DNA of 64,000 nt from an uncultured Chloroflexales bacterium (GTDB lineage Bacteria > Chloroflexota > Chloroflexia > Chloroflexales > Chloroflexaceae). The stretch lies in NCBI GenBank assembly GCA_937918935.1, contig CAKZSI010000015.1, positions 1 through 64,000 on the forward strand, in the 5' to 3' direction. A program made the translations under genes and the position numbers. The notes under the pieces were generated by a model. It saw only the letters and a list, made by a program, of their open reading frames with translations, searched no databases and was not told the origin of the DNA. Shown here piece after piece: positions 1 to 64,000 of this stretch (position 1 is its first letter; each line of letters opens with the position of its first letter).

Positions 1-33
1 GGGGCGTGGGGAAACCTGGTTTCCCCACGCCCC
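1..33. repeat. 33-bp perfect intergenic palindrome (family member)
   Basis: Two 16-base arms (beginning GGGGCGTGGGGAAACC) around a single central base form a perfect inverted repeat. Related copies recur between genes throughout the window. A second, half-copy with the same right flank (cgcccctgcctgggaggagg) lies at about 91-128, so the left 130 bases are a local duplication of this element. Confidence 0.85.
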
Positions 34-180
34 TGCCTGGGAGGAGGTTCCAGGAACGAGCGTGGCCATCATCGGCCCGCGGCAGTTTGAGGTTTCCCCG
101 CGCCCCTGCCTGGGAGGAGGTTCCAGGAGGGGTGGCCCTCCCGGACCGTCATCGGCCATGCCGGGCATCCGGATGGGTTC

Positions 181-1206
181 TTACCCTCCTGCCCGTTCAC
201 GGCGCAACTGGGTGTAGACGCGCACCACAGGGTCGTTGCTGGCGCGCGAGTCGATGCGCGCAGCCCGCAGGTAGCGCTGGAGGGCATGCTCAAGTTCGGC
301 GTAGTGGCCAGGGCCAGCGTAGGCCCGCAGCAGCCACACCGTCAGGTCGTCGGCAGCGGGGTCCTCAGTCAGAGCCAGGTCACACAGGCGAGCGCATTTG
401 TGGTAGCGGCGCTGGTTGCAGGCGTGCTCGGCCAGGCGTTCGACCACGTTCAAAAAATCGCCGGCCAGGAGGTTACGGCGCTCGATCAGTGCGGTCCAGG
501 GGGCAGAGACATCGGCCATATAAGGGCCGCGGTACAATTCGAGCGCCTGAGTGTACAGCGGCGCCGCCGCCGCTAACCCCTCCTGCTCCTCAAGCTCCGC
601 CGCGAGGATGCGGAACCGTTCGAAGATCTCCACGTCGGTGCGCACATCGTCGGGGTGGAGCAGGCAGTGATCCTCGCTGATCACCAGGACAGCATCGGCC
701 AGTTCTTCGCCGCCGACTTCGACCATGAGCGCGCGCAGCGAACTGAGGGTACGGGTAAGACCGCTCGCGGCGCTTTCCTGTCCCCAGACAGCGGCCATCA
801 GCGCCTCGCGGCTGATCCCGCACCCCCCGGCGTGGATCAGGGCCGCCAGCACCGCACGCAGTTTGTGGCTGCCCGCCCGGCCCCGATCACGCTCGACCAC
901 GCGGGCCAGGATAGGCACACCCGCCACCCAGACCCGCAACACCCCCAGGCAGGCTACCTGCAATGCTGAATCAGGGAGAGGCCCGGTAGCGGGCTGCGGC
1001 ACATAACGTTCCAGAACCTCCTGGGCCATACGCACCCGCCGACGCTCCGTGGCGTCGGTGCGAGCCAGGAGGATCCGCAAACGTTGGGCCGCTTCATCGC
1101 CATAGCTGCTGTAGAGCAGCATTGCGCTCTGGCGTTGCACCTGTGGATCGTCGTGTAACAGTAACGGCACAAACAGGTCAATCAACGGCGTAGCGTGCCG
1201 GGCCAT
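181..1206 (-). CDS. SARP-like transcriptional activator with BTAD domain
   Basis: 341 residues. The first ~65 residues look like HEAT-type helical repeats (LIDLFVPLLLHDDPQVQRQS). An OmpR-like winged helix follows at about residues 85-180 (LRAVLAALIHAGGCGISREA, LMAAVWGQE), then a bacterial transcriptional activator domain rich in TPR-like helices (about 190-335; ELYRGPYMADV is the usual BTAD signature). The family activates target operons by binding direct repeats near the -35 box. No target can be assigned from the context; the gene is flanked by repeats and has no operon partner in view. It could equally be described as an AfsR/DnrI-type regulator lacking the NB-ARC ATPase part. Confidence 0.8.
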   Translation of the reverse strand: MARHATPLIDLFVPLLLHDDPQVQRQSAMLLYSSYGDEAAQRLRILLARTDATERRRVRMAQEVLERYVPQPATGPLPDSALQVACLGVLRVWVAGVPILARVVERDRGRAGSHKLRAVLAALIHAGGCGISREALMAAVWGQESAASGLTRTLSSLRALMVEVGGEELADAVLVISEDHCLLHPDDVRTDVEIFERFRILAAELEEQEGLAAAAPLYTQALELYRGPYMADVSAPWTALIERRNLLAGDFLNVVERLAEHACNQRRYHKCARLCDLALTEDPAADDLTVWLLRAYAGPGHYAELEHALQRYLRAARIDSRASNDPVVRVYTQLRRERAGG

Positions 1207-1531
1207 GATTCCTCCAGGAGCAGATACCGCGCCTGCATCAGGTTATGCCGATACACGGTGCATAGAGCGCCGCTGCATCGCGCTGACTTGATGGGGGTTC
1301 TCTATGAGTATGTATGCCCACAAGAACGAGATTTGACCGATTTTTTGCTTATGCGTGGATTCGCGCCTGTCCACTGGTCAGGGGCGTGGGGAAACCCGGG
1401 TTTGCGCCTTTTCATCAGTCAGAAGGGCGGGGAACCCGGAATCTCCACCCTCCCCCAACCCCGGGCGGGCAGGAGCGTGGGGAAACCGGGTTTCCCCATG
1501 CCCTGGCATAGCCCCCAACCTCGGGCCGCCT
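1207..1531. other. gene-free stretch with palindrome copies
   Basis: No credible gene. Copies of the intergenic palindrome family lie at 1381-1401 (left arm intact, right arm decayed) and 1475-1501 (both arms, GGGGAAACC/GGTTTCCCC). Short reading frames here are produced by the repeat itself. Confidence 0.6.
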
Positions 1532-1678
1532 GACCAGGCGGTGACGGTCGTTCTGGCGGGCTGGCTGCTGCTGAACCCGCTCGCGGGTGTGGTGGTCCTC
1601 CCGTTCATTTTCGGTATCTTCGCCATCATTGGCGGCATCCTGACCATCGTCGCAGCCTTCCAGATCCGCCGGGCCTGA
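1532..1678 (+). pseudogene. C-terminal remnant of an HdeD-like (DUF308) membrane protein
   Basis: The last 48 codons before the stop at 1676-1678 read as two hydrophobic helices (VVLAGWLLLNPLAGVVVLPF and IFGIFAIIGGILTIVAAFQI) ending in a short basic tail. This matches the last helix pair of DUF308/HdeD-type small membrane proteins. Nothing upstream in the same frame resembles the rest of the protein; it runs directly into a palindromic repeat at 1475-1501. A truncated relic is the most likely reading. The family assignment rests on composition and pattern only. Confidence 0.5.
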
Positions 1679-1872
1679 GACGGCGCCGGCAACCCCTCCG
1701 GGGGCAGACAGATCAACGACAAACGGCACGGAGAGATACGACGTCGCGACGGGTAATTAACTTGTTAGCCACGCTGATCATCTTCAGCATTCCCTTCTTG
1801 TGTCGCTTGCCGGTCGTAGGCGCTAAACGACCCGGAGCAGCCCCCAGCAGATAGAGATTGGGCGCCACCCTG

Positions 1873-1909
1873 ACGGGTAGAGACGGTGCAATGCACCGTC
1901 TCTACCCGT
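1873..1909. repeat. 37-bp perfect palindrome
   Basis: Arms of 18 bases (ACGGGTAGAGACGGTGCA and its complement) around one central base. It sits in a gene-free stretch. It differs in sequence from the GGGGAAACC palindrome family and may be a small non-autonomous mobile element or the remains of one. Confidence 0.75.
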
Positions 1910-2145
1910 GTCCATCTCCACCGCCAGCGGATGGAGATTGGGCACCGCTGGTAGGGGCGGGCCTCGTGCCCGTCCCCCCAGGCATGGCCCCCCTGGGGCT
2001 GCACCGTCTCTTGCCCCGGACGGCCCACATAGGTCAGATAGCTCCACCGTCACCTGCATCCAGGTCCACCAGCGCCACCGCCTCGGTTGCCTGGCTGGCG
2101 AGCATCCGCACCGCCTGCACGCAGGGCGGAATTAATGCCTTTGGC

Positions 2146-2175
2146 ACGTAGGGCGGAATTAATTCCGCCCTACGT
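2146..2175. repeat. 30-bp perfect palindrome abutting the CRISPR array
   Basis: ACGTAGGGCGGAATT followed directly by its reverse complement. It ends three bases before the first CRISPR repeat (2179), at what is inferred to be the distal (trailer) end. A partial direct copy (gggcggaattaat) precedes it at about 2124-2136. Confidence 0.8.
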
Positions 2176-2178
2176 CCA

Positions 2179-3545
2179 GTTTCAAACGCCTTCAGAGCGG
2201 GGCGGTGCGGCGTTGGAGCGACTGACTGGGCTTGTGTTCGACAGCGCTCTGAAGTTTCAAACCCCTTCAGAGCGGGGCGGTGCGGCGTTGCCAAGGGGGT
2301 GATAAACCCGCGAACCTTCCCAGTTTCCTGTTTCAAACGCCTTCAGAGCGGGGCGGTGCGGCGTTGAGTCGCCTGGTGGGGCTGGGGGAGCGTGACCATT
2401 GGGTTTCAAACCCCTTCAGAGCGGGGCAGTGCGGCGTTGCCGCCGAGCGGGCGGCGTGCCAGGCGGTGATAGGGCGTTTCAAACCCCTTCGATGCGGGGC
2501 GTTGAGGCCCTTGAGCAAACCAATGGGAAACTGGATCAAGGCCATCGCGTTTCAAACCCCTTCGATGCGGGGCGTTGAGGCCCTTCTTGTCAAGATCCGA
2601 CAGTGTGCCCCCGCTGCGGCAGGTTTCAAACCCCTTCGATGCGGGGCGTTGAGGCCCTTCGGGACACCGCCGGGAACAATTGTTTCCGGCACGGCGTTTC
2701 AAACCCCTTCGATGCGGGGCGTTGAGGCCCTTGTGCTGGTGGAGTGGACGACCGGGACGGAGCAGGTTGCGTTTCAAACCCCTTCGATGCGGGGCGTTGA
2801 GGCCCTTGTACACAATGAACAGTCCCCGCGGCGGAACCCGCCAAGTTTCAAACCCCTTCGATGCGGGGCGTTGAGGCCCTTTAGCCCTAGCACAGCGCCA
2901 CAAGTAGCGCCTTTCAAGTTTCAAACCCCTTCGATGCGGGGCGTTGAGGCCCTTGGCCCTGGAGGCGGAGGTTCACGATGCCACCCAGGTAGTTTCAAAC
3001 CCCTTCGATGCGGGGCGTTGAGGCCCTTGGTTCCGCGCACCGGACGATCTGGGTTCGACGAATATGTTTCAAACCCCTTCGATGCGGGGCGTTGAGGCCC
3101 TTGCGCGGATCTGGACTTCCAGTCCACGCCGCTGCTCTGGGTTTCAAACCCCTTCGATGCGGGGCGTTGAGGCCCTTGCGAGGCCAAGCCGCTGCAGGCA
3201 CGCTGGCCCACCGGGTTTCAAACCCCTTCGATGCGGGGCGTTGAGGCCCTTAACCACTGTTCCGAAGCGCGGGTGAGGATACCTATCACGTTTCAAACCC
3301 CTTCGATGCGGGGCGTTGAGGCCCTTAAGGAGCGTACCAAAATGGAGTTCTACTTCTGGTTGGCGTTTCAAACCCCTTCGATGCGGGGCGTTGAGGCCCT
3401 TTGGACATCCGCATGCCCAGCAACACCGGCGACTTTGTTTCAAACCCCTTCGATGCGGGGCGTTGAGGCCCTTGGAAAGGAGGAAGCAATGTACGTCGCA
3501 CGCTACACGTTTCAAACCCCTTCGATGCGGGGCGTTGAGGCCCTT
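2179..3545 (-). CRISPR. CRISPR array, 19 repeats of 37 bp with two repeat versions
   Basis: Repeats start at 2179, 2254, 2330, 2403 (version A) and 2476, 2549, 2623, 2696, 2771, 2845, 2918, 2992, 3066, 3141, 3215, 3290, 3365, 3437, 3509 (version B). The 18 spacers are 35-39 bp. Plus-strand repeats begin GTTTCAAACCCCTTC; version B continues GATGCGGGGCGTTGAGGCCC and version A continues AGAGCGGGGCGGTGCGGCG. Read on the minus strand, the repeat ends in GGGGTTTGAAAC. This resembles the ATTGAAA(C/G) 3' end that becomes the crRNA 5' handle, so transcription is inferred right to left with the leader near 3546-3706. All B copies appear identical. A copies vary (CGCC or CCCC at bases 9-12; one GCAG change), as expected for an old distal end. 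The array lies next to cas1, cas2 and the RT gene. Confidence 0.97.
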
Positions 3546-3706
3546 GGGGTCGCTCCCGCGAGGTCTGGCCTTTCGCCCGTCCTGATGACGAACGCGACGC
3601 CGGACCGGCGCCCCCCTTCGCTGTACCGGTCTTGCATGGCTGGCCTGGATCGGCTACCATCCCGGCTATGCCGACATTGTAGCAGGTCGCTGGTTGGAGG
3701 ACAACC
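3546..3706 (-). promoter_or_regulatory. putative CRISPR leader / divergent promoter region
   Basis: 161 bases between the last version-B repeat and the start codon of the WYL regulator. If the array is transcribed right to left, as the repeat 3' end suggests, this must hold the leader and promoter as well as the promoter of the divergent gene. No clear -35/-10 pair was recognised. The assignment is by position only. Confidence 0.4.
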
Positions 3707-5974
3707 ATGAATCGCTGGGCCATGGCCCTTGCTCAGACTCCACCGACGCTGCAGCGCCTGATCGCTGCGACGCAGCGGGTGAGCCTTCCCCGTGGCTGCT
3801 CGCCCGCCGAGCGCCTTCAGCGCTTGCGCACCGTCCTCTGCCGGCGGGCAGCCGTGCATGCGGTCTATTTTTCGCTGTCTGACGCAGAACAAGCGGCGCT
3901 GCAGGCGCTGCGCCACATCCGTCGTGGCCTCGCTCCGGCCGACCTCGCCGCCCGCTTTGGCCCCATCCGCCCTCTCGCCGCGTTGCGCGCCGACCGCACA
4001 CCGCGCACGCTCAGCGAGCGCCTGCTGCTCCTCGGCTGGCTCCTGCCGCGCCCCGCGGCGCGCAACCACCCGTTGCGCTATCTGCTGCCAGCCGAACTGC
4101 GCGCCTGGCTGCCGGCGCCGCTGCCCGCCACTCTCGACGCTGCGCCTGCATCCGCCGCCGCCGGCGCGGGGGGGGCATCCAGCGCGCCGGCGCCGCTGCC
4201 CGCCACTCTCGACGCTGCGCCATCCTGGCAAACCGCGCCTGACTCGGCTGCGCTGCCGACGCTCAACGCAGCAACGGTGATCCTCCTCGCCAGCGCCGAG
4301 CGGACGCTGCCGCTCCGCCGTGATGGCCGGCCCGCCGCCCGCGCGCTGCATACGCTGCGGCCGCGCCTCGCACCACTTCCCCCCGCCGAGGCGGATGCGC
4401 TGGTGCGCTGGCTGTTGCCGCTGCTGATCGACCTGGGCCTGCTTGCACCCCATGGCGGCGACGTCGTAGCTGCTCCTGGAGCCCGGCGCTTTCTGGCCGC
4501 CCCGCCTGCCGAGCGCCTGCATACGCTCCGCGCTGCCTGGGTGCGCGCTCCGCGTGGCGAGCACTGGCTACGTCAACTGCGGGTCAGTACGCGGGGGCTC
4601 GATTGGCCGGCGCTGCGCCGCCGCCTGCTGGCCTGGGCCGAGGCCCTGCCGCCCACAGCCGCCGCCGATCCCGCCAGCGGCCACGCGCTGCTCCACGCTG
4701 CGCTCGGCCCCCTGGCCGATGCCCATACCCACGGCCTGCGTCCCTCGCTCCGGCGCTCACCATGGTTGCCGCGCCGCGCCGCTGCGGTCTGGGCGGCTGC
4801 CTGCGCCGGACCCCTGGCCTGGCTCGGTGCACTCCCTGCCTCCGCCGTTGCCGGGTCCGACCCGCCAGCAGCGGAGAACTCGGGCGCGAACTGGCAGATC
4901 GATACCGCTGGCTTGCTCCACGTGCCACGCAATGCCGATCCGTCTGACCTGCTTGCGCTTGCACCCTTCGCCCGCTGGAGCCATCGAGCCGCTGGCTGTG
5001 AGGTCTTTACTCTCAACCGCGCCGCTCTCGCCGCAGCCACGTCACGGGGCCACGATCCGGCCCGCCTGCGCGCGTTGCTGGCGCGATGGGGCGCCATCCT
5101 GCCAGACGCGCTCGCGCCGTCTGGCGGGATGCGACTGCTTGCCCGTACTGTGCTGATCAGTGACCAGCCCGAGGACCTGGTCCGGGCGCTGCGCCAACGC
5201 TCCACCCGGCGCGCCATCGAGGCCCATCTGGCGCCCGGCGTGGCTCTGGTGGCGCCCGGGCGTGAGGCGGCACTGGTGCGCACCCTGGCCCGCGCTGGCC
5301 GCGCCGTGACCGCGCCACCCCCTCCGGCCATCGCCCCGCCGGCTAGCCTTACCCCGGCTGAGCAGGCGACCCTGCTGCTCGCCTGCGCCCACTATCGTGC
5401 CAGCCCGCCCGAGGGCGCCCCTCCCGGCCCGCGCGACGAGTTGCTGGCCCGGCTGCGCGCTGGCCTCCCCCCGGCGCTCGCCGCGGCAACCGACACGGCC
5501 CTGCTTGCCTTGAGTCCTGCAGCCTCCGTTGCGCCACCACCGCCCGGCCATCACCCTGCACCCGGTGCACCGCCACCACTGGCCACCCTGCTGACCATGC
5601 TGCGCACGGCGGCGCAGCGCCGTCGCGCGGTGCGGCTGCACTATCAGGGCCGTGATGACTCCACGCCCCGCGAACGCGCGGTCCGCCCGCTCCGCCTGGA
5701 ACGTCACGGCTCCTGGTGGTACCTCTACGCCTATTGCTTGCAGGCCTGCGCCGAGCGCTGTTTCCGCCTCGACCGGATCCATCACGCCGCGCTCCTCGAT
5801 CCGCGCCCAGCCGCGGATGACCGCCCCTCTACCGCCACATCGCCATCCCGACGCCAGCCGCCCGCCAGACGCACCCTCCGCAGCGCTGCCGGCCCGCCCG
5901 TCAGTCCTGCGCTGCGAGTGTGGCTGGCGGATGACCAGGGGCCTGGCGGTGCGGGCCGAGCTATAGAGGTGTAG
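3707..5974 (+). CDS. WYL-domain protein with XPB/helicase-type N-terminal region, CRISPR-associated regulator
   Basis: 755 residues; start chosen by the GGAGG ribosome site at 3695-3699. The N-terminal ~450 residues are helical with winged-helix-like stretches, the pattern of helicase XPB/Ssl2 N-terminal domain proteins (for example AALQALRHIRRGLAPADLAA). Residues ~635-700 form a WYL-type domain (RRAVRLHYQGRD, ERAVRPLRLERHGSWWYLYA, RCFRLDRI). WYL domains bind nucleic acid or nucleotide ligands and often regulate CRISPR and phage-defence operons. The gene is divergent from the array and convergent with cas2, which suits an array or adaptation regulator. An Ala/Pro-rich linker (~135-165) carries a tandem copy of APLPATLDAAP. 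Its action on this locus is inferred. Confidence 0.75.
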   Translation: MNRWAMALAQTPPTLQRLIAATQRVSLPRGCSPAERLQRLRTVLCRRAAVHAVYFSLSDAEQAALQALRHIRRGLAPADLAARFGPIRPLAALRADRTPRTLSERLLLLGWLLPRPAARNHPLRYLLPAELRAWLPAPLPATLDAAPASAAAGAGGASSAPAPLPATLDAAPSWQTAPDSAALPTLNAATVILLASAERTLPLRRDGRPAARALHTLRPRLAPLPPAEADALVRWLLPLLIDLGLLAPHGGDVVAAPGARRFLAAPPAERLHTLRAAWVRAPRGEHWLRQLRVSTRGLDWPALRRRLLAWAEALPPTAAADPASGHALLHAALGPLADAHTHGLRPSLRRSPWLPRRAAAVWAAACAGPLAWLGALPASAVAGSDPPAAENSGANWQIDTAGLLHVPRNADPSDLLALAPFARWSHRAAGCEVFTLNRAALAAATSRGHDPARLRALLARWGAILPDALAPSGGMRLLARTVLISDQPEDLVRALRQRSTRRAIEAHLAPGVALVAPGREAALVRTLARAGRAVTAPPPPAIAPPASLTPAEQATLLLACAHYRASPPEGAPPGPRDELLARLRAGLPPALAAATDTALLALSPAASVAPPPPGHHPAPGAPPPLATLLTMLRTAAQRRRAVRLHYQGRDDSTPRERAVRPLRLERHGSWWYLYAYCLQACAERCFRLDRIHHAALLDPRPAADDRPSTATSPSRRQPPARRTLRSAAGPPVSPALRVWLADDQGPGGAGRAIEV

Positions 5975-6022
5975 AGCGGTGGAGTGACGATCACCGTGGG
6001 ACACCCCGATCTGACATATGCC

Positions 6023-6298
6023 TCAAACCAGGTAATGGGTTGGCTCGCTACTTACCCGCCCGATGCCATAGATCGCGATGCGCTCGACCGCGTCCGCGTC
6101 CAGGCGGTAGCAGCGCACGCTGTCCACGTCCTGGTCGATCAACTCGCGCAGCTCGCGGCCCAGCCGGCTAAACTCGCCCGGGTTGAGTATGCACTCGAAG
6201 ACGCTGTACTGCACCCGCGTGCCATAGCCCTTGAGCAGCTTCATCACTTTCGTGCGCCGCTTATCGTCCACGATGTCGTAACTGATGATGGTAAACAT
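6023..6298 (-). CDS. cas2: CRISPR-associated endonuclease Cas2
   Basis: 91 residues, normal for the family. It begins MFTIISYDIVDDKRRTKVMK, the ferredoxin-fold first strand with the conserved Asp, followed by LLKGYGTRVQYSVFEC. Cas2 forms the central dimer of the Cas1-Cas2 integrase that inserts new spacers. It lies 12 bases downstream of cas1 and is the last gene of the minus-strand adaptation operon, convergent with the WYL gene. Confidence 0.96.
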   Translation of the reverse strand: MFTIISYDIVDDKRRTKVMKLLKGYGTRVQYSVFECILNPGEFSRLGRELRELIDQDVDSVRCYRLDADAVERIAIYGIGRVSSEPTHYLV

Positions 6299-6310
6299 AG
6301 GTGGTTCTTC

Positions 6311-7303
6311 TCAAGCAACATACCCGACATAGGCGGCCTGCTCACCACGAACGACGCGGGCCACCGCCCGGGCCTGGAGCAGGACCACACGGCGCAGCGG
6401 CGTCTGCTCGCCGGTGGGCAGCCGGACCGGGGCCTGCATCGCTGCTTCGTAGCGCGCGACGATCAACGCGCGCCCGCCGGCATCAAGATAGACTGCGTCG
6501 GGGCGCCGGGCGGGTCGCTCGAACTGCTCACGCTGCACCTCGCCCGCCTGGAGCAGGGCCAGCACGATGCGGTCGACCGCCAGGGGGCGAAACTCCTCCA
6601 TGAGGTCGAGGGCCAGTGAGGGCCGCCCGGCCTCGATCACGTGAAACACGCCGAAATACGGGTCCAGGCCGGTGAATTGTACGGCGGTGAGCACGTCGTG
6701 CAGCAGCAGGGTGTAGCCGAAGGAGAGCATGGCATTGACCGGGTCGGGCGGGGGGTAGAACTCGCGTCCCTGGAAGCCCCAGCTGGCCTGGAGCAGGGCT
6801 CGCCAGGCCCCAAAGTAGGCCGCCGCGCCCGCGCCCTCGTAGCCGCGCACAGCATCAATGTCGGCAGCCGCATCGATAGCCGCAACTGCATTGTCGATCT
6901 GGCCCAGCGCCGCCGTGGCGGCAGGCCAGCCTGCCCCGGCCAGCAGTGCGCGCTGGTTGGCCAGCTTGGCCCGTACTATCGCCCGGGCCAGCTCGAGCGA
7001 CCAGCCCGCATCGGTCACTCGCTGCATCTGAGCGAGGCGCAGCGCCCCGAAGCGTGACGGCCCGGCAGTGAGCGTGGCATAGTGCCGGCTGCCGCGCTGG
7101 TTGGTGAGCATCACCGGGATGCCTCGCCCGATCAGTTCTACCAGCAGCGCGGTGGACATCTGCACACCCCGGCCCATCAACACAACTTGATCGATCTTGT
7201 TCAGCGGGATCTCCTGCAAGGTCTTGCCCTCGCGAGTGATCAGCACCTGCTCGTCGCGCTTGCGTACCGTTACTCCCTGTTCCTGTACGTAGAGGGTCGC
7301 CAT
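6311..7303 (-). CDS. cas1: CRISPR-associated endonuclease/integrase Cas1
   Basis: 330 residues from MATLYVQEQG, preceded by AAGGAG at a good distance; the frame continues upstream only through repeat sequence. N-terminal beta domain (LYVQEQGVTVRKRDEQVLIT, EIPLNKIDQVVLMG) is followed by the helical catalytic domain with GAGAAAYFGAWRALL, DPVNAMLSFGYTLL and HVIEAGRPSLALDLMEEFRP, which hold the metal-binding Glu, His and Asp/Glu of the family. Cas1 catalyses spacer integration. It is not fused to the neighbouring reverse transcriptase; that enzyme is a separate gene 214 bases upstream, separated by palindromic repeats. Confidence 0.97.
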   Translation of the reverse strand: MATLYVQEQGVTVRKRDEQVLITREGKTLQEIPLNKIDQVVLMGRGVQMSTALLVELIGRGIPVMLTNQRGSRHYATLTAGPSRFGALRLAQMQRVTDAGWSLELARAIVRAKLANQRALLAGAGWPAATAALGQIDNAVAAIDAAADIDAVRGYEGAGAAAYFGAWRALLQASWGFQGREFYPPPDPVNAMLSFGYTLLLHDVLTAVQFTGLDPYFGVFHVIEAGRPSLALDLMEEFRPLAVDRIVLALLQAGEVQREQFERPARRPDAVYLDAGGRALIVARYEAAMQAPVRLPTGEQTPLRRVVLLQARAVARVVRGEQAAYVGYVA

Positions 7304-7359
7304 AATCCAGTGCTCCTTCTTGGGGAAGTCTGAGAGGTCCTGGCCCTTCCAGGAACCCG

Positions 7360-7487
7360 GGTTCCGCGCCCGGTTGGTGGAGCACGGGGAAACCAGCGCC
7401 TGATCCCGCTGATTCCCCGGGCCATTCTCCAAGTTCCGCGCCCGGTTGGTGGAGCACGGGGAAACCAGGTTTCCCCACGCCCCTGCC
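7360..7487. repeat. duplicated palindromic repeat between RT and cas1
   Basis: A segment containing gttccgcgcccggttggtgg and agcacggggaaaccag occurs twice (about 7371-7396 and 7433-7467). The second copy completes a GGGGAAACC-A-GGTTTCCCC palindrome (about 7456-7483). This belongs to the window-wide palindrome family and separates the RT stop from the cas1 start. Confidence 0.75.
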
Positions 7488-7517
7488 GGAGGGGCGTGTT
7501 TCGCCCCTTCGCCACTG

Positions 7518-8870
7518 CTACTCTGAGAAGCCCCGGCGGATCCGCCTCGCCCCGCGGCGGATGCGCTCGCCGGCCCGTTGTGACACGTCGCGCAGGGCGC
7601 GCTCGGCTTCCTCGAAGCTGGTTAGCCCTTCGCCGAGACGCGGGCCGCGGCGGCGCGGGGCCAGACTCTGGCCGAGGAACTCCAGACCGTCGGCGTAGGC
7701 GGCAATGCGGGTTTTGTTGTCATTGAGGGTCAGTCGCAGGGTTGCCAGTTGCCGGCGGGTCAACTCCAGGGCGCGGGCGGCCTCATCGCGCGAGGCGCAC
7801 ATGAGCACCAGGTCGTCCATAAAGCGCACCAGGCGCATCCCGTGGCTGGTCATCGCCAGGTCGAAGGGATGCAGGTAGATGTTGGCGAGCAGTGGCGAGA
7901 GCGCCCCGCCCTGCGGCGCGCCTCGGGGGCTGGAGGCGGCGCGCAGGCGCAGGGCCACTTCACCCGCAGCCACGGCGCCCGCCGCCAGCGCGCCGCCAAT
8001 CAGCAGGCGCTCCCGCCCGATGCGCTGGAGATGGGGGGCCAGCCGGCGCGCCCCTTCGAGCGCCGGCTGCACCAGGCTCGCCGCGGCAACGAGGCCGCGC
8101 AGATCCAGTCCCTGGCGCTGCGCCGCCCCATCGGGCCGTTCCCAGACCGCTGCGGCGTAGAGGTCGTCTTCAGGCGGCGCCAGCGGCGTGACCGGGGCTT
8201 CCGCCATGGCTTCGCGGATCAGCGCGCCGCCGCGGCGAACCAGGCGCGCCAGGCCAACCGGCTCAGGGGCCAGGGGCGCGTCTTCGGCGCCATGCAGCGC
8301 GCCTGCCTGCAACCACTGGCTGATCAGCCGCAGCACTGCTGGCTCGTCGATCCGCTGGCGGAGCAACCCCAGCAGAATGCGGTGATCAATTGTGTCGAAG
8401 TAACTGGCGATGTCGGCATCCACTGCCCAGCCCAGACCCTGGTCGGCGTAGCGCGCGACGCGGGCCACCGCCTCGGGCACACCCACGTACAGCCGGCAAC
8501 CGTAGGAACAATCGAGAAACAGCGGCTCGAAGAGCGGCTGCAGCACCTGTTGCACCGCCCGCTGCGCCACCCGGTCGCGGATGGCGAGGATAGCGATCGC
8601 CCGCTCGCCGCCGCTGGCCCTGGGAATGGTCACCCGGCGGGCCGGCAGCGGGCGATAGACGCCGGAGCGCAACTCGTCGGCGAGCGCCGTCATCTGCGCG
8701 CTCCATGCGGCCTCGAAATCGCAGAGCGTCACAGCGTCGACTCCGGCACTGCGTCCGCGCCGGGCCACCTGGATATTGCCGCGCACCCTGCGCCAGGCCA
8801 GCGTCAGATTTTCGACGCTCACCACCTGGTCGAGCAGGGCAGGGCCGGTGTGTCTGGGGAAGATTGGCAT
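7518..8870 (-). CDS. CRISPR-associated reverse transcriptase with large internal insertion
   Basis: 450 residues from MPIFPRHTGP, preceded by GGAG; upstream in-frame codons are repeat-derived. RT motifs in order: RT1/2 around residues 80-130 (RVTIPRASGGERAIAILAIR, CSYGCRLYVGVPEAV), catalytic DADIASYFDTIDH (151-163), GAPQGGALSPLLANIYLH (317-334), FMDD (350-353) in place of YADD, and EFLGQS near 405. Between the second and fourth blocks lies an extra ~120 residues (about 190-315) containing EDDLYAAAVWERPDG and an Ala/Gly-rich helical tail. There is no maturase X or HNH domain and no intron RNA was seen, so this is not a group II intron. Its place directly upstream of cas1-cas2 indicates acquisition of spacers from RNA, as known for RT-Cas1 systems. 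Confidence 0.92.
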   Translation of the reverse strand: MPIFPRHTGPALLDQVVSVENLTLAWRRVRGNIQVARRGRSAGVDAVTLCDFEAAWSAQMTALADELRSGVYRPLPARRVTIPRASGGERAIAILAIRDRVAQRAVQQVLQPLFEPLFLDCSYGCRLYVGVPEAVARVARYADQGLGWAVDADIASYFDTIDHRILLGLLRQRIDEPAVLRLISQWLQAGALHGAEDAPLAPEPVGLARLVRRGGALIREAMAEAPVTPLAPPEDDLYAAAVWERPDGAAQRQGLDLRGLVAAASLVQPALEGARRLAPHLQRIGRERLLIGGALAAGAVAAGEVALRLRAASSPRGAPQGGALSPLLANIYLHPFDLAMTSHGMRLVRFMDDLVLMCASRDEAARALELTRRQLATLRLTLNDNKTRIAAYADGLEFLGQSLAPRRRGPRLGEGLTSFEEAERALRDVSQRAGERIRRGARRIRRGFSE

Positions 8871-8946
8871 GGGAGCACTCCATGGCTCATAGATAAACAA
8901 GGCGCCTGTGGGACGGCCGCCCTCCCGGACCTTCCCATCGGGCAGA

Positions 8947-8975
8947 GGTGTGGGAAAACCAGGTTTCCCCACACC
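8947..8975. repeat. intergenic palindrome copy between SPFH and RT genes
   Basis: GGTGTGGGAAAACC-A-GGTTTCCCCACACC, 14-base arms with one mismatch; member of the palindrome family. It lies in the 114-base gap between the SPFH gene stop (8985) and the RT start (8870). It could fold in the operon transcript. Confidence 0.8.
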
Positions 8976-8984
8976 CCTGCCCAT

Positions 8985-10313
8985 TTACTCCGCCACCTCC
9001 AACCCCAGCACCCCCATCACGCGCGAGGCGCCGAGGCCCTGCTGGGCGCGCCAGGCCTCCAGCTTCTGCATCTGCTCGGCCATCAGGGCCTCGTGGCGCA
9101 GATGCAGTTCGAGCAGGGCCTGATCGTGCTGGGCGCGGCGCTCGGCGGCGATCTCGGCCTGGCGGGCGCGCTGCTCGGCGATCTGCTGCTGGATGGCTGC
9201 CAGGGCCAGGGCACGCTCGTTCTGGTGCGTCTGGGCCGCGAGGACCACGTCGCCTTCGGCGCGGACGAGGCCCTGCTGCGCCTCCAGCACCCGCACGTGC
9301 TGGTCGGTCTGGTGGGCCTCGAGCAACTGGCGCTGCACCCGCTCCCACTCGCCCTGGAGCCGGGCCTGTTCGGCCTGCCAGAGTTGCTCCTCACGGGCGA
9401 TCTCGGCGGTCTGAGCGCGGATCTGGGCCAGAACAATCTCCAGCCGCGCGGCCAGGGCCGCCTGTTGCACCTCGGCCTGCTGGGCCAGCAGGCGCTCGCG
9501 GGCCGTGGCGGCCGTGGCCGCCAGCCGCAGGCCATGCTCGCGCTCCTCGACCACCGAGCGCGCCTCCAGCCGCTGCAGCGTGGCGCGATGCTCGGCCGCT
9601 TCCACCCGCAGCGCCTCGTCAATTCGCGCCGCGGCGACGGTGGCCGCGGTGGCGGCCTCGATCTGCCGTTCGTCGCCCTGGCGCTCAACCACACGCACGC
9701 TGATGATCTCCAGCCCGGCAAGCGCCGGGTCGGTACGCAGGCGCTCGAGCACGGCCAGGGCCGGACCGTCCATCCCGCCTGCCTCGCCGTCACGCCCGGT
9801 GAGCGCGGCGTGGCTATGCCGTTCGATGTAGGCCAGCGTCGCCGCCCGCGTCGCCGTCGCCAGGGCGTCGAGCGGCTGGCGATGAGCGGCGATCAGCCGC
9901 GGGTCGCTCACCGCCACGTCCACTACCAGCCACAGGCGCACGCGCCACTTGTCGGCGCTGAAGCCCTCGACCGGACCCACCGGCGCCTGCCGGCGCCGCG
10001 CGTCCACCCACTGCACCAGCACCGCGCCGGGCTGGCCCCACAGCCAGTAACTGCCCGGCCCATATACCGCCGGCTCTCCGCCGGGCAGATGGACCACGGC
10101 CCAGGCGCCCGGCGGCACCACGAGCTGGGTGGTCAGACCAAACACCTGCCGCGGGAGCGCCTGCGGCAACGTGGCCAGGCCCGTCACGAAGCGGGGCAAC
10201 GGCAGATCGCGCCCCATCCCCTCGGCGCTCACCTCACCCCTGGCAACCGCCAGCCCTTCAACAAGCGCCTCTTCCACCGCGGCGCAGGTTTCGGTAACGA
10301 TCTGGCGGGTCAT
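8985..10313 (-). CDS. SPFH/band-7 domain protein with long coiled coil
   Basis: 442 residues from MTRQIVTETC, chosen because AAGGAGG stands just upstream (about 10319-10325). Residues ~60-230 resemble the SPFH/band-7 fold (QLVVPPGAWAVVHLPGGEPA, YGPGSYWLWGQPG, LEIISVRVVERQGDERQIEA). Residues ~220-420 are an unbroken, highly charged Gln/Glu/Ala/Arg coiled coil. No N-terminal membrane helix is seen, unlike flotillin or HflK. It lies between the RNase H and RT genes on the same strand, 43 bases after the RNase H stop. Its job in this operon is unknown; a scaffold or membrane-associated ring is inferred from the family. Confidence 0.75.
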   Translation of the reverse strand: MTRQIVTETCAAVEEALVEGLAVARGEVSAEGMGRDLPLPRFVTGLATLPQALPRQVFGLTTQLVVPPGAWAVVHLPGGEPAVYGPGSYWLWGQPGAVLVQWVDARRRQAPVGPVEGFSADKWRVRLWLVVDVAVSDPRLIAAHRQPLDALATATRAATLAYIERHSHAALTGRDGEAGGMDGPALAVLERLRTDPALAGLEIISVRVVERQGDERQIEAATAATVAAARIDEALRVEAAEHRATLQRLEARSVVEEREHGLRLAATAATARERLLAQQAEVQQAALAARLEIVLAQIRAQTAEIAREEQLWQAEQARLQGEWERVQRQLLEAHQTDQHVRVLEAQQGLVRAEGDVVLAAQTHQNERALALAAIQQQIAEQRARQAEIAAERRAQHDQALLELHLRHEALMAEQMQKLEAWRAQQGLGASRVMGVLGLEVAE

Positions 10314-10356
10314 GGCAAGCCTCCTTGTTTCAGATTGCGGAGCTGTGATGCTCGCG

Positions 10357-10803
10357 TTACACCTGATGGCGACGAAATCCCACGATTGCCTGGCACCCGC
10401 CGAGGGCCTCCCAGGCCAGAGCGTCGGCAAGCCGATTCAACTCGCGGGGAATGGCGATCAGTTCCAGCGCGCTCAGGCGCGTACACAGCGACCGGGCCTG
10501 CTCGAACAACCGCCGTATCCTCTCGGCACGCACCGCGGCTCGCCCGCAGAGTTGCTCAATCACTACCTGGCTGTCACTCATGCAGCGCACTGCCACCCCC
10601 GGATAGTGGGTAAGCATGAGAGTGAGACCGGCGATCACCGCCTGGTATTCGGCCTCATGGTTCGTGGCGGCCGGCGCCCGCAGGCAGCGCGTGCAGAGCA
10701 GATTGCCGCGGGGGCCGCGCACCACCACGCCGATCCCCGCGACGCCCCGCGGCGGAGATCCGGGTGTGCCATCCACCTGCACCAGAAGTAATCCGTAGTT
10801 CAT
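10357..10803 (-). CDS. RNase HI-family ribonuclease
   Basis: 148 residues from MNYGLLLVQVDG; the start overlaps the stop of the upstream gene in an ATGA arrangement, supporting translational coupling. All four RNase H carboxylates are present: D11 (VQVDG), E52 (NHEAEYQAV), D77 (CMSDSQVV) and D127 (LNRLADALA). The fold degrades RNA in RNA-DNA hybrids. It is short and of the plant-type/RnhA-like branch. It sits in the same minus-strand run as a reverse transcriptase and cas1-cas2. It could therefore remove the RNA template from RT products, but it might also be an unrelated housekeeping gene that happens to lie upstream. Confidence 0.88.
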   Translation of the reverse strand: MNYGLLLVQVDGTPGSPPRGVAGIGVVVRGPRGNLLCTRCLRAPAATNHEAEYQAVIAGLTLMLTHYPGVAVRCMSDSQVVIEQLCGRAAVRAERIRRLFEQARSLCTRLSALELIAIPRELNRLADALAWEALGGCQAIVGFRRHQV

Positions 10804-10985
10804 CGCAGCATCCAGGCCAGGCTCGCCAGGAGCATAGCAATAAGCAGCAGGAGCACGGCGAAACAGCCCCGCAGCAGCTGCCGCAGCGAAAGACGCGGCA
10901 GGCGAACGCGGCGCGTGTCGAGCGCCAGCGCGCTCACCCCGAGCAGCGCCAGGACGATTGCTCCGCTCCAGAAACACCAGGCCAT
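10800..10985 (-). CDS. small membrane protein, two hydrophobic segments
   Basis: 61 residues from MAWCFWSGAI, with GGAGAGGG upstream. A first hydrophobic segment (about residues 4-22) and a second (about 41-58, GCFAVLLLLIAMLLASLAWM) are joined by a basic loop (DTRRVRLPRLSLRQLLR). It overlaps the RNase H start by four bases and appears to open the minus-strand run that ends with cas2. Function unknown. Confidence 0.55.
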   Translation of the reverse strand: MAWCFWSGAIVLALLGVSALALDTRRVRLPRLSLRQLLRGCFAVLLLLIAMLLASLAWMLR

Positions 10986-11388
10986 AGTCCCTCTCCTTCC
11001 CGCTGGTTGTGTTGTGGGAAGGATACCGACATGGGCGGATACGGAGCTATAGCCGCTGACTAAGAAAAGACGTTGCGTTTGCTCATTACGCCGCGTGCAG
11101 GCCACGGGGACCAGAGCATTGCCGGGAGGGTCTGGCCCTCCCGGACCCTGCGCGCAAGCCGGAGGGTTACGCTATGACTCCCGGTCGGGCAGGGGGGAAG
11201 GGAAACCTGGTTTCCCCTCACCTCTCCAACTCGGGTTACGCGAGCATTCCTGGGAAGGCGCAGCCCTCCCTGACAGCAGGGCCATAGTGAATGTGGATGA
11301 ATATTTTTCCTCTGGCACAAGTGTGTTTTGCATGCTATGCTTAAATTGCGTTTATCTGGTCTATCGTGCAGTCGGCAGCGGGTGCGGC
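10986..11388. other. intergenic region with palindrome copy
   Basis: Divergent region between the small membrane protein and the FHA gene. A palindrome-family copy lies at 11194-11224 (GGGAAACC/GGTTTCCC core). Nothing else gene-like was seen; promoters for both directions are expected here but not clearly recognisable. Confidence 0.5.
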
Positions 11389-12027
11389 ATGAGCAACACG
11401 ACACCCTGCGCCAGGCTTCTGGCGCTCGATCCTGAGCTTGTGGCCACACGCAGTTACGCATTGACGGGGGGCGTCTGCTCGCTGGGGCGGGCGCCGGGCT
11501 GCGACCTGGTCGTACTGCACCCCCTGGTCTCGCGCCTGCATGCCCGGATCGAGCGCAACGGGATGCACTTTCTGCTGGTCGATGCGGGCAGCGTCAACGG
11601 CACGTTTATCAACAGGCGTCGCCTGAGCGCCCCGCACTTGCTGCGCCACGACGATGACATTGGCCTGGGCAGCGCCCGGCCCGTCCTGCGCTTCGACGAT
11701 CCCGAAGCGACCGAAGTCGCCGCGAGTCGCCTGCGCTACGATGATCGCCAGATGCGCTTCCTGCTCGGCGACCGCGTCGTTGATCTCACCCCGATGCAGG
11801 TGCGTCTGTTACGCTTTCTCTACGAGCATGCCGGGGAGGTGTGCTCGCGCGATAGTTGCGCGCGGGCCATCTGGGGCGACTCCTATCGTCCCGGCGATGA
11901 AGCCGCGCCGCTGGATCAACAGCTTGCCGAAGTGCGCCGGCGCCTGCGCGCCGCTGATCCCCAGGCCGCCGGGGATTTGATTGTGAATCGCCGGGGCCTG
12001 GGCTATGTGCTTAATCTTGAGGAGTAA
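11389..12027 (+). CDS. FHA-domain winged-helix regulator
   Basis: 212 residues from MSNTTPCARL. Residues ~20-95 form a forkhead-associated domain with the phosphothreonine-binding residues GR (CSLGRAPGCDLVV), S..H (LVSRLHARIE) and N (DAGSVNGTFINRR). Residues ~115-210 form an OmpR/PhoB-type winged helix (LTPMQVRLLRFLYEHAGEVC, AIWGDSY, LAEVRRRLRA, IVNRRGLGYVL). The protein probably binds DNA in response to docking on a phosphothreonine partner. The double kinase gene just downstream on the same strand is the obvious candidate partner; that pairing is inferred. Confidence 0.88.
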   Translation: MSNTTPCARLLALDPELVATRSYALTGGVCSLGRAPGCDLVVLHPLVSRLHARIERNGMHFLLVDAGSVNGTFINRRRLSAPHLLRHDDDIGLGSARPVLRFDDPEATEVAASRLRYDDRQMRFLLGDRVVDLTPMQVRLLRFLYEHAGEVCSRDSCARAIWGDSYRPGDEAAPLDQQLAEVRRRLRAADPQAAGDLIVNRRGLGYVLNLEE

Positions 12028-12210
12028 GCGCATCCATCCGCGTCACCAGAGGTGGGGAACCCGAGCTTCCGTGACTCAGACAAGGTTTGCGAAAGACCGC
12101 GCCCTCCGCACCTCCCTCGAACGGTAATCCACAAGGCCGCAGCCGACCAGCAAAGCAACTGTCAAGCAGGCATACTCCGGTCTGAAACGTTCGAAACTCC
12201 CGTACACCGC

Positions 12211-15078
12211 ATGTCCATTCAGCCAGGCGTAACGCTTAACCAACGCTACACCATTCGCCGCGCGATCAGCGAACAGGGCGGCTTCGGCGCCACCTATCTG
12301 GCTACTGATGCCGTCGAGCGGCGCGAGGTGGTGATCAAGGTCAGTAAAACGGCCGGCGATATCGAGCAGAACGCCCTGCTGCGGGAACTTCAGTTGCTCA
12401 AGAGCCTGGAGCACCCTCGCCTGCCCAGGGTGTACGACGGGTTCTTTCACCAGGGCCAGCTCTGCGTCGCCATGCAGTACATCCCCGGCCGTGATGTATC
12501 GAGCTACGTGGCGCCTCGCGGCCCCGATCGGCGCGCCGATCCTCCCGATCGACCCACCGCCCTGCGCTGGATCAGCCAGACCCTCGAGGCCCTGGCCTAC
12601 CTCCACGAGCGCGGGATCGTCCATCGTGATGTCAAGCCCTCGAACCTGCGCGTGCATATGGAGACGGGCGAGATCTTTCTGCTCGATTTCGGCCTCTCCC
12701 AGTCCATCGCGCAAACCGCCATTCGCGCCCACTCGCCGCGCTTCTCCCCTCCCGAACAGTACGACCCCGATGCCGGCCCCACCCCGGCCAGCGACGTCTA
12801 CTCCGTCGGCGCTACTCTGTATCTGCTTCTGACGGGCTACGAGCCGCCGTTCCGCGACGACCGCAACGATCGCACCGTGCGGCTCCCCAGCGAGGAGAGC
12901 CAGTCCATTCCCATCGAACTCGAACAGGTGGTGCTCAAGGCGATGAGCTACGATCCGGACGACCGCTTCCCCGACGCGCGGGCCATGCTCGATGAGTTGC
13001 GGCGCCTGGGCTATGCCTGGCCCCCCACAACACGGCCCGTCACCGCCTCCACGCCCGCCACGTTCCCGGCGCCAACCCAACCAGTCGCGGCCGATGCCTC
13101 CGCGGATGACCCGCTGCTCCGGGGCGGTACGGCGCTGCTGCCCATCGGCCAGACGATCAAGGAACGCTATCAGATTCGCGAGTTGCTCAGCGCACAAGGA
13201 GGCTTTGGCACGACCTACCGCGCCTTCGATGTCGAGCGTGGCCAGGAGGTGGTGATCAAGGCCAGCAAGACCGCCGACGATAGCAAGCAGGACGCCCTGC
13301 TCGAAGAGCGCGAGTTGCTGCGTCAGCTCAGCCACGAACGGCTCCCAAAGGTCTACGATGCCTTCTTCTTCGAAGGGCAGCTCTGCATTTCGATGGAGTA
13401 CATCCGCGGGCGCGATGTGGCGAGCTATCTCCGCCAGGGTCCTCCCGATCTGCCCACGGCCCTCCGCTGGACGCGCCAGCTCCTTGAGGCCCTTACCTAC
13501 CTCCACGGACGCGAGATCGTCCACTGTGACGTGAAGCCCGAAAATCTGCGCGTCCATCACCTCAACGGCGAACTCTACCTGCTCGACTTTGGCATCTCCC
13601 GGCGCCACAACCGCCTGGTCGTGCGGGGGTACACGCGCCATTTTTCCGCGCCCGAGCAGCGCCGGCCCGGCGCACCCATCACTCCCGCCGCCGATGTGTA
13701 TGCCGCTGGCGCGGTGCTCTACAACTTGCTGGTTGGCGCGCCCCCGCCCGATCGCGCCCCCGACGAGAGCAAGCCCATTCTGTTGCCCGCAGAGGCGACC
13801 ACGCCGATCCCCCCTGACCTGGAACGCATCGTGCTCAAAGCACTGATGCCCAATCCGGCCGATCGCTACCCGAACGCCCGGGCCATGCTCGAGGACCTGC
13901 GGCGGGTGCGCCTGTCCATACGCTCTTTCACCCCGGTGCGCCCGGTCTGGGCCGGGCTGACCGTGCTGCTGGTCATCGGCGTGGGCCTCGCCATCGCCGG
14001 CCTGGCCCGCCCCTCCGCCGGATCGCCTTTGCCAATCGCCGCCACGACGAGTGTCGCCGCCACCCCGCCCGCGGCAGTCACCGGCAGCCCGGCGCTCATC
14101 GCTCACTCGACTCCAGACGCATCGGTCCCGGCAACCATTCCCGTCCCCACCCCCGACGCGACCGCTCCCGCTGGCGGCATTTCCACCGCAACGCCCCCCG
14201 AGCCAGCCGAGACGCCCACCGCGACCCCGCCGCCCTTCGTGGTGTCGCGCTTCGAGATCCCCGATCAGGGCGACCGCGACTTCGTCTTCGTGGGCCAGTT
14301 GCCGCTGCAATTCACCCTGATCGGCGAACGACTGACCAGTGTTCGCACCGTCACCCTGCAACCCGCCCCGGCCAGCGACAACCGACCCGCCATCGGGCTG
14401 ATCGTCGAGCGCGCCGAACCGGGCCGGATCGACCTGCGTCTCAACCGGCTGCCCGATGGCTTTCGCAGCGGACAGTACGACCTGCTGCTCAACGGGCTGC
14501 CCGTTGATGTGACCCTGCGGCTTCAGGATTATCTCCGCGAGAGCCGCATCCTCGGCATTAAGTACGACTACCGCCACCTGGCCGCCATCCGGCCCCTGCC
14601 CAGCTACCGCTTCCAGGGGCAAGAGATTCCCGGCCCGTTCGGGTTGCTCTACCTGCGGCCCGACGAGGCGTCCCGGGGCGGCTACCTGCGCAACGGCGAC
14701 CTGCTGGAGATCCTCGACACCACCAGCCAGCCCGGCTGGTACCGCGTGCGGGTGAAGGAGAACTTCGATCCCAATCTGGTCGGCTATGAAGGCTGGGTGC
14801 TGGCCTGGATAGTCGAGGACACGCCCCCCGACCCGCCGGCGCCGGGGGCCATCCAGGTCTCGTGGAACATTCGGGGCGAAAAAGTCGAGAACGTGATCGA
14901 GGATCTGGTACGGCGCGGCATCCCCCGCGAGAACATCATCGTGGATCTGCAGGACCGCGAGCGCATTCCCGAGGTCTTCGACCGCTACCGGGCCAACCAG
15001 GTGGTCAGTTCCGAACCGCCCGCAGGCGCCTGGGTGCTGCCCGGCGCGCGGGTGGTGCTCGGCGTGCGGGCGCCGTAA
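12211..15078 (+). CDS. tandem double Ser/Thr protein kinase, membrane-anchored, with C-terminal PASTA-like domain
   Basis: 955 residues from MSIQPGVTLN; no strong ribosome site, so a start further upstream (12052) is possible. Two complete PknB-like kinase domains: domain 1 (~13-275) with GGFGATYLA, VVIKVSKT, HRDVKPSNL (H138) and DFGLSQS; domain 2 (~320-570) with GGFGTTYRA, VVIKASKT, HCDVKPENL (H438-C439-D440) and DFGISRR. Then a membrane helix (~580-600, VWAGLTVLLVIGVGLAIAGL), a Pro/Thr/Ala-rich outer linker, an unassigned beta-rich region, an SH3-like stretch (RNGDLLEILDTTSQPGWYRV), and a last ~75 residues resembling PASTA (VSSEPPAGAWVLPGARVVLG). The two kinase domains appear to be products of duplication. 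A likely substrate partner is the upstream FHA protein. Confidence 0.9.
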   Translation: MSIQPGVTLNQRYTIRRAISEQGGFGATYLATDAVERREVVIKVSKTAGDIEQNALLRELQLLKSLEHPRLPRVYDGFFHQGQLCVAMQYIPGRDVSSYVAPRGPDRRADPPDRPTALRWISQTLEALAYLHERGIVHRDVKPSNLRVHMETGEIFLLDFGLSQSIAQTAIRAHSPRFSPPEQYDPDAGPTPASDVYSVGATLYLLLTGYEPPFRDDRNDRTVRLPSEESQSIPIELEQVVLKAMSYDPDDRFPDARAMLDELRRLGYAWPPTTRPVTASTPATFPAPTQPVAADASADDPLLRGGTALLPIGQTIKERYQIRELLSAQGGFGTTYRAFDVERGQEVVIKASKTADDSKQDALLEERELLRQLSHERLPKVYDAFFFEGQLCISMEYIRGRDVASYLRQGPPDLPTALRWTRQLLEALTYLHGREIVHCDVKPENLRVHHLNGELYLLDFGISRRHNRLVVRGYTRHFSAPEQRRPGAPITPAADVYAAGAVLYNLLVGAPPPDRAPDESKPILLPAEATTPIPPDLERIVLKALMPNPADRYPNARAMLEDLRRVRLSIRSFTPVRPVWAGLTVLLVIGVGLAIAGLARPSAGSPLPIAATTSVAATPPAAVTGSPALIAHSTPDASVPATIPVPTPDATAPAGGISTATPPEPAETPTATPPPFVVSRFEIPDQGDRDFVFVGQLPLQFTLIGERLTSVRTVTLQPAPASDNRPAIGLIVERAEPGRIDLRLNRLPDGFRSGQYDLLLNGLPVDVTLRLQDYLRESRILGIKYDYRHLAAIRPLPSYRFQGQEIPGPFGLLYLRPDEASRGGYLRNGDLLEILDTTSQPGWYRVRVKENFDPNLVGYEGWVLAWIVEDTPPDPPAPGAIQVSWNIRGEKVENVIEDLVRRGIPRENIIVDLQDRERIPEVFDRYRANQVVSSEPPAGAWVLPGARVVLGVRAP

Positions 15079-15451
15079 ACCAGGATGGAACTGGCGACAC
15101 CCCATGGTCCGGCGCATCTCCACGGCGCTCCATCGCTACACGGGCCGTTGTAGAGCTGTGGAGTGGAGCGAATGCGATACCATCAAGCCGAACTGGTACA
15201 AGGGATGAGAAAACCGGATGTTCCCACGTCCAGGGCTGATGCACCGTCGTTCTGCCCCTTACGCCCGGCCGGTACCGGCAGGCTACCGCGACAACGCCGG
15301 CCTGCGCAATCGCCAGCCGGGCCGGTTACGGCCCCGGCGCAGTGGGTGGTCGGAGTTGCATCAGCCCTGTTCCCAGGCCCCTGCCTGATGCCGCGCATGC
15401 GCGTATAATGGAGTGAGCGAACCGCGGGCTTTCATCCAGCAGGATACGCCT
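15079..15451 (+). promoter_or_regulatory. intergenic region with TATAAT -10 box before Uma2 gene
   Basis: A perfect TATAAT lies at 15404-15409, next to a GCGCATGCGC palindrome (15393-15402) and 42 bases before the Uma2 start; the -35 box is weak. The rest of the gap holds a decayed palindrome copy (about 15207-15236) and no gene. Confidence 0.5.
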
Positions 15452-16045
15452 ATGAGCACCGACATCCTCCCCATCGCCGGGTCGGCCACCCACCTGCCCC
15501 CGCCCCCCGGCGGACGCTGGACGGTCGCCGACTACGAGCAACTCCCCGACGACGGCCAGCGCTACGAACTGATCAATGGAGAGCTCCGGATTGCCCCCAC
15601 ACCTGCCCCTGATCACCAGGCCGCCTCATTGCGCCTGGCACACTATTTGTTCACCTACGTCGAAACTGCGGGCCACGGGCGGGTCTTCACGGCGCCGATT
15701 GACGTGCAACTCGGCCCCGCCGCCATCGTGCAGCCCGACCTCATTGTCATCCTCCACGGCGGGGCGGCGAGCATCACCGCGCAGCGCATCGTCGGCCCGC
15801 CCGACCTGGTGGTGGAGGTGGTCTCTCCGGGCACGGCCAGCTACGACCGGCGTGAGAAGCGCGACCTGTACGCCGCCGCGGGGGTGCGCGAGTACTGGAT
15901 CGCCGACCCCGGCCACCGCGTTGTGGAACTGCTCACCCTGGCCGGCAGCCTCTACCGCGCCGAGCACGTCTACCGCGGGCAGGCGGTCATCCCCTCCACC
16001 ATCATCCCCGGCTGGAACGTGGCAACTGAGCGGCTCTTCGGGTAG
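15452..16045 (+). CDS. Uma2 family (DUF820) putative restriction-type endonuclease, copy 1
   Basis: 197 residues from MSTDILPIAG. PD-(D/E)XK-type core: ELINGELRIAP, the catalytic-looking IVQPDLIVIL, PDLVVEVVSPGTASYDRREK and EYWIADPGHRVVELL. Uma2 proteins are abundant in Chloroflexota and cyanobacteria; their biological role is unproven. It is a close duplicate of the gene at 19040-19633, with the only strongly different part in the middle (residues ~50-70). The two copies lie in the same direction on either side of a minus-strand CARF module. Confidence 0.88.
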   Translation: MSTDILPIAGSATHLPPPPGGRWTVADYEQLPDDGQRYELINGELRIAPTPAPDHQAASLRLAHYLFTYVETAGHGRVFTAPIDVQLGPAAIVQPDLIVILHGGAASITAQRIVGPPDLVVEVVSPGTASYDRREKRDLYAAAGVREYWIADPGHRVVELLTLAGSLYRAEHVYRGQAVIPSTIIPGWNVATERLFG

Positions 16046-16114
16046 AAGCGATGCCGGAGGTCCCTGCGGCCCCCGCCAGGACGAAATGCTGCTGCGGTGC
16101 TCAGTCCCCCCGAC

Positions 16115-16498
16115 CTAACGCCGCATTCGCGCCACGTCACGCAGGGCCTGCAGGTTCACCACCTCGGCCACCTCGTAGCGCGTCGGCACGCTCCCCTCAA
16201 CAGGTCGTATGTGGAGGATCGCGGGAAAATGGCCAAGTCGGCCATGGATCTCAGCAATCAGCGCCAGGGCCACCGGGGCCAGCGCGGGCGGGTTGAGCAC
16301 AATTGGAGTCGTCTGCCACTGCAGAGAAGTAAGATTAGCAGCGTCGGCCAGCTCGCTAGCCACCTCGGCCAGCGGGCGAGCGCGGTTGATCTGGGCAGCC
16401 AGATCGCGCACGTCTGGCGCCTCGCCAACGATCCCGGCAACGGTTGCCAACTGAGCTTCGGTGAGCGGATGCGAGTAGTTCAACACGAGTACCGGCAT
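16115..16498 (-). CDS. small CRISPR-associated protein, Csx15-like
   Basis: 127 residues from MPVLVLNYSHPLT, with GGAG upstream; the frame extends further but without support. The first strand LVLNYSHPLTEAQLATVAGI and the alternating strand/helix pattern suggest a small Rossmann-like domain. The NYSHPLT start recalls Csx15 of type III loci, a small CARF-related protein linked to cyclic-oligoadenylate handling. It is the last gene of a three-gene minus-strand module, 18 bases after the membrane CARF gene. The Csx15 label is from memory of the pattern and is moderately secure. Confidence 0.55.
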   Translation of the reverse strand: MPVLVLNYSHPLTEAQLATVAGIVGEAPDVRDLAAQINRARPLAEVASELADAANLTSLQWQTTPIVLNPPALAPVALALIAEIHGRLGHFPAILHIRPVEGSVPTRYEVAEVVNLQALRDVARMRR

Positions 16499-16515
16499 AG
16501 CTATCAGGCTCCTTC

Positions 16516-17241
16516 TCAGGGTGTGCGCACCACAACCTGCATCGCGCAACTCTCCGCAGAGCGCAGCGGATCGCCATGGTCATTGCGGAGCGCAACCCAG
16601 TACTGCACGGGCACGCCCGCGTCGAGGCAGGCGAGCAGAATGCCCGCGGTCATCACCTTCGTGCCGCCGGTGATGTCGGCGATCAGCGGCCAGGCATCGC
16701 CTATCGGCACGGCCTGGCTGATCGCCTCGCGCACCTTCGCATAGACCTGGTCGGCACGGAGCACATCGCCAAGCAACACGACGTGGGGCGTCACGTTCTG
16801 TTCCAACAGGTTCTGTTTCAGGTCGCGAAACCTTTCGCTATTGGCAACCGAGGGCGATGCCAGCAACCAGCAATGACGCAGGGTCGCATTGCGCCGGTGC
16901 CAGGCAATAATATCCCTATCGGCGGCCTGCGGGTTGGCGCTTACCGGCAGAATCAGGCCGTGATGCGGCGGCGCCTGCCGATCCGGCTCCACCGTCGTTT
17001 GTTCTCTACCTTTGATCCCCCGCAGCAAACGCTGGAACCCGACGATCACAAAGGCAAAGATCATTACCGCGCCGGCAATCAGCGCGATCAGAAACTGCGG
17101 CGTGGCCCCGAACACCCCGGTCAACAATTCGTAGACGGCGTTGCCGAGAATCGCCAGGGCCAGCGAGCCGATCAGAAACAGCGCTGGCACGCGGGTCTCC
17201 AGGAACAGGCGCAACAGGTCGTTCAGTGAGAACTGGTTCAT
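16516..17241 (-). CDS. membrane-anchored CARF-domain protein (Cam1-like)
   Basis: 241 residues from MNQFSLNDLL; AGGA upstream. Two membrane helices at about residues 18-40 (VPALFLIGSLALAILGNAVY) and 48-70 (FLIALIAGAVMIFAFVIVGF), then a soluble CARF-type Rossmann domain with HGLILPVSAN (~94-103), CWLLASPSVANSERF and the ligand-loop ADITGGTKVMTAGI (188-201). CARF domains bind cyclic oligoadenylates made by Cas10. Cam1 couples one membrane helix to a CARF domain and depolarises the membrane; this protein has two helices and a longer linker, so it may be a variant. It lies between the Csx15-like and Cas02710 genes on the same strand. Confidence 0.8.
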   Translation of the reverse strand: MNQFSLNDLLRLFLETRVPALFLIGSLALAILGNAVYELLTGVFGATPQFLIALIAGAVMIFAFVIVGFQRLLRGIKGREQTTVEPDRQAPPHHGLILPVSANPQAADRDIIAWHRRNATLRHCWLLASPSVANSERFRDLKQNLLEQNVTPHVVLLGDVLRADQVYAKVREAISQAVPIGDAWPLIADITGGTKVMTAGILLACLDAGVPVQYWVALRNDHGDPLRSAESCAMQVVVRTP

Positions 17242-17505
17242 TAATTTTCCTGAAGTGAACAGAGCCGGTTTGAGGGGGATGGGGAAACCAGGTTTCCCCA
17301 TCCCCCTGCCTGATGGGCGCCTGGCAATCCGGGGTAGTTGGGCCGACTGAAGTCGGCCCTACGTCTACCCGTTTCATCTCGCATAAGGCGGCTCAAGCTA
17401 TGCGAGGAAGGGTCAAGCTGCCTGCTGTGACAGGGCAGCGGATGGCCGACGTAACTACCGCAGAGCGGGGGCATGACCCGCAGGCGCCGGATGATCCTGG
17501 CGTTA
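17242..17505. repeat. 33-bp perfect palindrome in the gap between CARF genes
   Basis: Positions 17274-17306 form a perfect inverted repeat (GGGGGATGGGGAAACC arms around one base), a member of the window-wide family. The rest of the gap (17307-17505) holds no gene. Confidence 0.8.
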
Positions 17506-18882
17506 TCAAAGCGCGGCGCGCCACGGAAGAGCCACGAAGCGGCTGGTCTGCTCCCAGGCGGCCCGGTCGCGACTAAGCAACGCCAGGAGACGATCAAGCA
17601 ACTCCTCCACCACCTCGGCAAACCCCCGATACTCGTCATGCGAGATCAGGCGGTAGCCGTGGGCGAGGAGGGACGTATTGCGCGCGTCGCTGCGAGCTTC
17701 GATCCGGCTAATGTCGTAACCTCGGACCAGAGGATCATCAAGCGCCGCCAGGAGCATGTACCCCACAAAGAGGCCGATGGCGCGGTCAGGCAAGGGATAC
17801 GGACGACGGCGCCCCTGATCGCTCTGGATCCGTCTGTAACGTTTTTCCAGATCGGTGACACGGCTTTGTGCCCGGGTGAAATCCGGACGCTCACTCAACA
17901 CGCCCCAGGTGGCCAGGCGATGCTGGCCTATCAATTCCAGACAGCGATACAGCAGCAACGCCGCAGTATCGTAACGCCCCTGATCCTCGCGGCGTCTGGC
18001 GCTGGCGTAGAGCGAGCCGAGCAGCGCCAGCACCGCGTCCGGATCGGCAAGCGTAGCCAGGGTTTCAGGGCCGCGACTGGCTGCCTGGCCGGCGACATGT
18101 TCCAGACGCTCCAGGGTCCGTTGCTGGGCCGTGATAGTTGCGGCAAGCTCGTTCTCCCCCGTCGCGGAGGCGAGCCACGCTGCCAGTCTGTCGCGGGCCG
18201 TCGCCAGATCGAAGACATCCCAGGCGGCATACGCGCCAGCGAGGAGCGCCAGTGCGGCGTAGCGCGGCCCGTCGGGTGAAGGCACGCGCCGCCCCAGGTC
18301 AGCGAAGATCCGCTCCGCGTTCGCATAGTCGTGGGCGGCATAGAGGCGGGCCGCCTCGGCGGCCTCCAGGTCGCCAAACACAACATACGGATCAGGCGGC
18401 GGCGCGAGATGCTGGGAGCCTGGACGGGGGACCTTCCGCTCGGCGCCATCGCCGGCGCTGACATATTCGCTCTCGACGTACAGCGTTGGCAGGTTCAACA
18501 CATACGCGGCCTTGGCCAGGCCGATGGACATTGGCTTCGTGCCGCCGGTCACGTCAACCGCCAGGCGCTCGCGCGGCAGATCCCTCCAGGCTTCGATGAT
18601 CTTGCGCAACGAGCGATAGATCTGCAAAGGATCGGTATGATCCTCGTCGTAACGTTGCCAGTTCTGCGGAACGTTATCAAGCCGGAGCTTGCCAGCCACC
18701 TTATCGGGCATCGCATGCGAATCGGGCGTCAGTAAAAAGGCGACTCGCTGCGGTTCCAGCGCGCCGATCAGCAGCGCCGCCGTGGTCGGCTGAAGGGTGC
18801 CAGGAACAACCAGCCCGTCGAATGTCGTTCCACCACAGCGCTCGCGGAAGAGGCGCAATTCGTCGGCGAAGTCCACGTCCAT
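17506..18882 (-). CDS. CARF-HEPN ribonuclease of the TIGR02710 (Cas02710) family
   Basis: 458 residues from MDVDFADELR; start fixed by AGGAGG directly upstream. The N-terminal CARF domain has the ligand loop VDVTGGTKPMSIGLAKAA (VTGGTK at 111-116). The middle is TPR-like helical (~165-330). The C-terminal HEPN domain carries the catalytic R-x6-H pattern: R401-N402 and H408 in SDARNTSLLAHGYRL, the form usual for Cas02710. On binding cyclic oligoadenylate such proteins cut RNA unspecifically. It is the first gene of the three-gene ancillary module. Confidence 0.9.
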   Translation of the reverse strand: MDVDFADELRLFRERCGGTTFDGLVVPGTLQPTTAALLIGALEPQRVAFLLTPDSHAMPDKVAGKLRLDNVPQNWQRYDEDHTDPLQIYRSLRKIIEAWRDLPRERLAVDVTGGTKPMSIGLAKAAYVLNLPTLYVESEYVSAGDGAERKVPRPGSQHLAPPPDPYVVFGDLEAAEAARLYAAHDYANAERIFADLGRRVPSPDGPRYAALALLAGAYAAWDVFDLATARDRLAAWLASATGENELAATITAQQRTLERLEHVAGQAASRGPETLATLADPDAVLALLGSLYASARRREDQGRYDTAALLLYRCLELIGQHRLATWGVLSERPDFTRAQSRVTDLEKRYRRIQSDQGRRRPYPLPDRAIGLFVGYMLLAALDDPLVRGYDISRIEARSDARNTSLLAHGYRLISHDEYRGFAEVVEELLDRLLALLSRDRAAWEQTSRFVALPWRAAL

Positions 18883-19039
18883 ATCGGCCTCCTGGGATGC
18901 TACAATGCCAGGGAAAGAGCAGGGAGAACCGGGTATCCGCTTACCCGCCCGAGAATCCTCGGGAAGCAGTAGCAGTGTGCGCAACCCTCCAGGTTGCGGT
19001 CAGGTTATCAAGGATCGGAGCCACCACCAGGACACGCCT

Positions 19040-19633
19040 ATGAGCACCGATATTCTCCCCATCGCCGGGGCAGCGACCCATCTGCCCCCGCCCCCCGGCG
19101 GGCGCTGGACGGTCGCCGACTACGAACAATTGCCCGACGACGGCCAGCGGTATGAGTTGATCAACGGAGACCTCCGTATGGCCCCCGCGCCCACCCCTGA
19201 TCACCAGAATGCCAGCGGCCTGATCTTCTACCATCTGATGCAGCACGTCCAGCTTGCCGGCCACGGGCGGGTCTTCGCGGCGCCGATTGACGTGCAACTC
19301 GGCCCCGCCACCATCGTGCAGCCCGACCTCATCGTCATCCTCCACGGCGGGGCGGCGAGCATCACCGCGCAGCGCATCGTCGGCCCGCCCGACCTGGTGG
19401 TGGAAGTGGTCTCCCCGGCCACGGCCAGCTACGACCGGCGCGAGAAGCGCGACCTGTACGCCGCCGCGGGGGTGCGCGAGTACTGGATCGCCGACCCCGG
19501 CCACCGCGTCGTGGAACTGCTCACCCTGGCCGGCAGCCTCTACCGCGCCGAGCACGTCTACCGCGGGCAGGCGGTCATCCCCTCCACCATCATCCCCCGC
19601 TGGAACGTGGCGACCGAGCGGCTCTTTGGGTAG
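19040..19633 (+). CDS. Uma2 family (DUF820) putative endonuclease, copy 2
   Basis: 197 residues from MSTDILPIAG. Almost identical to the protein at 15452-16045 except for a divergent patch after DHQ (residues ~51-70) and scattered changes. Core motifs VQPDLIVIL, PDLVVEVVSPATASYDRREK and EYWIADPGHRVVELL are intact. The direct orientation of both copies gives long direct repeats around the CARF module. Confidence 0.88.
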   Translation: MSTDILPIAGAATHLPPPPGGRWTVADYEQLPDDGQRYELINGDLRMAPAPTPDHQNASGLIFYHLMQHVQLAGHGRVFAAPIDVQLGPATIVQPDLIVILHGGAASITAQRIVGPPDLVVEVVSPATASYDRREKRDLYAAAGVREYWIADPGHRVVELLTLAGSLYRAEHVYRGQAVIPSTIIPRWNVATERLFG

Positions 19634-19826
19634 GGCAAAAGCTCTGCGGCATTGCCAGGGAGCTTGTTTACCGCAGAGAGTTTAGAGATACGTAAAACCG
19701 TTAACAACCTTCCCTGTTCTCTAAGAATTGTTGTTTCTCAACAATCTACCGCTAGAGTCTTCGCGCTATCGCCTATCTTAGCGGTACTCCAGAAACACAC
19801 TTCCACACCTCAAAGGCAGGTCCGCT
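19634..19826. other. intergenic region with small hairpin
   Basis: ATTGTTG-TTTCT-CAACAAT (19727-19745) can form a 7-bp hairpin. It is not followed by a T-run, so terminator function is doubtful. Locally more AT-rich than neighbours. No gene. Confidence 0.4.
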
Positions 19827-20438
19827 ATGTCCACCACCATGCTGATCGAACCCGATCTGGTCACTCGCTCGATAGGGGCAAACTGGAACTACGCTCGCTG
19901 GTCACAACTCCCAGACGACGGCAACCGCTACGAAGTGATTGACGGAGTACTCTACGTGACCACCGCGCCCAGTTTCTTTCACCAATGGATCATTCGTCAG
20001 ATTGTTCTGGCACTGGTCAAACAGCTCGACGACAACGGCGTCGGCATTACTACCTGGGCGCCGATCGGCGTACTGATGCCTGGTTGTGACCCGGTGCAGC
20101 CGGACATTCTGGTGGTGCGGCGCGAGGACCTGAACATCATCCACGACCGGGGCGTCCACGGCGTTCCGGCGTTGATTGTCGAGGTGCTCTCGCCGAGCAA
20201 CCCGGCCCAGGATCTGGTGGTGAAGCGTGGCGCCTATGCGCAGGCCGGCCTGCCCGAGTACTGGATCGTTCGCCCGCTGGAACGCGATGTGCTGGTCCTC
20301 AGCGCGCCCGACCCCGCCGTCGGCGACTACCGCCAGGAGACTCGCGTCACTCCCGACGGCGAACTCATCTCCCCGACCCTGCCCTTCCGCGCACCCATCG
20401 CCGCCTTCTTCGCCGGCGCGCCAGACGAGACGCCGTGA
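19827..20438 (+). CDS. Uma2 family (DUF820) putative endonuclease, divergent third copy
   Basis: 203 residues from MSTTMLIEPD. Same fold as the two upstream copies but clearly divergent: GNRYEVIDGVLYVTTAP, VQPDILVVRREDL, PALIVEVLSPSNPAQDLVVK and PEYWIVRPLERDVLVL hold the nuclease-like Glu/Asp/Glu-x-Lys positions. It lies just upstream of the convergent CRISPR effector operon. Role unknown. Confidence 0.88.
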   Translation: MSTTMLIEPDLVTRSIGANWNYARWSQLPDDGNRYEVIDGVLYVTTAPSFFHQWIIRQIVLALVKQLDDNGVGITTWAPIGVLMPGCDPVQPDILVVRREDLNIIHDRGVHGVPALIVEVLSPSNPAQDLVVKRGAYAQAGLPEYWIVRPLERDVLVLSAPDPAVGDYRQETRVTPDGELISPTLPFRAPIAAFFAGAPDETP

Positions 20439-20559
20439 GCCGGATCGGCACTGTTTCATCGCCGCAGTCAACATGATTCCCCGTTGGCGCGATCAACCCT
20501 CCTTCACGTCCCGCCGAATCAGTCAACTCACACGGGAACGCCCGGAACTGAACCCTCGC

Positions 20560-21237
20560 CTATCCCCGCTTCGCAGCGCGCCGCACATCGAGGATGGTTC
20601 TGCCTGTTTTCGCGTGGCGGATGCCCACGACCTCCACACGCGCGGTATCTTTGTTCACAACAAACTTCGGCGTGTTCGCATCACGTTTTAGCACGGCAAT
20701 GACCTTGTCTGTGGTGTGATCAGGCACCTCGATGACGAAATAGTTCTCATCACTCTCGATGACCTTGCCGGTGAAGACACTCCCCACTTGCAGAGCAATA
20801 CCTGAAGCCGGCTTTGCCGACGCTGACGCGCTACTCTGCGCAGGTGTCGTTTTCTCAGGATTGGAAGGTTGCCTGGCTGCGGGTTCCGGTGCTGACGCCC
20901 CACTGTCGGCTGCCGTGCGCCTGGGCGCGTGTTCGGGGCATTTGCGGTAATAGCGCATCAGGCGGATAGCCCAGCCAAGGGTCTGGATCAGGTCTTCGTA
21001 TTCCATGCCCCGCAGATGGTGCTGGCAGGCCCTCTGCAGGTTGCGGTAGTAGTCGAGGGTCTGGCGCGAGCGGATCACCGCCTGGCCGTTGGTGACGATG
21101 GCCTGCAAATAGTCGAAAAAGGCCTTCGGGTCGCGCTTGCTGCGCAGGTAGGCCAGGGCCTTCTGGGCCTCGTTGTGATCCACGCGCGCACCAGCCAGGT
21201 CGGCGGCCAGGAGTTCGGCAGTTTGAAACAGGGTCAT
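20560..21237 (-). CDS. CRISPR-operon protein with helical N-terminus and S1-like C-terminus
   Basis: 225 residues from MTLFQTAELL; the start overlaps the preceding stop by four bases (ATGA). Residues 1-105 are helical and charged (KALAYLRSKRDPKAFFDYLQ, RQTLDYYRNLQRACQHHLRG). Then a Pro/Ser/Ala-rich linker, then ~75 residues with an S1/OB-like pattern (LQVGSVFTGKVIESDENYFV, DKVIAVLKRD). No family name is recognised. It ends the type III-D effector operon, so a role in RNA binding within or beside the complex is plausible. Confidence 0.65.
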   Translation of the reverse strand: MTLFQTAELLAADLAGARVDHNEAQKALAYLRSKRDPKAFFDYLQAIVTNGQAVIRSRQTLDYYRNLQRACQHHLRGMEYEDLIQTLGWAIRLMRYYRKCPEHAPRRTAADSGASAPEPAARQPSNPEKTTPAQSSASASAKPASGIALQVGSVFTGKVIESDENYFVIEVPDHTTDKVIAVLKRDANTPKFVVNKDTARVEVVGIRHAKTGRTILDVRRAAKRG

Positions 21238-21665
21238 GAATGCACCACCTCGGTTGTTCGCTGGCTGAAAATAAGCTCGTGCCGATAGATGATGGTCGGA
21301 TCGATCATAGGATGCTTCCTGATGGGATGAAAACAATATGCTTGCTTGTCTGGTTTAAAGTTGGGTGGGCGCTCGTAGAGATAGAATTTTCTCGTCTCAC
21401 CATTCTCGTCTAGAAACTCGATATAGTGATAACCCATTTCATTGGCGCCATGTCGCTGAGGAACGATGGCCATGGGGGGAGAAGTTAATTGAGAAAAAAG
21501 CATCTCAACGATATCAAAAAACCGCTTTGACTATAACTGCACGTCTTTCTCGGCATGATTATTGTTGTGAAACAAGTACTCATTGCGAATATTGACAAGC
21601 TCAAGCAAGCCGTCTAAATCTTCAACTCCCTGGAAAATCGAGGTCTGGTTGTTTTTTTGGCTCAT
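21234..21665 (-). pseudogene. HEPN-like ORF interrupted by one in-frame TAG
   Basis: Reading from ATG at 21665 gives 44 codons (MSQKNNQTSI...EKDVQL), a TAG at 21531-21533, then in the same frame SKRFFDIVEM and on to a stop at 21234: 143 codons around one amber. It overlaps its upstream neighbour (stop/start ATGA at 21662-21665) and its downstream neighbour (ATGA at 21234-21237), as expected of one intact operon gene. The piece before the stop holds VNIRNEYLFHNNNH, an R-N...H pattern like the HEPN active site; the piece after continues the helix (KRFFDIVEMLFSQL). Base composition is AT-rich, unlike the neighbours. It may be a broken gene, a sequence error, or a readthrough/split gene; reinitiation at 21503 would give an 89-residue protein. 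Confidence 0.6.
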
Positions 21666-22234
21666 TTCTTCAACAAAACCTGGAAATCGCCGTTCTTAAT
21701 CTTCTTTTCGTACTTGATCATTTGTTCAATGACGTTTCTGATCCCAGGCCGCCTTTGTGTGGTGTTTTCAACGCTCTCTTTTTCACCTCGATCCAAATAA
21801 GGCCAAAGAAAGTTGCAAATATATATCCCATAAAAATCTTTCATCAACGCCTCTATTCTTAAGAAGCACTCCCGCGCTAAACCGGGCAAATCCTGGCTCT
21901 CTTTGCCCCTTTCAACAAAACTTAATATGCTTTGTACGCCAATTGGCCGTTCGGGTTTTTTCACATATAACCGATTTATCTTATCTATCATTACATCTCT
22001 TTCATCATAGTCGTTAACCTTGATTGCCATGTGCTCACAAAGCTCCCTGATTTCATCCTCTAGCTCCAATAGTTCCCTGACTGTGTACGTTACTCCCCGA
22101 TCCAGACACAGAGTCAGCACGGATTCCGGGTCAATTTCATAACCCTGACGCTTCAATACACACTCGATTCGTTCTTGCGGAGCGAGAGCGAAAAGGTTCT
22201 CAGCGAGTTGCCGCAGATCCACGCTGCTACTCAT
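21662..22234 (-). CDS. helical protein of unknown family, possible N-terminal half of a HEPN protein
   Basis: 190 residues, mostly helical and charged (RELLELEDEIRELCEHMAIK; RECFLRIEALMKDFYGIYIC; IEQMIKYEKKIKNGDFQVLL). The codons are strikingly AT-rich compared with genes on both sides. The stop overlaps the start of the interrupted HEPN-like frame (ATGA). Helix patterns such as CFLRIEALMKDFYGIY look like the first helix of a HEPN bundle whose catalytic helix (RNEYLFH) is in the next frame. The two genes may therefore form one nuclease, either as a complex or as a gene broken by a frameshift. No firm family assignment. Confidence 0.6.
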   Translation of the reverse strand: MSSSVDLRQLAENLFALAPQERIECVLKRQGYEIDPESVLTLCLDRGVTYTVRELLELEDEIRELCEHMAIKVNDYDERDVMIDKINRLYVKKPERPIGVQSILSFVERGKESQDLPGLARECFLRIEALMKDFYGIYICNFLWPYLDRGEKESVENTTQRRPGIRNVIEQMIKYEKKIKNGDFQVLLKK

Positions 22235-22330
22235 CTTTTGTTCTCTTCGCGCACCAGCTATCGGGTTGCTATGTTTGCGTGTTCACAATGTGAGAAATCC
22301 CTGAAACTCGGAGGCGATCTGGCAAAAGAG

Positions 22331-23299
22331 TTAATAATTCCTATCCGGGCATCCCCGATCCTCCCGCGGCCAGTGCAAGGTCTCGGCCAGACGTGTAAGT
22401 TGCGGCTCAAGCACCAGTCCTTCCGCGCGCGCGGCGGCAATCAGGGGCGCCACCTCGAGCGGCGCGGTGCCGGCGTCGAAGTCGGTGTAGCGCGCCTGCG
22501 GATCATCGCGCGTCAGGCGCGGCTCAAGCACCTCAATCGTCCCCAGGCAGGCCGGTTTGCCGCCGCCGAGCTTGGGCCATAGCCGCGGCTCGCCCAGACC
22601 CAGGGCGATCAGGATCAAGCCCAGTTCGCCCGGCGTCAGGTTGCTGAAGTCCATGCGCAGATCGAAGCGACTCCCGACATCACAGGCTTCCAGCGGCAGG
22701 TCGACCTTTGCCAGCTTGCCGTGCATGTAGAACTTGCGTCCCCGCGGGGTGCGCCCGTCGAAGTAAGTGTCTACCGACTCGGGTCGCGGACGGAAGAGTT
22801 GCGGCGTCGGGACAGGGATAACCTTCCCTTGCCGTAGAACGGCGTCCGAAAAGCGCACCGCGCCCAGGTACCCCAGCGCACCGAAGAGTCGCGCGGCAGG
22901 ATCGAGTTGATCGACCGAGCGTGATGGAAGCATATTGCGTGGTATGTCTCGTGACCTTGTGATATGGACTGCCGAAGGGCTGATGGCCTCGACAATACTG
23001 CGGATACAACCCTTGAGCGAGGTGGCCGGAATGGCCGGAACGCCGCCGGTGCGGAAGTGCCCCTTGACCAGGGGATACTGGCGATCGCCCGGAACCTGTT
23101 CCAGAATGCCCGAGGCGACGTGTACCGGCGAGCAGGCTACGATGACCGCCTGGAGCGTGCCGCTTAAGGTGTCAGATTTGTACTGGTGGTGACCAACAGG
23201 TGTCGCCAGGTTCTGTCGTCCCTCCGGCAATGGCACAAACGCATATGGTTTGGGAAGAGGAGGCTGCTGCGGGCCGCGCCCGCGGTCGCGGTTCGTCAT
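22331..23299 (-). CDS. type III RAMP protein, Cas7 group (Csm3-like), distal
   Basis: 322 residues from MTNRDRGRGP. RAMP features: PAIPATSLKGCIRSIVEAIS (the loop and helix after the first strand), FGALGYLGAVRFSDAV, MDFSNLTPGELGLILIALGL, and the Gly-rich WPKLGGGKPACLGTIEV. It is longer and more diverged than the classical Csm3 of this operon and is probably the terminal backbone subunit. The start overlaps the stop of the Csx19-like gene by four bases. Confidence 0.85.
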   Translation of the reverse strand: MTNRDRGRGPQQPPLPKPYAFVPLPEGRQNLATPVGHHQYKSDTLSGTLQAVIVACSPVHVASGILEQVPGDRQYPLVKGHFRTGGVPAIPATSLKGCIRSIVEAISPSAVHITRSRDIPRNMLPSRSVDQLDPAARLFGALGYLGAVRFSDAVLRQGKVIPVPTPQLFRPRPESVDTYFDGRTPRGRKFYMHGKLAKVDLPLEACDVGSRFDLRMDFSNLTPGELGLILIALGLGEPRLWPKLGGGKPACLGTIEVLEPRLTRDDPQARYTDFDAGTAPLEVAPLIAAARAEGLVLEPQLTRLAETLHWPREDRGCPDRNY

Positions 23300-23751
23300 G
23301 GTGTCACCTCGGGGTGGCTATAGCGCACCAGTTGCGCGGCGCCATTGGGCGCGTAATAGGTCAGGTACGTCAGCGGGGGATACTGGCCGGTCTGGATCAT
23401 CTTGCGCACGGGATGCTTTTCCACGTCCCACGCTTCGCCCACGGTCTGCGCTCCTGCGATGCTGAGCGGCTGCTCACTGAGCACCAGCACGTCGTAGGCC
23501 CCGTCGTCGCGCCGCTTCCAGCGCACCTCGGCGCGGGACGAAAAGATGTGCCCAAAGTCGCCGCGCAGGTCAAGGTCCTCCGGCCTGCCGAGGGCCTTGA
23601 CCGGGCGCAGATTGTCGGTCCCCTTGTCAGGATCGAGATCCCACAGCGCCGCGCCGCCGAAGCTCCAGCAGGGCAGAGTGACGACCTCGCGCACCAGTTC
23701 GTGAATGCGCGCGGCGTCGGCCCGGGCGATCCGGTACAGGTAGCCCTTCAT
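23296..23751 (-). CDS. Csx19-like protein of type III-D
   Basis: 151 residues. FSSRAEVRWKRRDDGAYDVL and LWDLDPDKGTDNLR give a mixed alpha/beta pattern like Csx19 (TIGR03984), an accessory protein found in type III-D loci. It overlaps both neighbours by four bases, so it is translated as part of the effector operon. The assignment relies on size, position and a short motif. Confidence 0.55.
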   Translation of the reverse strand: MKGYLYRIARADAARIHELVREVVTLPCWSFGGAALWDLDPDKGTDNLRPVKALGRPEDLDLRGDFGHIFSSRAEVRWKRRDDGAYDVLVLSEQPLSIAGAQTVGEAWDVEKHPVRKMIQTGQYPPLTYLTYYAPNGAAQLVRYSHPEVTP

Positions 23752-24779
23752 AGGCCGACCTCCCGGCGCCAGGCGGGCATACAGGCTCTCCAGATGGCGC
23801 GAACCTGCTCGTTGCCCGTGGCAGTAAGGCTTACGCCCATGATCTCATCGGGCTGATAAGCCAGTCCTTCGGGAAGATCGGCCAGATCATCCTCGCGCGG
23901 CGGCAGGGCGTAGCCCTGGTAGCGGCCATCGGCGCACAGCGCGCCCAGGCCGGCCAGTTTGCCCGCTGGCGCCACCTCGCGCCCGTCGAGCAGGCGCAGC
24001 GCCCCGCTCGTCAGTTCGCAGGTCGGGTAGAAGATACGCAGGGAATCGAAGGTCATTTTCACCCGCCCCAGACCGCGCGACTTGCCGAAGCCGATGCCCA
24101 CGCGCCCCTCGGCCAGATCGCGCAGGGCCAGGCCCAGCAACCCCAGTTGGGCCAGGGTCAGATTCTTGAAGTCAATGCGGCTGGCGAAGGCGCCGCCCAC
24201 CACGGTTTCGTAGTTGAAGGGGCCGAACGCGACCGAGCCGTAGATGCGGTCAATCGCCACGCCGTTGCGCTCCTCGATGAGCACCTCGCCGGTCGGATAG
24301 GCGTCGGCAAAGCGCACCCGCCCGGCCAGACTGGTGTGGCCGAAGATCTGGCTCACGAACGAGGAGCGACGGTAGATCAGGGCCGTATCGCCAGCAGTGT
24401 TGCCATTACGCAGTTCCTCGAAGTAGATCCCTGAAGAGAAACGCAGTTCATCGCCGCCTCGCTCATAAGGCTCGTAGCGCCTCTTTTCGACCAGCGGGTT
24501 ATCGGCCAGTGGCGGGATGAACTCGTCATCGCCATGGCGCTGGCGGGCCAGGTCGTAACGGGTCGGGCCGTCCAGCGAACGACAGATTCGTTCGGCCTGG
24601 GCACGGATCACGCCTTTGAGCGATGGACCGGGGATGTAGATCTGCCCGCGGCTGCGCACGAACTCCATATCCGGCAGGGTCGGGTCGGCGCCGCCGCTCT
24701 CGCCGGCCTTGATCAGGATCGGCCCATCGGGAGCGATGGTGAAGCGGATGGTTCCCTCAAGAAAGGTTGCCTTGTGCAT
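23748..24779 (-). CDS. type III RAMP protein, Cas7 group (Csm3-like)
   Basis: 343 residues from MHKATFLEGT. First RAMP strand ILIKAGESGGADPTLPDMEF, then YIPGPSLKGVIRAQAERICR, FGHTSLAGRVRFADA, and the C-terminal Gly-rich loop EGRVGIGFGKSRGLGRVKM. It contains a ~60-residue insert after the first helix, and a C-terminal extension (~275-343) beyond the RAMP core. It probably forms one segment of the crRNA backbone. Six bases separate it from the next upstream gene. Confidence 0.9.
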   Translation of the reverse strand: MHKATFLEGTIRFTIAPDGPILIKAGESGGADPTLPDMEFVRSRGQIYIPGPSLKGVIRAQAERICRSLDGPTRYDLARQRHGDDEFIPPLADNPLVEKRRYEPYERGGDELRFSSGIYFEELRNGNTAGDTALIYRRSSFVSQIFGHTSLAGRVRFADAYPTGEVLIEERNGVAIDRIYGSVAFGPFNYETVVGGAFASRIDFKNLTLAQLGLLGLALRDLAEGRVGIGFGKSRGLGRVKMTFDSLRIFYPTCELTSGALRLLDGREVAPAGKLAGLGALCADGRYQGYALPPREDDLADLPEGLAYQPDEIMGVSLTATGNEQVRAIWRACMPAWRREVGL

Positions 24780-24785
24780 GGCTGC

Positions 24786-25595
24786 TCACCCCTTGCTCTG
24801 CGCGATGGCCCGGCGGCGCAGTTCCTCCCGGAACGCCTGCTTCCAGGCCGTGATCTGCTCCGTGGTCGGCGCATCACCTGCGCCATCGAGAAAGGCCAGG
24901 ACATCATCGGCGTTGCCGGGACGCAGGGTGATGTAGCTGTACGTGACCCCCTCCAGTCGCACGTGCCCCAGACCGCGGCTGCGGAAGCCGCCGATCTGCA
25001 TTTCGCCACGCTCCCAGGGTTGCAGCGCCAGCAGCACCATCCCCAACTGCCAGTCGGCAGCATGCTCCAACGTCAACTCAAAATCGAAGCGCGTGCCTGC
25101 GGGAACCACTTCGTAGTCGTACAACAGCCCTTGCTCGACCGTCTCGGTATCGCGGTTGAGGGCCACGCCGTTACGCACCTCGAACTGGCCGAACCAGAGA
25201 TCGGCTTTTACCGGCGCGTCCTTAAAGAAAATCCGCCCGCCGATCCACGGCGCGCCGAAGGTCAATTCGATCATCGTTGATTCACGCCAGATCTCGGCAT
25301 CCTGCTTTTCGGCCATACCATCGCGCATGCGCCGCTCAATCGCCCCCAGGTCACGGGCCTGGTCGGGGGCCGCGCTGTGGATCAGCGCCTCGACGCGGGC
25401 GCGGAAGGCGCCTTTCAGCGACGCGCCGGGGATGAACGGGCGCTCGAAGGCATCGCGCAGCACCGGCAGGTCGTTGCCCACCACGCCGCTGTCGCGGCCG
25501 GCGCCGATGCGCAGCCCGCTCAGCGCCACCAGTTCGCCGCGCACGGTCAGGCGGTTGCGCAGCGCGGCGAAGGAGTAGTCCAGTTCGTCAGGCAT
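24786..25595 (-). CDS. Csm3-like Cas7 backbone protein
   Basis: 269 residues from MPDELDYSFA, start chosen by GGGAGGG upstream. Classical Csm3 layout: GLRIGAGRDSGVVGNDLPVL, FIPGASLKGAFRARVEALIH, a region with FGAPWIGGRIFFKDAPVKA, and IGGFRSRGLGHVRLEG. In Csm3 an Asp in the loop after the first strand cuts target RNA; GNDLPVLRD offers candidate Asp residues. It overlaps the cas11 stop by eight bases. Confidence 0.92.
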   Translation of the reverse strand: MPDELDYSFAALRNRLTVRGELVALSGLRIGAGRDSGVVGNDLPVLRDAFERPFIPGASLKGAFRARVEALIHSAAPDQARDLGAIERRMRDGMAEKQDAEIWRESTMIELTFGAPWIGGRIFFKDAPVKADLWFGQFEVRNGVALNRDTETVEQGLLYDYEVVPAGTRFDFELTLEHAADWQLGMVLLALQPWERGEMQIGGFRSRGLGHVRLEGVTYSYITLRPGNADDVLAFLDGAGDAPTTEQITAWKQAFREELRRRAIAQSKG

Positions 25596-26073
25596 TGGCG
25601 CCCTCCCGCAGTCGCTTAAAATCACTGGTCTCCTTGCCGTAATAGAAGGCCCGGTTGAGGTAGCCGAGGTAGAGTTGCATCAGGCGCACATAGGCGGTGT
25701 GTCGCAGGGTTTCCGCCTGCGGCGCATGGGGCATTTCGTTCTTGACGGTTTCCTCGACGCGAGCGGCGAGTTGAGCAACGATCCCGCGCAGATCCTCGAT
25801 CACCGTATGCCCGAAGCCTGCACTGTGGCGGCTCCACTTGTCCTGCTCGCGGGCAATCTGGTAGCGAATAAAGTTAATCACCACCTCGGGAGAGCGCGAG
25901 GTAACGGCGACGTTGAGCAGGTTCCGCAACTGGTTTTTTTCCATTCTGGTCTTTTCGAGAAGCGCCGCGGTCTGGTTCGCCTGTCGCACCAGGGTGTCGA
26001 GTTGCCTGTCAATCGCCTCCTGCAGCAGCAGATCGCGGCGCAGGATGGTTGGCTCTAGCTGGTTTGCACTCAT
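25588..26073 (-). CDS. type III small subunit Cas11 (Csm2-like)
   Basis: 161 residues, all helical. QLRNLLNVAVTSRSPEVVIN followed by FIRYQIAREQDKWSRH matches the small-subunit pattern of Csm2/Cmr5 proteins, which form the inner filament along the crRNA-target duplex. It lies between csx10 and the Csm3-like gene. Confidence 0.85.
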   Translation of the reverse strand: MSANQLEPTILRRDLLLQEAIDRQLDTLVRQANQTAALLEKTRMEKNQLRNLLNVAVTSRSPEVVINFIRYQIAREQDKWSRHSAGFGHTVIEDLRGIVAQLAARVEETVKNEMPHAPQAETLRHTAYVRLMQLYLGYLNRAFYYGKETSDFKRLREGANA

Positions 26074-26088
26074 TGTCGCTCCTCGGTG

Positions 26089-27252
26089 TCAGCGTAGATG
26101 GAAATCCTCACAGATGCGCACCTGACCATAGCCTTCGTTGCGGCGCTCGCCGATGCCGTCGAACTGGAGATGCGCCAGACGCCGGCAGTCTTCCTCGGTG
26201 AGAGGCTTTTCGGTCTGGAATACATACAGCCCCCCCATCGCCACTGCTGCGCCGGTGGGTTTGGGACGCTGCCAGAGCACATGCCAGCCGCCGATAGTTC
26301 TGGTGGTGGTGAAGGCGCGCAGCAGGGTGGCCTCGATGCCGGTCAACTCCCGAAGCTGTTCGGCGCTAAACTCCTGGGTGGGCAGCCAGCCGTGTTCGAG
26401 CAGAAACGCATCGGCGAGCAGGTTGAGGGTAAAGATGCTGCCCGTGATCGGCCACGGCGCCCCGCCGAGATCCTCGTATAACTGCGCCTGCTCCTGGAAG
26501 CGTCGGGTCATCGCCGCGACTCGTTGCAGAATCTGCCGCGGCTCATCGGCACGATCATCGGTCGAAGAGACTGCAATCCTCACGGCGCCCAGCCCGCTAG
26601 TCTGCCGCCCGCCCAGATGGGTGACCTTATCGAGGGCCTGACGCACGCGATTCCCATCGCCGTCCGGCAGGGCAATGCTGCCGCGGAAACGGGTCGGCAC
26701 ACAGGGCGGGACGCCTTCGGCTTTCGTCGTCTCACGGATGGCCAGCAGCGAGTACAGGCGCCGGTCCTCGGCCGTGCCGCGCTGCCGGTTGATCCCCACG
26801 CGCGTCAGAGCGCGCTGCTGGACGCTGCGGTACCGGAGACGGTCCCCGCTCAGGGTGTAGAACTTCTGGCCCACGGCCTCCCAGGGCCGCCCATCGGCGT
26901 CGGTGGGGGCATAGATCAGCGCCGGGGGTTGCTGGCGCTCCCAGCACACCCGCGCGTAGAGCGAGTCAGCGACGTGTTCGCCTTCGTCCGCGCCCCTGGG
27001 CTGGGTGGCGGTCGCCGGGAGCGGGCGCACCCAGGGGTCATCTGGCCGCGCCGGGTAGGCATTGTGGCAGCGAATGGCGCGGAACAGCGCCGCGTCAAAG
27101 GACGCCTGCGCGCCGAAGGCCTGCCCCAGCGCGCCGAAGATCGCTGCGCCGGGCACGTAGGGCAGGCTGGCGTTGAACTGCACGCCGGGCTTGCGCTCGG
27201 GAAAGGTCAGCGGCGCGAGGGCCTCAAGATCGTAGGTAAGCAGCAGCATCAC
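26089..27252 (-). CDS. csx10: Csx10, Cas5-type RAMP protein of type III-D
   Basis: 387 residues. An N-terminal Cas5-like domain (YVPGAAIFGALGQAFG) is followed by a long middle region and a second RAMP-like half with GGRQTSGLGAVRIAV and TTRTIGGWHVLWQRPKPTGA, GLYVFQTEKPLTEEDCR, a pattern typical of Csx10. Csx10 stands in for Csm4 and caps the crRNA handle in type III-D. The start overlaps the stop of the upstream cas7 gene by four bases. This gene is the main reason for the III-D subtype call. Confidence 0.9.
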   Translation of the reverse strand: MMLLLTYDLEALAPLTFPERKPGVQFNASLPYVPGAAIFGALGQAFGAQASFDAALFRAIRCHNAYPARPDDPWVRPLPATATQPRGADEGEHVADSLYARVCWERQQPPALIYAPTDADGRPWEAVGQKFYTLSGDRLRYRSVQQRALTRVGINRQRGTAEDRRLYSLLAIRETTKAEGVPPCVPTRFRGSIALPDGDGNRVRQALDKVTHLGGRQTSGLGAVRIAVSSTDDRADEPRQILQRVAAMTRRFQEQAQLYEDLGGAPWPITGSIFTLNLLADAFLLEHGWLPTQEFSAEQLRELTGIEATLLRAFTTTRTIGGWHVLWQRPKPTGAAVAMGGLYVFQTEKPLTEEDCRRLAHLQFDGIGERRNEGYGQVRICEDFHLR

Positions 27253-27926
27253 CCGCCTCCGCTGCGCGCTACCAGGGCGCGCACATCCGCGCGTAACTGG
27301 TCGGCGCTCCGTTCGTCGCCATCCACCCAGACCCGCGCGGTCACCTCGGCCCAGCCCAGACCGCGCGATCTGGCCCCGCCCCAGCGGGTGCTCAGGCGTG
27401 CAGCCGCCCAGAGCAGCGCCGCGTGATCGAAGCTGTCAACTCTGCCAGTGATGGCCCGTTCCGTATGAAAGCGGGTCGTCTCCAGAGCGGTTTCCTGGAA
27501 GACCAGAAGCTTCTCGGCGACCGTGCGGCGCTGGCGGTCAAGGGCGACCGAGGGCCGGATCTGGCTGCGCCGTTGCTCTGGTTTGTCGCGTAGGGCCTCG
27601 AGTTGCGCCGGGTCGCCAATCACCCCGGGCAGGTCGGCGAAGAAGAGCGGCGAGCGCTGTTGCGGGCTGCCAAAGAGGCTGCGGACCAGGGTGTCCAGCT
27701 CCTCGCGTTCGCGACCTTCAAACGGGGCCGGAATATCCTGCCCCAGGCCGCGCAGCAGTTGCTCGGCGGCCCAGCGCAGCTTGCCCTTCACCTGGGAGCC
27801 GGGGATGATCGGGCGCCCCCAGCCATCGCGGACGATGCTCTTATCGGCCAGCGTGCCGACGCTGCCCCCCGCCCCGACACTGACAGGGGTGCGGCTCGTG
27901 ATGGTTAATGCGATCCGTAGCTCCAT
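27249..27926 (-). CDS. Csm3-like Cas7 backbone protein, proximal
   Basis: 225 residues, a minimal RAMP: TITSRTPVSVGAGGSVGTLA, IIPGSQVKGKLRWAAEQLLR, FGSPQQRSPLFFADLPG and GGARSRGLGWAEVTA. It is the first Cas7 after cas10; its start meets the cas10 stop with one base shared. Probably the subunit that neighbours Csx10/Cas10 in the complex. Confidence 0.9.
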   Translation of the reverse strand: MELRIALTITSRTPVSVGAGGSVGTLADKSIVRDGWGRPIIPGSQVKGKLRWAAEQLLRGLGQDIPAPFEGREREELDTLVRSLFGSPQQRSPLFFADLPGVIGDPAQLEALRDKPEQRRSQIRPSVALDRQRRTVAEKLLVFQETALETTRFHTERAITGRVDSFDHAALLWAAARLSTRWGGARSRGLGWAEVTARVWVDGDERSADQLRADVRALVARSGGG

Positions 27927-30151
27927 TACGCCTCCGCCACAGGTGGTTCCGCTCTACTCGCCTCCGGTGCGGTTCGAGACAGGCCCTCGGTCTCCACGAA
28001 CTCATAGGCCTCCAGCACATCGGGCCAGATTGTCTCATAGGCTGGCTTGCCGTCTTTGTCGCTCCGGTCCTTTGACCAGGGCGACCAGGGCGGCATACCG
28101 ATGCGACCCGTCGCAGCCACCGACGGATAGCACCAGGCTTGCTCGATATGTTTCAACAGGATTTCGTTAAGCGGTTTGCCGATCCGGGCGCGGGTGTAGA
28201 GGTACTCCATCGTGCTGACGAGCACACCGTCGCCCTGATCGGCATCCAGCGCCCGGCGCAGGCGGTAGAGCTGTGAACGCGGCATACGGGCCTGCTTGAG
28301 CGCGCGGACGGTCGCCAGGAGACCGGCGAACTCGGCCCAGGTATACGGGCGGGCCGTCAGGCGGCGCCTGCTCTCCTTGTGGTCACCCTGGGCCTCCTCA
28401 CGAAAGGCGGCGATATTGTCGCTCACCATGGTGATGGATTTCATCGCCATAAAGTCCACCGCTCCGCCGAAGAAAGCCAGCCGCGCGCTGGTTCTGGCCC
28501 GCTTCTTGGCCGACTTCAGCAGTTCCTCGACCCGGTCGCGCAGGAAGAAGAATGGGGTGTTTTCCTGCGCGATCAACACCCCGGCTGAAAGCCCCACGGA
28601 GGGCAAGAAATCGCGCAACTCCCTTGCCGTGGCATCGTCGCCAGCATAGCGCAGCGGAAGGGATTGCGACGTCGGAACCGACAGCCCGACTGACCGTTCC
28701 AGGTCCTTAAAGCGCCCGGTCAACTCTCGTTCAAAGACTTGAGCAATGCTCAGGGCAATCTCGAATGCCTTACTGCCGGGCACGATGATGAACAGATCAT
28801 CGCCGCCAATGGTCAGGATCTCGAAGGGGTGGACAGGGCGCTGTTTTTCGGTTTCCTTGTCCTTCGCTACGACGGGCCGGAGATGGCGCGCCAGGGCGGC
28901 AAAGACGGCATTCTGGGCCACGTCGCTCAAGGCCCGGGAAACGGCGTGATAGGCCGCAGGCGTGGCCAGGGTCGCCATCAGCCGCCCGATGTTGTTGCCA
29001 TCGGCATAGATCAGGCCGATGTAGCGCCCTGGCTTCGAAGCGGCCCCGATGTCGGCCAGATCTCTGGCCGGGTTGGCACTATGTGCCTGAGCGTCACCGG
29101 CGTATGGGGTCCGCCGCCCTTCCTCGCTCCGGAGATAGTCCAGCCAGCGCTGTTCCCAGGATCGGGCTGCAAGATCCTCCGGTACGGTCCAGGGTTTCAG
29201 GTTGGAAGCGAGGCTGCCGATCTCAACACCTTTGACGGCTCGTCCGGCGGCCAGTTTGCGCGCCGAGGACGCGCTCAGGAGGCGTTCATCGCTGCCAACC
29301 CGCGCGGTTAGCACCGCCGGACGCACATCGCTGCTCTGGCACTTCTCGGCCCACGGCATCATCGCGTAATGGGGCAGACTGCGCGGTTCACCGTGGCTGG
29401 CGCGCTCATCGCGACGGCGGTTAAACATGGTGGCCAGCACCGTCACCAGCTCGCCGAAGGTCTTGCGGTTGAAGAAGCGCCTCCGTAACGCCTCGTCGCT
29501 CGTGTCTCCGGGATCGACGCCTTCTGGAGGATAGTAGTAGGCCAGCAGGGCGGCCCGTTTGCACTCGTCCTGGCAATCCACGAGAAAGCGTTCGACCCAG
29601 TACGGTTCGCCCTGGCGCCCATTGGGATAGAGCCGCCCGTAGCGCAACTCCAGCAGGTTGAAACTGGCGGCCACCGCCACGCTGTTGGCGGTGAGGGTCT
29701 GGGTGGTGTATGCGCGCTCGACGGCGGTCGCCAGCGTGGGCGCCAGTTTTGCCGGAGCGAAGGCCAGGAACGAGCCGCCGCCAGCGTAGATGATGGCGGG
29801 GTGGAGCGCATCGTCAGGTGTTTCAACGGGCAGATGCTTGTGCCAGATCTGGTTAACACCCTGCTCACCTACATGGTCCAGCAGCGCACTGGCCCCGCGG
29901 ATCTCCGGCAACTTCGGGGCCTCGAAGACGTAGCCCTTGATCTTTGTCGCCCCGCCGTAGACCAGGCCGATTGGCCGGCTGGCCAGCGGGTCGGCGTCAA
30001 TGCGCTGCTTCATCTCCAGGAGTTTGGCGAGCGGGCACGCCTCGGGCATGGCCAGCACCTCGCGCACCAGGTCGAGGAGCGCCGGCGGCGGTGCGTCTGG
30101 ATGGGCCAGGTATCTGACAATCTGTGGCGCAAAGTCGTGAGGTTCCGTCAT
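27926..30151 (-). CDS. cas10: Cas10, HD-less, with intact cyclase GGDD motif
   Basis: 741 residues from MTEPHDFAPQ. The N-terminus lacks an HD nuclease domain and goes straight into a first Palm-like domain (KIKGYVFEAPKLPEIRGASA, IYAGGGSFLAFAP). The second Palm/cyclase domain has YADGNNIGRLMATL and LTIGGDDLFIIVPG, with GGDD at residues 449-452. Intact GGDD predicts synthesis of cyclic oligoadenylates on target RNA binding; loss of HD predicts no Cas10 DNase. It is the first gene of the effector operon. The signal it makes would switch on the two CARF proteins at 16.5-18.9 kb. Confidence 0.96.
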   Translation of the reverse strand: MTEPHDFAPQIVRYLAHPDAPPPALLDLVREVLAMPEACPLAKLLEMKQRIDADPLASRPIGLVYGGATKIKGYVFEAPKLPEIRGASALLDHVGEQGVNQIWHKHLPVETPDDALHPAIIYAGGGSFLAFAPAKLAPTLATAVERAYTTQTLTANSVAVAASFNLLELRYGRLYPNGRQGEPYWVERFLVDCQDECKRAALLAYYYPPEGVDPGDTSDEALRRRFFNRKTFGELVTVLATMFNRRRDERASHGEPRSLPHYAMMPWAEKCQSSDVRPAVLTARVGSDERLLSASSARKLAAGRAVKGVEIGSLASNLKPWTVPEDLAARSWEQRWLDYLRSEEGRRTPYAGDAQAHSANPARDLADIGAASKPGRYIGLIYADGNNIGRLMATLATPAAYHAVSRALSDVAQNAVFAALARHLRPVVAKDKETEKQRPVHPFEILTIGGDDLFIIVPGSKAFEIALSIAQVFERELTGRFKDLERSVGLSVPTSQSLPLRYAGDDATARELRDFLPSVGLSAGVLIAQENTPFFFLRDRVEELLKSAKKRARTSARLAFFGGAVDFMAMKSITMVSDNIAAFREEAQGDHKESRRRLTARPYTWAEFAGLLATVRALKQARMPRSQLYRLRRALDADQGDGVLVSTMEYLYTRARIGKPLNEILLKHIEQAWCYPSVAATGRIGMPPWSPWSKDRSDKDGKPAYETIWPDVLEAYEFVETEGLSRTAPEASRAEPPVAEA

Positions 30152-30158
30152 GGTAGCT

Positions 30159-30524
30159 TTAACCTCTTATTCTGACCCGTTCTTCTTCTACGATCCACAG
30201 GCGTCCCTGTAATGGCTCCCTGGAAAGCAGAGCGACCAGGCGAGCGATGGTCTCCAGCACGCGCGATCGTTCCTGTCGTTTGAGGCGCAACACGATGATC
30301 CCGGGATATTGCGCGGGCGGGTACGTCAGAACGTTCGCAAAACCCACATCCAGCGTAAGCAGCGCCCGCTGTTCATTTTGACAGATCGTTGCAATCACCG
30401 TGTCGGGAGAGCCGCTCAAACGCTCTTCCCACACTGTTGTCGCGTCATAGCCTGCTCGTTGCAGATGCTCCGCTACTTCGAGAGGCATATTCTCATCAAG
30501 TTTGAAACGCGGGACTTCTGCCAT
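30159..30524 (-). CDS. DUF5615 PIN-like toxin candidate
   Basis: 121 residues. FKLDENMPLEVAEHLQRAGY, DTVIATICQNEQRALLTLDV and IVLRLKRQ follow the Mut7-C/PIN-like DUF5615 pattern, with acidic residues at the expected positions (D9, E10, D59). It pairs with the DUF433 protein five bases upstream. Such pairs are treated as toxin-antitoxin modules; here it sits between cas6 and cas10. Confidence 0.85.
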   Translation of the reverse strand: MAEVPRFKLDENMPLEVAEHLQRAGYDATTVWEERLSGSPDTVIATICQNEQRALLTLDVGFANVLTYPPAQYPGIIVLRLKRQERSRVLETIARLVALLSREPLQGRLWIVEEERVRIRG

Positions 30525-30529
30525 ATGTT

Positions 30530-31048
<519 letters not shown>

Positions 31049-32032
31049 TCACACCTGCGCCACCTCCACCCGGCCGTGGCCAAAGACGCAGGCCTTGCCC
31101 ACGTGCAGCACATTGGCCGCCAGGAGCGCCGCGCGCACTGCGGGCGGGGCCTCGCGCAGGGTGGCGCTGCCGATCAGGCCGCCGAGCTTCATGGCGCGCG
31201 ACTGGCCGCCGCGGGTGCTGGTGCGCTCCCAGTCGGCCCAGCGCAGATCGGCGCGCTCGATGCGCACCAGGCGCGCCGCCGCGACCAGCGGACGGTAGTC
31301 GGCGTTCCAGGCCCCTGGGCCGTGAAAGACGGCCAGCGCACCGATGCGCCAGCAGATCGCCTGGACGATCGCTGCCAGGTCCAGGTGCTCGATGAAGACG
31401 CCGCGCGCCTTGACCCGCAGGGGCGTGGGCAGCTCCAGCCGCAGGTCGGCGGCCAGGCCCGCGGCGTGGATGGGCAGTTCGGCCAGGTCGAGCAGCGGCA
31501 GTTCCGCCGGCTCGCCCACCCACCCATCCTGGTAGATCGGTACACCCACCGGGCGGAAGGGCGCCAGGGCCTCCACCCGCTCCAGGCGCGCTCGCGCCCG
31601 GGCGCGGCCCAGCCCCGCCTCGCCGAGTCCCGCAAAGCCGACCAGGAAATAGGGCAGAAACTTGATGCCCTGCCCGATCAGGATCAGCCCGAACTCGAGT
31701 GCGTCGCCGGCGGCATAGTGGCGCCTGTGGTCCAGCGGCGGCTCGATCACAAAGGGACGGGGCACGTCTTGCAGGTCGTGCAATGCAGGCACGCCTTCGG
31801 GATGCGGCGTCTCGAAGACCTGGCGGTAGGGGCAGAGCAGCGTCGCCGCGCAACGCTCGGCGTGGCCCCAGCAGGCGGGGGCGCAGGCGGTGTGCTGAAA
31901 GGCGTAGCCGAAGCCGCCGCGCAGCAGCGCACCCTTGAAGGGCGGCAGGGTCGTCGCTTCGAGCAGCCGGTAGGTGACCCGCGCGCGTAATACCGGGAGC
32001 GATGGAAACGCCAGCGAAGCCTCGTCTGTCAT
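31049..32032 (-). CDS. cas6: CRISPR RNA endonuclease Cas6
   Basis: 327 residues from MTDEASLAFP (AAAGGG upstream). Double RAMP fold: LPPFKGALLRGGFGYAFQHT near the start, the Cys-rich CAPACWGHAERC, then LILIGQGIKFLPYFLVGFAG, and the C-terminal Gly-rich GLIGSATL and LHVGKACVFGHGRVEVAQV. Cas6 cuts the repeat in the array transcript to release the GAAAC handle. It is separated from the effector operon by the toxin-antitoxin pair. Confidence 0.9.
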   Translation of the reverse strand: MTDEASLAFPSLPVLRARVTYRLLEATTLPPFKGALLRGGFGYAFQHTACAPACWGHAERCAATLLCPYRQVFETPHPEGVPALHDLQDVPRPFVIEPPLDHRRHYAAGDALEFGLILIGQGIKFLPYFLVGFAGLGEAGLGRARARARLERVEALAPFRPVGVPIYQDGWVGEPAELPLLDLAELPIHAAGLAADLRLELPTPLRVKARGVFIEHLDLAAIVQAICWRIGALAVFHGPGAWNADYRPLVAAARLVRIERADLRWADWERTSTRGGQSRAMKLGGLIGSATLREAPPAVRAALLAANVLHVGKACVFGHGRVEVAQV

Positions 32033-32406
32033 CAGCGGCCCTTTCTGTTGCTGCGCGCCCGTCTGCGGCGTGTCAAGGATGCAAGACGCTACGATTACGT
32101 CCTCGCTGCAGCGCGTCCACACAAACCCTTAAGCTGCTTTGAAGCTGCCTGCCGTGAACTCTGCGGGTGAGACGTCGAAGTTGCAACAGAGCAACAACGT
32201 TATCTCTACCTGCCATGATGCATGCGGGTGAGACACCCGCGATCCCGGGGATGCCAGAGCTTTTTCGCATCAACAAACAAGACCTGAACGCCAAAACAAT
32301 ACCATGGGATGATGACAAAACTGTTACGATATATCTCAGATCGGCGGGGAGGAAGGTGGGACGGCAGGGTCGAAACCCCGCTCGCCTCACACCTCCACTC
32401 CGAAAC
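32033..32406. other. intergenic region
   Basis: No gene. A GCGGGTG-AGA-CACCCGC inverted repeat lies at about 32224-32240, and a shorter relative (gcgggtgagacg) at about 32162. An AT-richer stretch around 32290-32340 may hold a promoter for the plus or minus strand. Confidence 0.45.
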
Positions 32407-33105
32407 CTACTGTCGCGCCAGGCTCACGATCGCCGGGGTCTGGTCGAACATCCAGAAGGCCAGCGGCAGCCCCAGGCCAAAGGTAATGCCGATCAGGCTC
32501 CAGGCAGTGAACAGCCACAGGCCGCTGAGCCACCAGCCCACCAGTACGAAGTACAGCGCCCGCACCCAGAAGGACCGCTGCTCGATCTGCCCCTGGCTGA
32601 TCAGCACCACCCCGCCCTGGTTGACCACCTGCATCCGGGTGCGAATGGGCTTGAGGGTCATCACCTGGGGCAGGCGGTTGAGCATCAGCAGGCCCAGGGG
32701 CAGGCCGATGACGCTGACGAGCAAGGCCCAGGCCACGCCGGTCCAGATCGCGCCGAGCCAGAGACCGATGAACAGGAAGTACACGGTGCGCACCAGGCAG
32801 CCCGGCCCGGCGACGGTCGGGGCCATGACCACGACCGGGCTGGGGGCCGCCTGTACGTTGACGTTGATCGTCTGGTTGAAGGGTGAGGCCGGGGGAATGA
32901 CGTTCTGGGTCGCGCCGATGTCGGGTCGGGCATGGGTAATCGGGGCCGCAGCGGACGGGGTAAGCGGCGGCTGCGGCGCGGTTGGCGTCGCTACGGGGCC
33001 GAGGGGCGCGGTGGCGACGCCCGCCGAGGGAGTGAGAGCAGCGCCACAGCCGGTGCAGAAGCGAGCATCGTCGGGGTTGGGCGTGTCACAAGTTGTGCAG
33101 TGCAT
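32407..33105 (-). CDS. zinc-ribbon membrane protein with YccF-like domain
   Basis: 232 residues. The N-terminus has a zinc ribbon (MHCTTCDTPN, ARFCTGCGAAL: two CxxC pairs), then a Pro/Ala/Thr-rich linker. The C-terminal half has four hydrophobic segments in a repeated layout (TVYFLFIGLWLGAIWTGVAW, VIGLPLGLLMLNRLPQVMTL; ALYFVLVGWWLSGLWLFTAW, FGLGLPLAFWMFDQTPAIVS), the YccF-type duplication. Function unknown. Confidence 0.75.
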   Translation of the reverse strand: MHCTTCDTPNPDDARFCTGCGAALTPSAGVATAPLGPVATPTAPQPPLTPSAAAPITHARPDIGATQNVIPPASPFNQTINVNVQAAPSPVVVMAPTVAGPGCLVRTVYFLFIGLWLGAIWTGVAWALLVSVIGLPLGLLMLNRLPQVMTLKPIRTRMQVVNQGGVVLISQGQIEQRSFWVRALYFVLVGWWLSGLWLFTAWSLIGITFGLGLPLAFWMFDQTPAIVSLARQ

Positions 33106-33303
33106 GGTCGATTGCTCCTTCTGAGACAGCTCACTGAACCGATCGCGCTCAGTATATCAATTGAACCTTACACAAATGTGCACGGATGGGGGCGTTTTCC
33201 GGCGGCGCCGGGGGCAGACGCCGCGCGCCAGGGGCGGACCTGCAATCTGCAATCTGCAATCTGCAATCTGCAGGGTCCGGCGCCGCCCGCTGCGTCCGTA
33301 CCT
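33106..33303. repeat. intergenic gap with CTGCAAT tandem repeat
   Basis: Four perfect tandem copies of the heptamer CTGCAAT (33240-33267) plus a partial fifth. No gene in the gap. Confidence 0.85.
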
Positions 33304-34335
33304 TTAGCTGGTGGCGGCCAGCTCCCGCGTGAGGTCGGCGGCGGGAACGGCTTTGCAGCCGCTGACGTTCTGGCCGGCCCACAGGGGCGAAAAGTCGCCC
33401 CTGCCACAGCGTTCGGCCTCGGCGCGCAGGGGGGCAATGGCTGCGACGGCCAGCGGGAAGGGCGGCGCGGCGACATTGAGCGGGCCAGGTTCGCGCATCA
33501 AGCGGTTCACGATGCCGCGGGCGGGCCGGCCCGTGAAGAGGTTGGTAAGCGCGGTATGCGCGGCGCCTTCTCCGCGCAGCGCCGCGCGATGCACCGGCGT
33601 GGTACGCGCCTCGGGGCAGAGCAGGTAGGCCGTGCCGACCTGCACGCCCACAGCGCCAGCGCCGCGGCCACGCCTCGGGCATCGGCGATGCCCCCGGCGG
33701 CGATCACCGGGACCCTGACTGCCTGGACCATCTGGGGCACAAGCGCGAAGGCGCCCATGTGGGCGCTCAGATCGTCGAACAGGAAGTTGCCCCGGCGCCC
33801 GCCCGCTTCAAGCCCCTGGGCGATGATGGCAGCGACGCCCTGCGCCTCGAGCCAGCGGGACTCCGCCACGGTGGTCGCGGAAGCCAGGATCTTCGCTCCC
33901 CAGGATCTCACCCGTGCCAGCAGTTCGGACGCGGGCAGACCGAAGTGAAAGCTGACCACCGGCAGTGCGAAGGCGCTCAGCACCTCGGCGGCCTCGGCGC
34001 TGAAGGGCGCGCGCGCCGGCCCCGCGGAAACGGCCTCCGACGCCACGCCAGGCTCGTCATAGTATGGGGAGAGCAAGGCCCGCCAGACCGCTTCACGCGC
34101 AGGGTCTGGCGCGGGCGGCTGGTAGCAGAAGAAGTTTACATTGAAGGGACGGGACGTCGCGGGCAGTGAGGATGGCCAGTTCGTTCCGCAGGGCGTCCGG
34201 GCTGAGGGTGGCACAGGGCAGCGAGACCAGCCCGCCGGCGTTGGAAACGGACACCGCCAGGGCGCTGTCTTGCGCGCCCGCCATGGGCGCCTGAATGATG
34301 GGCAACGTGATGCCCGGGAGTTGTTGCAGGGTCAT
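33304..34335 (-). pseudogene. nitronate monooxygenase-like gene with two frameshifts
   Basis: From MTLQQLPGITLPIIQAPMAG (start 34335) the frame reads into a NMO/2-nitropropane dioxygenase N-terminus, but the continuation FNVNFFCYQPPAPDP is in another frame after about 34150. That frame runs through VSFHFGLP, IIAQGLEAGG and VIAAGGIADARGVAAALAL. The next block GVQVGTAYLLCPEA again needs a frame change near 33650 and continues to the stop at 33304. All family landmarks occur in the right order, so this is one gene broken twice (or two sequence errors). The intact enzyme would be a flavoprotein of ~340 residues. Confidence 0.85.
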
Positions 34336-34551
34336 ATTCCAAGCTCCGCTATGGATAGACGCTGCACGAGCACACTGGCCCTCCACGCCTCCCTCGAAGG
34401 GCGCCGCACCAGACTGGTATGATAGCGGGACTCGCCTGGGAAGACAAAGCCCCTGCCGACGCTCCGTTCGGGCAAGGACAGGGCGGAAAGGGGTAACGCC
34501 CCTCTGGTATACTCATACGGTATGTCCGCATACAGATACATCAGCAGAGGT

Positions 34552-34576
34552 CCGGGGACGCCTGGTTTCCCCGGCG
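34552..34576. repeat. partial palindrome-family copy
   Basis: ccggggacgcctggtttccccgg carries the right arm (GGTTTCCCC) of the family with a decayed left arm, eleven bases before the ABC ATPase start. Confidence 0.6.
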
Positions 34577-34586
34577 TAGCAACCCG

Positions 34587-35576
34587 ATGATTGAAGCGCA
34601 GCAACTTTCCAAACGGTTCGGCAATTTCGAGGCGGTGGGCGGGATTGACCTGGAAGTTCGTCCGGGCGAACTGTTGGCCCTGCTGGGACCGAACGGCGCC
34701 GGGAAGACGACCACGGTGCGCATGCTGGGTGCGATCCTGCGCCCGAGCGGGGGCCGCGCCCGGGTTGCCGGGCTGGATGTGGTGGAACAGGCCCAGGCGG
34801 TGCGCGGCAAGGTTGGCCTGCTCACCGAGTACCCCGGCCTGTACGGGCGCATGGCCGCGCTGGAGTACCTCGATTTCTTCGGCGCGCTGCTGGGCCTCGA
34901 CGCGCCGACGCGCCGCCGGCGCGCCGAGGCGCTGCTGCGGCAGTTCGGGCTGTGGGAGGCGCGCGAGCGCAAGCTGGACAGCTACTCCAAAGGCATGCGC
35001 CAGAAGGTGGCCCTGGTGCGGGCGCTCATCCACGACCCGCCAGTGCTCTTCCTCGACGAGCCGACGACGGCCATGGACCCGCAGAGCGCCCGCGTCGTGC
35101 GCGATGCGATTGGCGACTTGCGGCAGGCCGATCGCTCTATCTTGCTTACCACCCACAACCTGGCCGAGGCCGAGGTCCTCGCCGACCGCATTGCGATCAT
35201 CCGCGGCGGGCGCATCATCGCCCAGGGTTCCTTTGCTCAGTTAAGTCGGCAACTTCTCGGCGAGCCGCTGTTTGAACTGCGCCTGGCCTGCCCCGCCACA
35301 GCCGCACTGCCCTTCCTTGACGGCCTGGTCGCGGTCGAGGAGCAGGGTGATAACTACCTGCGCTACCGCTGCGCCGAGCCGCGGGCGGTAAACCCGCCCC
35401 TGCTGGCCCGCCTGGTCGAACATGGCCTCCCTGTCGTCGCACTTGCCGAAATGCCTCGCAGCCTGGAGGAGGTCTATCTGCGCATCGTTGCTGGTGAACG
35501 CGAAACGCCCTCACCGGTGACACAGCCATCCGAGACCGGGCTTGATCCAGCACTGTCCGGTGTAGCCCGACCCTGA
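34587..35576 (+). CDS. ABC transporter ATP-binding protein
   Basis: 329 residues from MIEAQQLSKRFGNF; no strong ribosome site. Walker A GPNGAGKTTTV, signature DSYSKGMRQKVALVRA (a variant of LSGGQ), Walker B PVLFLDEPTTAMD, switch His in LLTTHN. The C-terminal ~110 residues are a regulatory extension as in NatA/YhaQ-type exporters. No permease is adjacent; the ABC-2 permease at 60788 is a possible but distant partner. Confidence 0.92.
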   Translation: MIEAQQLSKRFGNFEAVGGIDLEVRPGELLALLGPNGAGKTTTVRMLGAILRPSGGRARVAGLDVVEQAQAVRGKVGLLTEYPGLYGRMAALEYLDFFGALLGLDAPTRRRRAEALLRQFGLWEARERKLDSYSKGMRQKVALVRALIHDPPVLFLDEPTTAMDPQSARVVRDAIGDLRQADRSILLTTHNLAEAEVLADRIAIIRGGRIIAQGSFAQLSRQLLGEPLFELRLACPATAALPFLDGLVAVEEQGDNYLRYRCAEPRAVNPPLLARLVEHGLPVVALAEMPRSLEEVYLRIVAGERETPSPVTQPSETGLDPALSGVARP

Positions 35577-35912
35577 ACCGGGGAGATCCTGCACTCATGC
35601 CACCCACATGGATGGTAGTGGCACGCGCTTCCAGTTCTGGGCCAGCGCAGGATTAGTATATCCAGCACAGTTATATTGAATATTGTAAAAGCTGCGCAGC
35701 TTCACCGCACCGGAACGGGAAATACTGCGGGAGACTGCGGCCCCTTCCTCCCTGCGGAGACGAAGTCTCGTTGTAAGATGCAGCACGCTGTTTTCCGCAG
35801 CCCTGCCGCAAGGAATGAAGAAATAGACATTGTGACAAAAAAGCTCTGAAATCCGTCTATCAGTGCTGAGATTGTATACTCAAAACATAACCTGTAGTAT
35901 ATCGGCCCTGCT
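35577..35912. promoter_or_regulatory. intergenic region upstream of the sensor kinase
   Basis: AT-rich for this genome, with attgtatactcaaaacataa just before the kinase start, where a -10-like TATACT is present at about 35875-35880. No gene found. Confidence 0.4.
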
Positions 35913-38876
35913 ATGATGACGCACCATTTACCACTGTACACCATTCTCCTCGGTTCCGCATCAATTCTATCAAGCGCGCTGGCGATCCATGCCTGGCGCC
36001 ACCGTCAGATTGCAGGCGCTTTGAGTCTGTCTATCCTTATGGCTCTGGTTGCCGGATGGTCACTGGGGTATGCGTTCGAGCTTGGCGTTACGGATCTGGC
36101 GACAAAGGTTTTCTGGGGACGTCTGGAGTATATTCCGATAGCCGTCATTCCTCTTGTCTGGCTGCTGTTCGCCGTCGAGTACGCGCAGCATGAGGTACGA
36201 TCTGCACGCAAGGTTCTGATCGGGCTGTCAATCGCGCCAGTCATCACCATACTGTTGCAGCTCACCGGCGACTGGCACGGCCTGGTGTGGAGCAGCACCC
36301 GCATCAACTCCGATGGCCCGTTTCCAATCTTACAAGTCACGTATGGACCCTGGTTCTGGGTACATACGGTCTCTTCCTATCTGCTGCTGCTGCTCGGCAG
36401 TCTCCTGATGGTTCAGCAAATCCGCCGGACAAACTACCTGTTTCGCTGGCGATCAGTCTTGTTGCTCAGCGCGGTGCTGCTACCCTGGTCGGGCAACGCC
36501 ATCTATCTCGCGGGAGTAAGTGAACTGGATCTGACACCGTTCGCTTTCATGCTTACGGGGTTGTTATTGACCTGGAGCATCGTCGGGTTTCGCCTGCTCG
36601 ACCTCAAACCGACGGCGCGTGAGGTGGTGCTCGAGAGCATGCGCGATGGCGTGCTGGTCCTTGACCAGCAGCGACGCATCGTGGATCTGAATCCGTCCGC
36701 CGCAAGGATCTTCGGCGTGACTCCGGTTCAAGTTATCGGTCAGGCGGTGGAACGTCTGCACGAGGGTCTGCATTGTTGCCTCCACGAAGGCGCCGCGGCG
36801 CCCGATTCGCAGGGGGAATTGAGCGTCGGCGCTGGCGCGGAGCGACGCATCTTTGAATGGCGCGCCTCGCCAGTGCACGATCGCTACGGACGCGCCGGGG
36901 GACGCATTGTGCTCCTCCGTGACGTGACCGAGGAACGGCGTAGCGCGGAAGAGCGCCTGCAGTTAATCGCTATGGTTGAGCATAGTGATGATCTGATCGG
37001 CATGGCCGATCTCCAGGGCAGGATGCTCTATCTTAACGCCGGGGGCTTGCGGATGATCGGCCTGAGCAGTCTGGAGGCGGCGCTCGAGCGGGTGATGTTT
37101 GAGTTTCTTTTCCCCGAAGATCTTTCCTATTTCTACGAAACCATCGTCCCGGAGGTGCAGCGGCTCGGTCACTGGCGCGGCGATATCAGGTACCGGCACT
37201 TTGAGAGCGGGGCGCCCATTCCTATCTACGCCAGCATCTTTCTGGTTCGCAGCCTGGAAACGGACGAGCCGCGGGCCTTCGCCACCGTCAGCCGCGACAT
37301 CACCGCCCGCAAACGCGCTGAAACACTGTTGCGCCAGCAGGCCCACTACCTGACCGTACTGAACGCCATGGGCCAGGCAGCCATCGAGATTAGCAGTACG
37401 GATCTCCTCCTCCAGACCCTCTCCTGCCAGATGGGCGAGTTGCTGGACGCGGACGCCTGCTGGATCGAGCGCGAGTCGCTCGCGGTGACGTCGGCCGTTG
37501 CCGTGATGGCAACTCATGAGCATCGAGATGGCGCTGAGAAGGTTGCCGTCGTGGAACGGAAAGCGGCAGTACCAGCCGCACCGGATGGCGTCGTTATTAT
37601 CGAAGACTTGCAGCACGGCTACGTGGATACGCCCGACCTCAGCACTGAGTACTGTTCGGCAATGGTGGTTCCGCTATTAAATGGCGGCGAACGGATTGGC
37701 CGGGCGGTCGTCGCCTTTCGCCAGCCGCGCCGCTTTACTCCCGAAGAGATCACCATGGGCGAACAGGCCGGACGGCAGATCGCCCTGGCGCTTTCCCGTG
37801 CCAAACTGTACGAAGAAGTGACCAGCCAGAACCGCCGGCTGGAAGCCATGATCAGCACGAGCCGCGACGGCGTGGCGCTCGTAGGGGTCAATCAGCGCAT
37901 CCTGGTCCTGAATCAGGCGACGCTGCGCCTGCTGGATCTGCCCGGAACACCCGCAGACTGGACGGGACGCCACCTGAGGGAGATGATCGAAACCGTTGGC
38001 CGCGCCAATCCAGAGATTGCAACAATCATCGAAACTGAGCTGCGACGGGTGCTCGGTGGCGACCGGACGCCTGGCACGGGTGAATTTACGTGCGGTTCGC
38101 ACACGGTGGTCTGGCAAACCTTCCAGGTACGCGCCAGCGCACCTGCCTCGGGCCGGCTGGTGGTGTTGCGCGATATTAGTGAGGAGCGTGCTCTTGATCA
38201 GATGCGCAACGATCTGATCCATACCATGGTCCACGACCTGCGCAATCCGCTTACTGCCATCCACGCTGCGCTCAGTTTACTTCAACTCTTTCCCGATACC
38301 AGCAGGGAGGTCAAGGAAACGACCCAGATAGCAATGGAGAGTTCCCAGAAAATGTTAAAGATGGTGAGTGATATTCTTGATCTTAACCGCCTGGAAAGCC
38401 GCAAGCTACCATTGCACCGCATAAAGATAGCGCTGCCCGCGATCATCGCTAACACAGTCGCACAACTGACGCCAGCGGCCAGAGCCAGGAACCAGCGCTT
38501 GATGTATGATGTTCCCGAAGAGTTACCATCAGTATATATTGATTTAGATATAACCCAAAGAGTGCTACAAAATTTAATCGTAAATGCGATAAAATTCACC
38601 CCAGAACATGGCCTCATTTCAATAGAGGTCTTTCAGCGTGACGAACGGCCCGGCGAATTGCTGGTGGCGATCCGTGACACCGGCCCTGGCGTTCCCGAGG
38701 CGCTGCGGAAACGTCTGTTTGGAAAGTTTGTCAAGGGCGATCACCCCGAAAGCGGCAGCGGTCTGGGGCTGGCCTTCTGCCGGCTGGCCGTCGAGGCCCA
38801 CGGCGGCACGATTGAAGTCTCCAGCACACCAGGACAGGGAAGCACCTTCACCTTCAGCCTGCCGGTCGCGGCGTAA
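35913..38876 (+). CDS. hybrid-input sensor histidine kinase: 7TM, PAS, PAS, GAF, PAS, HisKA, HATPase
   Basis: 987 residues. The N-terminal ~220 residues form seven hydrophobic helices of the HisKA_7TM type (YTILLGSASILSSALAIHAW, FWGRLEYIPIAVIPLVWLLF, WFWVHTVSSYLLLLLGSLLM). PAS domains follow at ~230-345 (MRDGVLVLDQQRRIVDLNPS) and ~350-470 (DLIGMADLQGRMLYLNAGGL), a GAF domain at ~485-635 and a PAS domain at ~640-755. The phosphoacceptor His is in MVHDLRNPLTAIHAALS (~770); HATPase boxes are NLIVNAIKF, DTGPGVPEALRKRLF and GSGLGLAF. No receiver partner is adjacent. It is convergent with the end of the gas-vesicle operon, three bases apart. Confidence 0.93.
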   Translation: MMTHHLPLYTILLGSASILSSALAIHAWRHRQIAGALSLSILMALVAGWSLGYAFELGVTDLATKVFWGRLEYIPIAVIPLVWLLFAVEYAQHEVRSARKVLIGLSIAPVITILLQLTGDWHGLVWSSTRINSDGPFPILQVTYGPWFWVHTVSSYLLLLLGSLLMVQQIRRTNYLFRWRSVLLLSAVLLPWSGNAIYLAGVSELDLTPFAFMLTGLLLTWSIVGFRLLDLKPTAREVVLESMRDGVLVLDQQRRIVDLNPSAARIFGVTPVQVIGQAVERLHEGLHCCLHEGAAAPDSQGELSVGAGAERRIFEWRASPVHDRYGRAGGRIVLLRDVTEERRSAEERLQLIAMVEHSDDLIGMADLQGRMLYLNAGGLRMIGLSSLEAALERVMFEFLFPEDLSYFYETIVPEVQRLGHWRGDIRYRHFESGAPIPIYASIFLVRSLETDEPRAFATVSRDITARKRAETLLRQQAHYLTVLNAMGQAAIEISSTDLLLQTLSCQMGELLDADACWIERESLAVTSAVAVMATHEHRDGAEKVAVVERKAAVPAAPDGVVIIEDLQHGYVDTPDLSTEYCSAMVVPLLNGGERIGRAVVAFRQPRRFTPEEITMGEQAGRQIALALSRAKLYEEVTSQNRRLEAMISTSRDGVALVGVNQRILVLNQATLRLLDLPGTPADWTGRHLREMIETVGRANPEIATIIETELRRVLGGDRTPGTGEFTCGSHTVVWQTFQVRASAPASGRLVVLRDISEERALDQMRNDLIHTMVHDLRNPLTAIHAALSLLQLFPDTSREVKETTQIAMESSQKMLKMVSDILDLNRLESRKLPLHRIKIALPAIIANTVAQLTPAARARNQRLMYDVPEELPSVYIDLDITQRVLQNLIVNAIKFTPEHGLISIEVFQRDERPGELLVAIRDTGPGVPEALRKRLFGKFVKGDHPESGSGLGLAFCRLAVEAHGGTIEVSSTPGQGSTFTFSLPVAA

Positions 38877-38878
38877 GG

Positions 38879-39310
38879 CTATAACAGGTTCCCCAGGGGG
38901 CCGAGGTTGAGGTTCAGTTCCTCGCCCTCCAGGCCGAAGATGACCTTGAGTTCTTCCATGCGCCGCTCCAGACGCATGAAGGTCTCGCCGAGACGTTCGA
39001 TCTCCTCGTCGCTGACCGTCCCGCGTTCGATGCGCCGCAGGGCCTGGCGCTCCATCAGTTGCCGCAGCAATTCAATCAGGGTCAGTACCAGTTTAGCCAG
39101 GCCGCGCTCAACCTCTTCGGGATCGGCATCAATCCGCTGTGGAAGCGCCGTGCAGGCGCGTTCCAGTTCAGCAGCGAACTCCGCCGGGTCGCCCGTGCTG
39201 TGAAGTACTTTGTGTTGCAGGGCGAGCAGTGTGTCGCCTTCGGAGGGAATCGGCGACGGCGACGTTGCGGGCTGCGCCGTGGCCTGGTGTGGAACTGGCA
39301 AGGCCGGCAT
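38879..39310 (-). CDS. gvpK: gas vesicle protein GvpK
   Basis: 143 residues; GGAGAG upstream. The core RIDADPEEVERGLAKLVLTL, IELLRQLMERQALRRIE, EEIERLGETFMRLERRMEEL and the tail LNLNLGPLGNLL match GvpK closely. The ~50-residue Pro/Ser-rich N-terminus is variable. It is the last gene of the gvp operon. Confidence 0.95.
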   Translation of the reverse strand: MPALPVPHQATAQPATSPSPIPSEGDTLLALQHKVLHSTGDPAEFAAELERACTALPQRIDADPEEVERGLAKLVLTLIELLRQLMERQALRRIERGTVSDEEIERLGETFMRLERRMEELKVIFGLEGEELNLNLGPLGNLL

Positions 39311-39316
39311 CGGTGA

Positions 39317-40000
39317 TTACTCTCCTTCAACAAAATGGTAGGCCGGCCAGGGGCCGGTACAGAGGAGGCGCAGGTCCGGGTTGGCCGCGCCAAGGGCGCC
39401 AACGGTGGCACGGAACGGATCGATGGCTTCGCGGGGGATCAGATAGGCGGCGCTGAGCAGGATGCATTCGTGAGGTAGTACCTGATGGGTATGAGCAGCC
39501 GCCAGTTCATTCAGCGCGGCGTGGAGGGCGCCGGCACGCTGCCGGGCCTCGCGCAGCCGCGCTTCGCGGGCCTGCGCCTCGGCCATACGCCGGGCCAGGT
39601 AGGCGCGCCCGTTCTCCGCCTCCGCTGGACGCGATACCGGCAGGGGCGCCTCCGCCGACCAGAGGGCGCGCACGCTTACCTCGACCCGCCCGGCCACGCG
39701 CGCCAGTCCGGCCACGAAGCGGTCGTGGCGCTCGCCCAGCAGCGCCAGCAGCGCCGCCTCGTCGGGCAGCAGGGCGCCGAAGCGGACCGGCAGCACGCCG
39801 CGACCATCGAGTAGACGTTCCACAACCTCCTCGTGCCGCCAGAGGTGCGCCGCTTCGGGGCGTGGAGCGGGGCCTTCGTGGTGACTGTAGATCGCCGCAA
39901 CCTCACCCCACGCGCTGCACTGCACCGGCTGACCGCCAAGCCCGGTGTTGGGCGGCAGTGGCGCGGTGGGGCGGTTGATAATGGCGTACAGGTAGAGCAT
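39317..40000 (-). CDS. gas vesicle protein GvpF/GvpL family (third copy)
   Basis: 227 residues from MLYLYAIINRP. Family landmarks: LYAIINRPTAPL, RHEEVVERLLDGRGVLPVRF, then a coiled region (RRMAEAQAREARLREARQRA), and the closing GPWPAYHFVE. GvpF/L proteins coat or nucleate the growing vesicle with GvpA. Three paralogues occur in this operon (also 40355 and 44319). Confidence 0.92.
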   Translation of the reverse strand: MLYLYAIINRPTAPLPPNTGLGGQPVQCSAWGEVAAIYSHHEGPAPRPEAAHLWRHEEVVERLLDGRGVLPVRFGALLPDEAALLALLGERHDRFVAGLARVAGRVEVSVRALWSAEAPLPVSRPAEAENGRAYLARRMAEAQAREARLREARQRAGALHAALNELAAAHTHQVLPHECILLSAAYLIPREAIDPFRATVGALGAANPDLRLLCTGPWPAYHFVEGE

Positions 40001-40143
40001 AGGACGATCTGTGCGGGTGAATAAACTCCGGGTCAACCTGGAAGCGCGGGCCGGTCGTTCGGCCCGGGGCTTATTCGCGCTGTTCAACAGGCAGCAGAGG
40101 CGCCTGTTCACCCCTCTCCTGGGAGCAGGGAAACTCGATTATG

Positions 40144-40362
40144 CTACGCTTGCCCGGGTGTGGCAGGTAGCGCCGGGATGCCGGTGCGTATGGCCTCGAG
40201 GTTATCCACCGAGGTCAGGAGCAAGCGCAGGCCCAGGTAGATCAGATCGACGTTGGCAACAGAGATGGTGATATCACCGCTGATGATGACCCCCTTGTCG
40301 AGAATGCGGTCGAGGAGGTCAAGCAGAGTCACCTCACGTTCGACGACCAGATGCTCAGGCAT
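40144..40362 (-). CDS. small GvpA/J/M-family protein (GvpM/GvpS-like)
   Basis: 72 residues. [40 protein letters not shown] is the GvpA-family helix-strand-strand-helix core with the VDLIYLGLR variant typical of minor members such as GvpM or GvpS rather than the structural GvpA. The start overlaps the stop of the upstream gvpF/L gene by eight bases. Confidence 0.88.
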   Translation of the reverse strand: MPEHLVVEREVTLLDLLDRILDKGVIISGDITISVANVDLIYLGLRLLLTSVDNLEAIRTGIPALPATPGQA

Positions 40363-41188
40363 GAGTGTGCTCCTCTACAGGCGAGTTTACGAAACTATAC
40401 GCCGGCCATGGACCGCTCAAGGTGAAGGAGAACGCGGGATAGGCGGAGGCAAGACAATCCAGTGTGGCCAGAAAGGCTTCGAGGTTGGAACTATCAACCA
40501 GATAGGCGCACTTGAATACCGGTTGCCCCTCAGACGGCACGCCCGCAGGCGCAGCGCCGTCAATCACTGAGGCGACAGATTCGGCGGCAAGGCGCGCGTG
40601 TGCCTCGCGCGCGCACGTCTCGATGGCCCGGGCCACCTCCTCGCGCAGGATCTGCTCACGCTGCCTGGCCAGCAGATAAGCCGCGCCCGCAGACCGGCCC
40701 CGCTGGCGGGCGTCCAGGTCCTGGATGCGAGCGCAGGTAGCGACGATCTGCGCGGCCAGGCGCGCCTCATCCATACTGATCTTCAGCCCCCATTCCTGCC
40801 GTCCGGCCAGGCGCGTCAGGGCTTCGCGGAAGCGAGGCGCGTGCTCGATCACCATCGCGCGCACACCCGCCGCGTCATGGAAGACGGTTCCAAAGCGCAG
40901 CGGTATGACCGTTGCCTGGCACGATGCGCGCGCCAGCACCTCTTGATGGGCGCGCACCTGCGCCTCGATCCAGGCCGGGTCATCCTGGCAGGCGCGCAGG
41001 GCCTCCGGTGTGAAGGCGGCCAGAGGCACGGGGCTGACAATCGCCACCAGATCCTCGACGACCAGCAGTTCCACCGGTGCGCCCCGTCCTACGCCAGGTG
41101 CCAGACCTTTCGGCGAACCATCGGTGATACCGTAGACGTAGTAGCCGTGCTGTTCGAATCCGGGAGAGCCTGGTTCGGTTATGGGCAT
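40355..41188 (-). CDS. gas vesicle protein GvpF/GvpL family (second copy)
   Basis: 277 residues; GGAGAAA upstream. YYVYGITDG, VEDLVAIVSPVPLAAFTPEA, HQEVLARASCQATVIPLRFG, a helical middle (EQILREEVARAIETCAREAH), KCAYLVDSSNLEAFLATLDC and the closing LSGPWPAYSFVN. It follows the CDC48-like ATPase gene, from which a hairpin (41203-41229) separates it. Confidence 0.92.
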   Translation of the reverse strand: MPITEPGSPGFEQHGYYVYGITDGSPKGLAPGVGRGAPVELLVVEDLVAIVSPVPLAAFTPEALRACQDDPAWIEAQVRAHQEVLARASCQATVIPLRFGTVFHDAAGVRAMVIEHAPRFREALTRLAGRQEWGLKISMDEARLAAQIVATCARIQDLDARQRGRSAGAAYLLARQREQILREEVARAIETCAREAHARLAAESVASVIDGAAPAGVPSEGQPVFKCAYLVDSSNLEAFLATLDCLASAYPAFSFTLSGPWPAYSFVNSPVEEHTHA

Positions 41189-41202
41189 AGGTTTTCTCCA
41201 TT

Positions 41203-41229
41203 GAGGAGCAACGCTCCGCGTTGCTCCTC
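41203..41229 (-). other. 11-bp hairpin in gvp operon leader of gvpF/L-2
   Basis: GAGGAGCAACG-CTCCG-CGTTGCTCCTC: perfect 11-bp arms with a 5-base loop, in the 108-base gap between the CDC48-like gene and gvpF/L-2. It is not followed by a T-run, so RNA stabilisation, processing or attenuation is more likely than full termination. Confidence 0.65.
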
Positions 41230-41296
41230 CGGGTACTCTTCATCGAGTGTCTGCTGACAGGTGTTCTCAGTGCCCCGGAGAGATGGCAGTGGCTCC

Positions 41297-43393
41297 TCAG
41301 CCTTTGCCCAGGGCGGCCAGGAAGTGGCGCTGTTCAACCTGGAGCCGACCCGGATCGGCGTCACCGGCGGCGAGGCGTTCACGTACCGCTGCCAGGGCCG
41401 CGCGCCGGCAGAGACCGGCCAGGTCGGCGCCGCTTGCTCCGGCAGTGGCGGAAGCCAGAGCCGCCAGGTTCACGTCGGGAGCGAGGGGCATGGTCCGAGT
41501 GTGTACGGTCAGGATGGCTGCGCGGGCCGGCTCATCGGGCAGCGGCAGTTCAATGACGAGTTCGAACCGTCCGGGGCGCAGCAGGGCCGGATCGATCCGG
41601 TCAATCCGGTTGGTGGCCCCGAGCACCAGCACGCCGCGCAGTTCCTCGATGCCATCGAGTTCAGTGAGTAACTGGCCGACCAGGCGTTCCGCCACCTGGC
41701 TGGCGTCGCCGCCACGGGACGGGGCCAGGGCGTCAAGTTCGTCGAAGAAGATCAGACACGGCGCAGCCTGCCGCGCGGTGTGAAAGAGCTTGCGCAGGGC
41801 CCGCTCCGACTCGCCGACCCACATGCTGAACAGTTGCGGGCCTTTGACGGGAATGAAGTTGGCCTCGCTGGCGCGGGCCAGGGCCGCAGCCACGAGGGTC
41901 TTGCCCGTACCGGGCGGGCCGTGGAGCAGAATGCCGCGCGGAGGTCGGATGCCGGCCCGTTCCAGCAACGCGCCGTGGTGCAAAGGCCAGACAACTGCCT
42001 CGGTAAGCGCCTGCCGCACCGTCTCCAGTCCGCCTACATCCTCCCAACTGACCGCGGGTCGCTCGGCGAACAACTCGCGCCCGGCCGAGGGAACAATCTC
42101 GGTCAGCGCGGCCATGAAGTCGGCGGCGGTCACGTGCAGGTCTTGCACGGCAACGGTCGTGGCGCCGCGGTCAAGTTCGGGCATGGCCCGACGCAGGGCG
42201 CTCATCGCGGCCTCACGGCAGAGGGCGGCCAGATCAGCCCCGACGTAGCCGTGGGTGCGCGCAGCAAGGGTGTGCAGATCAACATCATCAGCCAGGGGCA
42301 TGCCACGGGTGTGGATCTCGAGGATCTCGTGGCGTCCGGCGGCATCGGGGATGCTGATGCTGATCTCGCGGTCGAAGCGGCCAGGGCGTCGCAGGGCCGG
42401 ATCGAGCGTGTTAGGGAGATTGGTGGCGCCAATGACAATCACGTTGCCCCGCGACTCGAGACCGTCCATCAGGGTCAGGAGCTGGGCCACGACGCGGCGC
42501 TCGATCTGGCGATCGCCGCCCATATCTTCGCGACGCGGGGCGATGGCGTCAATCTCGTCAATGAAAAGAATCGCCGGGGCGCGGCGGCGGGCCTCTTCAA
42601 AGGCATTGCGCAGATTGGACTCGGAGGCGCCGTAATAGCGGTCAATGATCTCCGGGCCGTTGATGTGAATGAAATGGGCGCTGGTCTCGGCAGCGACGGC
42701 GCGGGCGATCAGTGTTTTACCGCAGCCGGGCGGCCCGTGGAGCAGCACACCCTTCGGCGGATCGATGCCCAGGCGAGCAAAGACCTCAGGGTGGCGCAGG
42801 GGCAGTTCGATCATCTCGCGGATGCGGCGCAATTCGCGGCCCAGGCCGCCGATGTCTTCGTAGGTGATCGTGCCTGGAGCGGTTGTGGGCCGTTCACCGC
42901 CCAGGACGATCTCGGCGCCGGGGCCAATCAGCACCGGGCCGGGGGGCACAGTTTCGGCCACCATAAGGTTCTGCGCACGCGATCCGAACAGCGTCACCCG
43001 CACCCGATCACCGGCAAGCACCGGCAACCCTTCGAGCAAACGCGCCAGTTGCGGGGCCAACCCGCCCGGCAGCGGCCCACCCTCGGCCACGAGGGTCAGG
43101 CGGCGCGCCGGCGCCACGGCGACCGGCTCGATCCGCACCCGCTCACCGAGCGCGACCCCGGCATTGGCGCGCATGATCCCATCCATCTGTGCCAGGCCCT
43201 GCCCGCGCTGTTCGGTGTAGGTGGGCATGAGCCGGCCCACGGTGGCGCGTGCACCACTGATGCGCACCACATCGCCAATGGAGGCGCCCAGCCGGGCAAT
43301 TGTCTGCGGGTCCATACGGATCAGACCTCGCCCGACGTCTTTCGCGGGGGCCTCGGCGACACGAAGTTCAATCATTGAAGGAGAAGGCTCCAT
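41297..43393 (-). CDS. CDC48/VAT-type double AAA+ ATPase of the gas-vesicle cluster
   Basis: 698 residues from [12 protein letters not shown], chosen because GAGGAAA stands about 9 bases upstream; MIELRV at 43375 is the alternative. An N-terminal double-psi barrel domain ([31 protein letters not shown]) is followed by two AAA modules: D1 with [13 protein letters not shown] and [13 protein letters not shown]2 with [13 protein letters not shown] and [12 protein letters not shown]. Both have arginine-finger regions ([37 protein letters not shown]). Such ATPases unfold or remodel proteins. Placement inside the operon suggests a chaperone role in vesicle assembly. Confidence 0.93.
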
Positions 43394-43467
43394 GCGCAAT
43401 CTTTTCCTCATTTCGGCGGGAGTGGCGTGCGCCGCAGGCCCCCGCCGTGCCTCCCCTCATACCGGCC

Positions 43468-43770
43468 CTACGCCCGTGCATCAAGGCGTTCCTCAAGGCG
43501 AGCCAGACGTTCGTGCAACAGGCGGTTCTCGGCCTCCAATTCACGGGCGCGGGTAGAGAGCAAGGGGTCACTCTGCCACCAGTTGATCCCCATCTCGGCA
43601 GCCTTGTCCACTGAGGCGATCAGCAGGCGCACCTTGATGCTGAGCAGCTCGACGCCGACCAGAGAAATCGAAATATCCCCGGCGACAACGATGCCCTTGT
43701 CAAGGACCCGTTCCAGAATATCGGCCAGATTGGTAGACTGGGTGGCGTGCTGGAGGGCGTAGTTGGCCAT
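43468..43770 (-). CDS. gvpJ: gas vesicle protein GvpJ
   Basis: 100 residues. The GvpA-family core LADILERVLDKGIVVAGDIS, ISLVGVELLSIKVRLLIASV is followed by DKAAEMGINWWQSDPLLS, the GvpJ signature, and a coiled-coil tail (ARELEAENRLLHERLARLEE). GvpJ is a minor shell protein needed for nucleation. Confidence 0.93.
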   Translation of the reverse strand: MANYALQHATQSTNLADILERVLDKGIVVAGDISISLVGVELLSIKVRLLIASVDKAAEMGINWWQSDPLLSTRARELEAENRLLHERLARLEERLDARA

Positions 43771-43781
43771 GGAACCATCCT

Positions 43782-44045
43782 TTACTGCCTGACCTGGCCG
43801 CGGTAGTAGCGGTTAGTCCGCAGAAAGCTCATCAGATTTCCGTCGGCGTCCAGATGCACCTGGTAGGTGGCCAGGACATCGTTGCTATCGGGGATGCGTT
43901 TCATCTCAAGGAGTTCCAGATCGAGCATCCAGCCGTTCGTGTCGCGCAAGACGCGCGAGACGGTGTCAACGGGCATGCCGGTAAGCGCAGTGATCTGCTC
44001 ACGGGCGACGTTCACAATCGTGGCAGCATTTAGATTTCCAGGCAT
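43782..44045 (-). CDS. gvpO: gas vesicle protein GvpO
   Basis: 87 residues, shorter at the N-terminus than many GvpO proteins. DTVSRVLRDTNGWMLDLELL, EMKRIPDSNDVLATYQVHLD and LRTNRYYRGQVRQ match the conserved C-terminal GvpO domain. Confidence 0.95.
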   Translation of the reverse strand: MPGNLNAATIVNVAREQITALTGMPVDTVSRVLRDTNGWMLDLELLEMKRIPDSNDVLATYQVHLDADGNLMSFLRTNRYYRGQVRQ

Positions 44046-44063
44046 CGATGGCTCCAGTCTCTA

Positions 44064-44303
44064 TCACATCTGCTCGCGCAGATGGCGCAACTGCTCGAGT
44101 AAGGCAGTCTCGGCGGCCTCGTACTCTTCCTCGCTGATCTGGCCCAGGTCGAGTTGGAGCTCCAGCTCGGTGAGTTGCTGGCGAATCCGATCGGGATTGA
44201 ACAACTCGCGTTCAGCCTGGTCACGCAGTTGTTCGGCCAGCCAGAGGAGGCCGTGCAGCGGACCGGTCAGCGGAAAGGTGAGCAGGGAACCAAGCGGACC
44301 CAT
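44064..44303 (-). CDS. gvpG: gas vesicle protein GvpG
   Basis: 79 residues. It starts with LLTFPLTGPLHGLLWLAEQL, then RIRQQLTELELQLDLGQISE and EEYEAAETALLEQLRHLRE: the small helical GvpG pattern. Located between gvpF and gvpO as in other bacterial gvp clusters. Confidence 0.95.
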   Translation of the reverse strand: MGPLGSLLTFPLTGPLHGLLWLAEQLRDQAERELFNPDRIRQQLTELELQLDLGQISEEEYEAAETALLEQLRHLREQM

Positions 44304-44318
44304 AGGATTCTCCAGACG

Positions 44319-45074
44319 CTAGTGCCACTGGATGGCGATCGAAACGAAGTTGTAGGGCGGCACGGGGCCGACATACTTGAACAGAAATCGGTCCTCAAAA
44401 CGATCGCCGAAGCATCGCACGACGTCATCAAAGTCAGCTTCCCGCTCACGTTCGACCAGGAAGGCGGCATTGAGCACCATGCGATCGGCGTGCACTGGAA
44501 GCACTACAGTTTTGCTGGCCAGGGGCCGCAATTTGCCGAGGAACATCTCGGCGTCGTGGTTGCGGCGCGCGGCGAGGGCCTGCTCGACCATCTCGCCGAG
44601 GCGAATGCGCTCGTAGTAGGTGCTTTCGAGGGAACGTCCCCTGAGTGAGTCGCGCAACACCCTGATCGCCGGAGTTTCGTCAGCGATGCGGCACAGCATG
44701 TCCTCGGCGGTCCAGAACACTTTCAGGCCCAGTTCGATGCAGTTGCGCAGGGCATCAAGCTGGGAGCGAAGATCACTATAATGACGCGCCAGCAATTGCT
44801 CGCGAACAGTATCCACATCCGGGGCGACAATGCCGAAACGGATGGGCAGAACGCTATACTCGCGCATCAGGGCTTCGAGCACGCGCGTGTGAGCGAGCAT
44901 ATGGCGGCGGGTGCTCTCGTAGGGTTCGTAAGGCGAGTCGCTCACGACCACCGCCAGATCCCGATAAGGGATGCTATACACCTCGCGACCCTGTTCATGG
45001 ATGCCCTGGATGTCAAATCTGCGCATCTCGCCGCAGGGGATAATCCCGTAGAGATAACGGCCGATTGCGGTCAT
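44319..45074 (-). CDS. gvpF: gas vesicle protein GvpF (first GvpF/L copy)
   Basis: 251 residues. GRYLYGIIPCGEMRRFDIQG, YRDLAVVVSDSPYEPYESTR, HTRVLEALMREYSVLPIRFG, LNAAFLVEREREADFDDVVR and YVGPVPPYNFVSI are GvpF landmarks. It directly precedes gvpG, the usual gvpF-gvpG order. Confidence 0.93.
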   Translation of the reverse strand: MTAIGRYLYGIIPCGEMRRFDIQGIHEQGREVYSIPYRDLAVVVSDSPYEPYESTRRHMLAHTRVLEALMREYSVLPIRFGIVAPDVDTVREQLLARHYSDLRSQLDALRNCIELGLKVFWTAEDMLCRIADETPAIRVLRDSLRGRSLESTYYERIRLGEMVEQALAARRNHDAEMFLGKLRPLASKTVVLPVHADRMVLNAAFLVEREREADFDDVVRCFGDRFEDRFLFKYVGPVPPYNFVSIAIQWH

Positions 45075-45113
45075 AGCTGGCTCCGTGTCGGGGTTTTACA
45101 AAGCCTGCTCGCT

Positions 45114-45623
45114 TCAGGGTTGCCTGGTCAGCCGCAGCTCGAGAATGCCGTTGCGATAGGTTTGCTGAAGAGTGTCAGACAAGACGGAGGCGGGCAGCAG
45201 GATTTCACGGGCATAGCGGCGCTCGCCGGTTGTTTCCAGGCTGAGCACGTCACCGTGCACCTCGACCCGCACCTCAGACTCGTCTACACCGGGCAACTCG
45301 GCGATGACGATAATCGTCTCGCCCTCATCGAACACGTCCACCAGCGGCTCACGCACCGGCGTGACGGCTGGCCCGGCGGCGGTAGAGCGCAGGTTGCCAA
45401 AACGCTCCACGCGCAGATCGCCGTTGAGACCGGTGCGAATGTTGAAGCCGTAGACGGCGCGAAACCGCTCGCCACGCACTTCGCCGCCACGCTCGATCAG
45501 CACATCCTCGCGTTCGGCGATTTCGGCGAGTAGACTGATCATGTCGCCCAGATTCTTGAAAATGCCGCCCAACCCAACCGTAAAGGCGCCTTCGGATCGG
45601 CGCTGGCGTTGATCATCACGCAT
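45114..45623 (-). CDS. gvpH: GvpH / Hsp20-type small heat-shock protein
   Basis: 169 residues from MRDDQRQRRS; an ATG twelve bases upstream is an alternative. The N-terminal GLGGIFKNLGDMISLLAEIA is the GvpH lead helix. The alpha-crystallin domain is PLVDVFDEGETIIVIAELPG, VRVEVHGDVLSLETTGERRY and LQQTYRNGILELRLTR. It probably keeps gas-vesicle proteins soluble during assembly. Confidence 0.9.
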   Translation of the reverse strand: MRDDQRQRRSEGAFTVGLGGIFKNLGDMISLLAEIAEREDVLIERGGEVRGERFRAVYGFNIRTGLNGDLRVERFGNLRSTAAGPAVTPVREPLVDVFDEGETIIVIAELPGVDESEVRVEVHGDVLSLETTGERRYAREILLPASVLSDTLQQTYRNGILELRLTRQP

Positions 45624-45717
45624 AGATCGTACCATTTCGGATTGTGGATGAATGGATATGCCATTGCAGTGAGCGCCGACAATGATGCGCATGCGCTGCA
45701 TGCAGCAGGAACTGGCA

Positions 45718-46026
45718 TCAGTACTCCACCACGATGCTGTTCCATGGCTCCGATGGGGCCTCGGCCCGCGAGCGGGCCACGGCGGCCCGGGGTGCGGCAG
45801 CATCAGGTGGCGCTTCCAGGGCGGCCAGACGCCGCGTTACTTCATCCAGACGGGTCTCGGCACGGGCCTGGTTGCGTCGCCACACGGCCAGTTCACGCTC
45901 CAGACGCGCCCGCTCGCGTTCGAGCGCCAGGCGCTCGGCAGCAATCGCCGCGGTGGTTCTGGCCGCCGGTCGCCCACGCATGCCAGAACGCGGCGGAATG
46001 CCGGGGCGAAAGCGAGGTCGTTCCAT
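45718..46026 (-). CDS. small coiled-coil protein in the gas-vesicle operon
   Basis: 102 residues. A basic N-terminus (RPRFRPGIPPRSGMRGRP) precedes a strong coiled coil (RLALERERARLERELAVWRR, ETRLDEVTRRLAALE) and a disordered Ala/Pro tail. It shares one base with the gvpN stop (TGATG), so it is translationally coupled to gvpN. No family recognised; likely an assembly accessory. Confidence 0.6.
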   Translation of the reverse strand: MERPRFRPGIPPRSGMRGRPAARTTAAIAAERLALERERARLERELAVWRRNQARAETRLDEVTRRLAALEAPPDAAAPRAAVARSRAEAPSEPWNSIVVEY

Positions 46027-46973
46027 CAGCCCCTCCCTGGACAGTGCTCGTTGATCAGGTTGAGCAGCAGTTCACGGTGCTGGCGGCGCTGCTCCTGGTC
46101 ACGAGCATTGAAGGTGCGCTTCGACTCCAGGACATCGAGGCACAGGGCGACAAATCGCGGATCGTCGGCGCTGGCGCTGAGATCTTGTGAGGCGCTGATG
46201 CGGGCGATCATGATGGCTGCGCGCATCGTCGGCGTCTGGGTATAGACGCCGCTCGCGCGATAGGCGTGCACCAGGGCGGCTATCCGCGCCGCGTCTTCAG
46301 GATCAACACCGGTCGAAGCGGCGAGAATGGCTGCCTCAGTACGCCGGTCGTAAAAGTCCAGATCAATGGTAATCAGCCGGTCGGCCAGGGCGTCCTGGGC
46401 GGCATGCACCCCGGCATACTCTTGCGGATTACTGGTAAAAATGGCCCGGAACTCAGGGTGAACCTTGATATAGACCTCGCTGCTGCCACTGGTCGGCAGC
46501 ACGAGCATGCGCTCCTCCAGCACGGTGAGCAGCACATTATTGGCCTCCGGGCGCGAACGGGTGAACTCGTCGTAAATCAGGGTAAAGCCTTCGCGACAGG
46601 CGGTGGTGAGGCGGCTGTCCACCCAGCGTTGGACGGCATCTTCCTCGTACTTGACGACGGAATGGATGAAACGATCGACCACGCGGCGGTAGCGGTAGCC
46701 ATGCCGCCCGCCAACCAGATCGGAGGCCGAGAACTCTTCATCGCCGACAAGCAGCATGACCGGCCGGCCAAGCTGGGAGGCCACGTGCATGGCCAGGGTT
46801 GTTTTGCCTGTTCCAGCGGGGCCGCGAAAATGCACCGGAAAGCCGGCCTGAAGGTAGCCCAGCGCGCGCGCAGCTACTTCCTGGAGCGCCCCCGTCGCGA
46901 TGAAGGTGGCGCTGGGGCGCAGGGCCAGGGTAGTGCGGCCTGGTTCCACCACAGTACGTGCCGCCAGGGTCAT
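46026..46973 (-). CDS. gvpN: gas vesicle protein GvpN, MoxR-type AAA+ ATPase
   Basis: 315 residues; GAGGAG upstream. Walker A GPAGTGKTTLA, GDEEFSASDLVGGRHGYRYR, Walker B FTLIYDEFTRSRPEANNVLL and EFRAIFTSNPQEYAGVHAAQ are all GvpN hallmarks. GvpN drives enlargement of gas vesicles. Confidence 0.96.
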   Translation of the reverse strand: MTLAARTVVEPGRTTLALRPSATFIATGALQEVAARALGYLQAGFPVHFRGPAGTGKTTLAMHVASQLGRPVMLLVGDEEFSASDLVGGRHGYRYRRVVDRFIHSVVKYEEDAVQRWVDSRLTTACREGFTLIYDEFTRSRPEANNVLLTVLEERMLVLPTSGSSEVYIKVHPEFRAIFTSNPQEYAGVHAAQDALADRLITIDLDFYDRRTEAAILAASTGVDPEDAARIAALVHAYRASGVYTQTPTMRAAIMIARISASQDLSASADDPRFVALCLDVLESKRTFNARDQEQRRQHRELLLNLINEHCPGRG

Positions 46974-47073
46974 CAGTTTGCTCCTCGGTACTACAACAAC
47001 TTAGATGAGGTTCGGAGAGGCTGCTCCGCGCCAGAAAGCGAGCTGTTGCGGGAGTTGCAGGCTCGCAACGGTT

Positions 47074-48009
47074 TCAAGAACTGGTGGAAGTCCGCGGATC
47101 CGTCTCCTGCGCTGGCCCGGGGCGCGCTTTGTTCTGCGAGCGTCCGCGCTGATTTGGGCGCGCGCGCACCTGGGCGGGATGCAGGCGGGCCGTGGCGCTC
47201 TCCAGGCGTTCCTGCAATGGTTTGATGCGATCGTACAGCCGAGCGATCGTCGCGGCGAACACTTTTTGCTGTTCGGGCGCCGTGGGCCAGGGTAAGGCCG
47301 CGAGATCGCTGCTGAGCGTCTCGACGCTGCGGCGCACCCCCTCGACCGTTTCGAGAAGTTGCGTCTTCTGTGGCTCGTCTGTGGATGAAAGCGCGGCAAT
47401 TTCGTCGAGTAGCGGTCGCAGATTGCTCCGCAGGCTTTCGAGGTGCGCCTCAAGCTGACGCTGTAGGGCCTCGCTGCCAGGAGCGCCGCGTTCTAGTTCA
47501 CGCAGGATCGCCACCCGTGTCATCTGGGCATAGGCCACCAGGCCGGTGTATCCAAGACCGGGGATCGGCGCAGCGCCATTCCTGCGAACCCGCCCGCCTG
47601 CGCGCCGGCCTGGATCGGGCGCAGTGTCAGAAGCGGCAGGGGAGGCTGAGGGGGAGGCCAATTTCGCAATGGGACCAGACTCCGGCACGTCGGCGCCTCC
47701 AGGCATGATCATCTGGCCGGCTACCAGCTCTCGCCGTAGCGCGATCTCGATCTGGCGTCGCACCCGCTCCATCGCCGCCGCCGCCGCGCGCGTCTCCCGC
47801 AGCTCCCCCAGCAGCCCGGCCACCTCCGTCTGGCGCTCCGCCAGCGTCCGCGCCCGTTCCGCCCGCTCCGTCGCCGCCGCCATCGCCCGCGTCTCCCGCA
47901 GCTCCTCCAGCAGCCCGGCGATGATAGGAGAGCGTGGCGTATTCGTCGTCTCAGGCCGTAGACCGGCAAAATCGTGAGCGTATTGTTCAGAGGTCGCGTT
48001 AGTCACCAT
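47074..48009 (-). CDS. GvpC-like gas-vesicle outer protein with 33-residue repeats
   Basis: 311 residues from MVTNATSEQY (GGGGAAA upstream). GLLEELRETRAMAAATERAE starts at residue 32 and GLLGELRETRAAAAAMERVR at residue 65: two units exactly 33 residues apart, the period of GvpC repeats that wrap the outside of the vesicle. A disordered Ser/Ala/Pro linker and a second helical region (about 165-280, AILRELERG, EALQRQLEAHLESLRSNLRP) follow, ending in a basic tail. The position directly after gvpA fits gvpC. Sequence similarity to known GvpC could not be tested. Confidence 0.6.
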   Translation of the reverse strand: MVTNATSEQYAHDFAGLRPETTNTPRSPIIAGLLEELRETRAMAAATERAERARTLAERQTEVAGLLGELRETRAAAAAMERVRRQIEIALRRELVAGQMIMPGGADVPESGPIAKLASPSASPAASDTAPDPGRRAGGRVRRNGAAPIPGLGYTGLVAYAQMTRVAILRELERGAPGSEALQRQLEAHLESLRSNLRPLLDEIAALSSTDEPQKTQLLETVEGVRRSVETLSSDLAALPWPTAPEQQKVFAATIARLYDRIKPLQERLESATARLHPAQVRARPNQRGRSQNKARPGPAQETDPRTSTSS

Positions 48010-48184
48010 GCTGTTTCCCCGGGTATTCAGGCGTTCCTTATTGATGATTGCTGATGACAAAGATGATTTCGCTGGGCGGCCATTTGCATCCCGGGCTGGA
48101 GGACAGGCGACTCTCTGTATTCCGCCCGCGTGTGGATGAGCGCCCCGGTACAGCCAGGACAAGCATGCCTCCGCCGGTGAAACG

Positions 48185-48217
48185 GGGGTGCGGGAAGACT
48201 CAGTCTTCCCGCGCCCC
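48185..48217 (-). terminator. strong hairpin between gvpA and gvpC-like gene
   Basis: Arms of 15 bases (GGGGTGCGGGAAGAC and GTCTTCCCGCGCCCC, one T-G opposition) around a 3-base loop. It lies 77-109 bases after the gvpA stop on the gvpA strand. There is no strong T-run, so partial termination or 3'-end protection of a short gvpA transcript is the likely role. Confidence 0.6.
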
Positions 48218-48293
48218 TCCAGACCCATCGTTCCCAACACCGGCTACCTTCAGATGGGCCGCCCCTGATCCGCGATCAACACTGGCAATCGCG

Positions 48294-48509
48294 CTAGGCC
48301 GGGGCCGCCGCCGAGGCCGTCAGGCCCACGGCTTCGGCATACTTGAGGTACGTGTCAACGCCAGCGATGACCACACGCGCCTCGACGGCCAGCAGTTCAA
48401 TGCCGACCAGGGAGACGCGGGCCCAGGCGTCAATCACCACACCCTTGTCCAGAATGCGATCCACAACCTCGGCCAGACTGCTCGACGCATTCACCTTCTC
48501 GACCGCCAT
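48294..48509 (-). CDS. gvpA: major gas vesicle structural protein GvpA
   Basis: 71 residues. [51 protein letters not shown] is nearly the consensus GvpA. Preceded by a strong AGGAGG. It is the first gene of the minus-strand operon, as expected for the most abundant subunit. Confidence 0.98.
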
Positions 48510-48561
48510 ACAGTTCCTCCTGTGCTACAACGTAAAGGAGTGGGTACGGAACCCGCCCTTC

Positions 48562-48628
48562 ATTACACACAAAAAGCCCGCGAGAGGGTGTTAGCCCTTC
48601 GCGAGACTTCGGTTAGGGATGTGTTAGG
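48562..48628 (-). promoter_or_regulatory. gvpA promoter region with 11-bp-phased operator
   Basis: On the gvpA strand the element CCTAACACATCCCTAA (48613-48628) holds two CCTAA half-sites 11 bp apart; a third related CTAA (within CTAACACC, 48587-48594) is in phase two turns downstream. A TGTAAT (-10-like, 48562-48567) follows at about 17 bp with no good -35, as at an activator-dependent promoter. The same 16-base element, one base different, precedes the DICT operon (51873-51888). Confidence 0.6.
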
Positions 48629-48847
48629 CGCCGGGCGCCACTGCTAACGAAGGCGCGGGGCGGCGCAACCGCCAGAGTTGCCGGCGGAGCAACCCGATTG
48701 CCGCACTACAGCTATCGGTAGCGTTAAGGAAGTCGGATTGGACTGCGGCCCCCCTGCCGTCAGGGGAAGGCGCCGGGCACCCTCTCCCAACGGCGGGGGT
48801 TGGAGAAGGGGTGGGGTTAACGAAAAACGTAGTTCACAGACCACGCA
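48629..48847. other. intergenic region with inverted-repeat remains
   Basis: No gene. Contains a GC-rich ccctctcccaacggcggggg ttggagaagggg-type repeat (about 48779-48813) that can fold back on itself, lying just downstream of the response-regulator stop. Confidence 0.45.
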
Positions 48848-49549
48848 TCAGCCGTTCCGCAGAATATAACCATGCCGGGGCACGGTGCAGAGATAGGCAG
48901 GCCGGGCAGGATCACGCTCGATCTTGTTTCGCAAATTCATGACGTGCCAGCGCACCAGACCTGGTTCGGCGGCGTCAGGATCGTAGCCCCAGACATGCCG
49001 CAACAACTGTTCGCTCGAATACACCTCATTGGGGTGGCGCATAAAAAAGGTGAGCAACTCGAACTCGGCGGGAGTAAGCTGGCGCACCTCATCGCCGATC
49101 TGCACGCTACGGGTATGCATGTTCAGCCGCAGCGCCCCAACCTGAAGCGCGCCACTTTCGGCGAGGGCAGGCGCCGAACGGGAGCTGCGGCGCAGCAAAG
49201 CAGCCACACGGGCCTTCAACTCGCGCAGATCAAACGGCTTGACGAGGTAATCATCGCCGCCCGCCTCGAACCCACGCAGACGATCATCAATCATATCCCG
49301 TCCGGTCAAAAAGAGCACCGGCACGTCGGCCAGGCCCGGATCGCGGCGCAGCGTGCGGCAGAGGCTCAGGCCGTCCATATGCGGCATAGAGACATCGAGA
49401 ATGATCAGATCCGGCATAATGTAGCGACAGATTTCCAGAGCCTCGCTGCCGTCATAGGCGACCCTGAGGGTGTATCCCTCCTGGCGCAGAGACTGACCAA
49501 CGGCCCAGACCAGATCGGCTTCATCGTCAACGATAAGTATCTGGCGCAT
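48848..49549 (-). CDS. OmpR/PhoB-type response regulator
   Basis: 233 residues from MRQILIVDDE. The AGGAG site sits 6 bases upstream of this ATG but touches the earlier ATG at 49555, so this start is preferred. The receiver has DDEAD, the phospho-acceptor Asp in DLIILDVSMPHMDG, T in VLFLTGRD and K in YLVKPFD. The winged helix has LTPAEFELLTFFMRHPNEVY, LLRHVWGYDP and VPRHGYILR. Proteins of this class bind pairs of half-sites 11 bp apart. It lies 100 bases after the histidine kinase gene and between two copies of such a motif. Confidence 0.95.
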   Translation of the reverse strand: MRQILIVDDEADLVWAVGQSLRQEGYTLRVAYDGSEALEICRYIMPDLIILDVSMPHMDGLSLCRTLRRDPGLADVPVLFLTGRDMIDDRLRGFEAGGDDYLVKPFDLRELKARVAALLRRSSRSAPALAESGALQVGALRLNMHTRSVQIGDEVRQLTPAEFELLTFFMRHPNEVYSSEQLLRHVWGYDPDAAEPGLVRWHVMNLRNKIERDPARPAYLCTVPRHGYILRNG

Positions 49550-49649
49550 GATCATCTCCTGGCACGTATGGGAACATGAAGTCGAGAATATCACACAGCG
49601 CGCAAAGACTTGAGCAAGTTGCTCCGCATTCCTGAGCAGTGCGTCCTCC

Positions 49650-51689
49650 TTACTCAGTAGCGAAGCCGCATCGCTCCTGACATACCACAGCGGCGGGCAG
49701 ACGAATAGAAAAACAGGTTCCGCGCCCGGGCTGGCTTTCGACGCTGATGTGGCCGTGATGCTGCTGCACAATACTATAGGTAATAGACAGACCCAGGCCG
49801 GTACCCATCCCCACCGGGCGCGTAGTAAAGAACGGGTCGAAAATGTGTGACAGATGCTCTGGAGCAATACCCAGGCCGGTATCGCAGACCTGGATTTCGA
49901 TCTGCTCGCCGACGTTGCGCGTCGTCACAGTAATGCGCCCGCCCCGGGGCATGGCTGCGAGGGCATTGAGGATCAAATTGGTGAACACCTGCTGGAGCAG
50001 CACCGGATTGCCGTAGATCATCGGCACATCGGGCGCAAATGCGCGCTCCAGATCAACCTTCGCCATCAAAAGCTGATTGATCAGCAGCGCGAAGGTCTCC
50101 TCCAGCACCTCGTGCACATTCAGCAAGCGGTAGCGGTCTTGAGGTGGACGAGCGAATTTGAGCAGGTTTTCGATAATCAGCGCGGCGCGCCTGGTCGAAG
50201 CGACAATATGCTGGAGACACTGCCGGGTCAGTTCCGGGCTGTCCTGATACTCTTCAAGCAACTGGGCGTTGGTCTGGATAACTGCCAGCGGATTACGCAA
50301 TTCGTGGGCGATGCCGCCCGCCATGACGCCGAGGGAGGCCATCTTGGCCGCCTGCACCACCTGCGCCTCGAGACGTTGACGTTCGGTCAGATCGCGCCCC
50401 ACGGCGATGATCCCCACCACCTTGCCCGCGTCATCACGCATGGCTGAACAATTCCAGGCTACGGTGATCAGATTCCGGGGATCGTCAGAGAGCAGGCTGA
50501 TCTCGGTTTCCTTGACCGTCTCACCCGCCGCGAGACGCCTGAGCAGGTCCTGCACGGTCCAGTGTTGATCAGGCGCGCAGAGTTTGACGAATGGCTCGCC
50601 AGAGACCTGCTCGGCACGCAGGCCGGAGACCTGCTCGGCAGCCGGGTTCCAGGTAATGATGTTTCCATCAGGGGTCAGCGACACCACCAGATCGCTGGCC
50701 TGATTGACCACGCCGGCGAGGTGCCGCTCGATGCGGCGCACCTCTTCACCCAGTTTCTCGCGTTCGGTTACATCTTCAATCAAGAGTAAGACGTGATCAA
50801 CGCCGGGGCCCTGCTTGAGCGGAACGAGGCGGTAGAAATAGTTCCGTTTGCCCAGGCCGGGGGCAGTGTAGGCCACCTTCGCTCCATCGAACGGCGCCCC
50901 ACTGGCAAACACGTCTTTGATGCGCTCCTCCAGGCGCATATACTGCAACAACACCGCAGGAAACAGATGCTTGATCGTGCGGCCAATGGTCTGGACAGGA
51001 TTGCGCCGGAGTTTGAGGAAGAAGTTCTGATTGGCCAGAACGACCTGGAGACGCCGGTTGAGAACGACCAGAGAGATCGGCAGGCTCTCCATGATGCGCT
51101 CCATGAATCGTTCACGATGGGCCAGTTCAGCATAGAGCCGCGCCGTTTTAAGAGCGAGGGCCTGCCGCTCGGCCACCAGGGCGGCGAACCACAGGTCTTC
51201 CTCGGTAAACGGCGCTTCACCTTCTCTACGGGCCAGGTTCAAGACGCCGTAGAGTTCGCCATCGCTGACCATGGGGACGCACAGAGCCGAACCGATGGCG
51301 TCACGGCGCAGGTGAACAACCAGGTGCGGGGGCGCCGGTCGGTCGGGGGAGAGAAGAAGCGGCTGGCGGTGCAGTGCAACCCAGCCGGCAATGCCTTCGC
51401 CAAGGGCTACGCAGGTGTTCTGGACGATCGTTTCGGGAAGTCCAATAGCTTCGGTAATCTGCAAGTGGCCACGTTCAGGATCGAAGGCCATGAGCGAGGC
51501 CCAGGCGGCGCGGGTGGCCTCGGCAACCACGGTGAGCAGGGCCCGCCCCAGACTGTTCGGGCTGCGCCGGTCCTGCAGCACGTGCTGCCACAGGTCGAAC
51601 AGCGAAGCCAGGGTCGGTTGCCAGATACGCGCAGTGTCGGGGGAAAAAACCGGTTGCTGCATAACGGTGATCAGACCTGCACTGATCAA
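49650..51689 (-). CDS. soluble histidine kinase: GAF, PAS, PAS, HisKA, HATPase
   Basis: 679 residues (a start at 51662, MQQPVF, is also possible). No membrane helices. GAF at ~45-185 (LLTVVAEATRAAWASLMAFD, EGIAGWVALHRQPLLLS), PAS at ~205-320 (MESLPISLVVLNRRLQVVLA), PAS at ~330-445 (ASDLVVSLTPDGNIITWNPA). The phospho-acceptor His is in GGIAHELRNPLAVIQTNAQL; HATPase boxes are NLILNALAAM, DTGLGIAPEHLSHIFDPFFT and GTGLGLSI. Likely cognate kinase of the response regulator downstream on the same strand. Confidence 0.95.
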   Translation of the reverse strand: MISAGLITVMQQPVFSPDTARIWQPTLASLFDLWQHVLQDRRSPNSLGRALLTVVAEATRAAWASLMAFDPERGHLQITEAIGLPETIVQNTCVALGEGIAGWVALHRQPLLLSPDRPAPPHLVVHLRRDAIGSALCVPMVSDGELYGVLNLARREGEAPFTEEDLWFAALVAERQALALKTARLYAELAHRERFMERIMESLPISLVVLNRRLQVVLANQNFFLKLRRNPVQTIGRTIKHLFPAVLLQYMRLEERIKDVFASGAPFDGAKVAYTAPGLGKRNYFYRLVPLKQGPGVDHVLLLIEDVTEREKLGEEVRRIERHLAGVVNQASDLVVSLTPDGNIITWNPAAEQVSGLRAEQVSGEPFVKLCAPDQHWTVQDLLRRLAAGETVKETEISLLSDDPRNLITVAWNCSAMRDDAGKVVGIIAVGRDLTERQRLEAQVVQAAKMASLGVMAGGIAHELRNPLAVIQTNAQLLEEYQDSPELTRQCLQHIVASTRRAALIIENLLKFARPPQDRYRLLNVHEVLEETFALLINQLLMAKVDLERAFAPDVPMIYGNPVLLQQVFTNLILNALAAMPRGGRITVTTRNVGEQIEIQVCDTGLGIAPEHLSHIFDPFFTTRPVGMGTGLGLSITYSIVQQHHGHISVESQPGRGTCFSIRLPAAVVCQERCGFATE

Positions 51690-51872
51690 TTGTCAGTTCA
51701 GCACCATGCACACAAGCACAAACCGATTTTCAAGCAATATTATTCAAAAGAAACATTTTGATACGTAAAATAGCTATACTTTTCGTATTAGCAATAGTAT
51801 ACACCACGCATGCTACCTGAGTCAGTATAACGACGATTTGTAGTAAATTGGAAAGTCCCTTATTTTGCCGAT
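51690..51872. promoter_or_regulatory. AT-rich divergent promoter region
   Basis: Unusually AT-rich. TCAAAA-GAAACA-TTTTGA (51744-51761) is a possible operator on the kinase side, and another imperfect inverted repeat (ATACG...CGTAT, about 51761-51790) follows. Expected to hold the kinase/regulator promoter; boxes are not certain. Confidence 0.45.
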
Positions 51873-51938
51873 CCTAACGCATCCCTAACGCAACGCTTGT
51901 GATGGACTAATTGTCTGGTTCCAGGCATATGCCATACT
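51873..51938 (+). promoter_or_regulatory. DICT-operon operator and promoter
   Basis: Two tandem 11-base units, CCTAACGCATC and CCTAACGCAAC (51873-51894), give half-sites one helical turn apart. They are followed by TTGTCT (51911-51916) and CATACT (51933-51938) with a 16-base spacer, a plausible sigma-70-type promoter. The first 16 bases match the gvpA operator (48613-48628 on the other strand) at 15 of 16 positions. Confidence 0.6.
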
Positions 51939-52041
51939 GTGGGAAGAGCACGGAACGGCTGTCCCGCCTCGGCCCGCCAGGCCGGGAGCACCCCTGCGTT
52001 CACGCATATCGGCTGCCTGGAGCATTCTAAGGAAGAGGTCT

Positions 52042-54390
52042 ATGACTACTCCTGCAACGCCCGCCACGCGCGGGGCCGGGCCATCGTTGATGAAACTGGT
52101 GCAGCATATCCCCGAGACACGCCGCTGGCGCCGTCAGGCTGACGCGCTGATCGTCATCGGCCGGCAGTTCGAGTTGATGGCACAGGAGCGCGGGGTTGAG
52201 GCGCATGTCGCACTGGGCACGCTGCGTTTCTCGCTCTTTCATCTGCATCAGGGGCGGATCGCGCAACTGGCGCCCCTGTGCCGGAGCGTGACAGTGTACG
52301 GCGAAGCCGATGTCGCGCCGCCAACGATCCCGCATGTGACCTTCGTACCGATGCCTCCGGGGTCACCGTTGAGTCAGGAGTGGTTCCTCATCGTTGATAG
52401 TCCGGTGTTCTGGGGCTCCATGATCAGCCGGGCCAGTATGGATCGCGCGAATAGTGCAGCGCGACGCTACCAGTTCGAAGGGGTGCTGACCGCCGAGGAG
52501 CGCGTGGTCAGTCGCGCCAGCCTGCTGCTCAGCCTGGCACGCGGTCAGGCGCTCCCGGAGACGCCCCGTCGTGATCCGGTAAGTAATGCAGCCCGCTGGG
52601 CCAGGATCGCCTATGCCCTGGCAAGCCACTCCGAAGCGCAACGCCTCAAACTCGTTGATTGTCTCAGCGATTTGCCCGAATTGCAGTCGTTGCTGAGCGA
52701 GGCGTCGCTGGAGTACGACCAGATGGTGCCGCTGGCGATGGATGCATTGCGCCGATTCTGCGGCACGGTGGGCGAGCTGCTCTATCGCTACACAGACGGC
52801 GCCCTGGCGCCCGTAGCCTGGAGCGCCGCCAGCCCGCCGCCGCCGCACTCTTTGACCGAAGGACTGGTGGGACAGGCTTTCCAGCAGCGCCAGTTGGCGA
52901 TGCAGGCGCTCGTGCCTACCGACGCGGAATATGCCCTTCTCGGCGGGGCTGCGTCGGCCGTTGCAATCCCGCTGAGCGCCCGTGGTCAACCCTGGGGTGT
53001 GCTCCTGATTGGGCAGGCAGAGCCTGATCCGCACGAGGCAGAGGGTCTGGCGCGAGCAGTGGGTCTGGCAACGTTACTGGAGCAGTTGCTTGATGCCAGC
53101 GGTGAGAGCGCCGCCTATCCCGCTCTCCGTTCGCCGACGGGGGCAACGCTTACCGACAACGCGCCGGCGCCCGTCGCGGAGGTCCAGCGCACGCCATCAG
53201 CCCGGAAGACGGCGTTCGAGCCGACAACACCCAATGCCCCGGCTGCTTCACCTTTTGGACGAGGTGCGCCCGCCGCGGCCTCTTCCCCCTTCGGCCCTGG
53301 CGCCGCCCCCACCGCGGCCCCTTCGCCCTTCGGCCCCGCCGCTGCGCCCGCCGCGCCAGCCGCAGCCTCCTTCGGCCCTGGCGCCGCCCCCGCCGCGCCA
53401 GCCGCAGCCCCCTTCGGGGGTGGCAGTTCGACCATGCCCGGAGCGGAGATCTTCGGACCAGGCCGCCCCGCGGATAGCACCACGGCAGCACTCAATCCGG
53501 GGTCTCCGGCAGGCGGGCCGGCGCCCGCGTTCAGCGCGCCCCCGGCGGCCGGTACGCCCCAGCCAGCGTTCAACGGGTTTCCCGCCGCCGGCACACCCCG
53601 GTCGGCGCCAACAGCCCCGGTGTTTGGCCTGCCGCCGTGGTTGCCTCCGAGCGGCGCAGAAACGACTCCAGGCGGCGGGGCTGCCGGCCCGGCGGATGCG
53701 GCGGTTGGAGCGCCGGGGACTCAGGCGGGAGCGCTGCCGCCCAGCCAGGGTTTCCCGATTTACCAGCGGCGCTTGATGGGCGCGCTGGTGGCATTTGATC
53801 AAAATAGTGCCGAAGAGGTCTGGCGCGAAGCCGCGGCGCTCTACCCGGCTGAAGTGCTATGCACTGAGTTGTTAATGCCGGTGCAGGTGGCGATCGGCGA
53901 GGGCTGGCACCGGGGCGAAATCTCGGTGGCTACGGAGCACTTCGCTACCCGCTTCGCTGAGAGCAAGTTGCACAATCTGTTTACCGCGCACCGGGATAAT
54001 CCGCACGGGCCGCTGGCGGTGATCGGCTGCGCCCAGGGCGAACTGCACGAGCTTGGCCCGCTTACCGTCGCGCTGTTTTTGAAATGGGCCGGATTTCGAG
54101 TGAACTACCTGGGGCAAACAGTGCCAAACTCAACCCTGGAAACGTTGATACGCTCCCTCCGACCGCAGATCCTGGGGCTATCGGCGACCACCGTAGAAGC
54201 AGCGCACCATCTCACCGAGGCCGGCCAGATCCTCAGCCGGATCGAACCACCGCGTCCGCTGTTCATTTTTGGCGGTATGGCCTTCTATGAGCGGCCCGAT
54301 CTGCGAGCGCGCGTCCAGGGAGGCCAGTTCATGGACGGCGATCCGCGAACCATCGCGCGCCGTCTGGCGGCTCAGTTTATCAGGGGATAA
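52042..54390 (+). CDS. DICT-GAF-cobalamin-binding sensor, CarH-like photosensory module
   Basis: 782 residues; AAGGAAGAGG upstream. DICT domain at ~17-135 (RRQADALIVIGRQFELMAQE, AHVALGTLRFSLFHLHQG). GAF-like domain at ~185-335. A low-complexity linker (~345-565) has many PFGPGAAP-type units. The C-terminus has a B12-binding helical cap (~570-655, EEVWREAAALYPAEVLCTEL) with W622-x9-E632-H633, the W-x9-EH signature of the light-sensing adenosylcobalamin pocket in CarH. A Rossmann B12 domain follows with E667-x-H669-x2-G (GELHELG), H669 being the lower axial ligand. There is no DNA-binding domain, so output must pass to partners. It leads the plus-strand signalling operon. Confidence 0.88.
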   Translation: MTTPATPATRGAGPSLMKLVQHIPETRRWRRQADALIVIGRQFELMAQERGVEAHVALGTLRFSLFHLHQGRIAQLAPLCRSVTVYGEADVAPPTIPHVTFVPMPPGSPLSQEWFLIVDSPVFWGSMISRASMDRANSAARRYQFEGVLTAEERVVSRASLLLSLARGQALPETPRRDPVSNAARWARIAYALASHSEAQRLKLVDCLSDLPELQSLLSEASLEYDQMVPLAMDALRRFCGTVGELLYRYTDGALAPVAWSAASPPPPHSLTEGLVGQAFQQRQLAMQALVPTDAEYALLGGAASAVAIPLSARGQPWGVLLIGQAEPDPHEAEGLARAVGLATLLEQLLDASGESAAYPALRSPTGATLTDNAPAPVAEVQRTPSARKTAFEPTTPNAPAASPFGRGAPAAASSPFGPGAAPTAAPSPFGPAAAPAAPAAASFGPGAAPAAPAAAPFGGGSSTMPGAEIFGPGRPADSTTAALNPGSPAGGPAPAFSAPPAAGTPQPAFNGFPAAGTPRSAPTAPVFGLPPWLPPSGAETTPGGGAAGPADAAVGAPGTQAGALPPSQGFPIYQRRLMGALVAFDQNSAEEVWREAAALYPAEVLCTELLMPVQVAIGEGWHRGEISVATEHFATRFAESKLHNLFTAHRDNPHGPLAVIGCAQGELHELGPLTVALFLKWAGFRVNYLGQTVPNSTLETLIRSLRPQILGLSATTVEAAHHLTEAGQILSRIEPPRPLFIFGGMAFYERPDLRARVQGGQFMDGDPRTIARRLAAQFIRG

Positions 54391-54468
54391 GCGCCGTGCC
54401 GTTCTTTCGTTACCTTGACGGCGCGCCGGGCGGGCATAGGTGTCACGGGAGCGGATCAGGAAAAGGCT

Positions 54469-55551
54469 ATGGAAACCTTCGACATTGTGCAACGGCTCGA
54501 AGATCAGCGCCTGGCGATCATCGAGGACACCGTCAATCAGGCGATGAACGAACCGTTCTGGGTGCAACGGTTCGGCGAGGGCATCAATGTCCGGTTGAAG
54601 CTGGACCTGGATCGCAACTTCGGGGTGCTGATCCAGAGTATTCGCTACCGGTCGCCGATGATTTTCGAGGATCACACCCGCTGGCGTCGCGACCAGATCC
54701 GCGGCTTTGGTTGTTCGACCGGTCATATTCGCGAGATGTACGGCAACCTCTGGCGAGCGATTACGAGACACACGCCCGAGCAGTGGCATGCCTTCATCTT
54801 TGGTTACATGCAAACGGCGCTAGAAAAGCTGGCCTTTGCTGACGCTACTGCGCGCGCCGTCGCCGAACAGCAGAGCCAGCTCGCCGAGGATCTGGCCAGG
54901 GCGACCTTTGATCGGCAATGGCACTGGCAGGCGGCCTATCACACTGACGGGCGCGCGCGACTGGTGCACGAGTACTGGTATCTGGTTGACTATCTGGTTG
55001 ATGCCCTGGGCGTGCGCAGTACCACGACGCTCGGTCAGCATGTGCAATGGCAACGCCAGACGTGGATCAGGCGCGGCCTGTGTACCGGTCACATGCAGCA
55101 TACCCTCTGGCTGCTGGGCGAAGCGCTGGCAGCGCGACTCGCGCGGGGTCCGGCCGAGGAGGCGCGTAACCTGCTGGCGGCGGCCAGGGGGGCGCTGGTC
55201 TATCAACGGGAGAGTTGCCAGGCGCTCCAGTCAATTGAGGCCGACCTGATTGAACAGACCGCAGAACGGCTGCTGGCAGCGGGGGTTGCCGCTGGCGGCG
55301 AAGAAACGACGACGGAAGTAGGCTGGTACGTCGCGTACCTGCTTGACAGCATGGCTGCCGGTGTAGCCGATCCGCTGCTGAACTACACCCGCTGGATGCA
55401 GCACTGGCTCGCGCACCAGGGTTTGCCCGACAGCCCGCTACAGCTTGGCTACGAAGCCCTCGGGGAAGCCATCACTCGTCTGGCCCCGGACTATGCCGCC
55501 CAGGAGGCGTTAGCCGTGCTCCAGATTGCGCACCGGGCGCTCTCCGCCTGA
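54469..55551 (+). CDS. uncharacterised helical protein with three internal repeats
   Basis: 360 residues from METFDIVQRL (AAAAGG upstream). Three related segments at residues ~69-100 (HTRWRRDQIRGFGCSTGHIR), ~191-222 (HVQWQRQTWIRRGLCTGHMQ) and ~306-337 (YTRWMQHWLAHQGLPDSPLQ) each end in a similar helix (LWRAI, LGEAL, LGEAI). They divide the protein into ~115-120-residue repeats. No known family recognised. The conserved Trp, His and Cys suggest a ligand pocket. It follows the cobalamin sensor gene after 78 bases. Confidence 0.7.
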   Translation: METFDIVQRLEDQRLAIIEDTVNQAMNEPFWVQRFGEGINVRLKLDLDRNFGVLIQSIRYRSPMIFEDHTRWRRDQIRGFGCSTGHIREMYGNLWRAITRHTPEQWHAFIFGYMQTALEKLAFADATARAVAEQQSQLAEDLARATFDRQWHWQAAYHTDGRARLVHEYWYLVDYLVDALGVRSTTTLGQHVQWQRQTWIRRGLCTGHMQHTLWLLGEALAARLARGPAEEARNLLAAARGALVYQRESCQALQSIEADLIEQTAERLLAAGVAAGGEETTTEVGWYVAYLLDSMAAGVADPLLNYTRWMQHWLAHQGLPDSPLQLGYEALGEAITRLAPDYAAQEALAVLQIAHRALSA

Positions 55552-55794
55552 CAAGTCTTCAACTCGTCCTGGCGACGTTCAAATCCAGGGCGTCCTGTGG
55601 AGAGGCGCGGGGAAGCACTATCTCCCCCCAATCCGGTTCCGCCCGCGGCAGCCGGCTCGTCTCGCTTCGCCATAGCCCATGCCCGCCGCAGGCGAAACTG
55701 TCGCTGAGGGTTGAGCCAGCCGCTCCGCCCCCAGATGAGGACGTGACAGGCCGCGCAGCAAAATGATGCCTTAACTGCAGAGGAGAGACATTCC

Positions 55795-57894
55795 ATGACC
55801 AGTTCTGTGGCGCTCCCTTCGCTTCCGGCTCTACTGGGCGTTCCGGCCAACGCCGGATGTTTGCTCAGTCTCGATCAAGTGCGACATCTGGCGACACTGG
55901 CAGTGCAGTGCCGTCCAGCCGATCTGCATGCGCGGGTGATCTTCGGTGGCCCACTCGGCGATCTGGACGAAGGCATAGCCTGGGGCGACACCTGGCAGAG
56001 CGCACCGTTTTTGATCATCGCCGGCGAGCAGAGCGCCCTGGCACTGGTCTCCCGCGGCGAGGGGGAGCGTTTTCGGTGCGTGATCCTGAGCGATCCGGAG
56101 CGGGTGGATCACGCGATGATGGCGCTGGCCCAGTTCGGCGACGAGACGCTGAGCCTGCCGGAAATGGCCGCCCCCGAGCCGCAACGGGCCTTCGTGGCCG
56201 CACTGGTGGCGACGCTGGTGGCCGATCGGCGATTGAATGCGGTCGATCTGCACGCACTGCTGCCCACCGAGCGGCGCTGGATCGAACTGGCGCGGGTCTT
56301 TGGCCGTTGCTCCGATCTGCCGTCCCTCTTCGCCACCCCCGATCTGCGCCAGGCGCTCCACGAACAACGCGTAGAGCGTGCGCTGATCGGGACGCTAAGC
56401 GCCGATCAGCGCCAGATGCGCATCATTGCCGCGATAGGCGGCAAAGGGCCGGCGACGGTTGGATTGCAGGGGCGTCTGGTATCCAGTGTGTTACGCAGCC
56501 GGCGTCCTGGCAGCACCGCGACCGCCGCCGAGAGCGGCCTCGATGTGAAGGGGCAGCAGTGGTTGGGAAGCTCAACGCTGACCGTGATCCCTCTGCAACG
56601 TGATGGAACACTCTGGGGTCTGCTGCTGGCGACCAGCCAGCGCCCGCTGGCGAATGCTGCGCGGGCGGCATTGCACGGCCTGGGCGCGCTGATCAGCGCC
56701 ACACACGGGATCGGCGCAACGACCGTCGGCGAACTCGCCCCGCTAACATCTGCCGCCAGGTCGCCCCAATCGGGACCCATCCCCTCCGCACCACGAACCA
56801 ACGGCGTTGGATCGTCACGTGCGCGCCGTCAGGCGGCCCTGGCCAGTGACATCGGCGCCTTGTTCGAACGCCTGAGCGATGCAGTTGCCCTGGTGGACGG
56901 TCAGGGCCGCCTGGTCAGCTACACTTCCACAGCGGGGGCGGCCCTGGGTCTGGGAGAGACCGCACGCGGGCGCACGCTGGTCGAGAGCGGTGCATCGTGT
57001 CTGGTGCCGCTCCTGAGCGAGGCTCTGATGGGCGATGGGCCGGTAGAGGGAACGGTGCAGTTGCCGGGCGGCGGGCGCGCCAGCGTGATCGTTCGCAGCA
57101 TTGACGATGCCCTGTGGAGCTTCGTCATTCGTCTCGCCGCAGAGCCGCAGCGCGCACCGTCTACGCCACAGCCGAAACCGCCCACCCTGAGCGAACGCGA
57201 ACAGCACGAGACGTTCCTGAGCAACTTTTCACGCATCATTCATGTCCCATTGCGCGAGTTGCGCAGCCTGATCACCAGTGTGCCGGCGGCGGGAGAACTC
57301 AATGAGCAACAGTCGCGCCTGATCGGGCAGGTGGTACGACTGAACAGCGAGTTGACGATGCTGGTCAACGATCTGCTCTCGCTCGGGCAGATCCGGCTCC
57401 AGACCCTTGAAGCCGGCGCGCCGTTGCGCCTCGATCTGCTCATCGAAGCCGCCGTCGGGCTGCAATACGCCGAGTTCGGGCGACGGGGCCAGCACGTGAC
57501 GGTAGACCTGGCCCCGGGGTTGCCACGAGTGATTGGCTCCGAAGAAGGTCTGGGCCGTGCTATCAACGCCCTGATTGACAATGCAATCAAATACAGCCCT
57601 GGAGGAGCGAACATTCGAGTTGTCGCACGGCATGAAGCCGGCAATATCCTGGTCATGGTCGAAGATACCGGGTACGGACTGAGCGAAGACGAAATGGCGC
57701 AGGTCTTTGAACCCTTCTACCGGGCTGAAAGCGCCGAACGCGCAGGTGTGTCGGGCAGAGGGTTGGGGCTGACAATCGCCAAGGCGGTGATCGAGCAACA
57801 CGGCGGCCAGATCTGGGCTGATAGCCGTCCTGAGGCTGGCAGTACCTTTACATTCCGACTACCCTGCGCTGATAAGGACGCCGCGGAGGGGTAA
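55795..57894 (+). CDS. soluble histidine kinase with GAF and PAS-like domains
   Basis: 699 residues; GAGGAG upstream. An N-terminal sensory region (~1-110) is unassigned; a GAF-like region spans ~125-310 (WLGSSTLTVIPLQRDGTLWG); a PAS-like region ~345-450 (ERLSDAVALVDGQGRLVSYT). The dimerisation helix has FLSNFSRIIHVPLRELRSLI, with H in an unusual box (H-VPL instead of H-E/D-L/R). HATPase boxes ALIDNAIKYS, EDTGYGLSEDEMAQVFEPFY and GRGLGLTIAK are intact. Part of the plus-strand signalling operon. Confidence 0.9.
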   Translation: MTSSVALPSLPALLGVPANAGCLLSLDQVRHLATLAVQCRPADLHARVIFGGPLGDLDEGIAWGDTWQSAPFLIIAGEQSALALVSRGEGERFRCVILSDPERVDHAMMALAQFGDETLSLPEMAAPEPQRAFVAALVATLVADRRLNAVDLHALLPTERRWIELARVFGRCSDLPSLFATPDLRQALHEQRVERALIGTLSADQRQMRIIAAIGGKGPATVGLQGRLVSSVLRSRRPGSTATAAESGLDVKGQQWLGSSTLTVIPLQRDGTLWGLLLATSQRPLANAARAALHGLGALISATHGIGATTVGELAPLTSAARSPQSGPIPSAPRTNGVGSSRARRQAALASDIGALFERLSDAVALVDGQGRLVSYTSTAGAALGLGETARGRTLVESGASCLVPLLSEALMGDGPVEGTVQLPGGGRASVIVRSIDDALWSFVIRLAAEPQRAPSTPQPKPPTLSEREQHETFLSNFSRIIHVPLRELRSLITSVPAAGELNEQQSRLIGQVVRLNSELTMLVNDLLSLGQIRLQTLEAGAPLRLDLLIEAAVGLQYAEFGRRGQHVTVDLAPGLPRVIGSEEGLGRAINALIDNAIKYSPGGANIRVVARHEAGNILVMVEDTGYGLSEDEMAQVFEPFYRAESAERAGVSGRGLGLTIAKAVIEQHGGQIWADSRPEAGSTFTFRLPCADKDAAEG

Positions 57895-58176
57895 TGCCGC
57901 GAGGCAAGGTTTCAGATCCGGAGAGGCCCGACAGGTGCTCGTCCATCCCACAGAGCGCCGGGTGGAGGTGTGGAGGCGGGGAGGCATAGAGGCGTGAAGG
58001 CATGGTGGAGGCGGGGAGGCGAGAGCCGGACTGTCCAGCGAGAGCGAACTACCTGATCCAGTTCCAGGCGACCGGTTCAAGGAACAGCACGACACGGATC
58101 GTGTCCAGACACGCCGCGCCCAATCCGCAATCCAGCATTCGCGATCCACAATCGCATGCAGAGGGAGTGTACGCGG
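57895..58176. other. intergenic spacer with short repeats
   Basis: Contains gtggaggtgtggaggcgggg-type purine-rich repeats (about 57961-58020) and an aatccgcaatcc/gatccacaatc direct repeat. No gene. Confidence 0.45.
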
Positions 58177-59070
58177 ATGAAGTATCGGGTGCTGATCGTT
58201 CAAGCGAATCCCGCTCTAGGCCAGAGCTGGGCACAGGCGCTGACCAGTGCCGGAGCCGACTGCGGCGTGCAGATACAGGTACAGAACGTCCGTTCGGCCA
58301 CTGCCGGACAACTCGTCGCCGGGCGTCAGCTTTACGATCTGGTCATTGCCAGTCTGCAGATCGAGAGCCTCGGTGTGATTCGGCGGCTTCGCAAACGGTG
58401 GCCCAACCTCCGCGCGCTGTTACTGCATCCGCCAGAGACCAGCGTGGTCAGCCTGCGGGAAGCGGAACTGGCCGGTTGCAGCCTGGCGCCACAGCCGGCG
58501 TCTGCCAGGGACCTGGTGGCGGCGGTGGGAAAGGTCCTCGAGCTTCCACTGGGAATAGGACCGGCGCCGATATCGGATACCGGTCGCCCGGCAGCGACGA
58601 TGGCTGATGTATTGCTGCTCCTTGACATGCTGCGACGGCAGACGCAGGCGCAATTTGTGATCTACACCGATAATCTTGGGAACACCGTTGCCCAGCAGGG
58701 TGATGCCGCGAACCTGGAGGTGGGCGCGATCACCTCGTTGATCGCCGGCAGCTCGATCAACATTGCGGAGTTGGGACGCGCCCTGCACGACCAGCAGGTG
58801 GGCTGCCTGATTGTGCTGGAAGGTATACAATTTGACATTTACGCAACCAACGTGGGCAGCCAGCACCTCCTTGCCCTCGTATTAGCTAAAGAGTTCGTTG
58901 AACCCCGGCCTGGCTACATCTGGCTGCAACTCAAACGCAGCGCCCGGCAACTCAGCGGGATGCGCCTGGTGAAAGGCACCCCGGGCGAGGTGATTGCAGC
59001 CGAACTCAGCGCCTCGCTCAATCGTGAATTCGAGCGACTGTTTGGCGACACGTTACAGCATCAAGAATGA
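58177..59070 (+). CDS. receiver-like plus roadblock-like protein
   Basis: 297 residues from MKYRVLIVQA (GAGGGAG upstream). Residues 1-125 have a response-regulator-like fold (VLIVQANPALGQSWAQALTS; YDLVIASLQIESLGVIRRLR) but the acidic pocket and phospho-Asp are missing, so it is probably not phosphorylated. Residues ~155-290 look like a roadblock/LC7 domain (FVIYTDNLGNTVAQQGDAAN, ALVLAKEFVEPRPGYIWLQL). It precedes a pure roadblock gene and a small GTPase, the usual partners. Confidence 0.75.
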   Translation: MKYRVLIVQANPALGQSWAQALTSAGADCGVQIQVQNVRSATAGQLVAGRQLYDLVIASLQIESLGVIRRLRKRWPNLRALLLHPPETSVVSLREAELAGCSLAPQPASARDLVAAVGKVLELPLGIGPAPISDTGRPAATMADVLLLLDMLRRQTQAQFVIYTDNLGNTVAQQGDAANLEVGAITSLIAGSSINIAELGRALHDQQVGCLIVLEGIQFDIYATNVGSQHLLALVLAKEFVEPRPGYIWLQLKRSARQLSGMRLVKGTPGEVIAAELSASLNREFERLFGDTLQHQE

Positions 59071-59084
59071 CCAGGAGCGCCAGC

Positions 59085-59564
59085 ATGTCTCGTTCTTCAA
59101 TTGTTCTGTCCCCCGCCCATCTTACGACCATTCAGAACTTGCTCGCGCAACTCGGCCAGCAGGCTGACGTGCGTTGCGCGTTCCTGGGCGACCTTAGCGG
59201 CCAGGAACTGGCAAGCTGGGAGGGCCGCACACATCTCGACGTGTCGAGCCTTGCCGCGCTGGCGGCGGGGGATCTGATGGCCACGATGGAGATCGCGCAA
59301 CTGCTGGGCGGGAAGCGCACCTGTAACCTGATAGTCCAGGAACATGACGATATGACCATCCTGATCTCGCGGGTTGGCGAGGGACTGTTCCTGCTGCTGG
59401 CCACGGCCAAAGACGTGCCGCTGGGCTGGTCGCGGCTGGCAATCAAACGTACAGCGGAGCGCATCCTGGCAATTGTTGGCAAAGCCGCGATGACGCCGCC
59501 GCCGCCTGCGGTAAACGAGGATTTTGTGCGTAATTTCGCCGCCCACCTTGATAATATCTGGTAG
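59085..59564 (+). CDS. roadblock/LC7 domain protein
   Basis: 159 residues from MSRSSIVLSP; AGGAG at 59073-59077 favours this ATG over the one at 59067 that overlaps the previous stop. DVRCAFLGDLSGQELASWEG, SLAALAAGDLMATMEIAQLL and MTILISRVGEGLFLLLA are the roadblock alpha/beta pattern. Roadblock proteins are typical GTPase-activating or regulatory partners (MglB-like) of MglA-type GTPases such as the next gene. Confidence 0.85.
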   Translation: MSRSSIVLSPAHLTTIQNLLAQLGQQADVRCAFLGDLSGQELASWEGRTHLDVSSLAALAAGDLMATMEIAQLLGGKRTCNLIVQEHDDMTILISRVGEGLFLLLATAKDVPLGWSRLAIKRTAERILAIVGKAAMTPPPPAVNEDFVRNFAAHLDNIW

Positions 59565-59573
59565 GAGGAATGT

Positions 59574-60158
59574 ATGTTTATCAACTGGGCACTGGGCGAA
59601 ATCAACTTGAAGATTGTATACTATGGTGCGGCCTTGAGCGGCAAAACGACCAATTTGCAGTTCATTTATGCGCGCACGCCGGCGAATCTACGAGGACGGC
59701 TTATCTCACTGAAGACCCGGCAGGATCGCACACTATTGTTTGATTTTCTGCAACTGGAGATCGGGAAGGTTGCCAATCTGAAACCAAAGTTTAAGCTCTA
59801 CACCGTACCTGGTCAGGTGTATTACGCCGCAAGCCGGCGTCTGATCCTTCAGGGGACCGATGGAGTGGTATTTGTCGTTGATTCTCAGGCAGGACGCATG
59901 GCTGAGAATGAGGAGTCATGGTACACGATGGAGCAGCATTTGATCGAACTGGGCCATGACCTCAACACGTTTCCGATTGTGGTACAGTTTAACAAGCGCG
60001 ATCTTCCGCACGCCTTGCCCGTCCAGGAACTGCGCCGGCAATTGCCGATCGACGGTCGCCCCTGCTTCGAGGCGTCGGCAATTAGAGGCTATGGGGTCTT
60101 CGATACGCTGAAAGCAAGCATGAACAGCGTGGTGGCAGCCGTGCGACGCGCCGTGTAG
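59574..60158 (+). CDS. MglA-like small Ras-type GTPase
   Basis: 194 residues; GGAGG upstream. P-loop YYGAALSGKTTNLQ, switch region with TRQDRTLLFDF, YTVPGQVYYAASRRLIL (switch II with Gln), base-recognition FNKRDLP, and EASAIRGYGVFDTLK. It is the MglA/Arf-like bacterial GTPase type involved in polarity or signal switching. It lies just after the roadblock gene, ten bases apart. Confidence 0.93.
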   Translation: MFINWALGEINLKIVYYGAALSGKTTNLQFIYARTPANLRGRLISLKTRQDRTLLFDFLQLEIGKVANLKPKFKLYTVPGQVYYAASRRLILQGTDGVVFVVDSQAGRMAENEESWYTMEQHLIELGHDLNTFPIVVQFNKRDLPHALPVQELRRQLPIDGRPCFEASAIRGYGVFDTLKASMNSVVAAVRRAV

Positions 60159-60175
60159 CTGTAGAGGTGGTCGTG

Positions 60176-60490
60176 ATGTTTCTGCAAGGCAGTTTCAGCA
60201 CTATCAGCGCCGCAGCTTTGATCCAGACGCTCTGTAACGAGCGGCGTGCGGCGCAGATCGAAGCCTGGCGCGAGAAAGCCGTGGCCCGCGTCTGTCTGGA
60301 TGAAGGCTTTATCATCGCCGCCCACTGCGAAGGGCGCGATGGTCCCGAGGCGGTGTTTCGCCTGCTTGACTGGCCCGATGGGCTGTTCCGGGTCGTCCGC
60401 CTGCCGAATAATATGCAGGCTACGATGGCCGCGCCTCCCGAAGAGTTGCTGCTTGAGGCGGCGCGGCGGCGCGATGAGTGCCTCAGGTGA
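60176..60490 (+). CDS. DUF4388 (PATAN-type) protein
   Basis: 104 residues from ATG 60176 (GAGG upstream; an upstream GTG at 60167 is possible). LQGSFSTISAAALIQTLCNE, EGFIIAAHCEGRDGPEAVFR, LLDWPDGLFRVVRLPN and LLLEAARRRDE give the DUF4388 pattern. Such domains are linked to two-component and GTPase signalling. Last gene of the signalling operon. Confidence 0.85.
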   Translation: MFLQGSFSTISAAALIQTLCNERRAAQIEAWREKAVARVCLDEGFIIAAHCEGRDGPEAVFRLLDWPDGLFRVVRLPNNMQATMAAPPEELLLEAARRRDECLR

Positions 60491-60787
60491 GTCTTGAGCG
60501 GCGATGCCGGTCGGGGGGCGGCGGGAATACTGGTTTTCCCACCGTCTGTCTGCAAACGAAGGGTGGCACAACTCTCCGGGACGAGTGCAGGGTGCAGAAG
60601 GGTTGTGCGCTCTCAAGAAAACTGCTGACACGGAAGAGTCTGTGAACTGAGCTTTTCACTCAACTCACCCCCTCCCCAACCCTCCCCCGCCGGGGGAGGG
60701 CATTCGGTTTCTCCCTTCAACAGGAGGAGGCTGGGAGCGTAGCAGACATGCAAGGCGCCTTGTTTCACAGACCCCTGAAGGAGAACG
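60491..60787. repeat. intergenic region with palindrome-family and GC-rich repeats
   Basis: GCGGGAATACTGGTTTTCCCACCG (about 60517-60545) is a diverged member of the palindrome family. An accctcccccgccgggggagggcat inverted repeat (about 60679-60703) lies further on and may act as a terminator-like hairpin. No gene. Confidence 0.55.
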
Positions 60788-63052
60788 ATGTTTACACCAG
60801 ATACCGCAGGTGCGCGCCCAGACATGATCGTGCTCATCGTCCGGCGCGAGGCGCGCGAATTGCTGGGCGACTGGCGCATTGTGACGCCGATCCTGCTGCT
60901 GGCCCTGGTGCTGCCGCTGTTGCTGGTCGCCGCCGCGGGGCAGATCGTCAGCTTTCTGGAGGATACCAGTTTTGCCGTGCGCCTCATCCCCTTCGGTGCG
61001 TTGCTGGTGGGCTTTCTGCCGGCCAGTTTTTCGCTCATCGCCGCGCTCGAGTCGTTCGTGGGCGAACGTGAGCGGAACAGTCTCGAAACCTTGCTGGCCA
61101 TGCCGTTGTCGGACGCGGAGTTGTACCTGGGCAAGTTTCTGGCCGCCCTGCTGACGCCGCTGGTCGCCAGTCTGGCGGCAATGCAGATCTATGTAGGGTT
61201 GCTGCTTGGGTTCATGCCGGAGTTGTACTTCGGGATGATGACCCTGCCGCGCCTGCTGCTGCTCATTCTGCTGATTTGCTGCATGGCCCTGGTGATGGTG
61301 AGCGGCGCGGTGGTGATCTCGGCGCATATCTCCAGCGTGCGCGCGGCTAATCTTATGTCGAGCTTTATCCTGGCGCCGATGGCCGGGGTGATGCAACTGG
61401 CGGCGTTCTGGATCATCAATGAGCGCTGGTTGCAACTCTGGCTGATCGCGGCGGCCCTGGGCGTGCTCACGGTGGTCCTGGTCCGCGCCGGGATGCGCAC
61501 CTTCAGCCGCGAGGAGCTGCTTGCTCGCGAGCAACGCCAGGGTCGCTGGAGCAGGTGGCGCATGACGCGCCGCCGGACAGTGGCGCGGCGCGGGCCGCCG
61601 GCGCCCCCTGCGCTGGTGATCGCCCGCCGCGAACTGGCCGAGACTCTGAGCGACTGGCGGGTATTACTGCCGCTGGGCCTCCTGACCCTGGGCCTGCCGG
61701 CGGTGCTGGTGGCCGCTACGGGCTGGGCGCTCGGCTTTGTGGCCAGCGCCGAGGTGCTCGGGCGGCTCGTGCCGTTTGTGGGCCTGCTGGTCGGCTTTGT
61801 GCCGGCCAGTTTCGCCTTGATTACGGCAATTGAGTCGTTCGTGGGCGAACGCGAGCGCAACAGCCTGGAGGCGCTGCTGGCCATGCCTCTCGACGACCGG
61901 CAGTTGTACACGGGCAAGCTCCTCGCTGCGCTGCTGGCCCCGCTGGCGGGCAGCCTGGCGGCCATGGGCGTGTTCCTGGGGCTGGTGCGCCTGGTCCATC
62001 CGGCGTTGTACGCGGCGGGAATGACGCTGGAGGTGCTGGTGCAGATCATCCTGATGCTGGGGGCCATCTGCGTGTTGATGGTTGCCGGCGCGGTGGTGAT
62101 CTCGACTCATACCGGCAGTGTGCGCGCAGCAACACTGCTGGCTTCGGGGGTGCTGTTGCCGACGGCGGTGGCGGTGCAGTTGCAGGCGCTACTGTTCATC
62201 GCCCGGCGCTATGATGTGCTCTGGTACATGCTGGCGGCCCTGGCGCTGATCGCCCTGGCCTTGATCCGCAGCGGGTTGGCCGGGTTCAACCGCGAGGAGA
62301 TCCTTTCGCGGGAGCACGAGGATCTCACTCCGGGGCTGCTGTGGGCGCGCTTCAAGCTCTTCTTTTGCGAACATCAGCCAGCAGGAGTGGCGCCTGCCAG
62401 CTACGCCGGGCTGCCCTTCTCGCCACGGCGCTTCTATCGCCAGGAGTTTCCCGCCCTGCTGCGAGAACTGCGCCTGCCGCTGCTCTGCGCGCTGCTGGCC
62501 ACGGCTTCCGGCCTGGCCCTGGGCTGGTACTACGGAACCCAGGCACCCCTGCGGCTCCTTGCCCGGCTGCTGGAGGGGCTGGGCGAGACACCGGCGCCAT
62601 CACCCGGTCTGGCGCTGGCGATCTTCGCCAACAACCTGCGGGTCTCTCTGCTCTCCAACGTGCTGTCGGCGCTGAGCTTCGGGCTGTTCGCCTTTCTGGT
62701 GCCCTTTGTGGCCTTTATCCAGATCGGCTTCGTGACCGGCACGCTCACCGCGCGGGGAGGCACGTGGCTGGCCCTCGGCGCAGATAGTCCGCTGCAGTTT
62801 CTGCTGGCCTACGTCCTGCCCCACGGGGTGATCGAGTTGCCGGCCTTCGTGCTGAGCGCCGCGCTGGGCCTGCGCATCGGGGCGGCCCTGCTGGCAAGGC
62901 CACAAGGCTTCACCCTGGGCGACAACCTGCTCTGGAGCCTGGCCTCCTTTGCAAAGGTCTGGCTGCTGGTGCTGCTGCCGCTGATTGCCGTTGGGGCCGC
63001 CGTGGAGGGGATGGTTTCACCTCTGCTTGTCTGGAAGCTGTATGGAGGGTGA
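60788..63052 (+). CDS. fused ABC-2 permease (two homologous halves) with SpoIIM-like domain
   Basis: 754 residues; GAAGGAG upstream. Residues ~15-245 and ~270-515 are two copies of one ABC-2-type membrane unit (SFVGERERNSLETLLAMPLS and SFVGERERNSLEALLAMPLD; LIARREL-like starts; several hydrophobic helices each). Residues ~550-754 are a SpoIIM/DUF95-type membrane domain (FANNLRVSLLSNVLSALSFG, VLPHGVIELPAFVLSAALGL). No ATPase is adjacent; the one at 34587 is a distant candidate. The substrate is unknown. Confidence 0.85.
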   Translation: MFTPDTAGARPDMIVLIVRREARELLGDWRIVTPILLLALVLPLLLVAAAGQIVSFLEDTSFAVRLIPFGALLVGFLPASFSLIAALESFVGERERNSLETLLAMPLSDAELYLGKFLAALLTPLVASLAAMQIYVGLLLGFMPELYFGMMTLPRLLLLILLICCMALVMVSGAVVISAHISSVRAANLMSSFILAPMAGVMQLAAFWIINERWLQLWLIAAALGVLTVVLVRAGMRTFSREELLAREQRQGRWSRWRMTRRRTVARRGPPAPPALVIARRELAETLSDWRVLLPLGLLTLGLPAVLVAATGWALGFVASAEVLGRLVPFVGLLVGFVPASFALITAIESFVGERERNSLEALLAMPLDDRQLYTGKLLAALLAPLAGSLAAMGVFLGLVRLVHPALYAAGMTLEVLVQIILMLGAICVLMVAGAVVISTHTGSVRAATLLASGVLLPTAVAVQLQALLFIARRYDVLWYMLAALALIALALIRSGLAGFNREEILSREHEDLTPGLLWARFKLFFCEHQPAGVAPASYAGLPFSPRRFYRQEFPALLRELRLPLLCALLATASGLALGWYYGTQAPLRLLARLLEGLGETPAPSPGLALAIFANNLRVSLLSNVLSALSFGLFAFLVPFVAFIQIGFVTGTLTARGGTWLALGADSPLQFLLAYVLPHGVIELPAFVLSAALGLRIGAALLARPQGFTLGDNLLWSLASFAKVWLLVLLPLIAVGAAVEGMVSPLLVWKLYGG

Positions 63053-63142
63053 GGCGCCAGGGATGGGCGGTTCTGGAAGGGCCTTGCCCTTCTAAACCCG
63101 CTCGCCCCGCAGGGCCAGCGGGAAACCTGGTCCGTCCCCGTC
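63053..63142. other. short convergent intergenic gap with half palindrome
   Basis: gcgggaaacctggtccgtcccc (about 63117-63140) is a decayed palindrome-family copy between convergent genes. Confidence 0.5.
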
Positions 63143-64000
63143 TCAGCCTGGCAATGACTGGCGCACCTCCAGCCCATACTCACGGGCAACATCGAGCAGC
63201 GCCGCGGCAAGTTCGATCGAGGCGGCGATTTCGTCTTTGTTGATGGAAACGCTCTCGATACACAGGCCGAGGGGGATGTGCTCGGTGTAGGGCTGGTCGA
63301 GCACACGGCGCAGAATGTCACGACAGACGGCGATGGAGCGGCTGAGGGGGGCTTCATCATTCAAGATAGCCGCCGCGGTCGCATCGGGTATGGCAATCCC
63401 CAGCCAGCGAATGAAGGCCATGGTCTGCTCGCGCCCGACCGGAACAAAGTCGAGCAGGATACGCCGGGGCGTCAGGCCGCGCTCGGCGCAGTCGCGGGCA
63501 TAGTCGCTGAGCAGGCGCACGGTGGGTTCGGCATCGTAGACAGCCTGGGAGATGAAGTAACGGCATCCGCGTTCGGTTTTCTGAATGAGCCGCAGGCTCT
63601 CGCTGCGCCAGGCCGAGTGGCGCTCGGCAATGGCGACGCCGCCGAGCACGAAACCCGCGGCGTGGGCGGCGGCAATCTCCGAGGCGCGGCTGAGGGCGAT
63701 GCTGCTACGGGCCAGTTTGGAACTCGACAGCCCCACCAGCGAGAGGTAACGCACCCCGTAGCGTTCGTGGGCCGCGTCGAGCCAGGCGGGCCAGCTCGCT
63801 TCGGTTTCGTTGACAATGCACTTGTAGGTCACGGTGGCCAGACCGGTTAACTCGCGGAGCAGCGCAGCGTAGATCGGCGGTTCAATGGTGGGCAGAAAGG
63901 GGAAGGGACGGGGCTCGGAGGTTCGGGCCGACTCGTCCTGGACGTCGTAGACCACGAGGCCATCGAGCGGCAGTGCGGCGACACGCCCCGCCAGCCGTGT
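63143..64000 (-). CDS. methylenetetrahydrofolate reductase-like protein, partial
   Basis: The frame is open from the right edge of the window to the stop at 63143, so the N-terminus lies outside. LDGLVVYDVQDE near the edge, then TYKCIVNETEASWPAWLDAA, YLSLVGLSS, GGVAIAERH, FISQAVYDAEPTVRLL and GIAIPDATAAAILND follow the MetF TIM-barrel pattern (GG..I.ERH; F.SQ..YD). The family reduces methylene-THF with FADH2. The sequence is diverged, and some members next to corrinoid enzymes have other roles. Confidence 0.8.
   Translation of the reverse strand, partial: TRLAGRVAALPLDGLVVYDVQDESARTSEPRPFPFLPTIEPPIYAALLRELTGLATVTYKCIVNETEASWPAWLDAAHERYGVRYLSLVGLSSSKLARSSIALSRASEIAAAHAAGFVLGGVAIAERHSAWRSESLRLIQKTERGCRYFISQAVYDAEPTVRLLSDYARDCAERGLTPRRILLDFVPVGREQTMAFIRWLGIAIPDATAAAILNDEAPLSRSIAVCRDILRRVLDQPYTEHIPLGLCIESVSINKDEIAASIELAAALLDVAREYGLEVRQSLPG

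Follow-up and report, generated by a model that had tools for sequence, protein, structure and literature searches.

Organization of the locus

The window, i.e. the whole stretch of DNA that was analysed (64,000 nucleotides from an uncultured member of the Chloroflexales), holds a row of six genes, all six on the minus strand, that encode a small membrane protein, an RNase H, an SPFH-domain protein, a reverse transcriptase (RT), Cas1 and Cas2, respectively (Table 1). The original prediction had placed these genes on one strand between positions 6023 and 10985, which proved correct, as did the 114- and 214-base gaps with palindromes that it described; the palindromes belong to an interspersed element. 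The larger gap separates the RT gene from cas1 and contains a mini-array, the repeat of which has no other occurrence in the genome. The genes for the small membrane protein and the RNase H overlap by 4 bases, and in many relatives the genes of the row overlap or almost abut. Because genes in these relatives overlap or lie only 3-15 bases apart, a single transcript for the row seems likely in this genome, though not proved.

The RT, cas1 and cas2 genes share their locus with type III effector genes and a CRISPR array. The III-D effector genes lie further along the same window and every RAMP match of the genome falls within that effector region. The genome has a single type III CRISPR system, of subtype III-D, and the row is its adaptation module. 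The interval 6023-10985 as such omits the array, the WYL gene and the effector and ancillary genes (16115-30151).

Table 1. Features of the CRISPR locus in the window.
Feature	Position	Strand	Remarks
CRISPR array	about 2175-3600		two repeat variants, ~19 repeats, period 72-76
WYL-domain protein	3707..5974	+	faces cas2; its cluster is present in 29 related loci
cas2	6023..6298	-	91 aa; CRISPR_Cas2 (PF09827) 8e-25
cas1	6311..7303	-	330 aa; Cas_Cas1 (PF01867) 1e-83
Mini-array	7361..7468		two identical 36-base repeats (7361-7396 and 7433-7468) flanking one 36-base spacer; in the RT-cas1 gap
RT	7518..8870	-	group II intron-type, unfused to Cas1; RVT_1 2e-26; FMDD motif
SPFH-domain protein	8985..10313	-	442 aa; predicted fold match
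RNase H	10357..10803	-	148 aa; RVT_3 type (PF13456) 2e-19
Two-helix membrane protein	10800..10985	-	61 aa; two hydrophobic helices; operon start
Csx15	16115..16549	-	
CARF protein with membrane helices (CARF8-TM)	16516..17301	-	
CARF-HEPN ribonuclease (Csx1/Csm6)	17506..18984	-	
Csx21, type III-D associated	20560..21336	-	
Cas7-type RAMP (Csm3/Cas7 III-D)	22331..23299	-	
Cas7-type RAMP	23748..24779	-	
Cas7-type RAMP	24786..25625	-	
Cas5 of type III-D (Csx10 family)	26089..27252	-	
RAMP protein	27249..27926	-	
Cas10	27926..30151	-	

Identity of the encoded proteins

The predicted identity of the RNase HI-type enzyme with four catalytic acids was confirmed, as the protein scores 69.9 bits against the PF13456 profile (curated cut-off 21.6) and the residues D11, E52, D77 and D127 are invariant in an alignment of 13 sequences. 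The closest solved structure is 3hst, i.e. the mycobacterial-type RNase HI domain that forms the N-terminus of Rv2228c (also PF13456), in which the catalytic acids are the same. Judging from a dN/dS of 0.14-0.18, similar to that of the RT, the CRISPR-linked RNases H are under purifying selection. When one of them was used as a protein query in plasmids, the best match reached only 34% and provided no lead.

The RT gene adjoins cas1 and its product has an intact YxDD-like motif, the residues D352 and D353 of which are invariant in 31 aligned RTs. It carries an insert of ~115 residues (about 194-312) that contains a conserved hydrophobic helix. The small membrane protein shows a conserved WC...RGC pattern and is encoded upstream of the RNase H or the RT in related loci. 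Together, the helix and the small protein hint at attachment to the membrane. The earlier proposal that the step could be localized at the membrane finds some support in these two features, with localization there still conjectural.

In the case of the SPFH protein, neither Pfam (at 0.01) nor NCBIfam yielded a match, Band 7 included; a profile search recovered only the stomatin PH1511, with a weak E-value (0.2) over the expected region. The predicted structure, which consists of an SPFH beta domain (~51-213) followed by a helix of ~210 residues, matches the SPFH domain of stomatin with Z 14.5 (2.2 A over 107 residues), the next matches being HflK/C, erlin and flotillin. On the basis of this model the protein combines a genuine SPFH fold and a long helix, as the original prediction of an SPFH/band-7 coiled-coil protein implied, and the fold match rejects an unrelated coiled-coil identity. 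An SPFH fold followed by a long helix is common to the family (stomatin, HflK/C, erlin, flotillin, prohibitin). Unlike the other members, the protein in the window is without an obvious N-terminal membrane segment and its strong matches are all located at CRISPR RT loci.

Conservation of the RNase H at RT-cas1 loci

This RNase H gene is present in all 31 assessable Chloroflexota RT-cas1 loci (named genomes) and in none of the 12 assessable RT-cas1 loci of other phyla. Among 82 genomes of the order the gene was found in 28 of the 32 with the RT versus 1 of the 50 without (p=1.4e-16), and in this sole exception it adjoins cas1. At two loci where the RT region is cut by contig ends (L142 and L145) the gene was not found at its usual upstream place. 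The spacing to the RT can be very tight (7 bases upstream in Ca. Chloroploca, 3 in Oscillochloris), and the position also varies: in some Anaerolineae the gene lies between cas1 and cas2, and in several it overlaps cas2 or ends 1-7 bases before it. The CRISPR-linked gene ranges over the Chloroflexales, Herpetosiphon and the Anaerolineae, by which confinement of the link to a single genus is rejected, and the co-occurrence counts likewise reject a chance neighbourhood. In a tree, all 37 CRISPR-linked RNases H fall in one group, apart from the 19 others (support 98/96) and separate from the ordinary Chloroflexota RNase HI, which is not CRISPR-linked. The deepest branches of the RT tree are unresolved, a topology that fits both the RNase H having joined one RT lineage once and its having moved between two.

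It could be argued that the row merely adjoins housekeeping RNase HI and SPFH genes, especially since a PF00075 RNase HI was not found in the window's genus, so that the RNase H might serve the cell. This we judge highly improbable: strong matches occur only at RT-cas1 loci, nearly all RT-free genomes do without the gene, at least five genomes of the same family (G001, G033, G035-G037) lack both RNase HI types searched, and the CRISPR-linked proteins form a clade of their own. A PF00075 RNase HI is additionally present in Chloroflexus, Ca. Chloroploca, Roseiflexus and Herpetosiphon, and because the CRISPR-linked gene is found both with and without it, replacement of a lost housekeeping enzyme was rejected as a general account. 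The outcome that the original prediction had named as refuting it, RNase H and SPFH genes lying mostly away from RT-cas1, was looked for and did not occur, as both are almost exclusively located at such loci. Co-occurrence, operon position and clade membership, as seen in the sequence comparisons, strongly support the proposed functional link of the RNase H to the RT-Cas1-Cas2 module.

Association of the SPFH protein

Strong matches to the SPFH protein are confined to CRISPR RT-cas1 loci, and the gene shows a dN/dS of 0.13-0.14. It was found in 17 of the 31 assessable Chloroflexota loci, so that the SPFH part of the earlier proposal is the more weakly supported one, the protein being specific to these loci and yet missing from about half of them. 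Two weak profile matches in other Chloroflexota (G229 and G085) lie away from RNase H-cas loci and seem to reflect a remote resemblance to SPFH or coiled-coil sequences.

Alternatively, the SPFH protein and the membrane protein might belong to a membrane-based defence or signalling unit of their own that takes no part in spacer acquisition (e.g. one that responds to CARF-TM signals). This reading, which we consider possible although somewhat unlikely, has in its favour that the system also encodes a CARF-TM protein, that the SPFH gene is placed divergently in Ca. Chloroploca and that it is missing from 14 of the 31 loci; it is at odds with the usual place of the gene inside the operon, between those for RNase H and RT (where relatives show an overlap of 4 bases and a gap of 15 bases), and with the small membrane protein staying with the RNase H even where the SPFH protein is absent.

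A putative role in spacer acquisition

We consider it reasonably probable that the row is a III-D spacer-acquisition module that uses an RT and of which a dedicated RNase H is a conserved functional component. The RT would copy fragments of transcripts into cDNA, after which the RNase H would nick the RNA in the resulting RNA-cDNA hybrid and take it away. Either the RT itself or a polymerase of the host could then complete the second DNA strand, possibly with residual RNA as primer, Cas1-Cas2 would put the duplex into the array, and the resulting crRNAs would guide the Cas10 effector. In short, the RNase H most likely removes the RNA strand to allow the synthesis or completion of a DNA spacer, and RNA is probably copied into immune memory by the RT-cas1-cas2 genes of Chloroflexota. 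The near-universal presence of the RNase H at these loci suggests that getting rid of the RNA template is integral to memory formation.

What counts against a role before integration is that the RNase H could also come into play only once integration has taken place, or could have other hybrids as its substrate. In the former case, Cas1-Cas2 would insert RNA or RNA-cDNA, the RNase H would clear the ribonucleotides and a repair polymerase would complete repeat and spacer. All evidence for the RNase H linkage fits this order of events equally well, and direct integration of tailed RNA and of RNA-cDNA duplex has been shown for the RT-Cas1/Cas2 of Marinomonas (PMC11014452); nevertheless, the ordinary RNase HI in many of these genomes could serve without a dedicated gene, and with RT and Cas1 separate the Marinomonas route may not apply here. 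We regard action of the RNase H after integration as rather doubtful. In the latter case, the RNase H would be a quality filter that destroys host R-loops, crRNA-DNA or surplus cDNA hybrids and thereby prevents a build-up of self spacers or toxic hybrids during RT activity. An RT acting on cellular RNA makes unwanted hybrids and the RNase H gene does track the presence of the RT, but the fact that the gene lies so close to cas1 and cas2 in Anaerolineae points to the acquisition step and the RT-cas1 loci of other phyla manage without the enzyme, which makes a filter improbable.

The acquisition module as outlined may have a membrane component. SPFH folds form rings and cages in other settings, and the SPFH protein might act as an optional scaffold, while the complex might be tethered to the membrane through the hydrophobic RT helix together with the small two-helix protein. 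The absence of the SPFH gene from 14 of the 31 loci counts against the main explanation. A tentative and rather unlikely extension is a membrane-tethered adaptation machine particular to Chloroflexota, organized by an SPFH assembly and the RT helix, in which the RNase H yields true double-stranded DNA spacers, unlike the direct integration of RNA by RT-Cas1 fusions. In any case, the conservation of the RT helix makes one ask whether spacers are acquired at the membrane. At a practical level, a matched set of RT, RNase H and Cas1-Cas2 might improve transcriptional recorders.

Comparison with known systems

RT and RNase H are encoded by separate genes in the mapped loci, which sets them apart from the single RT-RNase H polypeptide of the retroviral kind. 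RT-CRISPR-9, the Chloroflexi clade among the CRISPR-associated RTs (Toro et al. 2017, PMC5541045), shares with the window a Chloroflexi host and a group II intron-type RT separate from Cas1, a likeness that concerns phylum and separate RT alone. That group comprised three records and no complete operon, and the text of Toro et al. 2017 (PMC5541045) mentions neither SPFH nor a partner role of RNase H. Neither protein was found described as part of this RT clade in the accessible literature, although earlier mention in subscription papers or supplements is possible.

The RT-Cas1 type III-B module of Marinomonas mediterranea resembles the system described here in that RT, Cas1 and Cas2 are tied to a type III effector, and differs from it in that the RT is fused to Cas1 (PMC11014452). 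RNase H figures in that work only as an added reagent or in an alternative pathway, the favoured route being direct integration of 3'-tailed RNA or RNA-cDNA with no prior RNase H action, which counts against our main explanation. In its favour, a route of digestion by RNase H and subsequent synthesis of the second strand was named there as an option for RT-Cas1 that is not completely excluded (PMC11014452). The route by which RNA becomes a DNA spacer is unsettled, direct integration of RNA having been shown for one RT-Cas1 fusion (PMC11014452). The RNase H that is kept throughout the phylum with RT, cas1 and cas2 offers a natural test system for the route via RNase H and second-strand synthesis, and one that is accessible in bacteria that can be grown in culture, e.g. 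Chloroflexus islandicus.

Association of RNase H and SPFH genes with the RT-cas1 loci

Among the 82 genomes of the order (G numbers), an RNase H of the RVT_3 type (PF13456), scored at E <= 1e-13, is present in 28 of the 32 with a reverse transcriptase (RT) versus 1 of the 50 without (p=1.4e-16, kinship ignored). The sole RT-free carrier, G029, has a cas1-linked copy, and G003, one of the 29 RNase H-bearing genomes, has a further match that is unlinked. The four RT-bearing genomes without RNase H have broken RTs (G039, G040) or RTs cut at contig ends (G020, G057). At the RT-cas1 loci of named genomes (L numbers; this set shares genomes with the order set, so that the counts are not independent), RNase H occurs in 31/31 Chloroflexota loci with sufficient flank and in 0/12 assessable loci elsewhere (Poribacteria, Acidobacteria, Bacteroidota, others). 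Two contigs labelled Chromatiaceae (L121, whose gene layout matches L126) and Gracilibacteria (L137) carry typical Chloroflexota RT loci and are probably misbinned.

Within the 41 genomes of the family, 19 of the 24 RNase H matches adjoin an RT; three genomes (G029, G024, G026) have RNase H by cas1 with no RT found, G013 has a decayed copy with the membrane protein, and contig 148 of G003 has a weak, unrelated match. The original prediction, which placed an RNase H and an SPFH protein in line with a CRISPR RT, cas1 and cas2, holds among relatives more fully for RNase H than for SPFH: all 12 SPFH matches in the family lie at RT-cas1 loci, but only 17 of the 31 assessable Chloroflexota loci of named genomes carry the gene.

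The window belongs to a 4.6 Mb genome of a Chloroflexota member (contig 15), the nearest named relatives in the scans being an uncultured Chloroflexi bin (L117), Chloroflexi bacterium OHK40 (L119) and Candidatus Chloroploca (L118, L139). The predicted one-strand row indeed comprises six genes, and copies of an interspersed palindromic element, found near genes of the region, sit in both longer gaps, where palindromes had been noted. Family searches support RNase H, RT, cas1 and cas2 and do not confirm the SPFH and small membrane proteins. The SPFH identity of the coiled-coil protein rests on structure prediction: in the model, an SPFH beta domain predicted with confidence leads into a helix of ~210 residues, the structural matches being to stomatin, HflK/C, erlin, prohibitin and flotillin.

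The same gene order occurs in Chloroflexus, Roseiflexus, OHK40 and others. At the tightest spacing among relatives, RNase H overlaps both the membrane protein gene and the SPFH gene by 4 bases; the SPFH-to-RT gap goes down to 15 bases, and, at loci in which SPFH is missing or stands elsewhere, RNase H lies 3 to 7 bases from the RT. In L120 (G027 contig 62) only the SPFH end is left between RNase H and RT, which is a recent loss, and in several Anaerolineae cas1 and cas2 flank the RNase H gene, which abuts cas2 or overlaps it. Proteins of unknown kind stand between SPFH and RT in L140 and L162; the distant SPFH protein of L162 has a C-terminal stretch with a PPEYPxxPP motif, by eye resembling a ubiquitin-conjugating (E2) fold.

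Features of the window and of related loci
Feature	Position	Strand
Six-gene row	10985 to 6023	minus
Small membrane protein (61 residues, two hydrophobic helices; first of row)	10800-10985	minus
RNase H	10357-10803	minus
SPFH	8985-10313	minus
RT	7518-8870	minus
cas1	6311-7303	minus
cas2	6023-6298	minus
Array	2175-3600	
Repeat pair, RT/cas1 gap	7361-7468	
Repeat pair, WYL gene	4111-4221	
Element around GGGGAAACCNGGTTTCCCC	1, 1467, 7451, 8945, 11192	
FHA/winged-helix regulator, double serine/threonine kinase, Uma2 nuclease-fold protein	11095-16045	plus
Type III-D: Cas10, Csx10-type Cas5, several Cas7-type RAMPs, Csx21, CARF-HEPN ribonuclease, CARF membrane protein, Csx15		minus
L140 (Herpetosiphon aurantiacus), protein of ~320 residues	9040-10020	
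L162 (Anaerolineales), SPFH	2041-3621	
L162, protein between SPFH and RT	~3629-4583	
L124 (Roseiflexus bin), three-copy repeat	8858-9037	

Evolution of the CRISPR-linked RNase H

The 37 CRISPR-linked RNases H form a single grouping that excludes 19 other Chloroflexota RNases H (support 98/96), and the four catalytic acids originally recognized (D11, E52, D77, D127) are invariant in a 13-sequence alignment; both linkage and catalytic residues are conserved. The dN/dS values against two congeners are 0.14-0.18 for RNase H and RT, 0.13-0.14 for SPFH and 0.29-0.50 for the short membrane protein. On the RT tree, of which the deep branches lack resolution, the RNase H label requires at least four changes, part of them because some loci are cut. 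Housekeeping RNase HI (PF00075) was not found in the window's genus; a mere replacement of that enzyme is nevertheless rejected, because Chloroflexus, Ca. Chloroploca, Roseiflexus and Herpetosiphon hold both.

CRISPR surroundings

A type III-D system shares the window and the strand with the adaptation genes, from which plus-strand genes part it, splitting the CRISPR locus in this genome. No other type III system was found in the genome, whose four RAMP matches all fall in the window; a second cas1, on contig 14, has no RNase H, SPFH or RT match of this kind adjoining. Downstream of cas2 lie the array and a WYL protein gene that faces cas2 and is found in 29 related loci. Repeats of two variants form successive blocks in the array, the first of a few copies that end in GGTGCGGCGTTG and the next of ~15 that end in TTGAGGCCCTT.

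Perfect 36-base direct repeats also occur at two sites outside the array, with 36 or 39 other bases in between; the periods, 72 and 75, are like that of the array. Both pairs resemble the product of off-target spacer integration with duplication of the target site (neo-CRISPR). The stretch in the WYL gene is missing from relatives' WYL genes; slippage in a GC-rich stretch is a possible origin of that pair. A 36-base repeat in three copies, which differs from the usual CRISPR repeat, stands in the 2.6-kb cas1/cas2 interval of L124.

A possible membrane association

The window RT is closest to group II intron RTs (GsI-IIC) and has an insert of ~115 residues with one strongly hydrophobic helix (residues ~287-312). 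Over 31 RTs the 19-residue Kyte-Doolittle maximum of this helix is 1.3-2.2, against <=1.35 elsewhere in the same proteins; Poribacteria RTs without RNase H share insert and helix. The helix is possibly a membrane anchor and may equally well be buried within the protein. As an anchor it would, together with the two-helix and SPFH proteins, hint at a membrane-bound complex.

Proposed mechanism and known systems

The Chloroflexi clade RT-CRISPR-9, in which the RT is separate from Cas1, was described from 3 records and no complete operon (Toro et al. 2017, PMC5541045). The main text of that paper has no RNase H or SPFH partner of this kind, and none is mentioned in the main texts of Silas et al. 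2017 (PMC5513706), Toro et al. 2018 (PMC6013744), the 2025 classification (PMC12669027) and the myRT paper (PMC8934634). For the Marinomonas RT-Cas1 fusion the favoured route is one in which tailed RNA or hybrid is integrated directly, an RNase H route being named as not completely excluded (PMC11014452).

In the pathway that we propose, the RT would copy captured RNA into cDNA, RNase H would nick or remove the RNA strand, second-strand DNA would be synthesised and Cas1-Cas2 would integrate the resulting DNA; the main rival is that RNase H acts after integration, in clean-up. The maturation of retron cDNA depends on host RNase H, and retroviral RTs bear an RNase H of their own; recruitment of RNase H by the RT, as proposed here, is therefore plausible as a workable solution.
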